From Dokdonella sp. (GTDB taxonomy: Bacteria > Pseudomonadota > Gammaproteobacteria > Xanthomonadales > Rhodanobacteraceae): a stretch of DNA of 64,000 nt. Both the position numbers and the translations under genes were made by a program. Of this stretch, positions 1 to 64,000 are shown piece after piece; position 1 is the stretch's first letter, and the number at the start of each line of letters is the position of its first letter. The notes beneath the pieces are model-generated. The model was not told where the DNA came from and searched no databases. It worked only from the letters and a program-made list of their open reading frames with translations. The stretch is from the NCBI RefSeq assembly GCF_019634775.1, contig NZ_JAHCAS010000002.1:1-64000 (forward strand), in the 5' to 3' direction.

Positions 1-61
1 ACCACTATTATCCCGTCTTAATTTATCGCCTAATTCATGGCCGTCTCCAAGCTTGATTGGT

Positions 62-90
62 ATGTAATTACGTGATATGTAATACATTAC
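62..90. promoter_or_regulatory. AT-rich palindromes upstream of kfrA-like gene
   Basis: Two palindromes sit in an AT-rich patch just before the KfrA-like gene: GTAATTAC at 64-71 and GTAATACATTAC at 79-90, with ATGTAAT repeated at 62-68 and 77-83. KfrA-type proteins are known to bind operator repeats in their own promoters, so autoregulation is a reasonable inference. No binding data are available. Confidence 0.4.
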
Positions 91-112
91 GAAATCATCC
101 GAGGGGACGGCC

Positions 113-1153
113 ATGGCCCGTGGCGGGTTGTACAAGAGCGACGTGCAGAAGGCTCGCGATGCGCTGCGGGCGCAGGGCAAGCACCCGTCGGTGGACGCGG
201 TGCGGGTGGCGCTGGGCAACACCGGCTCCAAGACCACCATCCACCGCTACCTGAAAGAGCTGGAAGAAGAGGAAGGGCAAGGCCTGGGCGCCAAGGTAGC
301 GGTCAGCGACGCGCTACAGGATCTGGTCGGCCGGCTCGCCGGGCGCCTGCACGAAGAGGCCGAGGCCGTCGTCGCCGAGGCCCGGCAGCGCTTCGAGGCG
401 CAGCTGCAAGAGCGCGGCCAGGCGCTGGAGCGCGCCCAGCAAGAATCGGCCGCCCTGAGTGCACAGCTCCAGCGCGCTGAAACCGCGTTGCATGAGGAAA
501 AGACCGCGCGCGCCGCCACTCAGCAGGCGCTGGCCGAACGGATGACGGAGGTCGCGCAGCTCGGCGAACGCATCGCCGGCCTGACCACCCGCCTGGCCGA
601 GCACGAGAGCCACGTGCAGTCGCTGGAGCAGAAGCACCAGCACGCCCGCGAGGCGCTGGAGCACTACCGGACGTCGGTCAAGGAGCAGCGCGAGCAGGAG
701 CAGCGCCGGCATGAGCACCAGGTGCAGGAACTGCAGGTCGCGCTGCGACAGGCCAATGAGGCGTTGACCGCCAAGAACCACGAGTTGGTGCAGCTCAACC
801 GCGACAATGGGCAGTGGCTAGAGCGCCACAGTCGGCTGGAGCGGGAGCTGGCGCAGGTCCGGCATGGCGCGGACGATCAGCGGAAGGAACTGGACGCGCT
901 GCGGCTCACGGCTACCGAGCACCAGGCCCTGCAGACGCGCTGGGCGCAAGATACCCAGACCCTCGAAGCCGTACGGACGGAGTTGGCCAGCGCTCGCGCC
1001 GATCTAACGAAGGAGCGGGAACGTCGCGAACAGGCCGAAGCCGACGCACTGCGGGCTAGTGTGCGCCTGGACACGTTGGAGCAGTTGCTGGCGCAATTAC
1101 GACCCGATCACGTGGATAGTTCGGACGCGCGAAAAAATCCGGCAACTCAATGA
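113..1153 (+). CDS. KfrA-like DNA-binding coiled-coil protein
   Basis: A 346-residue protein with an N-terminal KfrA-type DNA-binding domain (about residues 5-115, beginning MARGGLYKSDVQKARDAL and containing GNTGSKTTIHRYL), followed by a very long Ala/Glu/Arg/Gln-rich coiled coil to about residue 330. Plasmid KfrA proteins bind DNA, repress their own promoter and form filaments that help maintenance; chromosomal copies are common on integrative elements. The ATG at 113 follows GAGGGG (101-106). Palindromes lie directly upstream. The gene is the first of a plus-strand series leading to a helicase, an HsdR and a HipA-like kinase, so it may regulate that series. Family assignment is fairly sure; the role is inferred. 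Confidence 0.8.
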   Translation: MARGGLYKSDVQKARDALRAQGKHPSVDAVRVALGNTGSKTTIHRYLKELEEEEGQGLGAKVAVSDALQDLVGRLAGRLHEEAEAVVAEARQRFEAQLQERGQALERAQQESAALSAQLQRAETALHEEKTARAATQQALAERMTEVAQLGERIAGLTTRLAEHESHVQSLEQKHQHAREALEHYRTSVKEQREQEQRRHEHQVQELQVALRQANEALTAKNHELVQLNRDNGQWLERHSRLERELAQVRHGADDQRKELDALRLTATEHQALQTRWAQDTQTLEAVRTELASARADLTKERERREQAEADALRASVRLDTLEQLLAQLRPDHVDSSDARKNPATQ

Positions 1154-1415
1154 TTCAAAAGACGAAATCAGACTCTATGGGGTATTTTTACACGTATCTC
1201 GGCTGAACCCCTTCCTGCTCTGCGAATTGACCCAGGAGCTGGAAGGCCTGCGATTGAAGGACGCGGCGGGGCGCGAGGTCGACCCCGCGCTGCAGGCCCG
1301 ACTGGATGCCTTTGTCAAGGAGCAGCGCGCGCGTCTGCATCACGCACTCGACGGCGCGTCCGAGTCCCTACGGAGCTACGTCTCGCTGGCGGAGGGGCAA
1401 GATGAAGCTGCCTGA
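1059..1415 (+). CDS. Small unknown ORF, probably an N-terminally truncated remnant
   Basis: The frame is open from 1059, inside the end of the KfrA gene, to 1415. Only the part from about 1160 on reads like a natural protein (GVFLHVSRLNPFLLCELTQ, then a charged helical stretch ending AEGQDEAA). There is no clear start: the ATG at 1150 is in another frame and stops after 18 codons. The region 1140-1200 is much more AT-rich than its flanks, as at a recombination junction. The end overlaps the start of the helicase gene by 14 bases. It may be the C-terminal remnant of a partner gene of the helicase, or a short gene with a non-canonical start. I do not recognise a family. Confidence 0.4.
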   Translation: MCAWTRWSSCWRNYDPITWIVRTREKIRQLNDSKDEIRLYGVFLHVSRLNPFLLCELTQELEGLRLKDAAGREVDPALQARLDAFVKEQRARLHHALDGASESLRSYVSLAEGQDEAA

Positions 1416-4215
1416 TTCCTTGAATCTGCATGTGGAAGGACGGCTTTCGGAAGCTGATGCCAAGCGGCAGGCGCGCTCGGCCCAAGTCATCCTCGAACGC
1501 TTCAGGACCCAGCCCGGTGTGATCCTAGGCGACGAAGTAGGCATGGGAAAGACCTTCGTGGCGCTCGCGGTAGCGGCGTCGTTCGTGGTCCGCGACCCGA
1601 GCCGGCCCGTCGTGATCATGGTGCCGCGCGGCGTGGTGAGGAAATGGGAGCGCGACAGCGGCACGTTCCGCAGCGAATGCTTGCGCGAGGATGAGGAGCG
1701 CGCCCGATTCCGGGTGAAGGTTGCGGAAACCGGAATCGAGTTTCTGAAGCTGCTCGATGATCCGGAGGAACGAGAGCCCGCCACCGTCATCGTACTGGCA
1801 CACGGCGCACTGCAGGGTCGCCTCGCAGACAACTGGGCCAAGCTGGCCTTGCTTCAGGCTGCCATCAAGGGCCGCCATGGTGCCGACCAACTGCGGGAGC
1901 GATTGGCGCGCTATGCCTCCAAGGTGCTCCGCATGGGGCCTCGGGTCACCGAGGACCTTGTGCTCAGGTTGCTGAAGTCGCCGACCGCTGATTGGAAGCG
2001 GCACATCGTCAAGCAGGGCCTGCTCAGCGAGTCTGACGATGACCCGGTGCCACAACTGTTCGTCGAGACCGTCGAGAGACTCGACTTGAGCGACGTGTAC
2101 ACCCGCGTACTCGAAGTCATTCCAGCGCGAGGTTCGAAATACCTGAATGATCGCCTGCGCGCTGCCCGCAATGCGCTGAACAACGCGAGCGACGGCGTGC
2201 TGCCCCCGATCTGGCGTCAGGTGCTTCGGAAGATGAGCCTGGCGCTCCCGCTGCTCGTACTGGACGAGGCACATCGCGCCCGTCATGGGGGCACGCAGCT
2301 TGCCCAGTTGCTGGCCCAGCACAGGGAGGGACTTGACGCAGCCAGTGGCCAGCTCGCGCATCGTTTCGAGAGGATGCTGTTTCTGACGGCCACACCGTTC
2401 CAGCTCGGGCATGCCGAGCTGTGCAACGTGCTGTCCCGCTTTGAAGCTGTGGCGTGGGACGAAAGCCGTGCGGCAGCCATGGGACGCGAGGCCTTCGTGG
2501 CGACAATCCGCGATCTGCGGGCCAAGCTGGATGCCATGCAACTCTCCACGGAACGCCTCGAGCGCGCCTGGAAGCGGCTGCTCATACCGGACCTCGACGA
2601 GGCGATCAGCACCTATGGGGAGACCTGGTGGACCGAAGGTGAGCGCGCCGAGAACACTGAGTGCTCTTCGGTCGCCAACGAGCGCGTGCGCGGCGTGATG
2701 CTCGCGTACCGCGAAGCTCGCGCGGCGATTCGATTCGCGGAGCAACGGCTGCGTGAATGGGTGCTGCGCAGTTCTCGCTCACTCTGCCTGCCGCCACCTT
2801 TTGATCGGGTTCCTCGCCGGGAGCGTGTCGAAGGCGCAGCGGTCGTGTCCGAGCTGCAGACTGGTGCGACTGTGTTGACCGGAGGGCTTCGCGTTACAGC
2901 ATCCAATGCGCTGCCTTTCCTGCTGGCTGCACGTCTGGGTACCTTGGGCTGCGCTCACCGTGTTTTTGGGGACGGCATAGCATCGAGTTATGAAGCCCTG
3001 ACCGAAACGCGGCGCGAGGCAGACACCGTCGCCCCGGAGGATGCGGAGGCAGAAGGTCAAGTGTCTGGCAGCTGGCACTTGGCCCGACTGCGAGAGTCCG
3101 TGCAGGCCATCGGAACACGCGGACGCGCCCTGCATCCCAAGGTGAGCGCCACCATCGACCTTGCGATGGCGCTTTGGCGACGCGGAGAGAAGGTCCTGAT
3201 CTTCTGTCACTACCGACAGACGGGTCGAGCACTGCATCGGTACTTGTCGGAGGCGATGATTGAGGAGATCGAAGCACGCGCCGCCAAGCAGCTGGGTTGC
3301 CCACGGGGTGAAGTGACCGCTGCCATGCGGCGATTCATCGACCGACTCGACAGGGATCGGGCGACGGATGTGATCGAGCTGATCGACGCGATGTTGGCCT
3401 GCTATCCGGAACTGCAGGAACCGCCAAGACGCGCCTCCATCCACGACATCGTCCTTCGCTTTCTTCGTACGCCGACGTTTCTCGTGCGATTCGCGGACCT
3501 TGCGGTGGACAAGATTCCTGCCGGATGGATCGACTCGATGTTCGACAGCCCGGATGCCTCGGGCCAGAGTCTTCGCGAGGTGCTTCGGAAGTTCCTCGAT
3601 TTTCTCGCCGTGCGCTGCGGTACTGAGGAGCGGGACGCCTACCTGGACGCGCTTTCCAAGATTCAGACGGGCGCTCATGCAGGGGCCGAAGTTGAAGCCT
3701 CCTTTGGTGAGGACGAAGCCCAAGTCGGTGAGCGGTCGCGTCTGGTGGCGAACGTCCGCCGCGTCTACGGCGACACTCGGGATCAGACCCGGGATCGCAT
3801 CATGCTGACCTTCAACACACCCTTCTACCCGGAGATCCTGATCGCCAGCAGCGTGATGGCTGAGGGGGTGGACTTGCACCTCAATTGCCGCCACGTGATT
3901 CACCACGATCTGGACTGGAATCCCAGCTCGCTGGAGCAGCGCACCGGCCGCATTGACCGTCTCGGATCGAAGGCCGAGCGTAGCGGTCGCTCCATCAAGG
4001 TGTACCTGCCCTATGTCGAAGGCTGCCAGGATGAGAAGCTATTCCGCGTGGTCATGGACCGCGAGCGGTGGTTCGGCGTTGTGATGGGGGCAGATGAATC
4101 GATGAGCCGGGTTTTGTCGGCCAGTGCTTGGGAGGTCGAACGGATGGCTGAGCAGCCTTTGATCCCAACGCCCATGGTTGATGCACTGAAGTTGCGACTT
4201 GGGGCAGACGAATGA
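1402..4215 (+). CDS. SNF2-type superfamily 2 helicase
   Basis: A 937-residue helicase/translocase. Visible motifs, with rough residue numbers: Walker A GDEVGMGKT (43-51), DEAH in LLVLDEAHRARH (about 287), motif III as FLTATPFQL (about 329), a long insert, then the second RecA domain with VLIFCHYRQTGR (about 597), SSVMAEGVDL (about 815) and motif VI in QRTGRIDRLG (about 846). This is the architecture of SNF2/HepA-like enzymes that occur in defence systems. The start at 1402 is preferred over the upstream in-frame codons because GGAGGGG (1391-1397) precedes it. Its stop overlaps the next start (ATGA at 4212), so helicase and HsdR are translationally coupled. It probably acts with the HsdR; the specific system is not recognised. 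Confidence 0.8.
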   Translation: MKLPDSLNLHVEGRLSEADAKRQARSAQVILERFRTQPGVILGDEVGMGKTFVALAVAASFVVRDPSRPVVIMVPRGVVRKWERDSGTFRSECLREDEERARFRVKVAETGIEFLKLLDDPEEREPATVIVLAHGALQGRLADNWAKLALLQAAIKGRHGADQLRERLARYASKVLRMGPRVTEDLVLRLLKSPTADWKRHIVKQGLLSESDDDPVPQLFVETVERLDLSDVYTRVLEVIPARGSKYLNDRLRAARNALNNASDGVLPPIWRQVLRKMSLALPLLVLDEAHRARHGGTQLAQLLAQHREGLDAASGQLAHRFERMLFLTATPFQLGHAELCNVLSRFEAVAWDESRAAAMGREAFVATIRDLRAKLDAMQLSTERLERAWKRLLIPDLDEAISTYGETWWTEGERAENTECSSVANERVRGVMLAYREARAAIRFAEQRLREWVLRSSRSLCLPPPFDRVPRRERVEGAAVVSELQTGATVLTGGLRVTASNALPFLLAARLGTLGCAHRVFGDGIASSYEALTETRREADTVAPEDAEAEGQVSGSWHLARLRESVQAIGTRGRALHPKVSATIDLAMALWRRGEKVLIFCHYRQTGRALHRYLSEAMIEEIEARAAKQLGCPRGEVTAAMRRFIDRLDRDRATDVIELIDAMLACYPELQEPPRRASIHDIVLRFLRTPTFLVRFADLAVDKIPAGWIDSMFDSPDASGQSLREVLRKFLDFLAVRCGTEERDAYLDALSKIQTGAHAGAEVEASFGEDEAQVGERSRLVANVRRVYGDTRDQTRDRIMLTFNTPFYPEILIASSVMAEGVDLHLNCRHVIHHDLDWNPSSLEQRTGRIDRLGSKAERSGRSIKVYLPYVEGCQDEKLFRVVMDRERWFGVVMGADESMSRVLSASAWEVERMAEQPLIPTPMVDALKLRLGADE

Positions 4216-7200
4216 AAGAGGACCATCTCGAGGCCGTCTGTCTCGACTGGCTAGCCGGTCTGGGTTGGGAATGCCTGCATGGCGACGCGGTATCGCCGGG
4301 TGGGGAGCTGGCTGCAAGAGAACGCTACGCCGATGTCGTGCTGACGCCGCGCTTGCGTGACGCGGTGTTGCGGCTTGCGCCTGATCTGTCGCCGTCCGAA
4401 GTGGACGAGGTCGTTGCCAAGGTCGCGAGCTACGGCTCGCAGTCGCTGGTCGACGGCAACCGCGAGATGTACGACTGGCTGCGCAATGGGGTGCCGCTGG
4501 AACGCATCGAGTCAGACGGGCGACGCAGCGTGCTGCGCGTGCCGGTGATCGACTTCGATGGCCCCAACGACCTACTCGCGGTCCAGCAGTTCACCGTACA
4601 CGGCCAGAAGCTCCGCCGGCCCGACCTGGTGCTGTTCGTCAATGGACTGCCGCTGGTAGTGATTGAGCTGAAGAACCCGGCCGATCCGAATGCCGACTAC
4701 GAGAAGGCGTACAACCAGATTCAGACATACAAGGCCGATATCCCGCAGCTGTTCGCCTACAACCTGCTGAACGTCATCTCTGACGGCACCGTAGCCCGCT
4801 ACGGCTCGCTCAGCGCTGATCTGAGCCGTCATTCCCGTTGGCGCCTGGTGGGCGGCGAAAAGGCCGCCAAGGGCATGTTGGAGCTGGAGTCGCTGATGCG
4901 CGGCCTGATGGAGCCGCGCACCCTGCTCGATTTCTTCCGCGGGTTCGTGGCCTTTGGCGGCAGCGACGGCGGAGCTAGCTTCAAGATCATCGCGCAGTGG
5001 CATCAGTACCACGGCGTGAAGAAAGCGGTGCAACGAGCTGTCGACGCCCTGACCCATCGCAAAGACGGCAAGGGCGGCGTGATCTGGTTCACCCAGGGCT
5101 CGGGCAAGTCGCTGCTCGCCTTGTTCTACGTGATGGCCCTGCGCGAGCGATCCGAGTTCGCGAACCCGACCGTCGTGCTGGTCACCGACCGCAAAGACCT
5201 GGACGGCCAGTTGTTCGAGACCTTTGCCGACTGCCGCTGGTCGATCCGTGCCACGCCGGTGCAGGCCAACAGCCGCGACGACCTGCGCGAGCAGCTCACG
5301 GCCGTGGAAGCCGGCGGCGTGTTCTTCACCACCATCAACAAGTTCGCGCCCGAGCGTGGCCAGACTTCGGTGCCGGTGCTGTGCGAGCGCAGCAACGTCA
5401 TCGTGATCGCCGACGAGGCCCATCGCACGCAGTACGGCTTCAGGGCCGACCTCGACACAAAGACGGGCCAGACCAAATACGGCCTCGCAAAGTACATGCG
5501 CGACGCGCTGCCGAACGCGATCTACCTGGGCATGACCGGCACGCCCGTCAGCCTGGACGACCGCGATACCGAGGCAGTGTTCGGCACCTACGTCGACGTC
5601 TACGACATGATCGCCGCGCAGGAAGACGAGGCGGTGGTGCCAGTCAGCTACGAGAGCCGGATCATCGAGCTTCGCTTCAATGAGGCCGAGAAGCAGGCGC
5701 TCATGGACGAGTTCCTGGAGGCGACCGAGGACGAGGACGAACAGGAGCAGGGCCAGACGGTCAGTCGGCTGACCCGGCTCGAGGCCTTGGCGATGGCGGA
5801 TGGTCGTCTGGCGACCCTGGCCGCCGATCTGGTCGCCCACTGGGAAGCGCGCAAGGAGCAGATCGAGGGCAAGGCGATGATCGTGGCGGTCTCACGCGAG
5901 GCGGCCGTGCGGCTGTTCGACGAGCTCGTGAAGCTGCGGCCCGCGTGGGGCGACCCGGATATCGCCAAGGGTCGACTGAAGATCGTGATGACCAGCAACT
6001 CGTCTGACCCTTCGCACTACCAGCAGCATCGGACCGACCGCTCGGGCGCCAAGCTGTTGGAGAAGCGCTTCAAGGACGCGGACGACCCCCTCGACCTGGT
6101 GATTGTTCGCGACATGTGGCTAACCGGTTTCGACGCGCCACCGGTCCACACGCTCTATGTCGACAAGCCCATGCAGGGCCACGGGCTGATGCAGGCAATC
6201 GCCCGCACCAATCGCATCTGGAAGGACAAGCCCGGCGGGCTGATCGTCGACTACATCGGCATTGGCGAGGAGCTGAAGAAGGCCATCCGCCAGTACACCC
6301 GAGACGCTGGGCAGGAGCGCGAGCCGGTCGACACCTCAGGTGAGGCGCTGCGCATCCTGCTCGACACGCTGGACGTGATCCGCCGCGAGTTCTTCCACGG
6401 CTTCGACTACGCCGGCTTCGCTGACCCCAAGCGCGCACTTGCCCTGCTGGGGCCGGCGATGGAGCACGTCCTGCAGGTCGACCCCGAGCCGGACGACAAG
6501 GGCCGCAATCGCGGCGTGCGCACCTTCCTCGACCAGGTGCTGAAGTTGACCAAGGCGCAGTCGCTGTCCGGCACCCGAAGCGCGGCGATGGAGGTGCGCG
6601 AGGAGATCGCGTTCTTCCAGGCGGTGCGAGTGTGTCTGATCAAGCTGACGCGTGCCGGTGAGTCGCGATCGCGGCTCGAAAAAGAAGCGGCGCTTCGTCA
6701 GCTCGTCGCCAAGGGCGTGTTGGTCGAGGGCGTGAAAGACGTCTTCGGCACACTGGGCCTCGGCAAGCCGGACATCTCGCTGCTGGACGAACAGTTCCTC
6801 GCCCAGATCCAGAAGATGCCGACCAAGAACCTGGCCGCCGAACTGCTGGAGCGACTGATCGCCGACCAGGTGAAGGCGCGTGGCCAGAAGAACGCCATGC
6901 AGGCCAAGGAGTTCACCCAGAAGCTCGAAGAGGCGATCGCCAAATACCAGAACCGCGCGTTGACCACGGTGGAGGTGATCGAGGAACTGATCAAGCTCGC
7001 CAAGGAGATCAACGCCGCCAAGCCACCGGAAGGCCTGACCGAGGAGGAGTTCGCCTTCTATCAGGCGCTATGCGAGAACGAATCCGCCGTGCGCGAGATG
7101 GGCCACCCGGTACTGCGCGCACTGGCGCAGGAGCTGACCGACAAGCTGCGCAAGTCGGCGACGATCAACTGGCAGAACCGCAAGTCGTCGCGTGCAAGGA

Positions 7201-7328
7201 TGCTGGCCATGGTCAAAGTGCTGCTGGCCAAGCACAAGTACCCGCCGGATGCGCAACCTGACGCCACTGACAAAGTGATTGCGCAGGCCGAGCTGCTGGC
7301 CGATAGCTGGGCCTTCGAGCACCCGTAA
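4212..7328 (+). CDS. hsdR: Type I restriction enzyme subunit R (orphan HsdR)
   Basis: A 1038-residue HsdR, the ATP-dependent translocase/endonuclease subunit of type I restriction enzymes. The PD-(D/E)xK nuclease is visible as RRPDLVLF (about residue 136) and VVIELKNPAD (about 152). The motor shows Walker A FTQGSGKS (about 293), DEAH in VIADEAHRTQYG (about 400), GMTGTPVS (about 441) and QAIARTNRI (about 661). The C-terminal part is helical, as expected for HsdM contact. Type I enzymes need HsdM and HsdS, yet neither is present between the window start and 8 kb; the hsdMS at 19-22 kb has its own, quite different HsdR. It overlaps the helicase gene by 4 bases. It may serve methylase genes outside the window, or work with the helicase in a modification-free system. 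Confidence 0.9.
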   Translation: MKEDHLEAVCLDWLAGLGWECLHGDAVSPGGELAARERYADVVLTPRLRDAVLRLAPDLSPSEVDEVVAKVASYGSQSLVDGNREMYDWLRNGVPLERIESDGRRSVLRVPVIDFDGPNDLLAVQQFTVHGQKLRRPDLVLFVNGLPLVVIELKNPADPNADYEKAYNQIQTYKADIPQLFAYNLLNVISDGTVARYGSLSADLSRHSRWRLVGGEKAAKGMLELESLMRGLMEPRTLLDFFRGFVAFGGSDGGASFKIIAQWHQYHGVKKAVQRAVDALTHRKDGKGGVIWFTQGSGKSLLALFYVMALRERSEFANPTVVLVTDRKDLDGQLFETFADCRWSIRATPVQANSRDDLREQLTAVEAGGVFFTTINKFAPERGQTSVPVLCERSNVIVIADEAHRTQYGFRADLDTKTGQTKYGLAKYMRDALPNAIYLGMTGTPVSLDDRDTEAVFGTYVDVYDMIAAQEDEAVVPVSYESRIIELRFNEAEKQALMDEFLEATEDEDEQEQGQTVSRLTRLEALAMADGRLATLAADLVAHWEARKEQIEGKAMIVAVSREAAVRLFDELVKLRPAWGDPDIAKGRLKIVMTSNSSDPSHYQQHRTDRSGAKLLEKRFKDADDPLDLVIVRDMWLTGFDAPPVHTLYVDKPMQGHGLMQAIARTNRIWKDKPGGLIVDYIGIGEELKKAIRQYTRDAGQEREPVDTSGEALRILLDTLDVIRREFFHGFDYAGFADPKRALALLGPAMEHVLQVDPEPDDKGRNRGVRTFLDQVLKLTKAQSLSGTRSAAMEVREEIAFFQAVRVCLIKLTRAGESRSRLEKEAALRQLVAKGVLVEGVKDVFGTLGLGKPDISLLDEQFLAQIQKMPTKNLAAELLERLIADQVKARGQKNAMQAKEFTQKLEEAIAKYQNRALTTVEVIEELIKLAKEINAAKPPEGLTEEEFAFYQALCENESAVREMGHPVLRALAQELTDKLRKSATINWQNRKSSRARMLAMVKVLLAKHKYPPDAQPDATDKVIAQAELLADSWAFEHP

Positions 7329-7334
7329 GCCGCC

Positions 7335-8129
7335 GTGCCTATTCTCTGCTACGAAATCACGGGCGCCGCGACGCCCAACGCACGGAGCACGACCGGCGCC
7401 GAGGACGGGCAGCTGTCCGCTGTGCTGAAGTGCGACCACGAGGCTGCGCAGTCGCAGGTCTACGCCGAGCTGGTGGCGAACCGCTTGGCGCTCTTTCTGG
7501 GGATTCCCGTTCTGGTCGGCGTGCCGGCGCGGGCGTCGGCCTCGGACGCCCGCCTGCGCTTTGCCGCGCTGCGCGCCGCCGAGGTCGGACTGGACGTGTA
7601 CGACTTCACGGACGATGACCGACACGATCCCGACAACGATCCTGATGACGCGCCGCCGTTGCCCGACGGCATGTACCGGCACGCCGGTCATGCCAGGGCC
7701 ATGACGCTGCTGGCGCAGAAGTATCCCAAGGAGACCGCTGACCTCGCGGTGTTCGACCTGTGGATCGGCAACGAAGACCGCGCTCTCAACTTCAAGGCCG
7801 ATCTGGGCGCCCAGGACCGAGGGGTGATGTTTGCGCTTGACCAAGGATCGTCGCTGCTCGCCTGTCGCCCGACCGTTGACCAATCTCTGGAATGGCTGGC
7901 GCGGGACGACTTCCCTTCCTTTCACCCGTTCCAGAAGCTGGTCAATGCCCGCTATTGCGGCGCCATGGTGGAGCGGATTATGTCGATGCCGGACTGGGCG
8001 ATCCTCTCGGCGACTACCTACGACGACACCGTAGGCAACGTCACGATCGACGAGCAGGTGGCTGCCTACCTAGCCCTGACCGAGCGCAAGCGCTTCCTGG
8101 GCGCGCTCGTCGACCGGGTGCTCCTTTGA
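7335..8129 (+). CDS. HipA-like kinase-fold protein
   Basis: A 264-residue protein resembling the short HipA-like family (HipA_2 type). The clearest signature is DLWIGNEDRALN at about residues 141-152, which fits the catalytic Asp/Asn pattern, followed by a metal-binding-like DQG in FALDQGSSLL (about 167). The usual N-terminal lysine-containing strand may be SAVLKCDHEA. It starts with GTG at 7335, six bases after the HsdR stop, and is probably co-transcribed with it. HipA kinases phosphorylate targets such as glutamyl-tRNA synthetase and arrest growth; whether this short form does so is unknown. Its place behind HsdR suggests a growth-arrest arm of the same defence unit. Its last 60 bases overlap the convergent GIY-YIG gene. 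Confidence 0.65.
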   Translation: MPILCYEITGAATPNARSTTGAEDGQLSAVLKCDHEAAQSQVYAELVANRLALFLGIPVLVGVPARASASDARLRFAALRAAEVGLDVYDFTDDDRHDPDNDPDDAPPLPDGMYRHAGHARAMTLLAQKYPKETADLAVFDLWIGNEDRALNFKADLGAQDRGVMFALDQGSSLLACRPTVDQSLEWLARDDFPSFHPFQKLVNARYCGAMVERIMSMPDWAILSATTYDDTVGNVTIDEQVAAYLALTERKRFLGALVDRVLL

Positions 8130-8381
8130 CCACTCCGCCGCCAGAAATCGCTTGTGGGCCGCGGGAAGGCGCTTTACTTGGGCTTCCACCTGCTGCGCTT
8201 CGCTGCGATTCTCGAACGGCTTCGCGGCGAGCAGCCGCTCCGGCGGATTGATCCGCGTGAACGCCGCACCGCGTCCGCGCCGATGTGCATTCATCCGGTT
8301 CACGAGATCGGGCGTGACCCCGGTATAGATACGACGGGTCCGGCACTCCACCAAGTACACGAACCAGCGGCGGTCAGTCAT
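8070..8381 (-). CDS. GIY-YIG nuclease-like protein
   Basis: About 103 residues. The N-terminus carries the GIY-YIG signature in divergent form: WFVYLVECRTRRIYTGVT (residues 5-22), then LVNRMNAHRRGRGAAFTR with the conserved Arg. This resembles small UvrC-domain or YhbQ/URI-type single-domain proteins. The ATG at 8381 is chosen because it overlaps the stop of the upstream gene (stop at 8374-8376), a typical coupled arrangement; the upstream in-frame codons would extend it into that gene. It is last in the recombinase operon and could process DNA ends or be a passenger. Its C-terminal tail (after about residue 80) runs antisense to the end of the HipA-like gene and may be acquired at a junction. 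Confidence 0.7.
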   Translation of the reverse strand: MTDRRWFVYLVECRTRRIYTGVTPDLVNRMNAHRRGRGAAFTRINPPERLLAAKPFENRSEAQQVEAQVKRLPAAHKRFLAAEWSKEHPVDERAQEALALGQG

Positions 8382-9675
8382 CGACGTGCCCCGTGATGTG
8401 CGCATTTCGGGCCTCCACCAAGCTGGGATCCAGCCGCCGATGGAGGTCTACGGACAACAGGCGCTCAAGCTGCAGGATCGTGGGCATCGACACGCCCATG
8501 GTGTGGCGCAGGGTCACGCGATCCAGATGACCGTCGAGCATTGCCGCAAAGATGGCCGATGCGCGCAGCAGGCGCGTACGACCCTGCAGTACCTTTGCTG
8601 TGAACTCGTCGAGGTCGGTGATGTAGTGGTCGAACAGCGTGACGAAGCGAAGCGACTCGGGGTCGACCTTGCCCCAACTCGGATCGACGGGCTCGATGAT
8701 CTTGCGAAACTGGTCGGCAACTCGCTGAGGCACTTCGACCCAGACGAGCGCCGGGCGGATGACCATTCGACCACGGTCGTTCAATTGAATTCGGTCCAGG
8801 GTAATGCTGTAGGCGTGCCTGGCGATCATGCCCAGCCGGCACACCATCCACGCGAGCAAATACTCGTGCACGCTGTAGCGCTCGCGCACGTCGGCGAGAA
8901 ACTGCAGCAGGATCTCGGGACGCAGCACCTGAGGCGGCGGGCGACGCTTGGCGTCACGCATTCGCTTGCGTCCGCCAGCCGGTCGACCGCGGCGCTCACG
9001 GAACGGGCGGTGATCCTCCATGGACTGAAGGAAACGCTCGATGGGCTGACGCGGAGCCGCGGGGTTCTTCTGGAAGAACGCGACCAGGTCGCGATTCCTG
9101 ACGATGTCCCAGCGCTCGATGCCCTCCCCGGCGAGGAAGACGGCCAGTCGCACGGGCACCTTCATGGCGGCCGCGACGTACTTGTGCGAACGCGTGTGCC
9201 CGCGCTCAACCAGCGTCTCGTAACGTGCCTGCAATCGCTTCTCGAATGCCAGCAGGCCATCCAGGAGCGGCTGAGGCAATCCGTCCGGAATCCGTGCGCT
9301 GGTCGTGGCCGGCCGCACCTCGGCGTTCGGCAGCGCGGCGATGCGCTTGGACAGCGCCGCCCGCAGCTCGGCGGAGCCGTACTTCAGCAGCATCGACCTC
9401 GCCTCTGGCGATATCGTCGCCAGCAGGTTGTCGACCGCAAGATCGTCTTGCTGGAACGCTTCGCCGACGCGCCGAAGCAGCTGGAGATACAGGCTGCGCT
9501 TTTCCGCGCCCTGCATGGAGGTGACCATCGATTGAGCGCACCACCGCAGTTCCTCCTTGGAGGAATGCAGCCAGCAGGTGCCCGGCGGATCGACCCGCGT
9601 TCTCATGCAGAAACGTGGCGCACGCCAGCGTTCACCGCGGCCGATGCTGTGACACAGGGCGCAGGCAATGGCCAA
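8374..9675 (-). CDS. Recombinase-fold accessory protein, apparently catalytically dead
   Basis: A 433-residue protein, third gene of the recombinase operon. Residues 5-47 hold several Cys/His (CALCHSIGRGERW, FCMRTR, TCWLHSS, RWC) and look like a zinc-binding segment. The C-terminal half resembles a tyrosine recombinase domain in spacing: LLAWMVCRLGMIARHAYS stands where the first catalytic Arg motif would be, and RLLRASAIFAAMLDG followed by TLRHTMGVSMPTILQLER stands where HxxR and the tyrosine would be, but no clear HxxR-W/H-Y set survives. Translation seems to start at TTG 9675, eight bases after the previous gene; no ATG is available. It is probably a structural partner of the active recombinase upstream. 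A TniQ-like role was considered but not supported. Confidence 0.5.
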   Translation of the reverse strand: MAIACALCHSIGRGERWRAPRFCMRTRVDPPGTCWLHSSKEELRWCAQSMVTSMQGAEKRSLYLQLLRRVGEAFQQDDLAVDNLLATISPEARSMLLKYGSAELRAALSKRIAALPNAEVRPATTSARIPDGLPQPLLDGLLAFEKRLQARYETLVERGHTRSHKYVAAAMKVPVRLAVFLAGEGIERWDIVRNRDLVAFFQKNPAAPRQPIERFLQSMEDHRPFRERRGRPAGGRKRMRDAKRRPPPQVLRPEILLQFLADVRERYSVHEYLLAWMVCRLGMIARHAYSITLDRIQLNDRGRMVIRPALVWVEVPQRVADQFRKIIEPVDPSWGKVDPESLRFVTLFDHYITDLDEFTAKVLQGRTRLLRASAIFAAMLDGHLDRVTLRHTMGVSMPTILQLERLLSVDLHRRLDPSLVEARNAHITGHVDD

Positions 9676-9683
9676 GGCTCAAC

Positions 9684-10136
9684 TCACTTCTTCAGCTTGC
9701 CGGCGTGCAGATGCGAGACCCGCGGACCGGCGATTGCATCCAGATCCATCGCCGGCTTTGCCTTCTTGGCGGGCGTTGAGGCGACTTCTCCTGTCGGCTC
9801 GGAAGCCATCTCAGTCGCCGGCCCGGGCTTCTGCAGGCGGATCGTGCCGTAGCGGAACGGTTGCAGCCGCGTGCGCAGCTCTTCCACGAACGTCTCGGAA
9901 GCGTCGGACACTTCGGTCTCGAAAATGTCGCCGGGCAGGCACTGCAGTTCGTTGCAGATCGCTTCGATCATGGAAAGCGCGAGCGATACATCCTGATCGC
10001 GAAACTTCCGGCTCAGTGCGGTGCGAGTGATCTTGCAGCCTTGATTCTGCGTCAGGCGCTGGGCCATCTCCTCGAAGCTGTTGACGCCCGAGTCCTTCAT
10101 CAGAACCTCGAGTCGGTTGCGGAGCTTGATCTTCAT
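9684..10136 (-). CDS. Cro/XRE-like helix-turn-helix regulator
   Basis: A 150-residue protein. The first 75 residues form an XRE-type domain (MKIKLRNRLEVLMKDSG, EEMAQRL, RTALSRKF, then CNELQCLPGDIFE), close in shape to small Cro-type regulators. The rest is a Pro/Ala/Lys-rich, probably disordered tail. It lies between the recombinase and the recombinase-like gene in one leftward operon (21 and 8 bases of spacing). It is a good candidate to bind the paired CGTGCA-N5-TGCACG repeats upstream of the operon and control its expression. That link is inferred from position only. Confidence 0.75.
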   Translation of the reverse strand: MKIKLRNRLEVLMKDSGVNSFEEMAQRLTQNQGCKITRTALSRKFRDQDVSLALSMIEAICNELQCLPGDIFETEVSDASETFVEELRTRLQPFRYGTIRLQKPGPATEMASEPTGEVASTPAKKAKPAMDLDAIAGPRVSHLHAGKLKK

Positions 10137-10157
10137 GGTCGGACCTCGTGTATCACG

Positions 10158-11339
10158 TCATTCCTCGTCATCGCGGAACAGGGCAACGGCGCTGTTGACC
10201 TCGTGCGCGGCGTTCAGCGGTGTGGGGTGGTAGTAGTAGAGCGTAGTGAACAGGTTCTTGTGGCGCATGTACTTCTGCGCGATTTCGGGCGAGTACACCG
10301 GCACCATGAGCGTGCACCCGGTATGGCGCAGCACATGCGGTGTGAGCTTCTTGCGGATCACGCCAGCGCGCATCGCCATCTTCTTCAGGCGCTTGCGAAA
10401 TGCCTGGGGGTTGATCACGCCGCCGCGCTCGCTGGGGAACAGCAGCTGTGAGGTGACGAACTTCCGTCCGTCGAACTCGCACAGGCCGTTGCCAGCGTCT
10501 TTCCGACGCAGCAGGATCTTCTGGCGGACAGAGGACAGGTACCACTCCAGCAGACCAAAGACTTCCGGCTCCCGCATCGGGATGGTGCCGGTCACGTCGT
10601 TTTTGCCGGTGATCGTGAGCGTGCCGAAATTTCCGAAGTGAGCCAGCTTGGGATCGTGGCTGGGCTGGAACGCCGGAAGCTCGACCGTCACCAACTCGGA
10701 AACGCGCAAGGCGAAGTGGATCGAGAGGTGAAACATGACGCGGTCGCGCTGGAGCGGCAGCAGGGACTTGCTCCGGGACGCAAACGCCTGCTTGATGTCG
10801 GCCACGAACTGGGCATCGATCGCGTCAATCTCTTCCGGCGTCAGCGCCCAAGCCTTCGGAACCCAGTTCGCCTTGTACTTCTTGACGGCAATCGAGTTCT
10901 CTTCGGTGACGAACTTGCGTGGTCGCGTCTTGAAGCGCGCCACGATCTCGTTGACGCGATCTAGTTCGAGCATGAAGTTCTGGAACGAGCGCCAGGCAGC
11001 GCAGTAGCTGCCGACGGTCGCCGGCGACAGCGCGCCGCTCGGCCGCAGCTTGGACCGCGCCTGCAAGAAGCTGGTGACATGCTCTTTCTTGAGGTCCCAC
11101 GGTGCGACCTTGGCGTGGTTGAGCAGCCGGAACACGTCGTCGGCGAAGCTCTTGGCGCTGTTGCCCTTGAGCCCTTCCAGATGGATGAGCTGAGCTTCCC
11201 AGTCGCGAACGAGGTTGAAGGCGTAGGCGTGGCCGTCGCCACCGAGGAACGCAAGGCTGCGCTCGCTACCCGGCTCTGGCCGGTTTTCCTTGGCCAGTGA
11301 ACTATTGGGCGTTCCAGAGATGGCCACAACGTTCGTCAT
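10158..11339 (-). CDS. Tyrosine recombinase / site-specific integrase
   Basis: A 393-residue tyrosine recombinase (from the ATG at 11339). The N-terminal core-binding domain is followed by a catalytic domain with Arg in HFALRVSELVTVE (about residue 208), a Lys in a beta hairpin near TITGKNDVTG, HxxR in HVLRHTGCTL (about 331), H in KYMRHKNLF and the nucleophile in the run LYYYHPT (about 366). It should cut and rejoin DNA at an attachment site to move this module. An in-frame start at 11384 exists, but it would place an inverted repeat (11369-11385) inside the gene, so 11339 is preferred. It heads a four-gene leftward operon with an XRE protein, a dead recombinase-like partner and a GIY-YIG protein. 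Confidence 0.85.
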   Translation of the reverse strand: MTNVVAISGTPNSSLAKENRPEPGSERSLAFLGGDGHAYAFNLVRDWEAQLIHLEGLKGNSAKSFADDVFRLLNHAKVAPWDLKKEHVTSFLQARSKLRPSGALSPATVGSYCAAWRSFQNFMLELDRVNEIVARFKTRPRKFVTEENSIAVKKYKANWVPKAWALTPEEIDAIDAQFVADIKQAFASRSKSLLPLQRDRVMFHLSIHFALRVSELVTVELPAFQPSHDPKLAHFGNFGTLTITGKNDVTGTIPMREPEVFGLLEWYLSSVRQKILLRRKDAGNGLCEFDGRKFVTSQLLFPSERGGVINPQAFRKRLKKMAMRAGVIRKKLTPHVLRHTGCTLMVPVYSPEIAQKYMRHKNLFTTLYYYHPTPLNAAHEVNSAVALFRDDEE

Positions 11340-11368
11340 GGGAACGAATGTAGCCTGAGAGTACGTAA

Positions 11369-11385
11369 CGTGCAAGTTGTGCACG
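11369..11385. promoter_or_regulatory. Inverted repeat CGTGCA-N5-TGCACG, copy 1
   Basis: CGTGCA, AGTTG, TGCACG: a perfect 6-bp inverted repeat with a 5-bp spacer, 30 bp upstream of the recombinase start. An identical pair of arms occurs at 11442-11458. It is either an operator of the XRE regulator or a recombinase core site. Confidence 0.55.
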
Positions 11386-11441
11386 TTTCTGCACTGGCCC
11401 TACTGAGGAGGGCCGGGAGAAACCCGCAAATCCGTCCGAAA

Positions 11442-11458
11442 CGTGCAATTCCTGCACG
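11442..11458. promoter_or_regulatory. Inverted repeat CGTGCA-N5-TGCACG, copy 2
   Basis: CGTGCA, ATTCC, TGCACG: arms identical to copy 1, with a different spacer, 73 bp further upstream (about seven helical turns). The conserved arms and variable spacer speak for a protein-binding site such as an operator. Confidence 0.55.
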
Positions 11459-11481
11459 CCAGAAGTAGCCATAGTAGTGAG

Positions 11482-11513
11482 AAAAAAAACCAACCGAGAG
11501 TGGTTGGTTTTTT
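11482..11513. terminator. Bidirectional rho-independent terminator
   Basis: Hairpin with arms AACCAACC (11488-11495) and GGTTGGTT (11502-11509), loop GAGAGT, flanked by an A tract on the left and a T tract on the right, so it can work on both strands. It separates the recombinase operon's upstream region from the decayed gene at 11603-11904. Confidence 0.8.
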
Positions 11514-11602
11514 GAATATTGGTGGCGGACGGCACCGCCATCGAATAGACGAAAATTATAGCGTATGGCAATGGGGCGGGTTGCCGAGGGAGTGCGGGTG
11601 GC

Positions 11603-11904
11603 TCAGACCGAATCCCCGCCGGGATGCGCCTCCAGCCATCGCCGCCCGATGGCCGTCAGGCGGTAACGCTGCTTGCTGCTGCGGGGCGTGTCAGGCAGGG
11701 TCATCTCGATCACCTGCAAGGCCAGCGCAGGTTTCAGTAGGCATTGCGGAAATGATCCTCGTGCTTGAGCGCCAGCCCCTTCTGCAACTGCTGGCGGGAC
11801 ATCTCCCCGACCAGAACCCGTAGCAGGCGCGCGACTTCCCCTGTGACTTCCGTGGTGACTTGGTCGGTCGCCGGCCTGCGGGGGCTTGGATGCAGTGTGT
11901 CATC
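11603..11904 (-). pseudogene. Decayed C-terminal fragment of a Fic- or AlbA-type protein (winged-helix tail)
   Basis: The minus strand encodes the C-terminal winged-helix tail often seen on Fic-family and related proteins: GEVARLLRVLVGEMSRQQLQ, LALKHEDHFRNAY, then, after a one-base shift, LKPALALQVIEMTLPDTP, SSKQRYRLTAIGRRWLE. In the original frame a TGA (plus 11734-11736) interrupts at the missing base. The upstream end is cut by a TAG at 11905-11907, and no start or N-terminal domain remains. It is thus a truncated, frameshifted relic, and indicates that this spot was disrupted by insertion or deletion. Confidence 0.7.
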
Positions 11905-11937
11905 CTAGCATCATCCGATGTGTCATGCAAAAATAAA

Positions 11938-11983
11938 TTGACTTTTCGCGTGCCAATGACAAAAATAACGTCTATTCAATAGA
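11938..11983 (+). promoter_or_regulatory. Possible promoter and palindrome before rloA
   Basis: A TTGACT hexamer at 11938-11943 is followed at about 17 bases by AT-rich AAAAAT. A perfect 13-bp palindrome TCTATTCAATAGA lies at 11971-11983, between this and the RloA-like gene start. It may be a promoter with an operator; the -10 match is weak. Confidence 0.3.
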
Positions 11984-11999
11984 TACTCCGGTGAATGCG

Positions 12000-13265
12000 A
12001 TGCTGGTCGAGTTCCACGTCAAGAACTTCCGCAGCCTGCGCGACGAGCAGGTGTTGAGCCTAGTCGCGTCCAAGGACAAGACCCTGGCCGACACCCACGC
12101 CCTGGCAACCGGCCTGACGGCAGTGCCGCAACTGCTCAAGAGCGCCGCCATCTACGGCGCGAACGCCAGCGGCAAGTCCAACCTCATCAAGGCGCTGCAA
12201 TACATGCGCGGCGTGGTGTTGGAGTCGGCGGCGCTGCCACCGAGTCAGCCCTTCGCCGTACAGCCTTTCAGGCTCGACGCCGAATCCGGCGGCCAACCCA
12301 CGGAGTTCGAAGTCACCTTCATCTTGGACGGCGTTCGGTACCAGTACGGCTTCGCCATGACGCAGCAGCGCATCGTGGCCGAGCACCTGCTGGTCTACAA
12401 GGCCTTCAAGCCGCAACGCTGGTTCGAGCGCCATTTCGATGAGGCCACGGGCAAGGACGTTTACGAGTTCGGCCCCGGCCTGAAGGGGCCGAAAAATGTG
12501 TGGGAGGGTGCGACCCGCCCCAACGCCCTGTTCGTCTCGATGGCGGTGCAGCTCAACAGCGAGGCGCTGCGCCCGGTGTTCGACTGGTTCGCCACCGGCC
12601 TGGTCATCTTCAACGAGCAGGCGCAGATCGGCCCACAGTTCTCAATCCAGATGCTCAAGCAGCCCGATGGCCGCAAGCAGATCTGCGAATTCCTCAGCGC
12701 CGCCGACATCAGCATCGCGGACATCAACGTCGAGACCCGCAAGGTGCCGGGACAGTCCGTGCATTTCGACCTGCTCGCGGGCAAGACCGAAGTCCGCTCG
12801 GAGGAAGTCGAGGAGCATCAACTGCTGTTCTCCCACGTCACGGAGAAGGGCAAGGCAGTGTTCGGCCTGATGGATGAATCCGGCGGCACGCGCAATCTGC
12901 TGTTCCTCGCTGGGCCGGTGCTGGACATCCTGCGCAAGGGGCTGACGCTGGTCATCGACGAGCTGGACACCAGCCTGCACACCTTGCTGGTGCGTGAACT
13001 GGTGCGACTGTTCCATCGCCCCGAGGTCAACACGGGCGGCGCACAACTGATCTTCACCACGCACGACACCTCGCTGCTGGATGCGGCCGACCTGTTCCGC
13101 CGCGATCAGGTGTGGCTGGTGGAGAAGGATGCGCACCAGGCCTCCGCGCTGGTGGCCCTGTCCGAATTCAGCCCGCGCAAGAACGAGGCGCTGGAGCGCG
13201 GCTACCTGATGGGCCGTTACGGCGGCGTGCCCCTGCTCAGCGACAGCTTGGGGCAGACGCACTGA
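12000..13265 (+). CDS. RloA-like AAA ATPase (AAA_15/OLD-like)
   Basis: A 421-residue ABC-type AAA ATPase. It begins MLVEFHVKNFRSLRDEQ, the usual start of this family, with Walker A GANASGKSN (about residue 52), a signature-like MDESGGTRNLL (about 290), Walker B VIDELDTSLH (about 318) and FTTHDTSLL (about 352). With the RloB-like gene behind it (1-base overlap) it forms the RloAB pair often found in type I restriction loci; the related AbiLi/AbiLii and PARIS systems use such an ATPase as sensor and a TOPRIM-like partner as effector. ATG 12000 is chosen because GGTGA stands five bases upstream; GTG 11991 is the alternative. Confidence 0.8.
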   Translation: MLVEFHVKNFRSLRDEQVLSLVASKDKTLADTHALATGLTAVPQLLKSAAIYGANASGKSNLIKALQYMRGVVLESAALPPSQPFAVQPFRLDAESGGQPTEFEVTFILDGVRYQYGFAMTQQRIVAEHLLVYKAFKPQRWFERHFDEATGKDVYEFGPGLKGPKNVWEGATRPNALFVSMAVQLNSEALRPVFDWFATGLVIFNEQAQIGPQFSIQMLKQPDGRKQICEFLSAADISIADINVETRKVPGQSVHFDLLAGKTEVRSEEVEEHQLLFSHVTEKGKAVFGLMDESGGTRNLLFLAGPVLDILRKGLTLVIDELDTSLHTLLVRELVRLFHRPEVNTGGAQLIFTTHDTSLLDAADLFRRDQVWLVEKDAHQASALVALSEFSPRKNEALERGYLMGRYGGVPLLSDSLGQTH

Positions 13266-13939
13266 TGGGCCGTGACAATTCCGCCAAAGAACGACAGCGC
13301 AGGCAGCTCGAGCGCAAGCTGAACCAGCGCGCCAGCTACGACCGCATCCTGATCGTCTCCGAGGGCAGCAAGACCGAGCCGAACTACTTCGGCGAAATCC
13401 GCGCCGCGCATCGGCTGCATACGGCCAACGTGGTGGTGCGGCCCAGCGAACTAGGCACCGCTCCGATTCAGGTGGTGCAGTACGCCAAGGAACTGTTCGA
13501 GGGTGGCGACCGGCATCGGCGCATTCAAGCCCGCGCCTTCGAGCAGGTGTTCGCGGTGTTCGACCGTGATGACCACGAAAGCTATTTCGACGCTCTGCGG
13601 CTGGCCGAATCGTTGGACGGCAAGTTGCGGAGCGACGCCAGACAGCCGGTGCGCTTTCGTGCCATTGCCTCGGTGCCCAGCTTCGAGCTGTGGCTGCTGC
13701 TGCACTACGAGGACATCCGTGCGCCGCTGCATCGCGACGAGGTGTTGCGCCGGTTGCGTCAGCACTTCCCGAACTACATCAAGGGCGCAGGCAATGCCTT
13801 CGCCACGACACGCAACCAACTGGATGTCGCCGCGCAGCGGGCCGAGGCATTGGCCGCGCGGTTCACGGCGGACAACGCCCCCGAACCGTTCACCGCCGTG
13901 GTTGAGCTCGTCAGGCTGCTGACGACACTGCGAGGTTGA
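13265..13939 (+). CDS. RloB-like protein (TOPRIM-like effector)
   Basis: A 224-residue protein of the RloB family. Near the N-terminus it shows ILIVSEGSKTEPNYF (about residues 28-42), with the acidic residue expected of a TOPRIM-like nuclease, then AVFDRDDHESY (about 96) and VPSFELWLLLHYED (about 138), both typical of the family. It starts with ATG at 13265, overlapping the RloA stop (TGATG). As the likely nuclease or effector of an RloAB abortive-infection pair it would be released or activated by RloA. It converges with the Abi_C gene; only six bases separate the two stops. Confidence 0.8.
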   Translation: MGRDNSAKERQRRQLERKLNQRASYDRILIVSEGSKTEPNYFGEIRAAHRLHTANVVVRPSELGTAPIQVVQYAKELFEGGDRHRRIQARAFEQVFAVFDRDDHESYFDALRLAESLDGKLRSDARQPVRFRAIASVPSFELWLLLHYEDIRAPLHRDEVLRRLRQHFPNYIKGAGNAFATTRNQLDVAAQRAEALAARFTADNAPEPFTAVVELVRLLTTLRG

Positions 13940-13945
13940 AGGCGG

Positions 13946-14758
13946 TTAGAACGGAATTTCGTCTGACTCCAAGCCGGACGACTTCGTTAGTGCCTGTACC
14001 TTGATCTTTCCTTCCAGCGCCTTGATGAATCGGATCGAGGCCGCAACGTGGTTGAAGATCAGCAGGCTTTCCTCGTAGTTGAGAATCGGGTTGTCGTGCG
14101 CGAGGCTCTTGTTGTTGCGGACATCGTTGAATGCCTCCAGAACGGAGATACTGGATTTCAGGATGCGCTCGGTCATTGCCGACTCCAGGTGCCCGCCATC
14201 GCGCAGGGCGCGGACGTACTCGCCGAACACGCTGTGCAGCGGCTTGTCGCGGTTGATCTCGATGCCGTGAGGCTCGCAGGCAATCCGAACAAACTTGATG
14301 ACAAAAGTGTGCAGCCGGTCGAGTGCGCCTTCGGGCTGGTTCTTCTCAATGGCCTCGCGCACATGCTCGGCCACCACCTCGAAGTCGCGTTCATCGGCGG
14401 TCGCAGCCAGTGCGTCCAACTCCGCGACCGGCTGGTCGCTGAGCAGGCGCTGGGCGATCTTGCGGCAGTCGTCGACCAGCACGGGATTGCTGTCACCGAA
14501 ACACTGCTCCTCGCCCGCGTAGTCGATCAGGCCGCCGATGACGCGACCAACCACATGGTTCGCATCCAATTCCCAATGGGTGCGCAGGCGATTGGCTTTG
14601 GATGTTCCGCGCGCCCAGTAGCGATCGGCGTCGATCTCGACCCGGTACTCATCGAAGAATTCCCCGAACGTGCGGTCGGAGAAGTTGAGTACATACCCGC
14701 TGCCCATTCCAAGCAGCTTTTCCAGCTTCCGACGTTCACTCCCTGTAAGGTCAGACAT
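13946..14758 (-). CDS. Abortive infection C-terminal (Abi_C) family protein
   Basis: A 270-residue protein whose C-terminal 80 residues match the Abi_C type: LKSSISVLEAFNDVRNNKSL followed by AHDNP and a helical tail, including the RNxxSxAHD motif at about residues 217-225. Abi_C domains are HEPN-like and occur in phage-exclusion proteins. The N-terminal part (MSDLTGSERRKLEKLLGMG, then a DRTFGEFF segment) is conserved in this family too. It is the last gene of the leftward hsd operon, seven bases after the PIN-like gene, which suggests a toxic back-up arm for the restriction system. Confidence 0.65.
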   Translation of the reverse strand: MSDLTGSERRKLEKLLGMGSGYVLNFSDRTFGEFFDEYRVEIDADRYWARGTSKANRLRTHWELDANHVVGRVIGGLIDYAGEEQCFGDSNPVLVDDCRKIAQRLLSDQPVAELDALAATADERDFEVVAEHVREAIEKNQPEGALDRLHTFVIKFVRIACEPHGIEINRDKPLHSVFGEYVRALRDGGHLESAMTERILKSSISVLEAFNDVRNNKSLAHDNPILNYEESLLIFNHVAASIRFIKALEGKIKVQALTKSSGLESDEIPF

Positions 14759-14765
14759 TGCGCGC

Positions 14766-15464
14766 CTATAGCCCCAGAAGATGTCGGGCAGCCCCGAAGT
14801 TCGGCGCGTACTCCATCAGCAGGGGGGCAAATTCCGCTTGCAACGCGGTGTGAAGTTTCCCGTTGGCGCAGTAATCGGCCGTGTTCGAGGAAAGGAATAC
14901 AACCTTGCTCGACAGGCCGCTACTGCGCAAGCGACCAACGGTCTCAAAGTAGGTTTCGATGATGGCGCAGTCGCCCGGCGATCCCTTGCCCTTTTTCGAT
15001 GGCGGTTGTGCCAACACCGAACGGCGATGGGCGCGGGAAGGAATGTCTGCCGATTGCGGTACGTGCTCGGCTACGTTGATCAAGCGATCAGCGGCAGATC
15101 GGGCGAGCTGCGGATGATTGTCCCAATGGCTTGTCGCCAGTGCGCCGTTCGCGCCGAATTGAGCTGCGATGGTATTCACGCGCTCGATCCGTTCGCGGAA
15201 CTTGTCGAGCGCTTTCTTGCTTTCTTCTTGAATGTTGACGACGTGTTCCTGAAACTCCTGTCGAACCTGATCGCACGCGAGCGCCACGAGCGTCTTCTGG
15301 TTCTCGATACGATCCAGAAGATCGAGCGCAACTGCAAGATCGGAGGGTTGCGCTGTATCGCGCGTCGGATCGCGCAGGATGTCGAGGATGGAGCACGTAT
15401 CGAGGCACAGGACGGGCAAGCCCGCCTGCAGGATGCGCGTCACGTCGGCTGGCTGAAGCCCCAT
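14766..15464 (-). CDS. PIN-like domain protein
   Basis: A 232-residue protein with PIN-like features: an N-terminal strand with acidic residue in LCLDTCSILDILRD (about residues 18-31), a mid-protein helix with ACDQVRQEFQEH, and a C-terminal SPGDCAIIETYFE and VVFLSSNTADYC, giving the spaced Asp/Glu expected in the active site of this ribonuclease fold. Start MGLQPADV at 15464 is two bases after the upstream stop; earlier in-frame codons overlap that gene. PIN nucleases usually cut RNA and act as toxins. No classical VapB antitoxin is adjacent; the preceding gene might fill that role. Confidence 0.6.
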   Translation of the reverse strand: MGLQPADVTRILQAGLPVLCLDTCSILDILRDPTRDTAQPSDLAVALDLLDRIENQKTLVALACDQVRQEFQEHVVNIQEESKKALDKFRERIERVNTIAAQFGANGALATSHWDNHPQLARSAADRLINVAEHVPQSADIPSRAHRRSVLAQPPSKKGKGSPGDCAIIETYFETVGRLRSSGLSSKVVFLSSNTADYCANGKLHTALQAEFAPLLMEYAPNFGAARHLLGL

Positions 15465-15466
15465 GC

Positions 15467-16132
15467 TCAATCCAGATGCTGATCGTATTTTTGCAATAAC
15501 TCCAGACCGAATTCGTACTCGATGACCAAATCCCAAGCGGCTTCCGCAGGCCAGTGCTCGACCTCGATGAGCCACCGTTTCAGGGTGTCGCCCGCCTTGC
15601 TCTGCTCCTTGTGCGCTGCAATCACAAAGGCAAGCCAGCGATCCCGGTCCATCGGGTGCGAAGACCCCGTGGACTTGTTGGCGAGCCGAGAAAATCGGAC
15701 AAGCAGGTCGGCAGTTCCCTGCGACATCCAGTCGGTCAGGGACTGCCTGTCATTGCTGATATCGAGCCGAAGACCAAGGCGTGCCGCCACCGGTGCGACG
15801 GTCTGATCGGAAAACTGACGCAAGGCCGCGTTGTACTGCTGATAGTTCAACTCACCGATGTCGACCGGGACGATGTTGGTGACACGGAAACTGTCGGGGT
15901 CTTTCCACAGTACCAGCCCGACCTTCGGCGAATCGCCGCTCGCCTCGCGTTCGAAGGCGATGAATTCGGTTTCAGTACCCGATGAAATGGCCGCTTCGCG
16001 CTCCGGCGCGTGACGCCACGGCAGCGCAGCCTGCGCGACCAGTGCGTCGCGCACTTCGGTTTGCGCTCGGCCATCGAGCCACAAGGTTAGGTCTTGGAAT
16101 ACTTCGATGGAAGCCGGGGCATCGGCGCTCAT
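15467..16132 (-). CDS. Unknown protein in hsd operon
   Basis: A 221-residue soluble protein that I do not recognise. It has no signal peptide or membrane segment. The middle holds FIAFEREASGDSPKVGLVLW and VTNIVPVDIGELNYQQYN, and the C-terminal third is Trp- and Glu-rich (LKRWLIEVEHWPAEAAWDL). The ATG at 16132 is preferred over that at 16147 because AGGAG lies seven bases before it. It stands two bases before the PIN-like gene, so it could be its regulator or antitoxin; this is only a positional inference. Confidence 0.7.
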   Translation of the reverse strand: MSADAPASIEVFQDLTLWLDGRAQTEVRDALVAQAALPWRHAPEREAAISSGTETEFIAFEREASGDSPKVGLVLWKDPDSFRVTNIVPVDIGELNYQQYNAALRQFSDQTVAPVAARLGLRLDISNDRQSLTDWMSQGTADLLVRFSRLANKSTGSSHPMDRDRWLAFVIAAHKEQSKAGDTLKRWLIEVEHWPAEAAWDLVIEYEFGLELLQKYDQHLD

Positions 16133-16150
16133 GTGCTTCTCCTGCATCGG

Positions 16151-16291
16151 TTACTGACGACAGGCCCGCCGCTCCAACGCTGCGGGTTGCAAAGTGGTGG
16201 CAGGGAAATGGAAGGTGTCCGCCGACACAGCAACCTTCTCCATGCGCAGCAAGGTGTCGGCATCAGATTGTGTAAGTGCGTCCTCGGCCAT
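16151..16291 (-). CDS. 46-residue ORF after hsdR, probable fragment
   Basis: The ATG at 16291 follows GGTGA at a good distance and lies four bases after the hsdR stop. The product begins MAEDALTQSDADTLLRMEK, like the N-terminus of a small-protein family (DUF6978-like) often placed beside defence genes, but after about residue 30 the similarity I recall ends and the frame stops at 16151-16153. It may be a truncated relic left when the next gene was inserted, or a short real peptide. Confidence 0.4.
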   Translation of the reverse strand: MAEDALTQSDADTLLRMEKVAVSADTFHFPATTLQPAALERRACRQ

Positions 16292-16295
16292 AACT

Positions 16296-19200
16296 TCACC
16301 CCAATCCGAAATACCGCTCGAAGAACGCCGCGAGCTTGTCCAGCACAGTCTGCTTCTTCGCCGAATGGTTGTTGTTCTTCGAGAACCGCGACACGGGCGG
16401 CAGAATCTTCGTGATGGCCGTGCCCGTGGTCGGGATTGCGCCGTCGCGGAAGGCGTTGTCCACGAACGCCTTCGCCTCGTCGGCCTTCAAGCCCTCGTCG
16501 GCGATGATCTGGTCAAGCTCTTCGGCCTTCTTCCTGGCAACGAACGCCTGCCATTCCGCATCCACCCGGGCTTTGGGCGAAACGGAATCCACGAACTGCT
16601 CGATGAGGTCTTTCTTGTTGCGCAGCGACGGGCTGGAATTGATCGCGCGCTCGATGGTCGCGAGGATTTCCTTGTCCTTGCCAGTGCCCTTGGCTTTGAT
16701 GTACCGCTCGACCAGCATCAGGATGTAATCGACGTTGATCTCGACCTGCTTGATCAGCTCGATCTCGAACACCACGTCGTCGTTGATCGTTTCCTTCTCG
16801 GCCTCGGACGCGCTGCGGAACTCGGCGTACAGGTTCAGGTACAGGCTCTGGTAGTCCTGAAAATCGCGGTCGGAAAGGATTTCGTTACCCGCGAAATCGT
16901 CGAAAGCCGTGAGGATGTTCTTCAGCCGCAGGATCGAGCCGAACAGCTTGATGAACGCCTTCTGCGCCGCCTCGCCGGTGATGGCCTTGCCCAGCGGGAA
17001 CAGCGCCACCAGTTCGGCGACTTTCTTCTGGTACTCGGCGTAGTAGTCCGCGTAGGGCTTGAGCAGCACGATGCCCTTGGCGTCCTTGTTGCCGAACAGG
17101 GCCAGCGCGTCGTTGGTCGCCTGCTCCAGATCGCGGAAGGAAACGATGTTGCCGTAGGTCTTGACCGAATTGAGGATGCGGTTGGTGCGCGAATACGCCT
17201 GGATCAATCCGTGCGCACGCAGGTTCTTGTCCACCCACAGCGTATTGAGCGTGGTGGCGTCGAAGCCGGTCAGGAACATGTTGACCACGATCACGAGGTC
17301 AAGCTCGCGGTTCTTCAGCCGCTGCGACAAATCCTTGTAGTAGTTCTGGAACTTGTCGGCGGAGGTGTCGAAGTTGGTGGCGAACAGGCCGTTGTAGTCC
17401 TTGATGGCCGCATCGAGGAAGTCGCGTGAGCCCTGATCCAGCCCTTCGGTCTCGAATTCCTCCTCTTCCAGCAGGCCATCGGCGTCCTCGTTGGCGGCGA
17501 AGCTGTAGATCAGGCCGATCTTCAGCCGCTGTGCGGGCGGGATGTCCTTTTGCTGGCTGGCAAACTCCGTGTAGTAGCGTTTGGCCGCATCGATGGAGGC
17601 CGTGGCGAACAGCGAGTTGAAGCCGTTGAGCCGCTTGCCGCCATGCCGATAGCTGGCGCTGCGCTTGGTCTTCTGGTCGAAGTGCTCGCGGATGTAGCCC
17701 GCGATCTGCGTGATGCGCTCCGGCGCGAGCAGTGCCCGCTCCGTGTCGATGGCTGACACCTGCTTGTCGCGCACGTTCGGCGCGGTCTTGATGGTGTTGA
17801 TGTAGTCGATGCGGAACGGCAGCACGTTCTTGTCGTTGATCGCATCGACGATGGTGTAGGTGTGCAGCTTGTCGCCGAAGGCCTGCTCGGTGGTGCGCAG
17901 TCGAGGATTGCCGCCCGAGCCCGCGTTGTCGGCGAAGATCGGCGTGCCGGTGAAGCCGAACAGGTGGTAGCGATTGAAGACGCGGGTGATCTCCGCGTGC
18001 ATGTCGCCGAACTGGCTGCGGTGGCATTCGTCGAAGATCACCACGACGTGCGCGTCGTACACCGGGTGCTTCTTGTTCTTGGCGACGAAGCGGCTGAGCT
18101 TCTGGATGGTGGTGATGATGATGCGCGCGTTCGGGTCTTCCAGCTGCTTTTGCAGCACCGCCGTCGAGGTGTTGGAGTTCGCCGCGCCTTTCTCGAAGCG
18201 TTCGTATTCGCGCATGGTCTGGTAGTCCAGATCCTTGCGATCCACCACGAACAGCACCTTGTCGATCTCCGGCAGGCCGCGCGCCAGTTGCGCGGCCTTG
18301 AAGCTCGTCAGCGTCTTGCCGCTGCCCGTGGTGTGCCAGATGTAGCCGCCCGCTGCCACCGTGCCCAGTTGCCGGTGATTGGTGGCGGTGGCGATGCGTT
18401 GCAGGATGCGTTCCGCCGCGACGATCTGGTAGGGGCGCATCACCAGCAGCTTGCGATCCACGTCGAACACACAATACTTGGTGAGGATGTTCAGCAGGGC
18501 GTGCTTGGCGAAGAAGGTCTTGGTGAAGTCGGCCAGTTCGGTGATCGGCTGGTTCTTCGCGTCGGCCCACCAACTGGTGAAGGAAAAGCTGTTCGAGGTC
18601 TTCTTGCGGTCGCGCTTGTTGCGCTGCTCGGCGAGGTGGCCGTCGCGCACGGTGTTGCTGTAGTACTTGGTCAGCGTGCCGTTGCTGATTACGAACAACT
18701 GCACGTACTCGAACAGGCCGGAACCGGCCCAGAAGCTGTCGCGCTGGTAGCGGTCGATCTGGTTGAACGCCTCGCGGATGTCCACGCCCCGCCGCTTCAG
18801 CTCGATGTGCACCATCGGCAGGCCGTTGACCAGCACCGTCACGTCGTAGCGGTTGGCGCGCTTGCCTTCGATCTCGTACTGGTTGATGACCTGCAGGCGG
18901 TTGTTGTGGATGCTCTGCTTGTCGATCAGGTAGATGTTCTTGGTGCTGCCGTCGTCGCGCTTCAAGACCTGAACGTGGTCTTCCTGGATGCGGGCGGTCT
19001 TCTCGACGATGCCGTCGTTGGCCCCGGCGATCTTCTCGCCGAAGAACTGCTGCCATTCCTTGTCGCTGAACGTGATCTTGTTCAGCGCCTCCAACTGGCG
19101 GCGGAGGTTGGCGATCAGGTCGGCTTCACTGGTGATGCGCAGATATTCGTAGGCCTGAACCTGCAAGCGCTCGATGAGGTCGCGCTCAAGCTCCGCCTCG

Positions 19201-19313
19201 GACTGGTAGCGTTCTTCGCGCACCTCGTTCGGGCGCACGAACTCCGCGACGACGGTGCTTTCGTTGGAAAGCGCAATCGCTTCGTAGCGGGAGGGCTTGA
19301 GGTCTTCGCTCAC
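16296..19313 (-). CDS. hsdR: Type I restriction enzyme subunit R (EcoR124I-like)
   Basis: A 1005-residue HsdR of the type IC/EcoR124I kind. The nuclease centre is NRYDVTVLVNG and MVHIELKRRG (about residues 176-196). Motor motifs: WHTTGSGKTLTSF (about 328), DECH box in IFDECHRSQFGD (about 425), FGFTGTPIF (about 455) and QAYSRTNRIL (about 705). It cleaves unmodified DNA after translocation, acting with HsdM2-HsdS. The start GTG at 19313 overlaps the hsdS stop by 4 bases. It differs strongly from the orphan HsdR at 4-7 kb (DECH versus DEAH, different flanks), so the two are separate acquisitions. Confidence 0.95.
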   Translation of the reverse strand: MSEDLKPSRYEAIALSNESTVVAEFVRPNEVREERYQSEAELERDLIERLQVQAYEYLRITSEADLIANLRRQLEALNKITFSDKEWQQFFGEKIAGANDGIVEKTARIQEDHVQVLKRDDGSTKNIYLIDKQSIHNNRLQVINQYEIEGKRANRYDVTVLVNGLPMVHIELKRRGVDIREAFNQIDRYQRDSFWAGSGLFEYVQLFVISNGTLTKYYSNTVRDGHLAEQRNKRDRKKTSNSFSFTSWWADAKNQPITELADFTKTFFAKHALLNILTKYCVFDVDRKLLVMRPYQIVAAERILQRIATATNHRQLGTVAAGGYIWHTTGSGKTLTSFKAAQLARGLPEIDKVLFVVDRKDLDYQTMREYERFEKGAANSNTSTAVLQKQLEDPNARIIITTIQKLSRFVAKNKKHPVYDAHVVVIFDECHRSQFGDMHAEITRVFNRYHLFGFTGTPIFADNAGSGGNPRLRTTEQAFGDKLHTYTIVDAINDKNVLPFRIDYINTIKTAPNVRDKQVSAIDTERALLAPERITQIAGYIREHFDQKTKRSASYRHGGKRLNGFNSLFATASIDAAKRYYTEFASQQKDIPPAQRLKIGLIYSFAANEDADGLLEEEEFETEGLDQGSRDFLDAAIKDYNGLFATNFDTSADKFQNYYKDLSQRLKNRELDLVIVVNMFLTGFDATTLNTLWVDKNLRAHGLIQAYSRTNRILNSVKTYGNIVSFRDLEQATNDALALFGNKDAKGIVLLKPYADYYAEYQKKVAELVALFPLGKAITGEAAQKAFIKLFGSILRLKNILTAFDDFAGNEILSDRDFQDYQSLYLNLYAEFRSASEAEKETINDDVVFEIELIKQVEINVDYILMLVERYIKAKGTGKDKEILATIERAINSSPSLRNKKDLIEQFVDSVSPKARVDAEWQAFVARKKAEELDQIIADEGLKADEAKAFVDNAFRDGAIPTTGTAITKILPPVSRFSKNNNHSAKKQTVLDKLAAFFERYFGLG

Positions 19314-19888
19314 GCGGCCTCCCGGAAGGTGAGCAGGCGGTCGCGGTAGTGCTCGTACTGCTGGCGGCGGGCCTTGATCTCGGCGGGCAGGCCGGAGGAG
19401 AGGTCGTTCACCAGTGCGTCGAATTTGTCGAGGATGGCGGCGATACGTTCCTGATCATCAAGCGAAGGAACAGGAATCGGGTATGCCTTGATGATTCCGA
19501 TGTTTAGATCGGAGCGATTCCCGTGGCCACGAGAACGCAGATCGTCGTACTGATTGACGAGCCAGTGATAGACGAACCTGTAATGCGCCTGTGCAGGATC
19601 GATCTCCATATTGCAGCAATGCTGGTTCGTGGTAAGCGGAATCTTGTTGACCGCGACACGACCTCGCGTGACACCGGCCCCGGAGATGGCAACGATGACG
19701 CTGTTCGCTGGGACCCACTTTGCTGCCGAGTTTTTCAGTCCTGCTTCGGTGATCGTTACGCTGGTCGAATGGATGTCCGAGTAGTCAACTTCCTGAGTGC
19801 GCAGCCACGGAATATCCCCGCCGTAGAAATCGGCGCGCCTCGACAAGGGCGTCCCGCCGGACGACACGCTTAGACAGATGTCACTCAA
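19310..19888 (-). CDS. hsdS: HsdS second half (TRD2), out of frame with first half
   Basis: This 192-residue reading frame holds the second target-recognition domain of HsdS (GGTPLSRRADFYGGDIPWLRT near its start is typical of a TRD entry) and a C-terminal conserved helix RRQQYEHYRDRLLTF. It lacks a good start: the first candidate is TTG 19888, but the frame is open upstream through the CAAG repeat to 19930. It is the continuation of the first hsdS half, displaced by one base. With seven or four CAAG units instead of six, a fused HsdS would be read. As it stands it may be untranslated or made as a half subunit. Confidence 0.85.
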   Translation of the reverse strand: MSDICLSVSSGGTPLSRRADFYGGDIPWLRTQEVDYSDIHSTSVTITEAGLKNSAAKWVPANSVIVAISGAGVTRGRVAVNKIPLTTNQHCCNMEIDPAQAHYRFVYHWLVNQYDDLRSRGHGNRSDLNIGIIKAYPIPVPSLDDQERIAAILDKFDALVNDLSSGLPAEIKARRQQYEHYRDRLLTFREAA

Positions 19889-19899
19889 GGTCGTCCACC

Positions 19900-20562
19900 T
19901 TATACTTGCTTGCTTGCTTGCTTGCTTGCGCTATCCGTGCGCTCGCCGAACGTCAAAAGCGCGTCGCGGTAGTACTTGTACTGCCGCCGACGCGCCTCCA
20001 GCTCCGCCTCCAGCTCCGCCTCCAGCTGGGTGAATCCGTCAAGCACCTTCACTATTTCGCGCTGGATTTCGAGCGGCGGCACGGGCACGCGAATCTTCGC
20101 AAGACTCTTGGCCGATACGTCGATGACCTTCGTGCCTGTGGCCTGTTTCTTCTTCTGCGCGAGGAAGTCGGGCGTGCGGAAGTAGTACGACAGGTACTTC
20201 GGGTCTTGCCCGTGCTTGATCACTGTGGCGTGGCCGCCGGTGACGATTTGCGATTCACCGAGCCATGCGACCGCCTTGCACACGTCCTCGACGTTCTCGC
20301 TGGTGTTGGTGATGATCAGATCGCCGGCATCGACCTTGGCGAGCGGCGCAGCGGTGTCCGGCGCGACGAAGGAGATGGTTTCGGTCGCCCAGACCCCATA
20401 GTGGGTGTAAATCTGGCCGTAGTGGATGCAACCGACGCCGGATTCTGTGAAGTCGGATTTGGGCATTCCATTGCCGCGAACCAGTTCGGCGATGTCTCCC
20501 AATGCCATGAACTCGATACCGTCGGGGCAAAGCTCGGCGATGAGGCGATCAATGCGGCTCAT
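19900..20562 (-). CDS. hsdS: HsdS first half (TRD1), ends in phase-variable repeat
   Basis: A 220-residue N-terminal half of HsdS, the specificity subunit. It starts MSRIDRLIAELCPDGIEF, has one TRD (LVRGNGMPKSDFTESGVG), a segment typical for the TRD end (AKIRVPVPPLEIQREIV) and the central conserved helix with two and a half LEAE repeats and RRRQYKYYRDALLTF. It then ends SASKQASKQV, encoded by the CAAG tract, with TAA at 19900-19902. A half-size HsdS can in known cases (EcoDXXI, NgoAV) dimerise and give a palindromic target, so both states may be active with different specificity. Start overlaps hsdM (ATGA). Confidence 0.9.
   Translation of the reverse strand: MSRIDRLIAELCPDGIEFMALGDIAELVRGNGMPKSDFTESGVGCIHYGQIYTHYGVWATETISFVAPDTAAPLAKVDAGDLIITNTSENVEDVCKAVAWLGESQIVTGGHATVIKHGQDPKYLSYYFRTPDFLAQKKKQATGTKVIDVSAKSLAKIRVPVPPLEIQREIVKVLDGFTQLEAELEAELEARRRQYKYYRDALLTFGERTDSASKQASKQV
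19905..19929. repeat. Tetranucleotide tract (CTTG)6, i.e. (CAAG)6 in the hsdS strand
   Basis: Six perfect CTTG units (19905-19928) plus one base. On the coding strand they read CAAG and sit exactly between the two hsdS halves. In the current frame the first half stops after the tract; adding one unit or removing two joins the frames without any stop (the junction would read ASIRWTTLSDIC). Such tracts mutate by slipped-strand mispairing. Confidence 0.95.
19994..20029. repeat. 12-bp repeats encoding LEAE in hsdS
   Basis: GCCTCCAGCTCC occurs at 19994-20005 and 20006-20017, followed by a partial third copy at 20018-20027. In hsdS this encodes LEAE-LEAE-LEA in the central helix. Such units correspond in position to the TAEL repeats of EcoR124I, whose number sets the distance between the two half-targets. 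Confidence 0.8.
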
Positions 20563-22124
20563 GCCCGCTCCCCTTCCAGATCGGCGACGATGGCATCGAT
20601 CTGCGCCCGCAGCTTCGCTTGCCGTGCCACGATGTGGGCTATCTGGGCGTTGAGCGCCTTGATGTCCACGGCTTCCGTGGTGTCCGGCTGTTCGACGTAG
20701 GACGAAATCGTGATCTTGTAGCTGTTTCCGGCGATGTCGCCGTTGTCCACCAGCTTGGCGAAGTGTTCGACATCCTTGCGATTGACGAAGGCGTCGAGAA
20801 TCCTTTGCTGGTTCGCTTCCGTGAGCTTGTTCTTGTTGCCGTTACGCACGAACTCGGCAGAGGCGTCGATGAACAGCGTCTTGTTGTCGTGCTTGGATTT
20901 CTTCAGCACGATGATGCAGGTTTCGGTCGTTGTGCCGAAGAACAGATCGGGCGGCAACTGGATGACGGTATCGACGTAGTTGTTGTCGATCAGGTACTGG
21001 CGGATCTTCTGCTCCGCGCCGCCGCGATACAGCACTCCGGGATACTCGACGATGGCCGCCGTGCCGTTGACTGCAAGCCAACTGAGGATGTGCATCGTGA
21101 AGGCGAGGTCGGCGTAGCTTTTCGGCGCGAGCACGCCCGCAGGCGCGAAGCGCGGGTCGTTGATCAGCAGCGGATTGCTGTCGCCCGCCCACTTGATGGA
21201 ATACGGCGGATTGGAAACGATGGCCTCGAACGGCTCGTCGTCCCAATGCGCCGGATCGGTGAGCGTGTCGCCGTGCGCGATGTCGAACTTCTCGTAGTTC
21301 ACGTCGTGCAGGAACATGTTGATGCGGCACAGGTTGTAGGTGGTCAGGTTGATTTCCTGCCCGTAGAAGCCCTGTCGCACCTTGTCGTGGCCCAGCACCT
21401 TGGCGAACTTGAGCAGCAGCGAGCCGGAGCCGCAGGCTGGGTCGTACACCTTGTTGACCTCGGTCTTGCCGCTCACTGCGATGCGTGCCAGCAGTTCGGA
21501 GACTTCCTGCGGCGTGTAGAACTCGCCACCGGACTTGCCGGCGGTCGAGGCGTACATCTGCATCAGGTATTCGTAGGCGTCGCCGAACAGGTCGATGGTG
21601 TTGCCGTTGTGGCTCAGTGGAAGATCACCGATGGCGTCGAGCAGCTTGACCAGTTTTTCATTGCGCTTGGCGACGGTGGGACCGAGCTTGCCGCTGTTGA
21701 CGTCGAGGTCGTCGAACAGGCCCTTGAAGTCGTCTTCGCTGTCCGCGCCGATGGCCGAGCCTTCGATATCCTTGAACACGCGGGACAGGGTCTCGTTGAG
21801 GTTGGCGTCGTGCCGCGCCCGCTCGCGCACGTTGACGAACAGGTGCGAGGGCAGGATGTAGAAGCCCTTTTCCTTGACCGTTTCGGCGCGGCCCTGTTCG
21901 GCATCGGCATCGGAAAGCGCGGCGTAGTCGAAAGCCTTTTCGCCGGCGCGATGGGCTTCGTCGTTCAGGTAGGCGGTGAGGTTCTCCGAGACGAAGCGGT
22001 AGAACAGCATGCCGAGCACGTAGCTCTTGAAGTCCCAGCCGTCCACGCTGCCGCGCAGGTCGTTGGCGATGCGCCAGATGGTTTTGTGCAGTTCCGCCCG
22101 TTCGGCTTCTTTGTTGTTGTTCAC
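20559..22124 (-). CDS. hsdM: Type I DNA methyltransferase subunit HsdM
   Basis: A 521-residue N6-adenine methyltransferase of the EcoR124I type. The N-terminal domain includes GWDFKSYVLGMLFYRFVSEN; the SAM-binding motif is DPACGSGSLLLKF (about residues 230-242) and the catalytic motif NPPYS (about 308). Two HsdM with one HsdS make the modification enzyme and protect host DNA. The start is GTG at 22124, eleven bases after a small HTH gene, so the regulator may lead the operon. The stop overlaps the hsdS start by 4 bases. Confidence 0.95.
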   Translation of the reverse strand: MNNNKEAERAELHKTIWRIANDLRGSVDGWDFKSYVLGMLFYRFVSENLTAYLNDEAHRAGEKAFDYAALSDADAEQGRAETVKEKGFYILPSHLFVNVRERARHDANLNETLSRVFKDIEGSAIGADSEDDFKGLFDDLDVNSGKLGPTVAKRNEKLVKLLDAIGDLPLSHNGNTIDLFGDAYEYLMQMYASTAGKSGGEFYTPQEVSELLARIAVSGKTEVNKVYDPACGSGSLLLKFAKVLGHDKVRQGFYGQEINLTTYNLCRINMFLHDVNYEKFDIAHGDTLTDPAHWDDEPFEAIVSNPPYSIKWAGDSNPLLINDPRFAPAGVLAPKSYADLAFTMHILSWLAVNGTAAIVEYPGVLYRGGAEQKIRQYLIDNNYVDTVIQLPPDLFFGTTTETCIIVLKKSKHDNKTLFIDASAEFVRNGNKNKLTEANQQRILDAFVNRKDVEHFAKLVDNGDIAGNSYKITISSYVEQPDTTEAVDIKALNAQIAHIVARQAKLRAQIDAIVADLEGERA

Positions 22125-22134
22125 GTCCGAACCT

Positions 22135-22458
22135 TCAGTCGATCAAAATCTTGAAACTGGTCGCCAGCGCCACCGGCTCCACCCCATGCCCGTCGCGCTT
22201 GAGCCTGACCAGGCCGTAGCCTTCCATCATCCGCAGCGAACGCGACAGGTTGGGCACGCGCCGCCCTGAGAGCGCCGCCAGCGCCGTCAAAGACTTGGGC
22301 CGCTGGTCGCGAATCAGACGCAGCAGCGCCCGGTTGTCCTCGGACAGCACCGCCGCCATCGTTGACATCGACGGGAACCAGACCGAAGGCTGGCCCCGGC
22401 CAGTGGCCGGACGGCTCCGATCCTGGGGGTGGCGGATGCCAACGGTGCAGCGCTTCAT
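22135..22458 (-). CDS. HTH DNA-binding protein (HVO_A0114-like)
   Basis: A 107-residue protein with a winged-helix C-terminal part: VLSEDNRALLRLIRDQRP, SLTALAALSGRRVPNLSRSL and GYGLVRLKRDG. This resembles the HVO_A0114-type DNA-binding proteins, which often serve as antitoxins of TumE-like toxins. No intact toxin is seen upstream. Its stop lies eleven bases before hsdM, so it may act as control protein for the hsd operon. The N-terminal 25 residues (KRCTVGIRHPQDRSRP) look less like the family and may be altered; starts at 22368 or 22359 are alternatives. Confidence 0.6.
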   Translation of the reverse strand: MKRCTVGIRHPQDRSRPATGRGQPSVWFPSMSTMAAVLSEDNRALLRLIRDQRPKSLTALAALSGRRVPNLSRSLRMMEGYGLVRLKRDGHGVEPVALATSFKILID

Positions 22459-22555
22459 CTCGGATGGTCGGGCGGATGGAAGATGACCAGCAGTTTATCA
22501 GGCTGGCATACAGGCATGGGAACTTTGATGGCGCTGGCTGGAGCATCGGAATCCG

Positions 22556-22590
22556 CTTGGCTTCCGCGCCGAACAGCGCGTTCATCGTGC
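22556..22590 (+). repeat. Leader motif copy A (before DUF3489 gene)
   Basis: CTTGGCTTCCGC followed by CAGCGCGTTCAT, ending about 30 bases before the AAGGAG of the DUF3489 gene. The same motif stands before two other genes of this element (23213 and 28349). Possibly a conserved promoter or 5'-UTR element. Confidence 0.5.
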
Positions 22591-22620
22591 TCCCAATCAC
22601 AATCCTTGAAGGAGCATCCC

Positions 22621-23184
22621 ATGACCGCAGTCCTGTTGACCCCGGCGCAACACGCCATCCTCGCCCACGCCCTCGATCACGCCGATGGCCGGATCGAATG
22701 GTTCCCCGACAACATCAAAGGCGGCGCGCGCCAGAAGGTGCTGGAAGGCCTCATCAAGCGCGATCTCATCCGGCAGGTGGGAAAGCGGTGGCTGGTCGCC
22801 GCTGGAGGCTACGACGCACTTGGCGTCCCGCGCCCCGGCGTCGGCAAGAAACGCATCGGCAAGTTCGAGGCCAAGCTCGACCAGATCATCGCCAATGCCG
22901 AAGGTGCACCGTCCGCGCCGAACGACGCGGAACTGGAGGCCGCCGTTGCCGCCGCCGAAGCAACGTGGGCCACGCCGCGCACGCGGGCGAACAGCAAGCA
23001 GGCCGAGGTCGTGCGGATGCTCCAGCGCCCCGAAGGCGCGACCGTGCGGCAGATTTGCGACGCCACCGGCTGGCAGGCGCACACCGTGCGCGGCGCGTTC
23101 GCTGGGGCGTTCAAGAGGAAGCTGGGCCTGACGTTGGTATCCGACAAGCAGCCCGCCGGCGAGCGCATCTACCGCGTGGCCTGA
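22621..23184 (+). CDS. DUF3489 protein
   Basis: A 187-residue protein. The C-terminal 75 residues match DUF3489: SKQAEVVRMLQRPEGATVRQ, ICDATGWQAHTVRGAFAG and a KRKLGLTLVSDK segment, a winged-helix-like fold seen in genes carried with DUF2924 and serine recombinases. The N-terminal part (TPAQHAILAHALDHADGRIE) is a further common module. It starts at ATG 22621 after AAGGAG. The function is unknown; DNA binding is likely from the fold. It is the first gene of the serine-recombinase element. Confidence 0.8.
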   Translation: MTAVLLTPAQHAILAHALDHADGRIEWFPDNIKGGARQKVLEGLIKRDLIRQVGKRWLVAAGGYDALGVPRPGVGKKRIGKFEAKLDQIIANAEGAPSAPNDAELEAAVAAAEATWATPRTRANSKQAEVVRMLQRPEGATVRQICDATGWQAHTVRGAFAGAFKRKLGLTLVSDKQPAGERIYRVA

Positions 23185-23212
23185 GGAGGATGGAGCCGGA
23201 GGCCAGAAAGAG

Positions 23213-23245
23213 CTTGGCTTCCGGCTCCGTCAGCGCGTTACTTCC
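23213..23245 (+). repeat. Leader motif copy B
   Basis: CTTGGCTTCCGG followed by CAGCGCGTTA, located 30-60 bases before the ATG at 23274. Same element as at 22556 and 28349. Confidence 0.5.
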
Positions 23246-23273
23246 ATCATCGCCACCCACCACGGAGAACGCC

Positions 23274-23639
23274 ATGAGCAACGCCAACATCCCCGCCACC
23301 CGCAACGAAGCATGGGGCTTCTGGGGCACGATGAACGAGCACGCCGCAACCGCGTGGCCGATGGCGATTGCCACCGTCGCCGACGCCACGGGCGAGGATT
23401 TCGAAAACGTCCGCGCCTTCCTCGACAGCCGCTACGGACGCCACTACGCGGACGAAGTCCAAAACGGCCTCTACGTCGGCAAGACCCTCAAGGACGCCAT
23501 CGACGCCGCCACGCAGACGTGGATGGGCTGGACGATTGGACGCCAGACCAGCAAGGACTACGGCATCCCGCGCGGGCTGCCTTACCTCACGGGCTTTGTG
23601 ATCCACTGCGGGATCGTCGAAGAGCAGGAAGCGGCCTGA
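23274..23639 (+). CDS. Unknown small protein of serine-recombinase element
   Basis: A 121-residue soluble protein starting MSNANIPATRNEAWGFWGTM after GGAGAA. It contains DATGEDFENVRAFLDSRYGR and YVGKTLKDAIDAAT, with a C-terminal hydrophobic strand YLTGFVIHCGI. Proteins like this are found next to DUF3489 and DUF2924 genes in proteobacterial elements, but no function is known to me. No membrane segment or catalytic motif is visible. Confidence 0.7.
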   Translation: MSNANIPATRNEAWGFWGTMNEHAATAWPMAIATVADATGEDFENVRAFLDSRYGRHYADEVQNGLYVGKTLKDAIDAATQTWMGWTIGRQTSKDYGIPRGLPYLTGFVIHCGIVEEQEAA

Positions 23640-23813
23640 CCATCTTCTGATTGCGCTGCCGGGGTGTCCAGTTTCTGGATACCCTTTCGGCGCTGGCGGC
23701 GGTACATTCACTGATCCCAGGTAATCGGGCGTCGAAATGGCACGAACCCCGCGCCGTTGCTGGGTTTCCGGCCGTCACCGTTTTTCGGCCCCCCGTTCCG
23801 CAAACCCCGCTGG

Positions 23814-23854
23814 GGGTGCGAACCTGCGAACCGTGCGAACCTCGGTTCGCACCC
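23814..23854. repeat. GTGCGAACC iteron cluster with inverted copy
   Basis: Direct repeats GTGCGAACC (23816-23824), TGCGAACC (23825-23832) and GTGCGAACC (23833-23841), then the inverted copy GGTTCGCAC (23844-23852). The outer 11 bp form a perfect inverted repeat (GGGTGCGAACC and GGTTCGCACCC). It lies in a 520-bp gene-free stretch (23640-24160). It resembles a protein-binding array. Confidence 0.7.
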
Positions 23855-23924
23855 TGACAGTAGCGAAGCCCTGCGCTCGCGCCCCCCGTATTACGTCTTC
23901 CACAGGAAGGACCCGTTTTGCCTC

Positions 23925-24032
23925 GGGCGACCTTCGTTCTGCCCGACCACAACAATAAGGAGTGACCGTCACAACCATCACCATCGTCACGCCGGCCGCC
24001 ATTCGGTGATGGTCGTGACGGTGGTGATGGTC
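23925..24032. repeat. Inverted 3+3 array of 9-bp iterons, copy 1
   Basis: Consensus NACCRTCAC. Left half: GACCGTCAC (23964), AACCATCAC (23973), CATCGTCAC (23982, one mismatch). Right half on the other strand at 24006, 24015 and 24024. The 40 bases before it (from ACCTTCGTT at 23925) are also shared with copy 2 at 25209-25301. It ends 128 bases before the gene at 24161. Confidence 0.8.
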
Positions 24033-24160
24033 ACCGCCCTTTGTTGCGGCTCGCCGAAAACGGACTGCGCGCGGTCGCCAAGCCCGCATCGCACCGCAGC
24101 CAACGACCGCGCCCGTTCTCGGACAGCGTTGGACGACGTTGGCCGGTAGACTGATCGGCG

Positions 24161-24883
24161 ATGAATCCCGAACTCCTCGCCCTGGCTCTGCGCACGCCGC
24201 TGGAACAATTGCTGGCGCTGCCGAATGCCATCCGCATCGTCGTGCTGGCGAAGGAGGAATTGGTTCGTTTCGACGACGACCAGTTGCAGGAATTGCTGGC
24301 GTGGATCGACGCGACGATCCTGCAGGCTGCGGCATTGGACGAGGACGCGGCGCGCGACGACGAACGCGATCTGGATTGGCTGATGCGGGCCATCGAACAC
24401 CACGAGGTGGTCGCGCTGGAGGACGGCACGTCGTTCGGCTTCCGTGACTGCTACCGCGTGCTGGCGCTCTACAAGCTCGGTGTGGTCATCGATGCCGTGG
24501 GCGATCCATCGGCGGGTGTCCTCGGTGTGTCCGTGACGGCCGTGTTGATGGAGGCGTTGGAGGCCGTGTTGCTGTCGGATTTGCTGCCGGACGTAGAGTC
24601 GGTGGAGGCGGTCGTCGAGCGTGCGTGGCGCGAGGGATTGACGCCGCCCGTCGATGTGGCGCACGAGGTCAAGCGCGCCAAATCCCAAGGCGGGCGCAAG
24701 GCCGCCGACATTCGGCACGCCACGAATCGCGAAGCCAAGACCCGCGCGCTGGAACTGTATTGGAACGGGAAATACAGCAGCATCGATGCAGCGACCAAGA
24801 TCATCGGCGCGCAGGTATTCCGATCTCCGGCCACGGTGAGGAACTGGATATTCGAGGATCGCAGGCAGCGCGGCACCAGATAG
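24161..24883 (+). CDS. Unknown protein with C-terminal basic helical region
   Basis: A 240-residue acidic, Leu-rich protein (MNPELLALALRTPLEQLLAL). The first 150 residues are helical without recognised motif; residues 165-240 become basic (HEVKRAKSQGGRKAADI, SSIDAATKIIGAQ, SPATVRNWIFEDRR) and read like a small helix-turn-helix. It lies between the two iteron arrays, with alpA after it. It could be a replication or copy-control factor of the element, but this is a guess from context. Confidence 0.6.
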   Translation: MNPELLALALRTPLEQLLALPNAIRIVVLAKEELVRFDDDQLQELLAWIDATILQAAALDEDAARDDERDLDWLMRAIEHHEVVALEDGTSFGFRDCYRVLALYKLGVVIDAVGDPSAGVLGVSVTAVLMEALEAVLLSDLLPDVESVEAVVERAWREGLTPPVDVAHEVKRAKSQGGRKAADIRHATNREAKTRALELYWNGKYSSIDAATKIIGAQVFRSPATVRNWIFEDRRQRGTR

Positions 24884-24890
24884 AAGCCGT

Positions 24891-24908
24891 CACGCTGCGC
24901 GCAGCGTG
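24891..24908. repeat. 18-bp perfect palindrome after the gene at 24161
   Basis: CACGCTGCG and CGCAGCGTG directly joined, seven bases after the stop. It could form a hairpin at the end of the transcript; no T tract follows, so termination would not be classical. Confidence 0.5.
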
Positions 24909-24960
24909 ATTCCTGTGCGCGCAGCGGTTCTACCGCCACGACGAATCGTGGCATTGAATA

Positions 24961-24992
24961 GCGAGCATCCCGAAACGACCACGGATGCTCGC
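24961..24992 (+). promoter_or_regulatory. 10-bp inverted repeat overlapping the alpA start
   Basis: GCGAGCATCC (24961-24970) and GGATGCTCGC (24983-24992) are perfect inverted repeats 12 bases apart. The right arm covers the ATG at 24985. It may be an operator or an mRNA hairpin hiding the start. Confidence 0.5.
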
Positions 24993-25191
24993 GATGAAAC
25001 TCTCCCGACCGCTTCTGCCCGATACCGGCTTTCTCCGGTTGCCGCAGATTCTTTCCCTGATCCCGATCAGCCGCTCCGCGTGGTGGGCGGGCATCCGCGA
25101 AGGCAAATTCCCCAAGGGCGTCAAGCTCGGTAGCAAGACCACGGTCTGGCGCGCCGAGGACATCCGCGCGCTCATCGACCAGTCGCGCTGA
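24985..25191 (+). CDS. AlpA-family excisionase-like regulator
   Basis: A 68-residue protein of the AlpA/MerR-like excisionase type: FLRLPQILSLIPISRSAWW, GIREGKFPKGVKLG and TTVWRAEDIRALID, the standard winged-helix pattern. AlpA proteins switch on integrase or excision functions in prophage-like elements. ATG 24985 lies inside an inverted repeat; ATG 24994 is an alternative just behind it. It precedes the P-loop ATPase gene and may bind the iteron arrays or the inverted repeat. Confidence 0.85.
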   Translation: MLAMKLSRPLLPDTGFLRLPQILSLIPISRSAWWAGIREGKFPKGVKLGSKTTVWRAEDIRALIDQSR

Positions 25192-25204
25192 CGGGGTGCT
25201 GGTC

Positions 25205-27001
25205 ATGGCACCTTCGTTTCCGGCGACCTCAGCAATAGGGGGCGACCATCACCACCATCACGACCGTCACATCGGTGAGGGTGGTGATGGTCGTGACGGT
25301 CAAAGCGCACCTGACGCACTGGCCGTCATCGAGGGTGCGCTCGCCCGCCTGCCCGCAGATGTCGGAGCCATCTTCGAGCCGGGGGTGATCTCCGCGCTGT
25401 CTGGCCTGCGCTCCCATGACATCGCCAGCTACCAGCGCCTTCGTCAGCAGGCCAAGAAACTCAACCCCGCCTGTTCCATCACGGCACTGGACGCCGCCTT
25501 GCGCGGGGAATCGGACGGTGCCGAAGAATCCTCGGCGCTGGACGAACTGGTGTCACTGGCGCGCGAGCAATGCCAGTTGCACCACGACGCCGACCGGCAG
25601 GCTGTGGCCGTCGTCCCGATGCCCAACCGTCGGGAGGTCTGGCGCGTGCAGTCTTCCGGTTTCGCGGACTGGTTGCGCGCCGCCTACTGGCGCGCCCGGC
25701 AGGCTGGTGTCACCGACACCACGATGAAGGCGGCGCTCGCCACCCTGTCGGCGGCGGGCATCAACGACGGCGAGCCGGTCGAAGTCCACGTCCGCGCCGC
25801 CCGCTGGCAGGACGGCTACGTCATCGACCTGTGCGACGAGTGTTGGCGGGCGGTCGAAGTGAATCCACGCGGCTGGCGCGTGGTTGCCGAATCCCCGGTG
25901 CTGTTCACCCGCACGCCCTCGATGCGGCCGTTGCCGATGCCTGTTGCTGGCGGCGACATTGGCCTGCTCTGGCACCACACCAATATCCCGCCGAACCGCC
26001 GCGTGCTGGTCTTGGCGTGGCTGCTGGACTGCTGGCGTCCCGACACCCCGTTCCCGGTGTTGGAACTGGTCGGCGAACAGGGTTCGGCGAAGTCCACCAC
26101 GCAATCCGTGCTGCGCAGTCTGGTCGATCCGAACAAGGTGATGTTGCGCGGGCGGCCCAAGACGGTGGAGGACGTATTCGTCGCCGCCGCGAACAACTGG
26201 CTCGTCTCCTACGAAAACCTCTCTGGCCTGACGCCGGAACAGCAAGACGCGCTCTGCACGCTCTCGACCGGCGGCGGCTTCGCGGCGCGGCAGCTTTACA
26301 CCAATGGCGAGGAACACGTCCTCGAATGCAAGCGCCCGGTGGCCTTGAACGGCATCGCCGTCGTCGCCACGCGCCCAGACCTGATCGACCGCGTGATCCA
26401 CGTCGATCTGCCGACCATTCCGGCCGAGGCCCGGCGTGACGACGCCGACACGCACGCGGGCTGGGAACGCGACCTGCCGCGCGTGTTTGCTGGTCTGCTC
26501 GACCTGTTCGCTGCGGCGCTGGCGATCCTGCCCACGGTCACGCTGGCGCGCAAGCAGCGCATGGCGGACTTCGAACGGCTGGGCGAAGCGGTGGCGCAGG
26601 CCTTGGGATTCGACGCGGGCGAGTTCCAGCGCCAATACGCCGAACTGGTGCGCGCGGGCATCGACCGGGCTCTGGAGAGCAATGCCGTCGCACAGGCCCT
26701 CGACAAATACATCGCCGAGCGCCTGACGCCGCTGAACTGGCAGGGCACGGCTGGGCAACTCTACGACCTGCTCGGCAACTTCGGCATCCCCGACCGCAGC
26801 ACCTGGCCGCGCTCGCCGAAAGGCTTGGCCGACCAGCTTCGGCGCATTGCTCCGGCTTACCGCGCCAAGGGCATCGACATCAGTCATCTGGGCCACGGGC
26901 GCGACGGCGCGCTGTGGCGTATCGCGCAGATGCGCTCCATCAACCCTGCCACGCCGCCCGGCATCGAGAGCGGCATTCGCTACGGAGAACACCGTGGGTA
27001 G
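25205..27001 (+). CDS. P-loop ATPase, probable replication helicase of the element
   Basis: A 598-residue protein. The central ATPase shows Walker A VGEQGSAKSTTQ (about residue 290), then VSYENLSGLTPEQQDAL (about 335) and a sensor-like region with VVATRPDLIDR (about 387), as in superfamily 3 or primase-helicase-type proteins of mobile elements. No primase domain is visible. The first 35 residues are odd: His- and Gly-rich (DHHHHHDRHIGEGGDGRDG), because the reading frame runs through iteron array 2. ATG 25205 is the best start; GTG 25196 is possible. It probably drives replication or copying of the excised element. Confidence 0.65.
   Translation: MAPSFPATSAIGGDHHHHHDRHIGEGGDGRDGQSAPDALAVIEGALARLPADVGAIFEPGVISALSGLRSHDIASYQRLRQQAKKLNPACSITALDAALRGESDGAEESSALDELVSLAREQCQLHHDADRQAVAVVPMPNRREVWRVQSSGFADWLRAAYWRARQAGVTDTTMKAALATLSAAGINDGEPVEVHVRAARWQDGYVIDLCDECWRAVEVNPRGWRVVAESPVLFTRTPSMRPLPMPVAGGDIGLLWHHTNIPPNRRVLVLAWLLDCWRPDTPFPVLELVGEQGSAKSTTQSVLRSLVDPNKVMLRGRPKTVEDVFVAAANNWLVSYENLSGLTPEQQDALCTLSTGGGFAARQLYTNGEEHVLECKRPVALNGIAVVATRPDLIDRVIHVDLPTIPAEARRDDADTHAGWERDLPRVFAGLLDLFAAALAILPTVTLARKQRMADFERLGEAVAQALGFDAGEFQRQYAELVRAGIDRALESNAVAQALDKYIAERLTPLNWQGTAGQLYDLLGNFGIPDRSTWPRSPKGLADQLRRIAPAYRAKGIDISHLGHGRDGALWRIAQMRSINPATPPGIESGIRYGEHRG
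25209..25301. repeat. Inverted 3+3 array of 9-bp iterons, copy 2
   Basis: GACCATCAC (25244), CACCATCAC (25253), GACCGTCAC (25262); then inverted units at 25275 (one mismatch), 25284 and 25293. It shares about 90 bp of alignable sequence with copy 1, including the upstream ACCTTCGTT and CAATA(A/G)GG stretch. It lies inside the beginning of the ATPase gene. Confidence 0.8.
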
Positions 27002-27072
27002 CTCCGGCCTGCATCCCGTCCAGTGTCTGGACGCCATCCATTTCCCGCAACCCTGATCAGGAGATCACGACC

Positions 27073-27912
27073 ATGAAACTCAACCCCTTCAGCAAGAAGT
27101 CCGGCTACCTCGCGCGCATCAAGGCCGAGTACGCCGAAGCACAGCACAAGCTCGACGCCCTGAAAGCACAAGCCACCGAGGCGCAGGCCGAGTACGAAGC
27201 CAAGCGCAAGGCCAGCCGCGAGATGGAGGCGCGCGGCAATCACCACCTGTGGACCGACGGCGAAGTCCGCCTGAGCCGCCAAGCCGATGCTGCTTGGCAG
27301 CGCGTCAACGAGCTGCAACGCGAAGCCACCGAACTGGAGCGCGAATGCAATCGCCTGCACGCCATCGTCGCGGCGCCGGGCAAGCTGGAGCAAGCGCGTG
27401 CCGCGATCATCGATCTGCGTCACCGTCGCGGCGTGCTTCAGTCCGAACGCGCGCAGTCGGTGAAGGCCGTCGCCAAGCTCGAAAGGCGCATCGGCGAACT
27501 GGAACAACGCATCGCCGCCGAAACGCAGGCCGCAGGCGAAGCGATGGCTGCGGACGACGGCGACTTCACGATGTCCGAGACCCTGGCAAAGGTCGACACC
27601 GAACTGCGCATCGCCCGCACCACGCTGAAGAACGTCACCGGCAAGGTGCAAGCGCTCGATGCCGACATTGCCGCGATCCCGAATCAACTGTGGGAAGCGG
27701 AGCGGGCATTCAAGTTTCACCAATCCGAGGTCGCCGAGATCGAACTCAACGAGCAGTTGCCGAATGTGCTCGACACCTTCGCCCGCGCCGCCGTTTCGAT
27801 CTGCACCGTCAACGGCTACGGCCGGCGCGAGGACGAATACACCATCAGCATTCCGCTGGACTACGTCGAGGCCGCCCGCGCCAAGCTGGCCGCTGAGATG
27901 CCGGGCGCGTGA
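27073..27912 (+). CDS. Coiled-coil protein of unknown function
   Basis: A 279-residue, mostly coiled-coil protein (KAEYAEAQHKLDALKAQA; LEQARAAIIDLRHRRGVLQ; AKLERRIGELEQRIAAE), with a small globular C-terminal part (SICTVNGYGRREDEYTISI). ATG 27073 follows AGGAGATC. It stands between the ATPase and further small genes of the element. No family is recognised; a structural or SMC-like accessory role is possible. Confidence 0.7.
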   Translation: MKLNPFSKKSGYLARIKAEYAEAQHKLDALKAQATEAQAEYEAKRKASREMEARGNHHLWTDGEVRLSRQADAAWQRVNELQREATELERECNRLHAIVAAPGKLEQARAAIIDLRHRRGVLQSERAQSVKAVAKLERRIGELEQRIAAETQAAGEAMAADDGDFTMSETLAKVDTELRIARTTLKNVTGKVQALDADIAAIPNQLWEAERAFKFHQSEVAEIELNEQLPNVLDTFARAAVSICTVNGYGRREDEYTISIPLDYVEAARAKLAAEMPGA

Positions 27913-27939
27913 TGCCCTCAAGAAACTGGAGGTCATCCC

Positions 27940-28329
27940 ATGAATGATTGTTCGCTACTGCCCATCGGCGCTGACAGCTTGCCGATGGAAGTCGAAGTCC
28001 TCGGCTGGTTCGCTGCCGGTCACGACGTGCTGTGGATTCCCATCGTCGAGGTGGGCGACGGGCCGGACGCCATCGCGCGGGCACAGGCGCAAGCCGATGC
28101 GCTCGGCAAGCCCTACCTGCTGGAGAGCGTCGAGGAATTCGCCCGGCTGCCCGATGGTGTCCGGGGCTGGGTGTTTCCGGCGCATCAGGACGACACCTGC
28201 ATCGTGGCCACGCGCAACGGCGGCGAGGTGACGTTCGGCGTACTGCGCCATCCGGTCACGGGCGAAGCCATCCGCTACCGCACCGACACGGAAACCGCCG
28301 TGGGCCTGACCCCACCATTGGCGGCCTAG
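27940..28329 (+). CDS. Unknown small protein of the element
   Basis: A 129-residue soluble protein starting MNDCSLLPIGADSLPMEVE, preceded by GGAGGTC. It contains VEVGDGPDAIARAQAQAD and GVRGWVFPAHQDDTCIVAT. No family or motif is recognised. The codon use matches its neighbours, and its tight spacing suggests it is expressed with them. Confidence 0.65.
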   Translation: MNDCSLLPIGADSLPMEVEVLGWFAAGHDVLWIPIVEVGDGPDAIARAQAQADALGKPYLLESVEEFARLPDGVRGWVFPAHQDDTCIVATRNGGEVTFGVLRHPVTGEAIRYRTDTETAVGLTPPLAA

Positions 28330-28348
28330 CCACAGAGCGCGGTTTGAC

Positions 28349-28380
28349 CTTGGCTTCTGCCCGCCACAGCGCCTTCATGC
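28349..28380 (+). repeat. Leader motif copy C (before DUF2924 gene)
   Basis: CTTGGCTTCTGC followed by CAGCGCCTTCAT, ending 27 bases before the DUF2924 start. Same element as at 22556 and 23213. Confidence 0.5.
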
Positions 28381-28406
28381 GCATCCCTCAACAACGGAAG
28401 TTCACG

Positions 28407-28883
28407 ATGTCGAATCCAACGATCACCGCACCGACATTGGCGGCACGTCTGGCGGCGCTGCCGACGATGCCGATGGAACGCCTGTGGCAACTGTGGGACG
28501 AGCATTTCCCGCGCCGCCCGCAGAAGGTTACGCGCCGCACCCTCGAAGCACGCCTCGCCCACCGCTTGCAGGAAGTGGAACTGGGCGGCCTGCCGCAGAA
28601 GATCAAGGATCACCTTGCCGATGTCGGCGAGCGGCATTCCAAGATCAAGGTCGGACGCGTGCCTGACCGCAACGTCAAGCGCAGTCTCGGCAAACGGTTG
28701 ATGCCCGGCACGACGCTGATCCGCGAATGGGAGGGACAGGAATTCCGCGTCACGGTCGCGTCCGATGGCTTCTACCTATTCAACGGCCAGCGGTTCAAGA
28801 GCCTGTCCGGCGTCGCGCGCAGCATCACCGGCACCAACTGGTCGGGGCCGCGATTCTTCGGCGTGGAGGATGGTGGCCGATGA
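28407..28883 (+). CDS. DUF2924 protein
   Basis: A 158-residue protein with the DUF2924 pattern: TMPMERLWQLWDEHFP, RTLEARLAHRLQE near the N-terminus, then PGTTLIREWEGQEFRVTV and FNGQRFKSLSGVARSITG in the C-terminal half. DUF2924 genes almost always precede a serine recombinase, as here (ATGA overlap), so it is likely a DNA-binding partner of that enzyme. The C-terminal region resembles the recombinase-associated domain that touches DNA, but its exact job is not known. Confidence 0.9.
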   Translation: MSNPTITAPTLAARLAALPTMPMERLWQLWDEHFPRRPQKVTRRTLEARLAHRLQEVELGGLPQKIKDHLADVGERHSKIKVGRVPDRNVKRSLGKRLMPGTTLIREWEGQEFRVTVASDGFYLFNGQRFKSLSGVARSITGTNWSGPRFFGVEDGGR

Positions 28884-30244
28884 AGAAGTACCCCGCACCC
28901 ACCACGCCACTGGTTTCGCCGAAACGATGCGCCGTCTACTGCCGCGTGTCCAGTGACGAACGGCTCGATCAGGAATTCAATTCCATCGACGCGCAGCGCG
29001 ATGCAGGTCACGCCTTCATCGTCAGCCAGCGCGCCGAAGGCTGGATCGCGGTCGGCGACGGTTACGAAGACCCCGGCTACTCCGGCGGCAACATGGATCG
29101 TCCGGCGCTGCGCCGATTGCTGGCCGACATCGAGGCCCGTCGCATCGATGTGGTCGTGGTCTACAAGATCGACCGTCTCTCGCGCAGTCTCGCCGACTTC
29201 GCCCGGATGGTGGACGTGTTCGACCGCCACGGCGTGTCCTTCGTGTCCGTCACGCAGCAGTTCAACACCACGACCTCGATGGGCAGGCTCACGCTCAACA
29301 TCCTGCTGTCCTTTGCGCAGTTCGAACGCGAGGTCACCGGCGAGCGCATCCGCGACAAGTTCGCGGCGTCGAAAGCCAAGGGAATGTGGATGGGCGGCGT
29401 CGTGCCCTTGGGCTACCGTGTGGAGAACCGGCAACTGCTGATTGAGCCTGTCGAAGCCGCCACCGTCCGCCGCATCTTCGAGAAGTTCGTCGAGACGCGC
29501 TCCACTACGGAGGTCGTGCGCTGGCTGCGGCGCGAGGGCATCACCAGCCGCAAGGGGTGCGCCTTCACGCGCAACGCACTGGTCAAGCTGCTCAACAACC
29601 CGATGTATCGGGGCGAGATCGCGCACAAGAACAAGGGCAAGGTGTATCCGGGACAGCACGAGGCCTTGATCGCACCGGAGCTGTGGAACGCGGTGCAGGC
29701 CGTCTTCGCCGAGAACCAGCGCGCCTACGGGACGGCCACGCGGCCACGGCGCGGGCCGGAGTTCCTGTTGGCTGGCTTGGTGGAAACCGACGCGGGCGAA
29801 CCGCTGCACACCACGTTCACCACGAATTCCGCCGGCAGGTGCTACGCCTACTACGTGCCACGGCGCGTGCGAGCCCTGGGCGAACACCACGCTCTTGGGA
29901 GCATTCCCGCCGGGCAACTGGACGAGGTGGTGCTGGCGCAAATCCACGCCGCGCTTCGCACGCCGGAGATGGTGCAGTCCGTGTGGGACGCGACGCAGGC
30001 CTGCGGCGCGAAGCTCGACGAACCGGAGGTGGTGCTGGCCTTGCTGCGTAACCTCGGCGCGGTGTGGCAGGCGCTGTATCCGGCGGAGCAGCAGCGCATC
30101 GCGCAGTTGCTGATCAAGAAGGTGGTGGTCAGCGCGGAAGCCGTGTCCATCGTCTGGCACGACGCGGGCTGGGCGGAACTGGCGACGGAGCTTCGGCCTG
30201 GCAGCATCGGCGCGGAACTGCGGGAACTGGAGGAAGCGGCATGA
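28880..30244 (+). CDS. Large serine recombinase
   Basis: A 454-residue serine recombinase. The catalytic domain starts CAVYCRVSSDERLDQEF with the nucleophile serine in CRVSS (about residue 19), then VVYKIDRLSRSLADF (about 93) and LLSFAQFEREVTGERIRDK (about 145). A recombinase domain follows (GYRVENRQLLIEP, TRNALVKLLNNPMYRGE). The usual zinc-ribbon cysteines are missing: the site reads LLAGLVETDAGEPLHTTF. It should catalyse integration and excision of the element. It overlaps DUF2924 and the next gene by ATGA, so the three are one unit. Confidence 0.95.
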   Translation: MKKYPAPTTPLVSPKRCAVYCRVSSDERLDQEFNSIDAQRDAGHAFIVSQRAEGWIAVGDGYEDPGYSGGNMDRPALRRLLADIEARRIDVVVVYKIDRLSRSLADFARMVDVFDRHGVSFVSVTQQFNTTTSMGRLTLNILLSFAQFEREVTGERIRDKFAASKAKGMWMGGVVPLGYRVENRQLLIEPVEAATVRRIFEKFVETRSTTEVVRWLRREGITSRKGCAFTRNALVKLLNNPMYRGEIAHKNKGKVYPGQHEALIAPELWNAVQAVFAENQRAYGTATRPRRGPEFLLAGLVETDAGEPLHTTFTTNSAGRCYAYYVPRRVRALGEHHALGSIPAGQLDEVVLAQIHAALRTPEMVQSVWDATQACGAKLDEPEVVLALLRNLGAVWQALYPAEQQRIAQLLIKKVVVSAEAVSIVWHDAGWAELATELRPGSIGAELRELEEAA

Positions 30245-30711
30245 ACTTCAAGCAGACGGGCGACGCCATCCGTGGGTCGAACCTGACGACGGTCATTCCG
30301 ATCAAGTTCCTGCGGCGTGGTGCGCGCAGGCTGGTGGTGCCGATGAACAGCACCGAGCAGGCTCCGAATTGCGATTCACCGATGCTGGTGGCGCTGTGCC
30401 GAGCCTGTCACTGGCAGCGGCTGATGGATGAATGCGTGGTCGAAAGCGGCGCCGACATTGCCCGGCGCGAAGGCCTGCACCCGACCACGGTCAACGAACT
30501 GCTGCGCTTGACGCGCCTCGCGCCCACCGTGGTGCAGGCCATCCTCGCGGGGCGGCAGCCGCGCACGCCGAGCCTGCTGTGGGTGAAGAACCACGAACTG
30601 CCGTGGTCGTGGGAGGAGCAGGAGGCGTTGTTCGGCGGGTTCGATGCCGCATCGGTCGGCACGGTGCCGAACGAACTACCGCGCGCAAGTGCTTGTCCTG
30701 CATCGCAGTGA
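30241..30711 (+). CDS. Recombinase-associated HTH protein
   Basis: A 156-residue protein with an HTH typical for genes behind such serine recombinases: GADIARREGLHPTTVNELL, RLTRLAPTVVQAIL and a C-terminal LPWSWEEQEALFG. The N-terminal stretch (IPIKFLRRGARRLVVP) is basic. It likely binds DNA as a directionality or accessory factor. It begins with ATGA overlap at 30241 and ends 174 bases before the tRNA-Ala gene. Confidence 0.8.
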   Translation: MNFKQTGDAIRGSNLTTVIPIKFLRRGARRLVVPMNSTEQAPNCDSPMLVALCRACHWQRLMDECVVESGADIARREGLHPTTVNELLRLTRLAPTVVQAILAGRQPRTPSLLWVKNHELPWSWEEQEALFGGFDAASVGTVPNELPRASACPASQ

Positions 30712-30848
30712 CGGCGAGCGTAGCCACCGCATTTTTGAGCATGTGAGACGGGGCTGGCGCGGGAATGCCGAAAAACAGGGTGGTTCTGGACGCCCTTACC
30801 CGCCGCATCCCGGCCCGGAACCCCGCGAATACTGGCGATTCCGCAAAG

Positions 30849-30878
30849 AAAAAGGCCAACTCAGCAGAGTTGGCCTTG
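30849..30878 (-). terminator. Terminator of tRNA-Ala
   Basis: On the minus strand, AAGGCCAACTC pairs with GAGTTGGCCTT around a short loop and is followed by TTTTC, just beyond the 3' end of the tRNA-Ala gene. Confidence 0.8.
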
Positions 30879-30884
30879 GAACGG

Positions 30885-30960
<76 letters not shown>

Positions 30961-31177
30961 GTGATCTGCCAGCGCGGGTCTGGTTGGCCTGGGGGCCGGC
31001 CCGTGCGGGGCGCGCATGATAGCCGAGCGCGGCGTGGTGCGCCAAGCCGCGCAGGTCGAACACGGCCCGCTTCGGTGCGCAGCGTCCCGAAGCCTTGCCG
31101 CTGGCGGACGTGCGTCCGCTGTGACGGCGCGGTTTCGGGCTTGCGCAGCCGAGGCGCATTGCTGCCGGGGTGGGGGC

Positions 31178-32293
31178 TCAAACGTCGGCCAGGCGTGCCA
31201 TCAGCGCATCGTGCAGGATTTCGCGGCGCCAGCCATCGAGCGCAGCAGGCCACTGGCGCGTCAGCCACAGGGCTTCGAGGTGGCGGCGGGCGCAGAGCAG
31301 GCCGTCGGGCAGGTCAAGTTCGGCAGCGCGTGCGATGACGATGTCCTTGAGTGCGCTGATTGCCTTGCGCTCACGCGGGCTCGCGGCGGGCGGGATCGTG
31401 GCGAACTCGAGGTCGGCGTCTTCGATCGGTGCGGCCAGTGCATCGAACAGGCCGGCGCGTTCGGCCTTGCGCAGCGCGCGCAGGCCGCGGCCACGTTCGT
31501 ACAGGTCGCCGGGGTCGAGTGGCGGGCGCTGGGCGAAATCGATCAGGCGCTGCTCGTCGAGGAGCCATGGGCGCGGCGTGTCGAGTGCGCGTGCGGTGTG
31601 TTCGCGCCAGAGCAGGGTGCGGCGCAGGCGGGCCTGCTGTTCGCGCGGCCAGTCGGCGGCCATGCGGTACGCGAGTTGTGGCTCGGGGTCGATTTCGCGG
31701 CGGCGCGCCCGGTCGAGCAGGCGTTGGCAGTCTTCGGCGTGCCAGGCCGCGTAGCCGCGTTCGGCGAGGCGTTCTGCGAGCCGCGCGTGCAGGAACGGCA
31801 GGTGCGCGACGTCTTGTGCGGCGTATTCGAGCTGGGTGGGCGACAACGGCCGGCGCAGCCAGTCCGATCGGGTTTCGCCCTTGTCGACTTCGATGCCGGT
31901 CAGGCTGAATACCAGCTTCTGATAGCCGAGGCCGGCGCCGAGCCCACAGAACGCGGCGGCGATCTGGGTGTCGAACAGGCGGCCGAGCCCGGCTGGCACG
32001 ATCGGCGCGAGTGCGTCGAGGTCTTCGCCGGCGCTGTGCATGATCGACGTCGTGCCCGGATCGGACAGTCGCGCGGCGAGCGGTGTCAGGTCCAGGTCGG
32101 CGAGCGGGTCGATCAGGGCGATGGTGGTGCCGATCCCGAGTTGGACGAGGGCGAGCTTCGGCGCGAAGGTGTCGACGCGCATGAACTCGGTATCGAGCCC
32201 GACGGTGTCGCCGTCGCTGGCGAGGACGTTGCGCAGGGAGTCGGTACGGTCTATCCAGTCCGCCAAGGGCAGGTTCCTTTGTCGATGTGTCAT
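31178..32293 (-). CDS. rnd: Ribonuclease D
   Basis: A 371-residue RNase D, the 3' exonuclease that matures tRNA. The DEDDy exonuclease motifs are seen as VGLDTEFMR (about residues 33-41), MHSAGEDLDAL (about 88) and LEYAAQDVAHLP (about 155). HRDC-like helices follow (GLRALRKAERAG). The start is ATG at 32293; a much longer frame runs on antisense to the next gene and is not real. It follows tRNA-Ala on the same strand and diverges from the FGE-domain gene. Confidence 0.9.
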   Translation of the reverse strand: MTHRQRNLPLADWIDRTDSLRNVLASDGDTVGLDTEFMRVDTFAPKLALVQLGIGTTIALIDPLADLDLTPLAARLSDPGTTSIMHSAGEDLDALAPIVPAGLGRLFDTQIAAAFCGLGAGLGYQKLVFSLTGIEVDKGETRSDWLRRPLSPTQLEYAAQDVAHLPFLHARLAERLAERGYAAWHAEDCQRLLDRARRREIDPEPQLAYRMAADWPREQQARLRRTLLWREHTARALDTPRPWLLDEQRLIDFAQRPPLDPGDLYERGRGLRALRKAERAGLFDALAAPIEDADLEFATIPPAASPRERKAISALKDIVIARAAELDLPDGLLCARRHLEALWLTRQWPAALDGWRREILHDALMARLADV

Positions 32294-32374
32294 CCGCGCG
32301 GTTGCGGATGCCGAGCCGGCTAGCCTAAGGTGCCGGCTCTCGGCTGTCAGTAATTTCCGCTCCAGGCGCCCTGC

Positions 32375-34285
32375 ATGCCCGGTACCGATCCAGTCAGCAA
32401 GCAACGCAATCTCGGCGGCGCGCTCGGGATCGCGGTGCTGCTGTTCGCGCTGGTGTACCGCTTCTTTCCGGATGTCCTGCAGGGCGGGCCGAAGGATGAG
32501 GTCGCCGGTGATGTCCCTCAGACAACGACGATGTCGCCGCCGTGGCTGGTCGAGCATGCCGCGGCGGAGACCAAGCCTGACGAGGTGCCGGTGGTCGGCA
32601 CGACCTTGGCCGAGGCGATCACCATGGGTCCGCCCGCGCCGGTGACCAAGGAGGTCGCGGCCCTGCTCGCGCGCGCGCGCGCGGCCGAGGAACAGGGCAA
32701 GCTGATCGATCCACCCGAGGCCAGCGCGATCGTGTTGTATCGCGAGGTGCTCACCAAGGACCCCAACAACACGCAGGCGTTGGGCGGCTTGCAGCGCATG
32801 GGGGGGGCGATGCGCGACTGGGCCATCGCCGCGCTCGAACGCGGCGACGAGGCGGCGGCACAGCGCTTCGCGGCCGCGTTCGCCGAACTGCCGCATTCGG
32901 ATCGCGAGCTCGAACAGCTGCGTGCGCGCCTGAAGACGCTGCGCGAGGTCATGCCGCTGCTGACCACGGCCGCCGAGCTGCTCAAGCAGGGACGGCTCAT
33001 CGGCGATGGCATGGGCAGTGCGCTCGGCGTCTATCGCAAGGTGCTGGCGATCGATCCCGGCAACCGCATCGCCGACAACGGGCTCGCCCAGATCGAGCGC
33101 GGTTTCCTCGACCGTGCCTTGAATGCCGCAGCCCAGGACGATTTCACCGCAGCCGATTCGATCCTGGCCGAGGCGGCGGCCATCCGCCCCGGTTCGCAGG
33201 CGCAGCAGGACGCACGCTCGCGGATCGAGGGCATCCGCCGCCAGCGCGCCGAAGGCGTGCTCGCGCAGGCGCGTTCGGCACTCGATTCGGGCAATGCCGA
33301 TCTCGCCGAGCAGTTGCTCGGCACTGCGCAGAAGATCAGTCCCGATCTCGCCGGGCTCGACGAGTTCAACCAGCGCCTGCGCAACGCGCGCCTGTACGCG
33401 AACTTCGCGCCAGGCCAGGTCATCGTCGATCGCTTCCTCGACATCTCGGGTTCGGCGCCGGCGGTCGTGGTCATCCCGACCGGGCGTTTCGTCATGGGGT
33501 CGCCGGCCGACGAGGAGGGGCATCGCGACAACGAGGAGCCGCAGCGCCAGGTCGCGATCTCGCGTGGCTTCGCACTGGGCCAGAGCGAGGTCACGGTCGC
33601 GCAGTTCCGCGAGTTCGCGCGCGCGGTGCGCTATCGCAGCGAGGCCGAGCGCGAAGGCCGCGGCAGCATGTACGAGGAAAGCACGGGCCGCATGATCGAA
33701 CGCCGCGGCATGGACTGGGAGCGCGACTACAAGGGCACTCGCGCTGGTGAGCGCCTGCCGGTGCTCAACGTGTCGTGGAACGACGCGCGCGTCTATGTCG
33801 ACTGGCTCACCGAGCGCACCGGCAAGCGCTATCGCCTGCCGACCGAGGCCGAGTACGAGTACGCGCTGCGGGCGGGGACGCAGACCGCGTACTGGTGGGG
33901 CGACGGCGAACCGGCGAGCGTGCTCGCCAATCTCACCGGCGATCGCGACCGTTCGCCGGGCAAGCGCAGTTGGGGACGTGCTTTCAAGGACTACGACGAC
34001 GGTTACTGGGGGCCGGCGCCGGTCAAGTCGTTCCCGGCCAATCCCTTTGGTCTGCACGACATCGACGGCAATGTCTCGGAATGGGTCGAGGACTGCTGGC
34101 ACGACAACTACATGCGTGCGCCGCGCGACAGCACCGCTTGGGTCAACCCCGGCTGCGCGCGTCGTGTGATCCGCGGGGGTTCCTGGGGCAGTGCGCCGGA
34201 GCAGGTGCGTTCGGCCTGGCGACTTGGCGTGCCGGCCAGCGAACGCAGCGCGCGGGTCGGCTTCCGCGTCGCGCGCGATCTTTGA
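32375..34285 (+). CDS. FGE-sulfatase (SUMF1) domain protein with membrane anchor
   Basis: A 636-residue protein. A single membrane segment lies at about residues 13-28 (GGALGIAVLLFALVYRFF). Residues 95-340 are TPR-like helical repeats (EVLTKDPNNTQALGGL; KVLAIDPGNRIADNGL). Residues 365-635 form an FGE-sulfatase domain: VIPTGRFVMGSP, LPTEAEYEYALRAG, GNVSEWVEDCW and RVIRGGSWGS. Most such bacterial domains are not sulfatase activators; they serve in signalling or envelope functions. The active-site cysteine pair of true formylglycine enzymes is not evident. It is likely an inner-membrane periplasmic protein. Confidence 0.8.
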   Translation: MPGTDPVSKQRNLGGALGIAVLLFALVYRFFPDVLQGGPKDEVAGDVPQTTTMSPPWLVEHAAAETKPDEVPVVGTTLAEAITMGPPAPVTKEVAALLARARAAEEQGKLIDPPEASAIVLYREVLTKDPNNTQALGGLQRMGGAMRDWAIAALERGDEAAAQRFAAAFAELPHSDRELEQLRARLKTLREVMPLLTTAAELLKQGRLIGDGMGSALGVYRKVLAIDPGNRIADNGLAQIERGFLDRALNAAAQDDFTAADSILAEAAAIRPGSQAQQDARSRIEGIRRQRAEGVLAQARSALDSGNADLAEQLLGTAQKISPDLAGLDEFNQRLRNARLYANFAPGQVIVDRFLDISGSAPAVVVIPTGRFVMGSPADEEGHRDNEEPQRQVAISRGFALGQSEVTVAQFREFARAVRYRSEAEREGRGSMYEESTGRMIERRGMDWERDYKGTRAGERLPVLNVSWNDARVYVDWLTERTGKRYRLPTEAEYEYALRAGTQTAYWWGDGEPASVLANLTGDRDRSPGKRSWGRAFKDYDDGYWGPAPVKSFPANPFGLHDIDGNVSEWVEDCWHDNYMRAPRDSTAWVNPGCARRVIRGGSWGSAPEQVRSAWRLGVPASERSARVGFRVARDL

Positions 34286-34464
34286 CGCCAGCCAGCGCGG
34301 TCACCGCCCGCGCCACGCTCGCCCGGCGCAGGGTGGTGCGCGGTTTCGGCGGCGATCAGCGGAGTCGGGGCGCATGTTCGAGCCTGGGGTAAAAATGCGT
34401 GGCAACGCGTGCACGCGCCACGCATCACGCTAAAGTGCGCGTGGTAAATCGGAGGGAATGAAAC

Positions 34465-35370
34465 ATGGGTCCGTTCGGCAACCGTCCTTCCAGCATGGGC
34501 CAGAACCCGGGCCGGCGTCGCGGCATCAAGCTGTGGCCGCTCCTGTTGTTCGGCGCCTATTTCGCCTACTACTACTTCTCCCACAGCAACGAAGCGTCGT
34601 TCACCGGGCGCAATCAGTTGCTCGATACCACCGCCCGGCAGGAGGCGGCGCTCGGCTTCCAGTCGTATCGGGAGATTCTCAGCCAGTCGCGCGTCGTGCG
34701 CGACGGGCCGAACGCGCAACTGGTCGTCGACATCGCCGGGCGCCTGGTGGCCGTCGCGCCGAAGGTCGAGCAGTACCTCGCCGAATCGGCCCGCGTGCCG
34801 GCCACCACCGACTGGAGCGCATTCCAGTGGGAGGCCGCACTGATCCAGTCCGACCAGGTCAATGCCTTCTGCCTGCCGGGCGGCAAGATCGCCGTCTATA
34901 CCGGCATCCTTCCGGTTGCGCAGAACTCCGATGGCCTGGCCGCGATCATGGGCCACGAGATCGCCCACGCGCTGCTGCGCCATGGCGGCGAGCGCATGGC
35001 GCAGCAGAAGCTCGTGCAGATCGGTTCGATCGCAGCGAGCATGTCGACCGGCGAGATGGACCCGCAGCAGCGGCAGATGGTCATGGCGGCGATCGGCGCC
35101 GGGGCACAGTACGGCTTGCTGCTGCCGTTCTCGCGCAGCCATGAATCCGAAGCCGACCGGGTCGGCCTGCTGCTCTCGGCTGCGGCCTGTTACGACCCGC
35201 GCGAAGCGCCCAAGCTGTGGGAGCGCATGGCCGCCCTCGGCCGCCAGAAGCCGCCCGAGTTCATGTCCACCCACCCCGCCGAAGGCACGCGCATTGCCCA
35301 GCTTCAGCAATGGATGCCCGAAGCGTTGCAGGTCCACCAGCAGTTCTGCGGGGCTGCGGCTGCCCGCTGA
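34465..35370 (+). CDS. M48-family metalloprotease
   Basis: A 301-residue membrane-anchored zinc protease. The N-terminus has a basic stretch and a membrane segment (WPLLLFGAYFAYYYF). The zinc motif HEIAHALLRH is at about residues 165-174, and the third ligand is in SESEADRVGLLL (about 230). It resembles LoiP/YcaL-type periplasmic proteases that degrade damaged outer-membrane proteins. Start ATG 34465 follows GGAGG. It stands alone before tRNA-Ser. Confidence 0.85.
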   Translation: MGPFGNRPSSMGQNPGRRRGIKLWPLLLFGAYFAYYYFSHSNEASFTGRNQLLDTTARQEAALGFQSYREILSQSRVVRDGPNAQLVVDIAGRLVAVAPKVEQYLAESARVPATTDWSAFQWEAALIQSDQVNAFCLPGGKIAVYTGILPVAQNSDGLAAIMGHEIAHALLRHGGERMAQQKLVQIGSIAASMSTGEMDPQQRQMVMAAIGAGAQYGLLLPFSRSHESEADRVGLLLSAAACYDPREAPKLWERMAALGRQKPPEFMSTHPAEGTRIAQLQQWMPEALQVHQQFCGAAAAR

Positions 35371-35430
35371 GCCTTCGGCGGGTTGTCAGTCCGTACGCCG
35401 ATCCGTATGATGCGCGGCCCACCGCTTCAT

Positions 35431-35562
<132 letters not shown>

Positions 35563-35601
35563 CGGTAGCGTGAATCGTGCCGGGGTTCGCCGGCACCCAT
35601 T

Positions 35602-36345
35602 TCAGCCATGCCGTGCGTGCTCGGCCGGTGCGCAATCGAACGGCAGCCAGCCGTGCAGCCACGGTGCATGACCGAGCAGCCACGGCGCGATGGCGGTGAT
35701 GAGCGCGCTGGCGAGCAGCAGTGCGCCGGCCGAACGACGCAGGCCCTCACGGTTGGCCAGCGCTGCGAAGCGCGGTGCCGCCCACGAGGCGGCGAACAGC
35801 GCGGGCAGCGTACCGAGGCCGAACGCGGCCATCGTCGCCGCGGCCTGCAGCGGCTGCGCGGTCAGCGCGGCGACGAGCAGGATCGTGTAGACGAAGCCGC
35901 ACGGCATCCAGCCCCAGATCGCACCGAAGGCGAGTGCGCGCGGCAGGCTGGCGACCGGCAGCAGGCGCCGCCCGAGCGGTGCGAGTTTCGGCCACAGGTG
36001 GCGGCCGAGACCGGCACCCGGATCGCGGATCACGCCGAGCATGACCAGGGCGGCCAGTGCGAGTGCCGCGGCGGTGGCGATGCGCAGCGTCAGGCGCGTC
36101 GCCTCGCCATCGAGCAAGGCGATGAAGGCGCCGCCGACCGAGCCGATCAACAAGCCGGCGAGGGTGTATGAGGAGATGCGCCCGAACTGGTAGCCAAGCA
36201 GCAACAGGCGTCGCGGCCGCCCGTCGGCCCGCTTGGCCGTGGCCAGGCCGAGCGCACTGGTGATGCCGCCGCACATCAGCACGCAATGGCCGCTGGCCAG
36301 CAGACCGAGCAGGAAGGCGGCGAAGGGAGTCATCGCGTTGCTCAT
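35602..36345 (-). CDS. SafE/TauE-like membrane protein of the cco region
   Basis: A 247-residue, six- to seven-helix membrane protein of the sulfite exporter TauE/SafE family in the short form that accompanies ccoGHIS genes. Visible parts: AFLLGLLASGHCVLMCGG with the paired Cys near the first helix, GYQFGRISSYTLAG and GWMPCGFVYTILLVAAL. Such proteins resemble DsbD cores and may move copper or reducing power for oxidase assembly. It follows ccoS by 83 bp, a gap that holds a repeat hairpin. Confidence 0.8.
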   Translation of the reverse strand: MSNAMTPFAAFLLGLLASGHCVLMCGGITSALGLATAKRADGRPRRLLLLGYQFGRISSYTLAGLLIGSVGGAFIALLDGEATRLTLRIATAAALALAALVMLGVIRDPGAGLGRHLWPKLAPLGRRLLPVASLPRALAFGAIWGWMPCGFVYTILLVAALTAQPLQAAATMAAFGLGTLPALFAASWAAPRFAALANREGLRRSAGALLLASALITAIAPWLLGHAPWLHGWLPFDCAPAEHARHG

Positions 36346-36371
36346 GCGGACTTCAAGAAGCTTTCGGTTTC

Positions 36372-36403
36372 CTCGTCATCCAGGCGAAAGCCGGGATGAC
36401 GAG
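36372..36403. repeat. Dispersed GTCATCC/GGATGAC hairpin
   Basis: CTCGTCATCC (36372-36381) pairs with GGATGACGAG (36394-36403). It belongs to the same type of dispersed intergenic repeat as the one at 41210-41372. Confidence 0.6.
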
Positions 36404-36428
36404 CGTTGAGGCGCAGCGGGTGTCCTGC

Positions 36429-36602
36429 TCATGCCGGATCGTCGTCCTTTGCCGGCACCACGATGTCGTCTTCGGCCAATGGGCTCAGTGAGGGCGTGTC
36501 GAGGTCATCGAACTGCGAGTGGTTGACCGCCCAGAAGAACGCCCACACGCCGAGCGCGAGCAGGATGACGCTGAGCGGGATCAGCAGCAGGATGATGTTC
36601 AT
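36429..36602 (-). CDS. ccoS: cbb3 oxidase assembly protein CcoS
   Basis: A 57-residue protein: one membrane helix (NIILLLIPLSVILLALGVWA), then the family signature FFWAVNHSQFDDLDTP and an acidic tail. CcoS is needed for cofactor insertion into cbb3 oxidase. ATG 36602 overlaps the ccoI stop by 4 bases. Confidence 0.9.
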   Translation of the reverse strand: MNIILLLIPLSVILLALGVWAFFWAVNHSQFDDLDTPSLSPLAEDDIVVPAKDDDPA

Positions 36603-39100
36603 GTGGTCGCCTCCTCGCCCGGAGCGGCTGCCATCACGTTGCCGGTGCCGCGACCGATGCGCAACGAGTTGAGGATGACCACGATCGAACTCGCCGACAT
36701 GCCGATCGCGGCCAGCCACGGCGGCACGAAGCCAAGCGCGGCGAGCGGTACCACGGACAGGTTGTAGGCAAGCGCCCAGTTGAGGTTCTGGCGCAGCGTG
36801 CGCTGCGTCTGTTGCGCGATCGCGCGCGCCTCGACGAGCGTGCCGAGGCGCGATCCGCCGAGCAGGATGCCGCTGGCCGCATGCGCGAGCGAGGCTCCGT
36901 CGCCGATGGCGAGGGCGACATCGGCAGCGGCCAGCACCGGCGCATCGTTGACGCCGTCCCCGACCATGGCGACGCGGCGACCCTCGGCGCGCAGTGTGGC
37001 GAGGCGCGCCAGCTTGGCAGCGGGGCGCGCACCGGCCTGCCAGCGCTCCACACCGAGGCGTGCGGCCATCGCGGCGACGCGCGGCGCGGCATCGCCGCTC
37101 AGGATCTCGGTGTCGATGCCGGCTTCGCGCAGCGCGGCGAGCATCTGCACGGCACCGGGGCGTGGTGCTTCGTCGACAGCGAAGCGCGCGATCTCGCCGG
37201 CATCGTCGGCAAGCACGAGTGCGGGCGTGGCGTCGTCCTCGCAGGCAGCGCCGGTCGAGGTCGTGCGCTTCGAGAATGTGGCGAGACCGAAGCGGTAGCA
37301 CACGCCGCCGATTTCGCCCTCGACGCCGGCACCAGGGGTTTCGCGCAAATTCCCGGCGAGCGGCAGGTCGTCGCCGGCAGCAGCGCGCATGGCGCGTGCG
37401 AGCGGATGCTGGCTGGCTTGCTCGAGTGCGGCAGCGATGCGCAGGGCGTCGTCGAGCTGGCCGCGCATGGCATGGCTTCGGGTGCGGTCGAGGCGCGGTT
37501 CGGTCAGCGTGCCGGTCTTGTCGAACACGAAGCAGTCGGCCGTGGCCAGCGCCTCGAGTGCATCGGCCTCGACCACGAGCACGCCACGCCGCGCGAGCAC
37601 GGCCACCGCGCGCGTCAAGGCAGTTGGCACGGCCAGGGCGAAGGCACACGGACAGCTCACCACGAGCACGGCCAGCGCGGCGGAAAACGCACGCGACGGA
37701 TCGAAATGCAGCCACGCCACGGCAACCAGGGAGGTGATCACGAGCACGCGCACGACGAAGCGCGCCGCGCGAGCATCGGCCATGCGCGCCAGGCGCGGAC
37801 GTTCGCCGGCGGAGCGAGTGACCATGCGCACGATGCCGGCGAGCACTGTGTCGGCACCGATGCGCTGCACCTCCACCAGCACGGGTCCGTCGAGGGCGAG
37901 GCTGCCGGCGACCACGGCCTCGCCGCGCCGGCGCAGCAAGGGTTTCGATTCGCCGCTGAGGAGCGATTCGTCGATGCGGCAACTTGCGTCCGCAAGCACG
38001 CCATCGGCCGGGATCGTCGCCCCGGCGGCCACGCGGACCAGATCACCGGCTTCGAGTTCGTGCACGCCGACGGTCTCGAAGGCGGCCGCGTCCCCGCTGC
38101 GCACGCGGCGTTCGGCCAGCGCCGGCTGCAGGCGTGCGAGCGCGTCGACGACATCGCCGGCGCGGTGGCGTGCGCGCATCTCGAGGGTGCGCCCGATCAG
38201 CAGGAAGAACACGAACATGCTGACCGAGTCGAAGTAGATCTCGTGGCCACCGCGCAGCGTCTCGTACAGGCTGGCGGCGTAGATCGGGGCGATCGCTATC
38301 GCCACCGGCGTGTCCATCGACAGGCGTCGCGCGCGCCATTCGCGCAGCGCACCGGTGAAGAACGGCTGTGCCGAATACAGCACCACCGGCGTAGCAACGA
38401 GGAAGCCGACCCAGCGGAAAAAGTCGCGCACCGCCGGGTCGATGCCCTCGAACACGCCGGCATACAGCGCCACCGCGTACATCATCGCCTGCATCGCGCC
38501 GAGGCCGGCGACGACGAGGCGCTTCAGCGCCGTGCGCGATTCGCGTTGGCGCAACGAGTCGAGTGCCTCGGCGGTCAGCGGATGTGGCGCATAGCCGAGC
38601 CGGGCAAGCGCATCGAGCAGTTGCGAAAGTTGCACACGCGAGGGATCGAAACCGAGCTGAACGCGACGTGCCGCGGCATTGACGCCGACTTCGTGCACGC
38701 CGGCGAGTGTTCCGAGCGCCCGTTCGATCAGCCAGGCGCAGGCCGCGCAGCGCAGGCCGTCGACGAGCACGACCACTTCGGCACGGTCCGCGGCCGTCCG
38801 GCGCACATGCAGGCGTGTGAGTGCGGGGCGGTCCCAGGCCGTGTAGTCGGTGTCGGCCGCGTTGCGCTGCGCGGGTTCACTGCGCAGGCGGTAGTAGTCG
38901 CCGAGCCCGAGCCGGCCGATCCATTCCGCGGCGGCGGCGCAGCCGTGGCAGCACACGGCCCGGGTGCGGCCGTCGTGGCGGATCGCGATGTCGACGCCGG
39001 CCGGGATCGCCTCGCCGCAATGGAAGCAGGCCGCGTCGACGGCGCAGGCCTGCGCCGCGTTGTCCGTGTCGGCGGCCGGCATCGTGGGCGCAGTGGCCAT
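36599..39100 (-). CDS. ccoI: Copper-transporting P-type ATPase CcoI
   Basis: An 833-residue P1B-type ATPase that supplies copper for cbb3 oxidase. An N-terminal Cys-rich segment (ACFHCGEAIPAG) precedes a heavy-metal domain with GLRCAACAWLIERAL. Then come eight expected helices, SGES in LLSGESKPL, the transmembrane CPC in SCPCAFALAVPTAL, DKTGTLT (phosphorylated Asp) and VGDGVNDAPVLAAADV. Start MATAPTMPAAD at 39100 is chosen; the frame extends upstream to 39148 without a better start. It sits between ccoS and a short ccoH-position gene. Confidence 0.95.
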   Translation of the reverse strand: MATAPTMPAADTDNAAQACAVDAACFHCGEAIPAGVDIAIRHDGRTRAVCCHGCAAAAEWIGRLGLGDYYRLRSEPAQRNAADTDYTAWDRPALTRLHVRRTAADRAEVVVLVDGLRCAACAWLIERALGTLAGVHEVGVNAAARRVQLGFDPSRVQLSQLLDALARLGYAPHPLTAEALDSLRQRESRTALKRLVVAGLGAMQAMMYAVALYAGVFEGIDPAVRDFFRWVGFLVATPVVLYSAQPFFTGALREWRARRLSMDTPVAIAIAPIYAASLYETLRGGHEIYFDSVSMFVFFLLIGRTLEMRARHRAGDVVDALARLQPALAERRVRSGDAAAFETVGVHELEAGDLVRVAAGATIPADGVLADASCRIDESLLSGESKPLLRRRGEAVVAGSLALDGPVLVEVQRIGADTVLAGIVRMVTRSAGERPRLARMADARAARFVVRVLVITSLVAVAWLHFDPSRAFSAALAVLVVSCPCAFALAVPTALTRAVAVLARRGVLVVEADALEALATADCFVFDKTGTLTEPRLDRTRSHAMRGQLDDALRIAAALEQASQHPLARAMRAAAGDDLPLAGNLRETPGAGVEGEIGGVCYRFGLATFSKRTTSTGAACEDDATPALVLADDAGEIARFAVDEAPRPGAVQMLAALREAGIDTEILSGDAAPRVAAMAARLGVERWQAGARPAAKLARLATLRAEGRRVAMVGDGVNDAPVLAAADVALAIGDGASLAHAASGILLGGSRLGTLVEARAIAQQTQRTLRQNLNWALAYNLSVVPLAALGFVPPWLAAIGMSASSIVVILNSLRIGRGTGNVMAAAPGEEATT

Positions 39101-39113
39101 GCGCGGACGCTCC

Positions 39114-39341
39114 TCAGCCGCTGCCGTCGTCCGGCGCAGGCTTGGCATCGGCCGGCATGATCGGTGGGATCTTGCTCGGCCGCGGCACGTCGTTCGGCAC
39201 CACGAGATGCGTGTCGGGCTGGCGCGAGGCCATCGCCATCATCACGAAGGTTCCGACGACTGTCGCGCCGAGCAGGATGAAAATCAGCCACACCTCCGGA
39301 ACGCGGTACCAGGCGGAGCGGGGAGCAGGCACGGTAGTCAT
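39114..39341 (-). CDS. Short membrane protein in the CcoH/FixH position
   Basis: A 75-residue protein with one membrane helix (VWLIFILLGATVVGTFVMMA) and a Pro-rich tail. It overlaps the ccoG stop by 4 bases and precedes ccoI, exactly where ccoH/fixH normally stands. CcoH is usually about 150 residues with a periplasmic domain; that domain is missing here. It may be a reduced CcoH or an unrelated small protein. Confidence 0.65.
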   Translation of the reverse strand: MTTVPAPRSAWYRVPEVWLIFILLGATVVGTFVMMAMASRQPDTHLVVPNDVPRPSKIPPIMPADAKPAPDDGSG

Positions 39342-40873
39342 TTCGGATCCGGGGCGTAGAACAGCGACGAACTGGTGGCGAGCACTTCACCATCAGCGCC
39401 AACCACCTCGATCGTGATTGGCGCATGGCCATTCACCGTCCCGGCGTCGGCGCGCAGGGTCAGCGGCAGCGAGAATACCTCGCCCGAGGCCAGCGAGACC
39501 TCGGCACGCCCGACCGTGCGCAGGGGAAGGTCGGTGCTGGCACGCAGCGACAGCAGCAATGGACCATCGGTCTTGTTGACCAGCTTGACGTTGTAGCTGT
39601 TCTCGATCGCGCCGTGCGCGATCGTGCGGAAAAGCGCATTGCGGTCGCGCAGCACCTCGACGATGACCGGAGCGCGCGCGGCCACGCTCCACACGAAACC
39701 GAGGATGAAGGCGGTGAGCACGCCGGCGTAGATCAGCGTGCGCGGTCGCAGCACACGGACCGACTTGCCTTCGAGCATGTTCTCGGTGGTGTAGCGGATC
39801 AGCCCGCGCGGGTAGTTCATCTTGTCCATGACGGCGTCGCAGGCATCGATGCAGGCGGCGCAGGCGATGCATTCGATCTGCAGGCCGTCACGGATGTCGA
39901 TGCCGGTCGGACACACCTGCACGCAGGCGAGACAGTCGATGCAGTCGCCGAGATTGGGGGAATCGGGAGTGCGGGATGGAGAATGGATCGAAGCGGGAGC
40001 AACGGCATCGGACATGGCTGTCGCGCCGGATCGCGCGGCTGCGCCGCTTTGACCAGTCCCGACCCCGGATTCCCCGGTCCCTGCAGCGGTCGCCGGCTTC
40101 GCCCGCCGCCGGTGCCCCCTCGGTTCGCCGCGTGCCACGTCGTAGCTGATCACCAGCGTGTCGCGGTCGAACATTGCGCTCTGGAAGCGCGCGTATGGGC
40201 ACATGTACTTGCACACCTGTTCGCGCAGGATGCCGGCGTTGCCGTAGGTGGCGAAACCGTAGAACAACACCCAGAACCATTCCCAGCCGCCGGCAGTACC
40301 GGCGAGCAGGGATGGGCCGAGTTCACGGATCGGGGTGAAGAAGCCGACGAAGGTGAAACCGGTCCACAGCGAAAACAGGATCCACACAGCCTGCTTGGTG
40401 ATCTTGCGCCGGGCCTTGTTCGCCGACCACGGTGCGGCGTCGAGCTTCATGCGCGCGTTGCGGTCGCCTTCGATGCGCCGCTCGATCCACAGGAACACTT
40501 CGGTCCATACGGTCTGCGGACACGCATAGCCGCACCACAGGCGGCCGGCCAGTGCGGTGAAGAAGAACAGGCTCAGCGCGGCGATCACCAGCAGCAGGGT
40601 CAGCAGGTAGAAATCCTGCGGCCAGAAGGTCAGGCCGAACACGTGGAAGCGGCGCGCCGGCAGATCGAACAGCACGAGCTGCTGACCGCCGATGTTGATC
40701 CACGGGAACACATAGAACATGCCAAGCAGCCAGAACACCGCCGCCGTGCGCAGGCGCTGGAAGCGTCCGTCGATCTCGCGCGGGTAGACCTTCGGTTCCT
40801 TGGCGTAGAGCGAATTGCTCTCGACGACCTTGATGTCGAGCCTGCGTCCCTTCGCGGGCGGGCGATCATTCAC
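39338..40873 (-). CDS. ccoG: cbb3 oxidase accessory ferredoxin-type protein CcoG
   Basis: A 511-residue inner-membrane iron-sulphur protein (CcoG/FixG) with two 4Fe-4S motifs, CIDCLACVQVCPTG and CIACAACIDACD (about residues 289-325), and several membrane helices, among them one before GYACPQTVWTEVF. It is thought to reduce copper during oxidase assembly. Between MCPYARFQSAMFDRD... and the first ferredoxin motif it carries about 45 extra residues (for example GTGESGVGTGQSG and IHSPSRTPDSPN) coded by DNA that looks like the AATCGGGA-type intergenic repeats. The insert lies in a hydrophilic loop, in frame. Confidence 0.95.
   Translation of the reverse strand: MNDRPPAKGRRLDIKVVESNSLYAKEPKVYPREIDGRFQRLRTAAVFWLLGMFYVFPWINIGGQQLVLFDLPARRFHVFGLTFWPQDFYLLTLLLVIAALSLFFFTALAGRLWCGYACPQTVWTEVFLWIERRIEGDRNARMKLDAAPWSANKARRKITKQAVWILFSLWTGFTFVGFFTPIRELGPSLLAGTAGGWEWFWVLFYGFATYGNAGILREQVCKYMCPYARFQSAMFDRDTLVISYDVARGEPRGHRRRAKPATAAGTGESGVGTGQSGAAARSGATAMSDAVAPASIHSPSRTPDSPNLGDCIDCLACVQVCPTGIDIRDGLQIECIACAACIDACDAVMDKMNYPRGLIRYTTENMLEGKSVRVLRPRTLIYAGVLTAFILGFVWSVAARAPVIVEVLRDRNALFRTIAHGAIENSYNVKLVNKTDGPLLLSLRASTDLPLRTVGRAEVSLASGEVFSLPLTLRADAGTVNGHAPITIEVVGADGEVLATSSSLFYAPDPK
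39955..40085. repeat. Repeat-derived in-frame insert in ccoG
   Basis: The stretch GGGGAATCGGGAGTGCGGGA at its left end and GACCCCGGATTCCCCGG at its right end are inverted versions of the GGGAATCGGGA repeat type that also occurs at 44652 and 61957. The middle part codes for low-complexity Ala/Ser/Gly. Confidence 0.55.
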
Positions 40874-41184
40874 AGCGTGGGGGTCCGGTCATCGAGTGGT
40901 GGTGGCGAGATCAGGATCGCGGTGAACAGGCAGGCCGAAGCCGTGCACAGCCAGAACATGAAGAACCCGATCGTGTAGCCGGCCTGGCGCGAGATCTCGA
41001 AGCGTGGCCAGGTGATGTGTGCGAGTTCGATCGGATCGACGATGGCGAAGAACACCATCGTCGCCACGCCGGCGGCGAAGAACGACGGCCACAGGATCGA
41101 GCCGATACGCCGCGCGGCGCTGTCGCGCGGGGTTTCCCGACGCTCGCGACGCTGCGATCCGGCCGGCGGGCGGTAGCTGCTCAT
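40870..41184 (-). CDS. Small membrane protein before ccoG
   Basis: A 104-residue protein with a basic N-terminus and two or three hydrophobic helices (WPSFFAAGVATMVFFAIV; GYTIGFFMFWLCTASACLF). It overlaps the ccoG start by 4 bases. It is commonly found in cco regions of this order, but the function is not known. Confidence 0.75.
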   Translation of the reverse strand: MSSYRPPAGSQRRERRETPRDSAARRIGSILWPSFFAAGVATMVFFAIVDPIELAHITWPRFEISRQAGYTIGFFMFWLCTASACLFTAILISPPPLDDRTPTL

Positions 41185-41209
41185 GGGAACCTCGAATACC
41201 CCTGGTGTT

Positions 41210-41372
41210 GATCGTCATCCCGGCGAACGCCGGGATCCCCTTGGGCGCATGCAGGTGTGATGGACTGTCCCCGGGATGACGGGGCAGGCGATTTGCTCCG
41301 ACACGACGTTGCATGCCGATCGCGATGCTGCGCAAGCTGCTTTGCTTGAGGGAATCCCGGCGTCCGCCGGGA
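41210..41372. repeat. Cluster of dispersed intergenic repeats
   Basis: The 220-bp gap between ccoP and the small membrane gene holds CCCGGCGAACGCCGGG (about 41218-41233), an inverted GTCATCCCGG/CCGGGATGAC pair (about 41210 and 41271) and CCCGGCGTCCGCCGGG (about 41355-41371). These GC-rich hairpins are typical of repeats scattered over Xanthomonadales genomes. No gene is seen here. Confidence 0.7.
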
Positions 41373-41404
41373 TGGCGAGGCATGCGCGGATTTCGCGGCT
41401 GTGC

Positions 41405-42337
41405 TCATGGTGCGTTGCCGGCCGCCGTGGATTCCGACTCGGCGTTGGCGGCGCCCTGGGCGAGCAGCCAGGCCACGGCGAGCCGCGAGCGGTCCATGCC
41501 GATGATCGGTTCCCAGGCCGGCATCTCGCCGCTGCGGCCGTAGGTGATCGCATCGCGGATTGCGGCGAGGTTGCCCTGGCCGTGCAGCCACACATCGTCG
41601 GTGAGATCCGGCGCGCCGAGGGCGTGCATGCCCTTGCCGTCGACGCCGTGGCAGGCGGCACAGACCGCTTCGAACTTGGCCTTGCCTTCGCCGGCGAGGC
41701 GCGCGTCGTGGTCGATGCCGGAAAGGCTCAGAACGTAGTGCGACACTTCGTCGACGCCGTTGCCCGGCAGGGTGGCGACCATCGGCGGCATCAGGCCGTG
41801 GCGGCCGTTGAGCACGCTGGCCAGCACGGTATCGGGCTCGCCGCCATACAGCCAGTCGCCATCGACGAGGTTCGGATAGCCCTTGGCACCACGCGCATCG
41901 GTGCCATGGCAGGCTGCGCAGTTGTTGGCAAACACGTTGCGGCCGACCTTGGTTGCGTTCGGGTCCTTCGCCAGTTCGGCCAGTGGACGGTCACGGAAAC
42001 CGGCATACAGCGTCTCCAGCCGGGCGTTGGTCTCGTCGAGTTCGGCATTGGCCTCCTGCACCGAGGTCCAGCCGAGCTTGCCGTCGAAGGTGCCCATGCC
42101 CGGGTACAGGGCGAGGTAGAGCGCGGTGAACAGGATGGTCAACAGGAACAGCACGAACCACCAGCGCGGCAGGGGATGGTCGAGTTCGGTGATGCCGTCC
42201 CAGACATGGCCGGTGTCGCTCGCGGTACCGGCCTCGTCGGCCTTGGTCTTGCGCGAGTTCGCCAGCAGCAGCCAAGTGATCGCGATCGTGAAGACGACCG
42301 TCAGGATGATGATGTACCAGCTCCATGACGAGCTCAT
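41405..42337 (-). CDS. ccoP: cbb3 oxidase subunit III, diheme cytochrome CcoP
   Basis: A 310-residue membrane-anchored diheme cytochrome c. An N-terminal helix (WYIIILTVVFTIAITWLL) and a second one (WWFVLFLLTILFTALYLAL) anchor it; two heme-binding motifs follow, CAACHGTDA (about residue 138) and CAACHGVDG (about 230). It brings electrons to CcoN via CcoO. Its start overlaps ccoQ by 4 bases. The tail is Ala/Glu-rich. Confidence 0.95.
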   Translation of the reverse strand: MSSSWSWYIIILTVVFTIAITWLLLANSRKTKADEAGTASDTGHVWDGITELDHPLPRWWFVLFLLTILFTALYLALYPGMGTFDGKLGWTSVQEANAELDETNARLETLYAGFRDRPLAELAKDPNATKVGRNVFANNCAACHGTDARGAKGYPNLVDGDWLYGGEPDTVLASVLNGRHGLMPPMVATLPGNGVDEVSHYVLSLSGIDHDARLAGEGKAKFEAVCAACHGVDGKGMHALGAPDLTDDVWLHGQGNLAAIRDAITYGRSGEMPAWEPIIGMDRSRLAVAWLLAQGAANAESESTAAGNAP

Positions 42338-42483
42338 TGGCGCGGCTCCCGGTAGATGCGGTCTTCCTCGAGTGGCAACTGCGAGGCTTCGCTGAAATCA
42401 CGTTGGCGGCGCTTGCTCCAGGCCCAGGCGACGAGCCCGAGGAAGGCGGCAAGCAGGACGGCGGTGACGATGCCCGAGGTCAT
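42334..42483 (-). CDS. ccoQ: cbb3 oxidase subunit CcoQ
   Basis: A 49-residue single-helix protein ([20 protein letters not shown]) followed by the basic turn [14 protein letters not shown] and LPLEED, as in CcoQ/FixQ, which stabilises the oxidase. ATG 42483 overlaps the ccoO stop; the end overlaps ccoP. Confidence 0.9.
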
Positions 42484-43094
42484 GGCGCGGCCTCCCTGTC
42501 GAACTTGCCCAGGCCCTGCAGGTAGGCGATGACGGCGTCCATCTGGGTCTGCCCGGTGACTTCCTCCTTGACCTTCGCGTAGTCGGCCTCGGTGTAGGGA
42601 TGGCCGAGCTTGGCCAGCATGCGCATCTTGTGTTCGACCAGCGCCGGGTCGACCAGGGTCTGGCTCAGCCACGGATAGCCCGGCATGTTCGACTCGGGCA
42701 CGACATTGCGCGGGTTGCGCAGGTGCTCACGGTGCCAGTCGTCGGAATAGCGGCCGCCGACGCGGGCGAGGTCGGGGCCGGTGCGCTTGGAGCCCCACTG
42801 GAACGGGCGGTCGTATACCGATTCGCCGGCGACCGAATAGTCGCCGTAGCGCAGCTTCTCCGAAGCGAGCGTGCGAACCATCTGCGAGTGGCAGCCGTAG
42901 CAGCCCTCGGCGATGTACACGTCGCGACCGGCCAGGCGCAGTGGCGAGTACGGCTTGACACCCGGTGCCGGCTCGATCGTCTGCGCCTGGTACATCAGCG
43001 GCACGATTTCGACGAGACCGCCGACCGCGATGGCGATGACGATCAGCACGGCCATCAGGCCGACGTTCTTCTCGATGGTCTGGTGGGTGATCAT
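42480..43094 (-). CDS. ccoO: cbb3 oxidase subunit II, monoheme cytochrome CcoO
   Basis: A 204-residue membrane-anchored cytochrome c with an N-terminal helix ([19 protein letters not shown]), the heme motif in [13 protein letters not shown] (about residue 59) and the axial Met region NMPGYPWL (about 132). It starts nine bases after ccoN. Confidence 0.95.
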
Positions 43095-43103
43095 GTCGGT
43101 TCC

Positions 43104-44528
43104 TCAGGCATGCGCCGGGGCGGGGATGCGCACGACGGGCATCTCGCGCGCGGGGGCCACGGTCTTCCATACGTTCCAGACCATGATGAACATGCCGGCG
43201 AGGAACATGGCGCCGCCGACGACGCGGGTGACGTAGTACGGATAGGTCTGCCGTACCGACTCGATGAAGGTGTAGGTCAGCGTGCCGTCCGGGTTCACCG
43301 CGCGCCACATCAGGCCCTGCATGACGCCGGCGATCCACATCGCGGCGATGTAGAGCACGATGCCGATCGTGGCGACCCAGAAGTGCACATCGATCGCCTT
43401 GATCGAATGCATGCGTTCGACGCCGTAGAGTTTCGGCAGCATGCTGTAGATCGCGCCGATGGTGATGAAGGCGACCCAGCCAAGCGCGCCGGCGTGCACG
43501 TGGCCGATCGTCCAGTCGGTGTAGTGCGAGAGCGCGTTGACCGTCTTGATCGACATCATCGGTCCCTCGAAGGTCGACATGCCGTAGAACGACAGCGAGA
43601 CGATGAGGAACTTGAGAATCGGGTCGGTGCGCAGTTTGTGCCAGGCACCCGACAGGGTCATCATGCCGTTGATCATGCCGCCCCAACTCGGCGCGAGCAG
43701 GACCAGCGAGAACACCATGCCCAGGGACTGCGCCCAGTCCGGCAGGGCGGTGTAGTGCAGGTGGTGCGGACCCGCCCACATGTAGACCGAGATCAGGGCC
43801 CAGAAATGCACCACCGACAGGCGGTACGAGTAAATCGGCCGCTGTGCCTGCTTGGGCACGTAGTAGTACATGATGCCGAGGAAGCCTGCGGTCAGGAAGA
43901 AGCCGACCGCGTTGTGGCCGTACCACCACTGCACCATGGCGTCGACCGCACCCGAGTAGACCGGGTAGGACTCGGTCCATGACACCGGGAGGGCGATGCT
44001 GTTGACGATGTGCAGCACGGCGACGGCGAGAATGAAGCCGCCGTAGAACCAGTTGGCCACGTAGATGTGCTTGACCCGGCGCTTGACGATGGTGCCGAAG
44101 AACACCACCGCATAGGCCACCCACACCAGTGCGATCAGGATGTCGATCGGCCAGATCAGTTCGGCGTACTCCTTGCTCTGGGTCAGGCCCATCGGCAGGG
44201 TGATCGCCGCGGCGACGATGACCGCCTGCCAGCCCCAGAACGTGAACGCGGCGAGCTTGTCGGAGAACAGGCGTGCGTGGCAGGTGCGCTGCACCACATA
44301 GTACGCCGTGGCGAACAGGCCGCAGCCGCCGAAGGCGAAGATCACCGCATTCGTGTGCAGGGGCCGCAGGCGGCCGTAGCTCAGCCAGGGGATACCGAAG
44401 TTCAGGGCGGGCCAGGCGAGCTGGGCGGCGATGAGGAGTCCGACCGCCATGCCGACGACGCCCCAGACGATGGTGGCGATCGTGAACTGGCGGACGACCT
44501 TGTCGTTGTACGTATCCGTGGCTTGCAC
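43104..44528 (-). CDS. ccoN: cbb3 oxidase catalytic subunit I CcoN
   Basis: About 474 residues, twelve membrane helices. Heme and copper ligands are in [40 protein letters not shown] and the double His in [12 protein letters not shown], with the active-site Tyr within the helix of [10 protein letters not shown]. It reduces oxygen with high affinity. Two GTG codons stand at 44534 and 44528; the latter is preferred since GGAGG lies seven bases before it. An FNR-like site is about 60 bp upstream, fitting micro-oxic induction. Confidence 0.95.
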
Positions 44529-44587
44529 GGGCACACCTCCGGGCGATTGTGTCGCGGTGAGTTTCCGCGATTCCCGTTCAGCGACTG

Positions 44588-44601
44588 TTGACCCTGATCA
44601 A
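44588..44601. promoter_or_regulatory. FNR/ANR box before ccoN
   Basis: TTGACCCTGATCAA fits TTGAY-N4-RTCAA on both halves. It lies 60 bp upstream of the ccoN start. Confidence 0.8.
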
Positions 44602-44651
44602 TGCCGGGTGTTTTGGGGCTGGCGATTTGTCGCAGTGCGGCAGGAGAAGCC

Positions 44652-44675
44652 GGGAATGGGGAATCGGGACTGGGC
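44652..44675. repeat. GGGAATCGGGA-type dispersed repeat
   Basis: GGGAATGGGGAATCGGGA followed by CTGGG, in the gap between fnr and ccoN; related to sequence inside ccoG and at the end of argG. Confidence 0.55.
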
Positions 44676-44706
44676 GGGAGCAAGGCATTGGGGCGTGCGA
44701 GCAGGA

Positions 44707-44730
44707 GCATCGCGGCTGAAGCCGCGATGC
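44707..44730 (-). terminator. Hairpin after fnr
   Basis: GCATCGCGGC and GCCGCGATGC pair around TGAA, seven bases beyond the fnr stop. No T run follows, and the sequence is also of a common dispersed-repeat type, so it may be either a terminator or a repeat. Confidence 0.5.
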
Positions 44731-44736
44731 CTTTGC

Positions 44737-45501
44737 TCAGGCCTGGGCCGAGGCGTGGGCCTCGTCATCACCCTGGGCGAGGTTTTCGAGCGCGGCAAGG
44801 TCGAGGATGCGCACGTTCTTGCGCTCGACCTCGAGCACGCCCAGCGCCTGCAGGCGCGAAAACAGCCGGCTCACCGTCTCGATGACCAGGCCAAGGTAGT
44901 TGGCCAGTTCCTGGCGTGACATGCCGAGGTGCAGTGAAACCGGGTCGTGTCCGGTCGCCCGCCGCCGCTCGCTCAGGCTATGCAGGAACAGGGCGAGGCG
45001 CGCCATCGCCTGGCGGCGCCCCATCATCACGGCATGCATCTGCTCGCGCGAGAACTCGCGACCCATGATGCGGTAGACCTGCTGCTGCAGGCCGGGAATG
45101 TGCGCGGCGATCTCGGTCAGCCGACCGATCGGCACTTCGCAGACGGTCGAATCCTCCAGTGCCTCGGCACTGGAGTGATGCGGCTCGTCGAGCAGGCCGT
45201 CGAAACCGACGATCTCACCGGCCAGGTGGAAGCCGAGCACCTGGGTGTCGCCGTCGGGCAGGGTCGTCGAGGTCTTCAGCAGGCCGCTGCGGACCACGAA
45301 CAGCGACGGATGGCGCATCCCCTCGCGGTAGAGCACATCGCCACGGCGCAGCGGCCGGCGCTTGCGCACGACTTCGTCGAGGCGTTCGAGGTTGTCGCCG
45401 TCCAGCGAGGCCGGCAGGCACAGTGCCTGCCAGGCGCATTGCGTGCATGAGGCCGAGCGGGCTTCATTGAACGGGATGATACCGGTCGTGTGGGCTTTCA
45501 C
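44737..45501 (-). CDS. fnr: FNR/ANR-type oxygen-sensing regulator
   Basis: A 254-residue Crp/Fnr regulator. The four cysteines for an oxygen-labile 4Fe-4S cluster are present: CTQCAWQALC near the N-terminus (three) and STVCEVPIGRL in the sensor domain. A cyclic-nucleotide-type beta roll and dimer helix follow, then the HTH MSRQELANYLGLVIETVSRL, whose ETVSR recognition helix matches the TTGAY-N4-RTCAA sites seen here. GTG 45501 is preferred because AGGA lies upstream; the frame extends without another good start. It should activate ccoNOQP, hemN and ompW at low oxygen. Confidence 0.9.
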   Translation of the reverse strand: MKAHTTGIIPFNEARSASCTQCAWQALCLPASLDGDNLERLDEVVRKRRPLRRGDVLYREGMRHPSLFVVRSGLLKTSTTLPDGDTQVLGFHLAGEIVGFDGLLDEPHHSSAEALEDSTVCEVPIGRLTEIAAHIPGLQQQVYRIMGREFSREQMHAVMMGRRQAMARLALFLHSLSERRRATGHDPVSLHLGMSRQELANYLGLVIETVSRLFSRLQALGVLEVERKNVRILDLAALENLAQGDDEAHASAQA

Positions 45502-45560
45502 GGCGCTTCCTGGGCAGGCCCCGCAAGGGCCCCCTTGGGGTTGCCCATGATGGCTGTTCT

Positions 45561-46982
45561 TCAGACCGTTTTCGAGTAGCGCAATGCCGCAGGCAGGCCG
45601 CGGCCGAGGTAGCGGTCGAAACACATGGCCACGTTGCGCAGCAGCAGCCGCCCCCTGGCGTGCACGCGGATGTGGGTCGGTGACAGCGAAACAAGCCCAT
45701 CGGCGGCCATTTCAGCCAGTTTGTCGAGCGCCTCGCGGAAGTACGAGGCGAAGTCGATGCGGTGCTGGCTTTCGATGCGGCGCACATCGACGGCGTCGTT
45801 GCACATGAGCTGCTGGATGACGTCGGCACGGATCAGGTCGTCGGCATCGAGCGCGAGGCCGCGGCAGACCGGCAGGTGACCGGCATCGATCGCCGCTTCA
45901 TAGCTTTTCAGGTCACGCGCGTTCTGGCTGAAGCTCGCACCGACATGGCTGATCGAACTCATGCCGAGCGCGACGAGGTCGGTGCGGGCATGCGTCGAAT
46001 AGCCCTGGAAGTTGCGCTGCAGGGTGCCGGCGGCCTGGGCGAGGGCGAGGTCATCCTCCGGCAGGGCGAAATGATCCATGCCAATGTAGACGTAGCCGGC
46101 CGCGCACAGGCGCTCGACCGCCAGTTCGAGCAGGCCGAGGCGCGTGGCCGCGTCGGGCAGTTCGTGGCGGTCGATGCGGCGCTGTGCCGGGAAGCGCTCC
46201 GGCAGGTGCGCGTAGGCGTAGGTGACGATGCGTCCCGGCCGCATGGCGACGACGCGGTCGAGCGTGTCGGCGAAACGCTGTTCGGTCTGCAGCGGCAGGC
46301 CGTAGATGAGATCCACGCTGGTCGAGCGGAAACCATGGGCGCGCGCCGCTTCCAGCAGGGCCTGTGTCTCGGCCACGCCCTGCACGCGGTTGACCGCGCG
46401 CTGCACGTCGGGGTCGAAGTCCTGGATGCCGAGCGAGAGGCGGTTGAAGCCCAACCTGGCGAAGCGCGCGATGTCGCCCGGCGTGGCCAGGCGTGGATCG
46501 ACCTCGATGCCGAATTCGCGCGAGGGTGCGTGCGACAGACTGAAATGATGGCCGAGCGCGCTCATCAGGTAGTCGAAGCTCGGTTCGTCGAGCACGTTCG
46601 GCGTCCCGCCGCCGAAATGCAGCTGGATCACTTCGCGGTCGCGGTCGAACAGCGGCGCGAGCAACGAGGCCTCGCGTACCAGGCGATCGACATAGGCGAC
46701 CGGCTTGCTTGCGTCGCGCGTGATGATGCGCGTGCAGCCGCAATAGAAGCACGGGCTCGGGCAGAACGGCACGTGCACGTACAGCGACAGCGGATGCGGG
46801 ATCGGATCCTCGTTCGAGGCGCGCACCGCGGCACGGAACTCCGCCTCGCCGAAATCGGTGCGGAAATGCGGTGCGGTCGGATACGAGGTGTAGCGCGGTC
46901 CGTTCAGCTCGTAGCGCTCGATCAGGGCGCGGTCGAACTGGGGAGCGGAAGGCGTGACGGGCAGGGCGGAGGTGGCGAGCAT
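45561..46982 (-). CDS. hemN: Oxygen-independent coproporphyrinogen III oxidase
   Basis: About 473 residues. A radical-SAM enzyme that makes protoporphyrinogen without oxygen. Signature: HVPFCPSPCFYCGCTRI holding CxxxCxxC plus the extra Cys (about residue 60), then LHFGGGTPNVL and LSLGIQDFD. It ends with the HemN C-terminal domain (VRRIESQHRIDFASYF). The start is uncertain: ATG 46982 or 46994; an FNR box centred near 47025 would place the transcript start close to 46983. It stands 59 bp before fnr on the same strand. Confidence 0.95.
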   Translation of the reverse strand: MLATSALPVTPSAPQFDRALIERYELNGPRYTSYPTAPHFRTDFGEAEFRAAVRASNEDPIPHPLSLYVHVPFCPSPCFYCGCTRIITRDASKPVAYVDRLVREASLLAPLFDRDREVIQLHFGGGTPNVLDEPSFDYLMSALGHHFSLSHAPSREFGIEVDPRLATPGDIARFARLGFNRLSLGIQDFDPDVQRAVNRVQGVAETQALLEAARAHGFRSTSVDLIYGLPLQTEQRFADTLDRVVAMRPGRIVTYAYAHLPERFPAQRRIDRHELPDAATRLGLLELAVERLCAAGYVYIGMDHFALPEDDLALAQAAGTLQRNFQGYSTHARTDLVALGMSSISHVGASFSQNARDLKSYEAAIDAGHLPVCRGLALDADDLIRADVIQQLMCNDAVDVRRIESQHRIDFASYFREALDKLAEMAADGLVSLSPTHIRVHARGRLLLRNVAMCFDRYLGRGLPAALRYSKTV

Positions 46983-47017
46983 GGCGGCGATCATGCGTGA
47001 TCGCGGCACGCCGGCCA

Positions 47018-47031
47018 TTGACCGTGGTCAA
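47018..47031. promoter_or_regulatory. FNR/ANR box before hemN
   Basis: TTGACCGTGGTCAA, a full match to TTGAY-N4-RTCAA, 36 bp upstream of the ATG at 46982. Confidence 0.8.
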
Positions 47032-47327
47032 GCGGGGGCACGGTGGGGAAGGTCGGCCGGTGGCAGGCCTCGCGGTGCACGCGCGCGTTCTGTGTGGCGG
47101 CGGACAAGGGGCGGGTACGGGAGTGGCCGGCACAGGTGCGGCGGGTGCGTTGGGTGTGCTGGGTGTGGAAGAACCCTCGGTCGCGATGCTGTCCGGCCCG
47201 CGCCGAATTGACCGGCAAAGAGCCATCACGCCGGGCTCCCACCCGCTTCCAGGTCGGACGTCCTCGAGCCGCAGCAGGACCGACCTGGTCACTGTGCTGC
47301 GGCGCCTCGTCGCAGCCCGTCGCGTGC

Positions 47328-47341
47328 TTGACCACGATCAA
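47328..47341. promoter_or_regulatory. FNR/ANR box before ompW
   Basis: TTGACCACGATCAA, matching TTGAY-N4-RTCAA, 56 bp upstream of the ompW start. OmpW/OprG genes are known FNR/ANR targets in other gammaproteobacteria. Confidence 0.8.
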
Positions 47342-47396
47342 TCCCGGCCGGGATGCGCTGCTCAGAATCGCGGCGATTCCAACGAGGAGCCCCGCC

Positions 47397-48014
47397 ATGA
47401 ACATGAAAAAGAATCTGCTTGTCGCCGCCGTGCTGGCCGCGATGCCCTGCGCCGCGCTGGCCGCCGAAAGTGGTCCGTGGACGTTCCGTTTCGGTGCCCA
47501 CGTCGTGCAACCGAAATCGAACAATGGTTCGCTCGCCGGCGGTGCACTGAAGAGCGATGTCGACGACAACTGGCGCCCGACGCTGTCGCTCGAGTACATG
47601 CTGACGCCGAACCTCGGCGTCGATCTGCTCGCCGCGCTGCCGTTCAGTCACGACGTCAAGCTCAACGGCGTCAAGGCCGCATCGGTCAAGCAGTTGCCGC
47701 CGACGCTCGGGGTCAACTGGTATTTCAACCCGGGTGGCACGGTGAACCCGTTCGTCGGTGTCGGCCTCAACTACACGCGTTTCTTCTCGATCGACGAAAA
47801 GGGTCCGCTGGCCGGCACGCGTGTCTCGCTCGACGATTCGTTCGGCGCCGCGGCGCATATCGGTATCGACTTCGCCATTTCGCCACGCTGGGGTGTCACC
47901 GTCGACGCACGCTGGATGGACATCGACACCAAGGTCAAGGTCGACGGCGCCCGCGTCGGCACGGTCGCCATCGATCCGCTCGCCTTCGGCGTCTCGGCCG
48001 CCTACCACTTCTGA
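47397..48014 (+). CDS. ompW: OmpW-family outer membrane protein
   Basis: A 205-residue eight-stranded beta-barrel. Signal peptide MNMKKNLLVAAVLAAMPCAALA is cleaved before AESGPW. Family pieces: TPNLGVDLLAALPFSHDV, QLPPTLGVNWYFNPGG, PFVGVGLNYTRFF and the last strand VSAAYHF. It forms a channel for hydrophobic molecules. ATG 47397 follows GAGGAG. An FNR box lies upstream and a terminator follows. Confidence 0.95.
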   Translation: MNMKKNLLVAAVLAAMPCAALAAESGPWTFRFGAHVVQPKSNNGSLAGGALKSDVDDNWRPTLSLEYMLTPNLGVDLLAALPFSHDVKLNGVKAASVKQLPPTLGVNWYFNPGGTVNPFVGVGLNYTRFFSIDEKGPLAGTRVSLDDSFGAAAHIGIDFAISPRWGVTVDARWMDIDTKVKVDGARVGTVAIDPLAFGVSAAYHF

Positions 48015-48049
48015 TCCGTCTCTCCACGTCCGGTTGACACCGGGCGTTC

Positions 48050-48083
48050 GCGGTGCGCGTCGGGGGGCGCGCACCGCTTTTTT
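48050..48083 (+). terminator. Rho-independent terminator of ompW
   Basis: GCGGTGCGCG (48050-48059) pairs with CGCGCACCGC (48068-48077), followed by six T. Confidence 0.9.
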
Positions 48084-48270
48084 CCTTGCAGTCCGTGCGA
48101 ACGACAGCGACGCGGAGCTGCGCCCGGGTCGCGTTTGGCGAGCGCCCGGCGATTCGTGGTTGTAAGCGTGCCAGGGCATGGGCTGGCCGGCGTGCGGCCG
48201 CCATGCGCGACGCGCGCGAATGCTGCACGGAATCTGGGCTACCATCGCGATTTTTCCACGGTGGTATCCC

Positions 48271-48663
48271 ATGAGCACGATTTCCGTTCCGGTGTCCTAC
48301 GGCGAACTGATCGACAAGATCACCATCCTCGAGATCAAGGCCGCGCGCATCGGCGATGCGGCCAAGCTGGCCAACGTGCGCACCGAACTCGACCTGCTCA
48401 ATGCGACCTGGGCGGCCGATCCGGCTTCGCGCACCGACATCGCCGGCGAACGCGCGAAGCTCAAGGAGGTCAACGAGGCGCTGTGGGAGATCGAGGATCG
48501 CATTCGCGTGAAGGAGAAGGCCAGGGCCTTCGATGCCGAGTTCATCGAACTGGCGCGCTCGGTGTACTTCCGCAACGACGATCGCGCGCGCTTCAAGCGT
48601 GAGATCAACGACCGCCTGGGCTCGACCCTGGTCGAGGAAAAATCCTACGAGGACTACCGCTGA
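48271..48663 (+). CDS. DUF6165 family protein
   Basis: A 130-residue, mainly helical protein beginning MSTISVPVSYGELIDKITI and containing LEIKAARI and EIEDRIRVKEKARAFD. This matches a family (DUF6165) of unknown role, sometimes beside sugar or envelope genes. It starts at ATG 48271; the stop is two bases before the next gene. Confidence 0.8.
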   Translation: MSTISVPVSYGELIDKITILEIKAARIGDAAKLANVRTELDLLNATWAADPASRTDIAGERAKLKEVNEALWEIEDRIRVKEKARAFDAEFIELARSVYFRNDDRARFKREINDRLGSTLVEEKSYEDYR

Positions 48664-48664
48664 A

Positions 48665-49432
48665 GTGCGTGCGCGCCGGCGTCGCGCCTGGATCGTCGTC
48701 GCGCTGCTCGCGGTGGCGTTTGCCGCGTTCGCGCCGGCGTTCTGGCGCGACAACGGACACACGCTGATGGCGCGTGCGACGGCTGCCGAAGGCGACCGCG
48801 CCGCCGCGGCGGCGACGCGCGTGCGCCCGGCGCTCGAACGCGATCTCGCCGCTGCCGGCCTGCACTGGGGTGCGCCGGTGTTCATGCGCATCTTCAAGGA
48901 GGAGAGCGAACTGGAACTGTGGATCGAAGGTGCCGATGGGCGCTATGTGCTGTTCCGCACCTGGCCGGTGTGCGCGTGGTCGGGCAGGCTCGGGCCGAAG
49001 CTTCGCGAAGGCGACAACCAGGCGCCGGAAGGCTTCTACCGGGTTGACGCCGCGCGGATGAATCCGCGCAGCCAGTACCACCTGTCGTTCAACCTCGGCT
49101 ATCCCAACGCCTACGACCGCGCGCATGGCCACACCGGCAGTTTCCTCATGGTCCACGGTGCCTGCGTATCGATCGGCTGCTACGCGATGGGTGATGCCGC
49201 GATCGAGCAGATCTACACCCTGGCGGCCGCCGCCCATGCCGGTGGCCAACGCGCCTTCGACGTGCATGCATTCCCGTTCCGCCCGGAAGCTGCCAGACTC
49301 GACGCGGCGAAGGCCTCGCCGTGGCACGCGTTCTGGAGCGAGCTGGCACCGGCCTGGACGGCCTTCGAGCAGTCGCGCCGGCCGCCGCGCATCCGCGTCG
49401 TCGACGGCCGCTACATGGTGGGGGAGGGGTGA
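48665..49432 (+). CDS. YafK-type L,D-transpeptidase family protein
   Basis: A 255-residue periplasmic protein with an N-terminal membrane segment (RRRAWIVVALLAVAFAAF). The catalytic signature HGACVSIGCYAMGD (about residues 162-175) has the His and Cys of the YkuD/YafK fold; upstream lie FMRIFKEESELELWIEG and GDNQAPEGFYRV. Such enzymes form or cut Lpp-peptidoglycan links. The start is GTG 48665, one base after the previous stop. Confidence 0.85.
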   Translation: MRARRRRAWIVVALLAVAFAAFAPAFWRDNGHTLMARATAAEGDRAAAAATRVRPALERDLAAAGLHWGAPVFMRIFKEESELELWIEGADGRYVLFRTWPVCAWSGRLGPKLREGDNQAPEGFYRVDAARMNPRSQYHLSFNLGYPNAYDRAHGHTGSFLMVHGACVSIGCYAMGDAAIEQIYTLAAAAHAGGQRAFDVHAFPFRPEAARLDAAKASPWHAFWSELAPAWTAFEQSRRPPRIRVVDGRYMVGEG

Positions 49433-49806
49433 TGGCCGAACGAATGGGCCTGGATGTCGAAACACTCGATGAACTCTGCGCCAACTGGCCTGGTGCCAGC
49501 CGTTCGATCAAGTGGGAGGTGGATCTGGTCTGGAGCGTGGCCGGCAAGATGTTCGCCGTGCTGTGCATGCTCGGGCCGGAACGCGGCCGCTTGAGTTTCA
49601 AGGTCGAGCCCGAGCGCTTCCTCGAACTGACCGACCAGCCCGGTTACGCCCCGGCGCCCTACATGGCGCGCGCGTTCTGGGTCAGCGTGACCGAACCACA
49701 GGATTTCGCCGAGGCCGAACTGGCCGGCTATGTGCGTCAGTCCTACGACCTCGTGCGCGCAGCCTTGCCGAAGAAGACGCAGGCTGCGCTAGACGCGAAA
49801 GCCTGA
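49432..49806 (+). CDS. MmcQ/YjbR family protein
   Basis: A 124-residue protein of the YjbR/CyaY-like fold: KWEVDLVWSVAGKMFAVL, LSFKVEPERFLELTDQPG and PYMARAFWVSV followed by LAGYVRQSYDLVRAALPKK. The function is unknown; a DNA-binding role has been suggested for the family. One-base overlap with the preceding gene. Confidence 0.85.
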   Translation: MAERMGLDVETLDELCANWPGASRSIKWEVDLVWSVAGKMFAVLCMLGPERGRLSFKVEPERFLELTDQPGYAPAPYMARAFWVSVTEPQDFAEAELAGYVRQSYDLVRAALPKKTQAALDAKA

Positions 49807-49876
49807 CCTGCTTTCCTTCTCCCCATGGAAGGAACGGGGGAGAAGGGAGAAAGGGTGCTGATCGCCGATGCGTGCT

Positions 49877-50383
49877 TCAACGCACGCGCACACCCACGCC
49901 GACATGCACGCGCGGACGGCGGTCGAGCATGAAGCCCCACGGCCACACGTGCACTTCGCGACCCCGTACGACCGGATAGAGATAGGGCTGCTCCTGGACC
50001 ATGCCTGCATGCGTGCCGGCGAGGATGCCGCGCACGGTCAGGTGGCGACCGACCGCATAGTCGAGCGGTTCCACGAAACCCGACAGCTGAAGCATGAAGC
50101 GGCCTTCGCTGGGCGCTTCGGTCAACGGACTCTGGTCGCGCGCGAGCGGGTACGAGACGACCTCGATCTCGGCATGTCCACTGCGATGGTCGAAAGCGAC
50201 GATGCGCCCGCCCCAGAGCACCTCGGCGCCGTCGTCGCGCGCGGGCTGCTGCTGCACGTCGAGCGGACGCAAGGCGACCACGCGGGCCGTGTCGCGGATG
50301 GGTGGTGTCGCGCAGCCAACGAGCGTGGCCGCCACCAGCATGGCTGAACCGAGGGTGCGGAGGGGGGATTGCATGGCATGCAT
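49877..50383 (-). CDS. Slp-family outer membrane lipoprotein
   Basis: A 168-residue lipoprotein with lipobox LVGCATPP after a short signal helix (LRTLGSAMLVAATLVGC). The mature part has the Slp features: VLWGGRIVAFDHRSG, EVVSYPLARD, GRFMLQLSGFVEPLDYAVGR and YLYPVVRGREVHVWP. Slp proteins are starvation- or acid-induced. ATG 50383 or 50374 may be the start. Confidence 0.85.
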   Translation of the reverse strand: MHAMQSPLRTLGSAMLVAATLVGCATPPIRDTARVVALRPLDVQQQPARDDGAEVLWGGRIVAFDHRSGHAEIEVVSYPLARDQSPLTEAPSEGRFMLQLSGFVEPLDYAVGRHLTVRGILAGTHAGMVQEQPYLYPVVRGREVHVWPWGFMLDRRPRVHVGVGVRVR

Positions 50384-50444
50384 TGTGCGCCAGCAAGTGG
50401 TGTCGTGACAGGGGAGGCCGCGAACGGATCCGCCCGATGGCGCT

Positions 50445-51290
50445 TCAGGCGCCCGCCAGCCACTCGATGTGGTGCTGGCCGAAACGGCCCTGCGCGAGCA
50501 GCTCCTGCAGGGCCGGCAACAGTTCGGCGAGCGTGCGCTCGAACTTCCACGGCGGGTTGATGATCGCCATGCCGCAGCCGTTGAGACGCAGTGCCGAGTT
50601 GTCCGGGTGCAGCAGCAGTTCGGCAACCTGCACCTTCGGAAAGCCCGAGCGCGCGAGCCAGCGGTGGAACGGTTGTACATGCTGGCGCAGCTTGATCGGG
50701 TACCAAACCGCGTAGACGCCGGTAGGCCACGACTTCAGCGCCTCGGCAAGCGCCCTCTCGATCGTGCGGAACTCATCTTCCTGTGCCTCGAAGGGGGGGT
50801 CGATCAGGACCAGGCCGCGGCGCTGGCGCGGGGGAAGCATCGCCTTCATGCCTTCGTAGCCATTGCGCGTGTGCACGGCGAAGCGCGCGTCGCCACGGAA
50901 CACGCTGCGCAGGAACTCTGCCTCGCCGGGTTCGAGTTCGCAGAGGATGCCGCGGTCGTCCTCGCGCATCAGCAGGCTGGCGATCAGCGGCGAACCGGGA
51001 TAGATCGCCAGTTCCTCGTGGCCGCCGTTGAGCGCACGCACCAGGTTGACGTAAACGTGCAGCAGGGCCGGCGCACGCGTCGAGGCGAGCAGGCGTTGGA
51101 TACCGTTGGCAGCCTCGCCGGTGCGCGTGGCCTCGGCGCCGCCGAGGTCGTAGCGGCCGCGGCCGGCGTGTGTGTCGAAGTAGCAGAATGGCGTCTGCTT
51201 GGCCTTCAGGGCTTCGATCAGCCCGACCAGGATCGTGTGCTTGAGGACGTCGGCGAAGTTGCCGGCGTGAAAGGCGTGGCGGTAGTTCAC
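50445..51290 (-). CDS. rlmJ: 23S rRNA A2030 N6-methyltransferase RlmJ
   Basis: A 281-residue protein, the same length as E. coli RlmJ. It begins with GTG 51290 (VNYRHAFHAGNFADVLKH), which is diagnostic, contains FCYFDTHAGRGRYDL (SAM site) and the catalytic DPPFE in GLVLIDPPFEAQEDEF. It methylates A2030 of 23S rRNA. Confidence 0.95.
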   Translation of the reverse strand: MNYRHAFHAGNFADVLKHTILVGLIEALKAKQTPFCYFDTHAGRGRYDLGGAEATRTGEAANGIQRLLASTRAPALLHVYVNLVRALNGGHEELAIYPGSPLIASLLMREDDRGILCELEPGEAEFLRSVFRGDARFAVHTRNGYEGMKAMLPPRQRRGLVLIDPPFEAQEDEFRTIERALAEALKSWPTGVYAVWYPIKLRQHVQPFHRWLARSGFPKVQVAELLLHPDNSALRLNGCGMAIINPPWKFERTLAELLPALQELLAQGRFGQHHIEWLAGA

Positions 51291-51424
51291 GACGCATCCG
51301 CGCCCGTGGTCATGGGATGGCCAGACTAGTGGCCGTGGCGGCACGCGGCAAGGCTGCCGGAAGTCACACCCAGCACGTGAGCGCTGCTACAGTCCACGCC
51401 CTCGTCCCGCTCCAGGAACTCCCC

Positions 51425-53248
51425 ATGCGCATCGTGTGGAAATGGCTGTCGCGCCTCGTCCTTCTGGCGATCGCGCTGATTGCCCTGTTCGTCGTCCACG
51501 TCTGGTATTTCAAGCCGGCCAAGATCGAGTGGTTCTATGCGCGCACGTTCGCGCAGTTCGCCCTGCAGAGTCCGATGATGTTGAGCAGCATGCGCATCCT
51601 GCCGGCGTGGATGGACTTCTACAGCGACGACATCGACGACATGTCTCCGGCGCATCAGGTGGAGATGTCGGCGAAGATGGCTGATGAACTGGCCGTGTTG
51701 CGCTCGTACGACCGCGACAGGCTCGATACCGAAGGCCGGCTGTCCTACGACGCGCTCGAGCACTTCCTCGCCGATCAGGTCGAGGGCCAGCGCTTTCGCC
51801 TGAACACTTTCCCGGTCAATCAGATGTTCGGCGTGCAATCGGGCCTACCGAACTTCCTCACCCAGCAGCACGCCATTGCCAGTGCCGGCGACGCGTCGAA
51901 CTACATCAAGCGCATGGAGCTGTTCCCGCGCGCGTTCGGTCAGGTGCTGGAAGGGCTGCGCGAGCGCGAACGACACGGCGCGATCCCGCCGCGCTTCGTG
52001 GTCGAGAAGGTGCTGCTGCAGATGAGTGACTTCATCTCCGCGCCGCCGCGCGAGCACATGCTGTACGCGAACCTCGTCGAGAAACTCGACAAGCTGCCGG
52101 CCGGCACACTCGATGCCGCGAAGCGAGACGATCTTCTCGCCAGTGCCGCCGCGGCGATCGAGGGCAGCGTCTACCCGGCCTATCGCTTGCTGATCGATCA
52201 TTTCACCGCCCTGCAGCCGAAGGCGCAGGTCAACGAGGGCGCCTGGAGCCTGCCTGACGGCGAGGCCTATTACGCCTGGGCCGTGCGCAGCCACACCACG
52301 ACGACGATGACGCCGGACGAGGTGCACGAACTCGGCCTCACCGAGGTCGCCCGCATCGGTGCCGAGATGGACGCGATCCTGCGCGACCACGATCTCGTCG
52401 ACGGCACGGTCGGCGCGCGCCTGCAGGTGCTGGCACGCGCGCCCGAGCAGATGTATCCGAACACCGACGAAGGCAAGCGGGCGATGCTGGCTGCCTACCA
52501 GGCGATCCTCGACGACATCAACGGCAAGCTCGGCGACACGTTCCGTGCGCGTCCGCAGCTCGGCGTCGAGGTCAGGGCGGTGCCGGCATTCTCCGAGAAG
52601 ACCGCGCCCGGCGCGTACTACGAAGCCGGTGCTTTCGACGGCTCGCGGCCCGGCATCTTCTACGCGAACATGCGTGACCCCGGCGAGACGCCGAAATTCG
52701 CCATGCGCACGCTGGCCTATCACGAGGGCATTCCGGGCCATCACTTCCAGATCACGATCGCGCAGGAACTCACGGGTCTGCCGTTCTTCCGTCGCGTGCT
52801 GCCGTTCACCGCATACTCGGAAGGCTGGGCGCTCTACACCGAGCGCCTGGCCTGGGAAATGGGTTTCCAGAACGACCCGCTCGACAACCTCGGCCGCCTG
52901 CGCGACGAGATGATGCGGGCCGTGCGCCTGGTCGTCGACAGCGGCATCCACCACAAGCGCTGGACGCGCGAGCAGGCGATCGCCTACATGCTCGACAACA
53001 CCGGCATGGGCGAGGGCGATGTCACCGCCGAGATCGAGCGTTACTTCGTCTCCCCCGGACAGGCCCTGGCCTACAAGGCCGGCATGCTGAAGATCCTCGC
53101 CCTGCGCGAAAAGGCCAAGGCCGCCCTCGGTGCGAAGTTCGCCCTCGCCGACTTCCACGACGAGGTGCTGACCCACGGCGCCCTGCCGCTGTCCCTGCTC
53201 GAGCGCGTCATCGATGACTGGATCGCGCGCGGCGGCGGGCCGCGTTGA
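51425..53248 (+). CDS. DUF885 family protein, zinc-peptidase-like
   Basis: A 607-residue protein with an N-terminal membrane segment (LVLLAIALIALFVVHVWYF), so probably facing the periplasm. The DUF885 domain carries the HExxH-like zinc motif in AYHEGIPGHHFQI (about residue 432) and a second His/Glu region, TAYSEGWALYTERLAWE. Members are thought to be metallo-carboxypeptidases. It stands alone on the plus strand. Confidence 0.85.
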   Translation: MRIVWKWLSRLVLLAIALIALFVVHVWYFKPAKIEWFYARTFAQFALQSPMMLSSMRILPAWMDFYSDDIDDMSPAHQVEMSAKMADELAVLRSYDRDRLDTEGRLSYDALEHFLADQVEGQRFRLNTFPVNQMFGVQSGLPNFLTQQHAIASAGDASNYIKRMELFPRAFGQVLEGLRERERHGAIPPRFVVEKVLLQMSDFISAPPREHMLYANLVEKLDKLPAGTLDAAKRDDLLASAAAAIEGSVYPAYRLLIDHFTALQPKAQVNEGAWSLPDGEAYYAWAVRSHTTTTMTPDEVHELGLTEVARIGAEMDAILRDHDLVDGTVGARLQVLARAPEQMYPNTDEGKRAMLAAYQAILDDINGKLGDTFRARPQLGVEVRAVPAFSEKTAPGAYYEAGAFDGSRPGIFYANMRDPGETPKFAMRTLAYHEGIPGHHFQITIAQELTGLPFFRRVLPFTAYSEGWALYTERLAWEMGFQNDPLDNLGRLRDEMMRAVRLVVDSGIHHKRWTREQAIAYMLDNTGMGEGDVTAEIERYFVSPGQALAYKAGMLKILALREKAKAALGAKFALADFHDEVLTHGALPLSLLERVIDDWIARGGGPR

Positions 53249-53499
53249 GCGCTGGCGTTTCGCCACGGGTCGCCGCCGCGGGTAGTGGGATATCCCGGGC
53301 TGCCCGCGGTGCTGGCCGCAGCGGCGCTGACATGCGGCGTCGCGCGGGTGTTCCCGGCGTTGTCCGGATCGGATCGGATGCCCGGTTCGGAGTGGTGCCG
53401 ATGCCTGCTGGATCCGCCGTCCGTCCGCGCGCCGGACAGTGGCGGCCGCGACGCTGCGCCGCGTGTGGCTGGCCGCACGCGGCGCCCTAGAATCCGCGC

Positions 53500-54093
53500 A
53501 TGGACATTCGCATCTTCACCGGTGGCGCGGTCGCGCCGCATCTGGACGACGTCGCGCGCCTGCGCATCGAGGTCTTCCGCGACTTCCCGTACCTCTATGA
53601 CGGCGACGTCGGCTACGAGGCGACCTATCTCGCCACCTACGCGAAGTCGCGCGAAAGCCTGTTCGTGCTCGTCTTCGATGGTGCCCGCGTGATCGGTGCC
53701 TCGACCGGCCTGCCGCTGGCCGACGAAACCCCCTCGTTCCAGAAACCCTTCGTCGAGCGTGGCATCGACCTCGGCAGGGTGTTCTACTTCGGCGAATCCG
53801 TGTTGCTGCCTGCGTACCGGGGGCAGGGCATCGGTCATCGCTTCTTCGACGAACGCGAAGCCTATGCGCGCCAGCTCGGCCGATTCACGATGACGGCCTT
53901 CTGCGCGGTGGTGCGGGCCGAGGACGACCCGCGGCGGCCGCCCGGGCATCGCCCGAACGACGTGTTCTGGACGCGCCGCGGATACGTGCAGCAACCGGAC
54001 ATGCACTGCGCGATCGAGTGGAAGGAAGTCGGTGCGAATGCACCGAGCGTGCATCCACTTGCGTTCTGGTTGCGCCCGCTGGAGGCGAAGTGA
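53500..54093 (+). CDS. GNAT-family acetyltransferase
   Basis: A 197-residue protein with the acetyl-CoA-binding loop in LPAYRGQGIGHRFFDERE (about residues 105-122) preceded by VFYFGESVL, the beta-4/alpha-3 of the GNAT fold. The N-terminal part is IEVFRDFPYLYDGD. The substrate is unknown. The stop overlaps the nitrilase gene start, suggesting a joint pathway. Confidence 0.85.
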   Translation: MDIRIFTGGAVAPHLDDVARLRIEVFRDFPYLYDGDVGYEATYLATYAKSRESLFVLVFDGARVIGASTGLPLADETPSFQKPFVERGIDLGRVFYFGESVLLPAYRGQGIGHRFFDEREAYARQLGRFTMTAFCAVVRAEDDPRRPPGHRPNDVFWTRRGYVQQPDMHCAIEWKEVGANAPSVHPLAFWLRPLEAK

Positions 54094-54974
54094 AGGTCAG
54101 GATCGCCGCCGCGCGTTATGCGATCGGCGCTCCCTCGCATTTCCCGGCGTTTGCCACCCGCGTTGCGTCCCGGGTATCGCAGGCTGCGGTGCGTGGTGCG
54201 CAGGTCGTCGTGCTGCCGGAATATCTCGCGCTCGAAGCCGGTGCCAGCCTGCCGCCGGCCGAGCGTGGTGATTTCGTGCGGTCGCTCGCCGCCCTGCAGG
54301 CGCGCCGTGACGACTACGTCGAACTCGCGTGCACGCTGGCCCAGCGACACGGCGTTTACCTCGTGGCGGGCAGTTTCCTCGTCGACGAGCAAGGCGCCGG
54401 TCGTTACCGCAACCGCGCCTGGTTCGCCTCGCCCGACGGCGGGATCGGTTTCCAGGACAAGCTCTGCCTGACCGGCTTCGAGCGCGCCAGCGGGGTGATC
54501 GAACCCGGTGACTCTCTCAAGGTGTTCGACACCGCCTTCGGTCGTATCGCCATCGCGATCTGCTACGACATCGAGTTTCCGCTGTACGCGCGCGCGCAAT
54601 GCGAGGCCGGAGCGCGCCTGCTGCTCGTGCCGAGTTGCACCGACACCGAGGCTGGCGCCAACCGCGTGCGCTACGGCTGCCAGGCGCGCGCGATGGAGAA
54701 CCAGGTTTACGTTGCCTGTGCCGTCACTGCGGGCAACGCGGAATGGAGCCCCGCGCTCGACGTCAATACCGGCCGTGCGGCGATCTACACCCCGGTCGAC
54801 CGCGGCTTCCCGGACGACGGCATCGCCGCACGCGACGACGGCGAATGGGCCGTGACCGAGCTCGACCTGGACGCCCTGGACACCTTCACGCCGGAAGCCC
54901 AGGTCGGCATCCGTACCGATTGGCCGCAGCAACAGCGCCCAAGCGTCGTGCGCGCACGGGTCGAAGTGCTGTAG
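54090..54974 (+). CDS. Carbon-nitrogen hydrolase (nitrilase superfamily)
   Basis: A 294-residue enzyme with the catalytic triad: Glu in VVLPEYLALEAG (about residue 45), Lys in GFQDKLCLTGFE (about 114) and Cys in IAICYDIEFPLYAR (about 152). The start is GTG 54090 overlapping the GNAT stop. The pairing of a GNAT protein and a nitrilase-fold amidase is known from many genomes; the substrate is not known. Confidence 0.9.
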   Translation: MKVRIAAARYAIGAPSHFPAFATRVASRVSQAAVRGAQVVVLPEYLALEAGASLPPAERGDFVRSLAALQARRDDYVELACTLAQRHGVYLVAGSFLVDEQGAGRYRNRAWFASPDGGIGFQDKLCLTGFERASGVIEPGDSLKVFDTAFGRIAIAICYDIEFPLYARAQCEAGARLLLVPSCTDTEAGANRVRYGCQARAMENQVYVACAVTAGNAEWSPALDVNTGRAAIYTPVDRGFPDDGIAARDDGEWAVTELDLDALDTFTPEAQVGIRTDWPQQQRPSVVRARVEVL

Positions 54975-55116
54975 GCGATCCTCGCGGACGTGCACGATGG
55001 CTGCGACGACATCGTCGGACGCGCATGATCGTCGGGCACGGGCGCGGCGGCGTCGTTAGAGGCAGCGGGCGTGCCGGTGGGCGCGCGCCGGACGACCCTC
55101 GGCGCAGTCCGGGGGC

Positions 55117-55536
55117 TCAGCGTGGCTGGCTGCGCAAGCGCCGCTTCGCCATGAACCGGGCAGCGACGATCGGCGGCAGCGCCAGCACCGAGAACACGAT
55201 CATGCCGAGCGGCAACAGGCCGAAACTGCCACTGCTCACCGCCAGCACGCCCGCCTGCGCCAGCATCACGCCGAGACCCCAGCGCCACGGCTTTTCGGGA
55301 ACCTGGGCGCCGAGCCAGCCGGCCAAGGCAATGGAAAAGGGGTAGGCGAGCATCCAGTAGAGCGGTGAGTCCCAGGCTTCCACCCGGCGGCTGATGGCAG
55401 CGGTCACGATCCACAGCAAGGCCCCGCCGACGATCGCAATGGTATGGGCGAACGTGGCCCTGTCGTTCGTGGCCTGCCGTTCCCGTGCGGATGGCTCGGG
55501 CGCGGTGTCGTCCGTGTCATTTCGGGAGGAAGTCAT
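55117..55536 (-). CDS. Small membrane protein of unknown function
   Basis: A 139-residue protein with a charged N-terminus and four predicted helices (TIAIVGGALLWIVTAAI; YWMLAYPFSIALAGWLG; GVMLAQAGVLAVSSGSFG; PLGMIVFSVLALPPIVAA). No family is recognised. It lies next to another small membrane gene on the same strand. Confidence 0.75.
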   Translation of the reverse strand: MTSSRNDTDDTAPEPSARERQATNDRATFAHTIAIVGGALLWIVTAAISRRVEAWDSPLYWMLAYPFSIALAGWLGAQVPEKPWRWGLGVMLAQAGVLAVSSGSFGLLPLGMIVFSVLALPPIVAARFMAKRRLRSQPR

Positions 55537-55575
55537 GCGTTCCCCGGTCGCCGGGTGTGCATCGGGCCGGTGCGT

Positions 55576-56010
55576 TCAGCGCGCAGGCGATGAACGGGCC
55601 GCGCCACGACGCGCCGCCTCGACATCCCGCATGAACCGCTCCTTGTCACGCGGGGAGATCATGAGTGATCGGCCCGGACCGTACTCGATGCGAAGCCGAT
55701 CCAGCGAAAGGGCCGGACTCGACAGCGGATTGGAGGTCGGCACGATGCCGGTGATGTCCGCCACCGTGATACGCCACCTGAACGGACCGCTCTGGACGAG
55801 CAGTTCGCCGCGCGCCAGCGTGTAGCGGGTCGAAAGCAGCAGCCAGAGCGGCAGCCCGATGCCGACGATGGCCGTGAATGCCGAGATTGCCCAGGCCACG
55901 GGCGATGGGACTGCCAACGCCATGATCGCAGCGACGAGTGCGCCGAGCATCGCGGTCGCCAGCACGACCGCCAGCCACGCGTCGATTTTCGATGGGTGCA
56001 CGATGGGCAT
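55576..56010 (-). CDS. Bacterial PH-domain membrane protein
   Basis: A 144-residue protein. Two membrane helices (AWLAVVLATAMLGALVAA; AWAISAFTAIVGIGLPLW) are followed by a PH-like domain: TRYTLARGELLVQSGPFRW, VADITGIVPTSNPLSSPA and RLRIEYGPGRSLMISPRDK. ATG 56010 (MPIVHPSKIDAW) is preferred. The role is unknown. Confidence 0.8.
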   Translation of the reverse strand: MPIVHPSKIDAWLAVVLATAMLGALVAAIMALAVPSPVAWAISAFTAIVGIGLPLWLLLSTRYTLARGELLVQSGPFRWRITVADITGIVPTSNPLSSPALSLDRLRIEYGPGRSLMISPRDKERFMRDVEAARRGAARSSPAR

Positions 56011-56083
56011 GTCGTGAGCGATCCTGCGATGGCCGGCAAGAGTGGTCAAGCGTGGACACGGCCCTGCGATCGCCGGGTCCCGG

Positions 56084-56542
56084 TCACGCTCCGTAGCTTG
56101 CGGCGGCGTGGCCTGGGCCAAGCGCTCGCCGGTGCTGTCGCACCAGCGCAATCGACGCTTCGGCAAGCGCGAATCCGATCGCCGAGGCGACGAGGACATC
56201 GCTCGGATAGTGCAGGCCGAGCACCACCCGCGAGGTGGCGACGAGGGCGGTGAATGGCGGCAGCAACGGCGCGAGCATGGGGAACCAGGCGAGTGCGACG
56301 AGGGCGAAGCTCAGCGCATGCAGCGTGTGCCCGGACGGGAAGCTGAACTCGTCGAGTGGGGCGATGTGGGCGATGATGCCGGCATGCGCGCGGAACGGAC
56401 GCGGGCGTCGCGTCCAGCGTTTCAACCTGCGGTAGAGCAGCGCAGCGACACCGCCGGTCAGCAGCATGTGCAGCGCGGCCTGCCAACCGAGTGTGCCGCC
56501 GAATGCCACGCGACCCATGCCGGATTGGCGCGGGCGCACCAC
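56084..56542 (-). CDS. PAP2-family phosphatase, N-terminus short
   Basis: A 152-residue membrane phosphatase. The three PAP2 motifs are present: KRWTRRPRPF, FPSGHTLHALSF and SRVVLGLHYPSDVL. It probably acts on undecaprenyl or lipid phosphates. The start is uncertain: GTG 56542 is the first useful codon and the frame closes at a stop about 60 bases upstream, so the N-terminal helix common in relatives is not visible. Either the protein is short or the front part was lost. Confidence 0.8.
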   Translation of the reverse strand: MVRPRQSGMGRVAFGGTLGWQAALHMLLTGGVAALLYRRLKRWTRRPRPFRAHAGIIAHIAPLDEFSFPSGHTLHALSFALVALAWFPMLAPLLPPFTALVATSRVVLGLHYPSDVLVASAIGFALAEASIALVRQHRRALGPGHAAASYGA

Positions 56543-56667
56543 CTCGACCGCGTGGCCGAGTGCGCGACGGCCGTTTCCTACGGGGGATCAACCGATCAGG
56601 CGGCCGAACGGAGCGTCGGAAGATCCGATGCTTGAACGGAGCGCCAAGGGAATCGCCGAACGATGAC

Positions 56668-57096
56668 TTACGAAGCCAATGCCATCCGCGCGTGCTCGCG
56701 GATCTTCTCGAGCATCGCTGCGAGTCCGTTCGAGCGGGTCGGCGAGAGATGCCTGGCAAGGCCGATCGCATTGATGAAGCGCGGCTCGGTGGCAAGGACT
56801 TCTCCGGCGCTGCGGCCCGAGTAGACGCGCAGCAGCAGGGCGATCAGGCCCGAGACGATCGCCGAGTCGCTGGCGGCGCGAAACTCCAGGCGTGTGGCAT
56901 CGCCGCTGGCGACGAGCCAGACCTGGGACTGGCAGCCGTCGACCTTGTGTTCGTCGGTCCTTAGTTCGACCGGCAGTTCCGGCAGCTTGCGGCCGAGATC
57001 GATCAGGTACTGGTAGCGCTCGGTCCAGTCGCCGAAGAAGCCGAATTCGTCGGCGATGGCGTCCTGGGCGGCGTCGGCGGAGGGTGTGGTGTCCAT
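56668..57096 (-). CDS. sufE: SufE-family sulphur acceptor
   Basis: A 142-residue protein with the SufE pattern: FFGDWTERYQYLIDLGRKLP, the reactive Cys in HKVDGCQSQVWL (about residue 55) and GLIALLLRVYSG. It accepts sulphur from a cysteine desulphurase for Fe-S cluster assembly. ATG 57096 lies one base after the cysS stop, so the two are co-expressed. Confidence 0.9.
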   Translation of the reverse strand: MDTTPSADAAQDAIADEFGFFGDWTERYQYLIDLGRKLPELPVELRTDEHKVDGCQSQVWLVASGDATRLEFRAASDSAIVSGLIALLLRVYSGRSAGEVLATEPRFINAIGLARHLSPTRSNGLAAMLEKIREHARMALAS

Positions 57097-57097
57097 T

Positions 57098-58495
57098 TCA
57101 GCCGGCGTCCGTCGGTGCGACGACCTTCCAGCGCGTACCCTGCGCGCCGTCCTCGATGACGATGTTGCGCGTGGCGAGTTCGGCACGGATCGCGTCGGCG
57201 CGGGCGAAGTCCTTCGCCTTGCGGGCGGCAATGCGTTCGTCGAGCAGGCCCTGCACCCAGTTTGCGTCGATCGCTTCAGCGGCACCGCTGTGCTGGAACC
57301 AGGCTTCGGGATCCTGTGTGAGCAGGCCGAGGAAGCCGGCACCCGCGCGCAGGGCGGCCTTGGCGGCAGCCTTGCCATCCGGCGTGGTCTGCCGGCGTGC
57401 TTCCGCGGCGAGGCGGGCGATCGCGGCAAGCGCCTTGGGCGTGTTGAGGTCATCGAGCAGGGCGGCCTCGACCTCGGTGGGCAGGTCGGATGCGGTCTCC
57501 ATTTCGACATCGGCGAGATCGCGCAGTGTGCCGTACCAGCCATCCAGCGTCGCCCGCGCCTGGGCGAGGGCGCTGTCGGACCAGTCCAGGGGCTGACGAT
57601 AGTGGCCGGAGAGGAGCAGGCAACGCAGTACTTCGGGTGGGTGCTTGGCCAGCAGTTCGTGCAGGCGCAATACGTTGCCGATCGACTTGGACATCTTCTT
57701 GCCGTCGAAGGTCAGCATGCCGTTGTGCAGCCACCAACGTGCGAACACCTTGCCGCCGTGCGCGCAGGTGCTCTGCGCGATCTCGTTCTCGTGGTGCGGG
57801 AACATCAGGTCGTTGCCGCCGGCGTGGATGTCGATGGTCTCGCCGAGATGGGCTTCGGCCATCGCCGAGCATTCGATGTGCCAGCCGGGCCGGCCGCGGC
57901 CCCACTGGCTGTCCCAGCCCGGCAGGTCGTCGCTGGAGGGCTTCCACAGCACGAAGTCGGCAGGGTTCTTCTTGTACGGCGCGACCTCGACGCGCGCGCC
58001 GGCGATCATGTCCTCGAGCGAACGTCCCGACAGGTGGCCGTAGTCGGCATAGCTGGAAACGTCGAACAGCACATGGCCTTCGGCCGCATAGGCATGGCCG
58101 GAGGCGATCAGGCGCTCGCACATGGCGACGATTTGCGTGATGTGGGCTGTCGCGTGCGGATTCACGTCGGGCGCGTCGACGCCGAGTTTTTCCATGTCCT
58201 CGAAGAACGCGGCGGCATAGCCTTGCGTGATCTGCTCGATCGGCACGCCGGCCTCGCGCGCGGCGGCGTTGATCTTGTCGTCCACATCGGTGATGTTGCG
58301 TGCGTAGACGACCTTCGGATAGATCCTGCGCAACAATCGCGCGAGCAGGCCGAACACCACGTAGGGGCGCGCGTTGCCGATGTGGACGTAGTTGTAGACC
58401 GTGGGGCCGCAGACATACATCGTCACTCGCGTCGGATCGAGGGGTTCGAACGGTTCGACACGGCGGGTCAGGGAGTTGTGCAGGCGCAGGCTCAT
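57098..58495 (-). CDS. cysS: Cysteinyl-tRNA synthetase
   Basis: A 465-residue class I synthetase. It has the zinc Cys in [18 protein letters not shown], which holds the HIGH-type motif (HIGN), the middle [23 protein letters not shown] with further zinc ligands, and KMSKS in [12 protein letters not shown] (about residue 270). It charges tRNA-Cys. Confidence 0.97.
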
Positions 58496-58799
58496 CGACG
58501 GTCGGCGGATGCGAAGGGTCGGCGATCATAGCAGGGGGCGGGAGCCGGCCTGGTGCAGGTGCAGATCGAGGCGCGACGGCGAGGGCAGACTGGCCGTCCG
58601 TCGAGTCGGCGCAACGCCTGGCTGCGCCCGCACAGGACGCTGACGCCATTGTGGAATTGACCGGAGCATCCTTAAATCGGCATTCAGACGCCGGATGCTG
58701 TAATGCGTCGCAAATCCGTGACCGCGTACCGCTCCAGGCGGCAAGTCGCATCCCACGCAGGACGACCACGCGGTATGCACCCCCGATCAGGAGATGACT
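58496..58799. other. Gene-free stretch between cysS and glycine-zipper gene
   Basis: About 300 bp between divergent genes. No ORF, repeat or clear promoter motif stands out, except AGGAG at 58789-58793 for the next gene. It likely carries both promoters. Confidence 0.6.
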
Positions 58800-59348
58800 G
58801 TGAAGATGTCGATCAAGTGTTCGCTGCTCGTCGCTGCGGGATTCGCCGCTGCCGGTGTCGCCCATGCGCAGGGCCGCGGTTACGGCGGCGAGCGTGACGG
58901 CAACGAGCGTGTCGCCTGGGCCGACGTCCTCAGCGTCGATCCGATCTACGACGACGTCCAGGTCAGCCGCCCGCGCGAGGAATGCTACGACGCCGAAGTC
59001 GATCGCTACGAGGATTCGCGCGGCGACAACGGAGCCGGCACGGTCATCGGTGCGATCGTCGGCGGCGTGCTCGGCAACGCGGTCGGCAAGGGCGATGGCC
59101 GCAAGGCGGCCACCGTGGCTGGGGCCCTGGTCGGCGGCGCCATCGGCAACAATGCCTCGCGTCGCGATGATCGCTATTACTCGTCGGTCGAGACGCGTTG
59201 CCGAACGATCAACGAGCGCGTCAGCGAGCGCCGCATCGTCGGCTACGACGTGCAGTACCGCTATCGCGGCGACGTCTACATGTCGCAGCTCGACTACGAT
59301 CCCGGCGAGCGCATGCGCGTGCGGGTCAGCGTGACGCCGGCGGAGTAG
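58800..59348 (+). CDS. Glycine-zipper 2TM envelope protein
   Basis: A 182-residue protein with a signal peptide (MSIKCSLLVAAGFAAAGVAHAQ) and a glycine-zipper segment GAGTVIGAIVGGVLGNAVG and VAGALVGGAIGNNAS (about residues 80-117), then a Cys-containing C-terminal domain (ETRCRTINERVSERRIVGYD). It resembles SlyB/YMGG-type outer-membrane-associated proteins. GTG 58800 has ideal spacing (six bases) from AGGAG; ATG 58794 directly abuts it. Confidence 0.8.
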   Translation: MKMSIKCSLLVAAGFAAAGVAHAQGRGYGGERDGNERVAWADVLSVDPIYDDVQVSRPREECYDAEVDRYEDSRGDNGAGTVIGAIVGGVLGNAVGKGDGRKAATVAGALVGGAIGNNASRRDDRYYSSVETRCRTINERVSERRIVGYDVQYRYRGDVYMSQLDYDPGERMRVRVSVTPAE

Positions 59349-59594
59349 GTTCCGGCTTTCCTTCCCCCGCGAAGCGGGGGGAGGTGGGGCGGCAGCGCCG
59401 GAAGGGGCGATCCACTGTTGCACCGCCGCACGTTTGCCGGTAACGTCCGCAACCGCATGAACGCACACCTTTCCGCCAGCGAATACCTGTCCAGCGCGCA
59501 TCTTGCCGCCGGCATGACTTCGCGTGCGCGCCGACCGTCGCCGGAGATCCGGGTCGGGTAGGCATCCGCATGCGCTGTTCGCATGCATCGCTCG

Positions 59595-59621
59595 AAACCC
59601 GGCCCCCGTGCCGGGTTTTTT
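59595..59621 (+). terminator. Hairpin with T run before argF'
   Basis: AAACCCGGC (59595-59603) pairs with GCCGGGTTT (59610-59618), with a T run to 59621, only 18 bases before the argF' start. It could end the previous transcript or act as an attenuator of the arginine genes. Confidence 0.7.
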
Positions 59622-59638
59622 CGTTTCCAGGGGATCCC

Positions 59639-60649
59639 ATGACGCTCAAGCACTTTCTCACCACGCAGGATTGGAGCCGTGCCGAACTCGACGCGCTGCT
59701 TGCGCAGGCGGCGGCGTACAAGCGCACGCGCCTCGGCAGCGAACTGGCTGGCAAGTCGATCGCGCTGATGTTCTTCAATCCGTCGATGCGCACGCGCACG
59801 AGCTTCGAGCTGGGCGCGCATCAGCTCGGCGGCAAGGCGATCGTGCTCGCGCCCGGCAAGGACGCATGGCCGATCGAATTCGACGTCGGCACGGTCATGG
59901 ATGGTGAGGCGGAGGAACACGTCGCCGAGGTCGCGCGCGTGCTCAGCCGCTATGTCGACCTGATCGCCGTGCGCGCATTCCCGAAGTTCCAGGACTGGTC
60001 GATCGATCGCCAGGACCGCGTGATCCATGCCTTCGCCAGGCACGCGACGGTGCCGGTCATCAACATGGAGACGATCACGCACCCCTGCCAGGAGATGGCC
60101 CATGTCATGGCCCTGCAGGAACGCTTCGGCACCGATCTTCGCGGGCGCAAGTACGTGCTGACCTGGACCTACCACCCGAAGCCGCTCAACACGGCGGTCG
60201 CCAACTCGGCCCTGCTGATCGCCACCCGGTACGGCATGGACGTGACCCTGCTTTGCCCGAACGAGGGCTACCTGCTCGATCCGCGCTACATGGATTTCGG
60301 TCGCGCCAACGCAGCCGAGAACGGCGGCTCGCTGACCATCAGCCACGACATCGAATCGGCCTACCGAGGCGCCGACGTCGTCTACGCCAAGAGCTGGGGC
60401 GCGCTCCCGTTCTTCGGCCGCTGGGACCAGGAGAAAGCGGTGCGCGAAGCGAGCAGGCATTTCATCGTCGACGAGGCCAAGATGGCCCTGACCAACAACG
60501 GCGTGTTCAGCCACTGCCTGCCCTTGCGCCGGAACATCAAGGCCACCGATGCGGTGATGGACTCTCCCGCCTGCATCGCCATCGACGAAGCCGAGAACCG
60601 GCTGCATGTGCAGAAGGCGGTGATGGCCGCGCTGGCGGGGAAGCCGTGA
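59639..60649 (+). CDS. argF': N-acetylornithine carbamoyltransferase
   Basis: A 336-residue transcarbamylase that uses N-acetyl-L-ornithine, the route known from Xanthomonas. It starts MTLKHFLTTQDWSRAELDAL. The carbamoyl-phosphate loop is NPSMRTRTSFELGAHQLGG, and the AOTCase-typical sequences VMDGEAEEHVAEVARVL, HPCQEMAHVM and FSHCLPLRRNIKATDAV follow. ATG 59639 is preferred over the in-frame ATG at 59570, which would run through the hairpin. Product N-acetylcitrulline is then deacetylated by ArgE. Confidence 0.95.
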   Translation: MTLKHFLTTQDWSRAELDALLAQAAAYKRTRLGSELAGKSIALMFFNPSMRTRTSFELGAHQLGGKAIVLAPGKDAWPIEFDVGTVMDGEAEEHVAEVARVLSRYVDLIAVRAFPKFQDWSIDRQDRVIHAFARHATVPVINMETITHPCQEMAHVMALQERFGTDLRGRKYVLTWTYHPKPLNTAVANSALLIATRYGMDVTLLCPNEGYLLDPRYMDFGRANAAENGGSLTISHDIESAYRGADVVYAKSWGALPFFGRWDQEKAVREASRHFIVDEAKMALTNNGVFSHCLPLRRNIKATDAVMDSPACIAIDEAENRLHVQKAVMAALAGKP

Positions 60650-60716
60650 CTCGTCATTCGTGATTCGCAGAAGCCAGCTTCGCTGACAACCTCTTCCAGC
60701 TGCCACGGACATTTCC

Positions 60717-61973
60717 ATGTCGCAATCTCCAGCTTCATCCAATCACCAATCACCGATCGCCAATCACCACGGCAAGCACATAGTGCTTGCCTTCTCCGGC
60801 GGGCTCGACACCAGCTTCTGTGTCCCCTACCTGCAGGAGCAGGGCTATGCCGTGCACACCGTGTTCGCGGATACCGGCGGCGTGGATGCCGAAGAGCGTG
60901 CCTTCATCGAGGCGCGTGCGCATGAGCTTGGCGTGGCGAGCCATGTCACGGTCGATGGTGGACCGGCGATCTGGGACGGTTTCGTCAAGCCGTTCGTGCG
61001 TGCCGGCGAGGGCTACCAGGGTCAGTACCCCCTGCTCGTCTCCGACCGCTACCTGATCGTTGCGGCGATGCTCAGGCGCGCCGACGAACTGGGCACGAAG
61101 CATGTGGCGCACGGCTGCACCGGCATGGGCAACGACCAGGTGCGCTTCGATCTTGCGATCAAGGCGCTCGGCGACTACGTGATCGTCGCGCCGATCCGCG
61201 AGATCCAGAAGGAGCACACGCAGACGCGCGCGTACGAGCAGCAGTACCTCGAGGCGCGTGGTTTTGGCGTGCGCGCCAAGCAGAAGGCCTACACGATCAA
61301 CGAGAACTTGCTCGGCGTGACCATGTCCGGCGGCGAAATCGACCGCTGGGAGGCGCCGGGTGACGGTGCGCGTGGCTGGTGCGCGCCGCGTGCCGAATGG
61401 CCGGCGGAAGCGCTGCGGGTGACGATCGGTTTCGAGCAGGGCGAGGCGGTGTCGCTCGACGGAGAGCGCATGGCGGGTCCCGCCATCCTTGCGCGGCTGA
61501 ATCGCCAGTTCGCGGCCTATGGCGTCGGTCGCGGCCTCTATACCGGCGACACCACCATCGGCCTCAAGGGCCGCATCATCTATGAAGCACCCGGCCTGGC
61601 TGCGCTGCTCACCGCGCATCGGGCACTCGAGGAAGCCGTGCTGTCGAAACAGCAGAACCGCTTCAAGCCGGTCGTTGCGCGGCAATGGGTCGAGATCGTC
61701 TACGAAGGGTTCTTCCACGATCCGCTCAAGGCCGACCTCGAAGCTTTCCTCGCTTCGAGCCAGCGTTGCGTCAATGGCGACGTCACGCTCGAGACAAGCG
61801 GCGGCAGCGTGCAAGCGGTCGCCGTGAAGTCGGCACATCTGCTGCACGCCAAGGGGGCCACGTATGCCCAGTCGGCCGATTGGGGCGTCGAGGAGGCCGA
61901 GGGTTTCATCCGCTTGTACGGCATGAGCTCGACGCTGTGGGCGGAGGTGAATGGAGCGGGGAATCGGGAATAG
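60717..61973 (+). CDS. argG: Argininosuccinate synthase
   Basis: A 418-residue enzyme joining citrulline and aspartate with ATP. The P-loop-like motif is [16 protein letters not shown] (about residues 24-39), and [14 protein letters not shown] and [19 protein letters not shown] follow. The first 20 residues ([16 protein letters not shown]) are unusual, and are coded by short AATCACC repeats; the last residues (GAGNRE) are coded by a GGGAATCGGGAATAG repeat. Both ends therefore look altered by dispersed repeats. A start closer to HIVLAFSGG may be the ancestral one. Confidence 0.95.
61957..61973. repeat. GGGAATCGGGA-type repeat at end of argG
   Basis: GCGGGGAATCGGGAATAG provides the last codons and the stop of argG. 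Related to 44652-44675 and to the ends of the ccoG insert. Confidence 0.55.
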
Positions 61974-62038
61974 CGCAATGCATCGCACTTGCTCCCGTCG
62001 TCCCGGTGCAGGCCGGACCTGGTGCCCTCGCCCTGACA

Positions 62039-63172
62039 ATGGATCGATCGATGGATCTGCTCGCTGACACCTTGAAGCATCTGCGTGCGCTGGTCGGATT
62101 CGACACGCGCAATCCGCCGCGCGCGATCGATGCGGGCGGCATATTCGCGTACCTGTGCGCGAACCTGCCGGGCTTCGAGTGTACGGTCACCGACCATGGC
62201 GCCGGTGCGGTCAGCCTGCATGCCGTGCGTGGCCGGCCAAAGCGGCTGTTCAACGTGCACCTCGACACCGTGCCCGATTCGCCGCACTGGTCGGCAAGCC
62301 CGTTCGAGCTGCGCCTGACCGACGATCGTGCGATCGGTCTCGGTGCTTGCGACATCAAGGGGGCCGCCGCCGCCCTCGTCGCCGCCGCCAACGCCAGCGA
62401 TGGCGATGCCGCGTTCCTGTTCAGCAGTGACGAGGAGGCCAACGATCCACGTTGCATCGAAGCCTTCCTGCGCGCCCATCCTGCCACTCCGAACAGCGAA
62501 TCGCGGACTCCTGCCGTCGTGCTTGTCGCCGAACCGACCCGCGCCGAGGCCGTGCTCGCGCACCGCGGCATCAGCTCGGTGCTGATGCGCTTCGGCGGTC
62601 GTGCCGGGCACGCCTCGGGCCGGCAGTCTGGCGCCGACAGCGCCCTGCACCAGGCGGTTCGCTGGGGCCAGCGCGCGCTCGACCATGTCGAATCGCTTGC
62701 CCACGAACGTTTCGGCGGGCTCACCGGCCTGCGCTTCAACATCGGCCGCATCGATGGCGGGATCAAGGCCAACGTGATCGCGCCGACCGCTGAATTGCGC
62801 TTCGGCTTCCGCCCGTTGCCATCGACCGACATCGATGCGCTGCTGGCCACGTTCCGCGCGTTCGCCGAGCCCGAGCCGGTCGAGTTCCGCGAGACCTTTC
62901 GCGGACCGAGCCTGCCGGGCGGTGCGATCGCCGAAGCCGAGGCGCGCCGCCTCGCAGCACGCGACGCCGCCGATGCGCTCGGGTTGCCGGTCGGCAACGC
63001 AGTCGATTTCTGGACCGAGGCATCGCTGTTCTCGCAGGCCGGCTACACCGCCATCGTCTACGGACCTGGCGACATCGCCCAGGCGCACAGCGCCGACGAA
63101 TGGGTCGCACTCGAACAACTCCGGCAGTACGCCACCACCGTGCATGGGATCATCGATGATGGAAACGCATAG
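62039..63172 (+). CDS. argE: N-acetylcitrulline/acetylornithine deacetylase
   Basis: A 377-residue M20-type metallo-deacetylase. Metal ligands appear in [14 protein letters not shown] (His-Asp), [14 protein letters not shown] and [10 protein letters not shown] (Glu pair), and the dimer-domain His in [11 protein letters not shown]. In this pathway it removes the acetyl group from acetylcitrulline. A short insert-like stretch ([15 protein letters not shown]) lies at about residues 147-161. Start ATG 62039, or 62051. Its end overlaps the next gene. Confidence 0.9.
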
Positions 63173-64000
63173 GCAGACGCGGCAGACGATCGTGCGCCTG
63201 CTGTCGAGCATGGCCAGCGCGAAGGAAATCTCGCAGTATCTCAAGCGCTTCTCGCAGGTCGATGCGAAGCGCTTCGCCGTGGTCAAGGTTGGCGGCGCCG
63301 TGCTGCGCGACGATCTGGAAGCGCTGACCTCGTCACTGGCCTTCCTGCAGGAAGTCGGCCTCACGCCAATCGTCGTGCACGGCGCCGGTCCGCAGCTCGA
63401 CGAGGAACTTGCCGCTGCCGGCATCGAAAAACACACCGTCAACGGCCTGCGCGTGACCTCGCCCGCGGCGCTGGCCATCGTGCGTCGCGTCTTCCAGGCG
63501 CAGAACCTCAAGTTGGTCGAGGCCCTGCAGGAGTCCGACGCACGCGCGACCTCGATCATGTCCGGCGTATTCGAGGCGGACTACCTCGACCGCGACACCT
63601 ACGGGCTCGTCGGTCAGGTCACTCGCGTCAATCTGGCGCCGATCGAAGCCAGCCTCAACGCCGGCTCGATCCCGGTCATCGCCAGCATGGGTGAAACCAG
63701 CGGCGGACAGATCCTCAACGTCAACGCCGATTTCGCCGCCAACGAGCTCGTGCAGGTGCTGCAGCCATACAAGATCATCTTCCTGACCGGCACCGGCGGC
63801 CTGCTCGACGACCAGGGCAAGGTGATCGATTCGATCAACCTGTCCACCGAGTACGAGCACCTCATTGCGCAGCCGTGGATCAACGGCGGCATGCGCGTGA
63901 AGATCGAGCAGATCAAGGACCTGCTCGATCGGCTGCCGCTGACTTCCTCGGTTTCGATCACCAAGCCCGCGGAACTGGCCAAGGAGTTGTTCACGCACAA
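63156..64000 (+). CDS. argB: N-acetylglutamate kinase, probably ArgA/ArgB fusion, cut by window end
   Basis: At least 281 codons, open at the right edge. It matches the Xanthomonas-type bifunctional N-acetylglutamate synthase/kinase: [81 protein letters not shown] and [16 protein letters not shown]. The GNAT-type synthase domain would follow beyond the window. ATG 63156 or 63159; 17 bases overlap argE, so they are coupled. Confidence 0.9.

Follow-up and report, generated by a model that had tools for sequence, protein, structure and literature searches.

Doubled inverted arrays of 9-bp iterons in a tRNA-integrated island: candidate sites of a putative helicase-type ATPase

The window analyzed here—a stretch of 64,000 nucleotides of Dokdonella sp., contig NZ_JAHCAS010000002.1—carries two arrays of short, opposed repeats around a pair of genes, and the question raised by this locus is which protein reads these arrays and to what end. 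Each array consists of three tandem 9-bp units of the consensus NAYCRTCAC opposed by three inverted units. Array 1 (23964..24032, + strand) features the direct units GACCGTCAC, AACCATCAC, and CATCGTCAC, in this order, a spacer of 15 bp, and the three inverted units; its outer flanks, AACAATA and TTTGTTG, are inverted as well. Array 2 (25244..25301, + strand) features the direct units GACCATCAC, CACCATCAC, and GACCGTCAC, a spacer of 4 bp, and again three inverted units. Exact matches to the core ACCRTCAC lie at 23965, 23974, 24006(−), 24015(−), and 24024(−) in array 1 and at 25245, 25254, 25263, 25284(−), and 25293(−) in array 2. Ten of the 12 units agree exactly with NACCRTCAC and the remaining two deviate by one base, namely CATCGTCAC at 23982–23990 in array 1 and the inverted CACCCTCAC at 25275–25283 in array 2. 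The 64-kb window contains 13 ACCRTCAC matches—a count reached by no shuffle—compared with 3.7 expected, and four tandem-unit triples scoring at least 22/24, whereas no such triple occurs in 300 simulated Markov sequences of 64 kb. The two 3+3 inverted arrays noted in a preliminary description of this DNA are hence real, and so is the duplicated sequence that it placed before them: the 66 nt from 23930 and the 66 nt from 25210 are 76% identical. Its assignment of array 2 to the start of the ATPase gene stands insofar as the array is read in frame shortly after the start codon (ATG at 25205), but protein homology proper begins only after array 2. A search of the host genome revealed no further copies of the array.

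The arrays belong to an apparently undescribed island that is integrated at a tRNA gene and encodes a large serine recombinase; a search of the literature turned up no publication on it. The core shared among relatives consists, in order, of a DUF3489 gene, a conserved non-coding block with array 1, a variable gene, an AlpA/HTH gene, the ATPase gene with array 2, a predicted coiled-coil protein (27073..27912), a 129-residue protein (27940..28329), a DUF2924 protein (28434..28883), a large serine recombinase with Resolvase and Recombinase domains, which is the likely integrase (28880..30244), and a small protein with weak similarity, below the cut-off, to a ParB-type HTH (30241..30711). The last five are encoded on the + strand, and both the coiled-coil and the 129-residue protein are conserved in the element family. 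On its right, the element stops at 30885, which is the 3′ end of a tRNA-Ala(CGC) gene on the − strand (30885..30960). Homology picks up exactly at 30885 in three genomes of the host genus, and the right end adjoins the 3′ end of a tRNA or tmRNA in nine relatives (mostly tRNA-Ala(CGC), once tRNA-Met, and once tmRNA). The tRNA is the sole significant match in an Rfam search of the element. The left end was not found, the window starting at the contig start; a 13-bp match to the tRNA end lies at 7966, within an open reading frame. Within the window, a type I restriction-modification system and an AbiL-like pair are found in the left arm.

For comparison, GTDB genomes, the majority from Pseudomonadota, yielded 27 relatives of the ATPase. 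Both arrays are kept, at the matching two positions, in most relatives with a contig reaching that far; the contigs of L001 and L023 end before array 1. No array is present in L020, L021, and L025, where the ATPase gene is only partial. L019 and L022, with the most divergent ATPases among these relatives, carry arrays upstream only, their ATPase gene being devoid of array 2, and an Acidovorax-type branch (L002, L004, L005, L006, L008, L009, L012, L017, and L023) retains only the left half of array 2. Where an array is complete, its spacer ranges between 4 and 15 bp for array 1 and is constantly 4 bp for array 2. A conserved block (23813..23963, + strand) directly precedes array 1 and is apparently non-coding since its DNA alignment holds single-base gaps. 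Together with array 1, this block features approximately 65 to 76% DNA identity to some 20 relatives. It contains a second repeat family (23816..23852, + strand) that reads GTGCGAACC-TGCGAACC-GTGCGAACC-TC-GGTTCGCAC, with GTGCAAACC... in relatives, as judged by sequence and alignment. The alignment of relatives shows this family to be conserved as GTGCRAACC or TGCRAACC and an inverted copy.

A more distant set of 20 ATPase loci, with 25 to 51% identity, was found by whole-genome search. The ATPase is the sole shared protein among the core proteins tested in 18 of these loci, AlpA being shared too in two; one distant locus also matched the HsdR query. Period-9 triples occur in seven of the 20 loci (10 triples in total, with approximately none in Markov sequence) and are absent from 13. 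They lie mostly beside or inside the ATPase gene—nine of the 10 at most 500 bp from the matched gene part or inside the ATPase ORF—and mostly differ from NAYCRTCAC in sequence. The units are GTGAACATY in L076 and L086, GTGTACWTG, twice, in L077, GTGATGGTC in L079, CGTCCCCAR together with the inverted GGGACGCNN in L058, GGTGACGRT together with its inverse in L082, and GACGCACAR in L090. In L076 (47% identity), a full 3+3 inverted array with a spacer of 15 bp lies within the 3′-terminal part of the ATPase ORF; the embedding in this ORF is at the 5′ end here and at the 3′ end in distant relatives. The 46 kb around the ATPase gene hold nine triples, compared with three in 309 kb of control DNA, from the rate of which approximately 0.4 would be expected. 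Among the core proteins, the ATPase alone tracks the arrays, and the simplest reading is that it recognizes them; binding of the arrays by this protein can be regarded as quite probable.

The ATPase (25205..27001, + strand), the candidate array binder and proposed helicase-type replication initiator, has no meaningful match in Pfam, NCBIfam, or PHROGs, nor among PDB sequences. An affinity of its family to replication follows from relatives that are fused to, or adjoin, primases. A Toprim domain is fused to the relatives L081, L086, and L088, L087 is a RepB_primase+PriCT_1 fusion, and L093 is an AEP+PriCT_2 fusion. In addition, the relative on the Methanothrix plasmid pH6Ac is fused to Prim-Pol (a match just below the Pfam cut-off), and circular Streptomyces plasmids carry the relative as a separate gene directly after the prim-pol gene. 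As judged by these sequence relationships, the family appears to make up the helicase portion of replication proteins of the primase-helicase type. No primase domain was recognized in the ATPase of the window, and no primase was recognized among the core proteins searched. Viral contigs hold almost no relatives of the ATPase; a search of them with the L086 query matched its Toprim primase part. In the AlphaFold model of the whole ATPase, the P-loop region has low confidence (mean pLDDT of 64), and its best matches are D5 helicases, which are non-significant. The C-terminal domain is modeled with the order beta-alpha-alpha-beta-beta, which is the winged-helix order, and is hence a predicted winged helix. 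When modeled alone, it reaches better confidence, and its fold matches—weak and non-significant—include several winged-helix DNA binders.

Taken with analogous systems, the sequences suggest that the arrays are probably iterons of the element's own ATPase, a presumed D5-like stand-alone helicase that would initiate replication of the excised circular element. The serine recombinase would first release the island from its site at the tRNA-Ala 3′ end. The ATPase would then bind the 3+3 inverted iterons via its C-terminal winged helix—an arrangement that could set two ring assemblies facing opposite ways—and melt and unwind the adjacent DNA, with priming and extension being left to host or helper enzymes. 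P4 has two separated sites, ori and crr, with identical short iterons for one helicase/initiator; array 2, within the gene of the initiator, would be a second site of this kind, comparable to crr. The origin core is more likely array 1 together with the 150-bp conserved block. Array 2 may also allow for self-repression of the initiator, which would either bind across its gene or loop the DNA. Computation shows that the arrays are conserved, that their constraint is at the DNA level, that they track with the ATPase alone, and that the ATPase family has an affinity to replication, from which we infer direct binding, origin activity, and self-repression. Autoregulation by the ATPase itself is possible, and origin and autoregulation are not mutually exclusive. 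An AT-rich melting region was found neither within nor beside either array (GC content of 53 to 73% in 60-bp windows), and a DnaA-like box was found near the arrays of one relative only, L022. Both points weigh against the proposal, as do the lack of a recognized primase, the 13 distant loci devoid of period-9 triples, the absence of such triples near the ATPase gene of the plasmid and phage relatives examined, and the missing array 2 in L019 and L022. A wider reading is put forward tentatively: the ATPases may form an undescribed, widespread family of replicative helicases, the origins of which are 9-bp iteron triplets that diverge with the protein and often lie inside the coding sequence of the initiator. 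The period of 9 bp suits the codon frame and, if this reading is true, DNA coding for flexible protein tails would double as origin.

A role of the arrays as operators with no part in an origin, which is unlikely on balance, would have the ATPase or a partner bind both arrays, loop the intervening 1.2 kb, and repress the operon of the 240-residue protein, alpA, and the ATPase. In favor of this, array 1 precedes the first of three co-directional genes by 128 bp, array 2 sits where the ATPase gene begins, a pair of inverted sites is well suited to looping, and the lack of an AT-rich region fits as well; however, the arrays of several distant relatives follow the ATPase gene or lie within its 3′ end, positions at which operators are not to be expected, and no sigma-70-like promoter was recognized near either array, which is weak evidence in a GC-rich genome. 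Between the arrays lie two gene slots. The first is occupied here by the 240-residue protein (24161..24883, + strand), for which Pfam, NCBIfam, and PHROGs give no match, and by two other families in relatives, amounting to three families in this slot. The second is occupied here by an AlpA-type regulator (PF05930; 24994..25191, + strand), in place of which relatives have either an AlpA of a divergent type or an HTH_17 protein. The arrays remain unchanged throughout. Because unrelated genes swap in both slots while the arrays stay constant, the arrays are unlikely to be operators of the slot proteins. The suggestion of the preliminary description that the arrays are operators coupling alpA and the ATPase is disfavored by this exchange, and so are AlpA and the 240-residue protein as the binders that it considered: most of the distant array-bearing loci, in addition, have no AlpA match. 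Binding by one of these two proteins, by which excision and gene expression would be coupled, is therefore very improbable, even though both genes sit exactly between the arrays and such islands are activated by AlpA (PMC6092414). Little more than a slight chance is likewise given to a function as partition (centromere) sites of the small ParB-HTH-like protein or the coiled-coil protein. The weak ParB HTH match at 30241–30711 and a plasmid-like life cycle would fit, but neither gene is matched in distant loci having arrays and ATPase, and no ParA was noticed in the core. The other half of the preliminary proposal, an initiator and its origin, is supported by the tracking of the arrays with the ATPase, by the links of this protein's family to replication, and by conservation, which holds for most untruncated relatives; a lack of conservation, part of what that description would have taken as refutation, was hence not observed.

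Two further readings were weighed. The arrays could act as folded nucleic acid, either as a hairpin or cruciform or as an mRNA hairpin controlling translation of the ATPase: their halves are inverted, array 2 could give a 27-bp stem with a 4-nt loop, and the origin of pRN1 is a stem-loop (PMC4234260). However, units that would face each other in the hairpin are less alike than shuffled partners (93 of 315 alike at variable positions, compared with a mean of 136 of 315), and structure is therefore not what is kept. Half arrays are also found alone, and the Acidovorax-type branch manages without the right half of array 2. The hairpin idea was rejected, and folding in general is exceedingly improbable. 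The arrays could also be a site of recombination or insertion, or a low-complexity repeat at the protein level in the tail of the ATPase, with no binding role. The cassettes that L003 and L006 carry within their arrays, inside or between the halves, and the swapping of the genes between the arrays point this way; yet recombination at repeats can be a by-product, and the non-coding array 1 is conserved as well as array 2. The codon choice in array 2, moreover, opposes the bias of the gene: CAT encodes the middle His in 43 of 43 cases compared with 39 of 237 in the remainder of the ATPase gene, and CGT encodes the middle Arg in 22 of 23 compared with 128 of 789, counts that are indicative, the sequences being related rather than independent and the units having been chosen by similarity to the consensus. 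Such a reading has hardly any probability. Since the non-coding array 1 uses the same units as array 2, through which the ATPase gene reads, and since the codons of array 2 run against the gene bias, the constraint is one that acts on the DNA.

The reading of the arrays as iterons of a helicase-type initiator can be set against several known systems. The locus features one trait of an iteron origin, namely tandem short repeats tied to the gene of a cognate initiator, which is a candidate here. SaPI Rep and SCC Cch2 bind iterons adjoining their own genes (PMC7581432), the winged helix of P4 alpha binds origin repeats (PMC4234260), and the origins of Gram-negative PICIs contain two iteron sets (PMC6092414). 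Gram-negative PICIs and SaPIs, with their pri-rep-ori module, share with this element the integrated island, the alpA/MerR-type regulator (here AlpA, PF05930, or HTH_17 in relatives), the helicase-type Rep (a role proposed here for the ATPase), and two iteron sets (PMC6092414, PMC7581432). The position of these sets differs, being at the 3′ end of the rep gene in PICIs, whereas here one array precedes the ATPase gene and the other is contained in its 5′ end; the AT-rich region between the iteron sets of PICI origins has no counterpart here. Unlike in these islands, the likely integrase is a serine recombinase, no primase was recognized, and the ATPase matches no Pfam Rep family; phage-related genes or a terminase were not recognized among the core proteins searched. 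SCCmec elements with Cch2/Cch resemble this island in being cassettes with a large serine recombinase, a putative self-loading helicase, and iterons adjoining the helicase gene (PMC7581432), but differ in hosts and unit sequence, and the ATPase here has no Pfam match to DUF927 or Primase_Cterm/D5_N. The closest NCBIfam models of the recombinase are CcrB and XisF, both below the cut-off (132.6 compared with 900 bits for CcrB); it is a large serine recombinase of a subgroup other than Ccr. P4 likewise has two separated iteron sites for one helicase/initiator. The alpha protein of P4 has a winged helix (PMC4234260), which here is predicted. This island differs in the class of its integrase, in the lack of a primase domain, and in that no P4-type genes were recognized; the Toprim domain of P4 alpha, absent from the ATPase of the window, is present in distant relatives. 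The PLE satellite of Vibrio is also a large serine recombinase island with its own iteron-binding initiator (PMC7145576), as is proposed here, but that initiator is a RepA_N protein, to which no match was found.

Helicase-initiator iteron origins are hence already known; what appears new, as far as the searches show, is this family of ATPases and iterons, the doubling of the 3+3 arrangement, and the placement of iterons inside the gene of the initiator. Origin iterons within the coding sequence of an initiator would be unusual. The pairing of ATPase and iterons recurs in many bacteria and is apparently undescribed. If the proposed role is true, it would provide a mechanism of self-replication for a widespread type of tRNA-integrated island, which here carries defense genes (type I restriction-modification and AbiL-like). 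It also links an ATPase family devoid of a Pfam name to a readily testable DNA target, and the several iteron sequences with their matching proteins offer natural variation for working out recognition. Replicons of the prim-pol/SF3 type (pRN1, pH6Ac, and the Streptomyces plasmids) are similar in having a helicase joined or adjacent to prim-pol and a C-terminal winged helix, the latter being predicted here. They differ in that the helicase of this island stands alone and that the pRN1 origin is a stem-loop rather than iterons (PMC4234260). Near the ATPase relatives of Methylobacterium, Stanieria, Chlorohelix, Streptomyces, and a Microbacterium phage, no iterons with a period of 8 to 24 were found; pH6Ac carries 11-bp repeats upstream of its prim-pol-ATPase gene.

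The arrays of three direct and three inverted 9-bp iterons are not always contiguous in relatives of the ATPase, the proposed replication initiator. In two of the fetched loci, L006 and L009 (3978-4664 in both), array 1 is split, with its left half approximately 630 bp from the inverted right half, and the gap in L006 holds a gene encoding a 188-aa protein. This separation, with a gene inside in L006, suggests that the arrays serve as insertion points. The related locus L003 features two half arrays in direct orientation that flank a parD/parE-like toxin–antitoxin pair (3965-4680, minus strand)—a label that rests on how the translated sequences look rather than on any family search.

Array number and flanks vary as well. 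Locus L011 carries two full 3+3 arrays in succession upstream (4245-4476) and hence three in total. The array flank of Lysobacter sp. ISL-50 (L022) reads GGCATA/CGGATA in place of AACAATAG, and the array spacer harbors a perfect DnaA box (TTATCCACA) at 4635. The likeness of L001 (1-130) to the window ends just ahead of array 2, at AACAATAG; the DNA upstream of this break is unrelated to the window and in part AT-rich. This loss of similarity is perhaps an artefact at the end of a MAG contig. In the Methanothrix plasmid pH6Ac (L049), 11-bp tandem repeats (GCAAAGTTCGA; 935-1014) upstream of the prim-pol–ATPase gene form a candidate origin.

Elsewhere in the host genome, seven matches to the relaxed pattern at a spacing of exactly 378 bp (G000:C2 231002-233286) point to a tandem repeat.

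The stretch 11991-22121 of the window contains an AbiLi/AbiLii-like pair and type I restriction–modification genes, the S subunit being short (219 aa), and this cargo looks like defence. Three genes are located on the minus strand at 8374-11384 of the window. One of them, of 408 aa, is tyrosine-recombinase-like by the look of its sequence and may belong to the array-bearing island or to another element.
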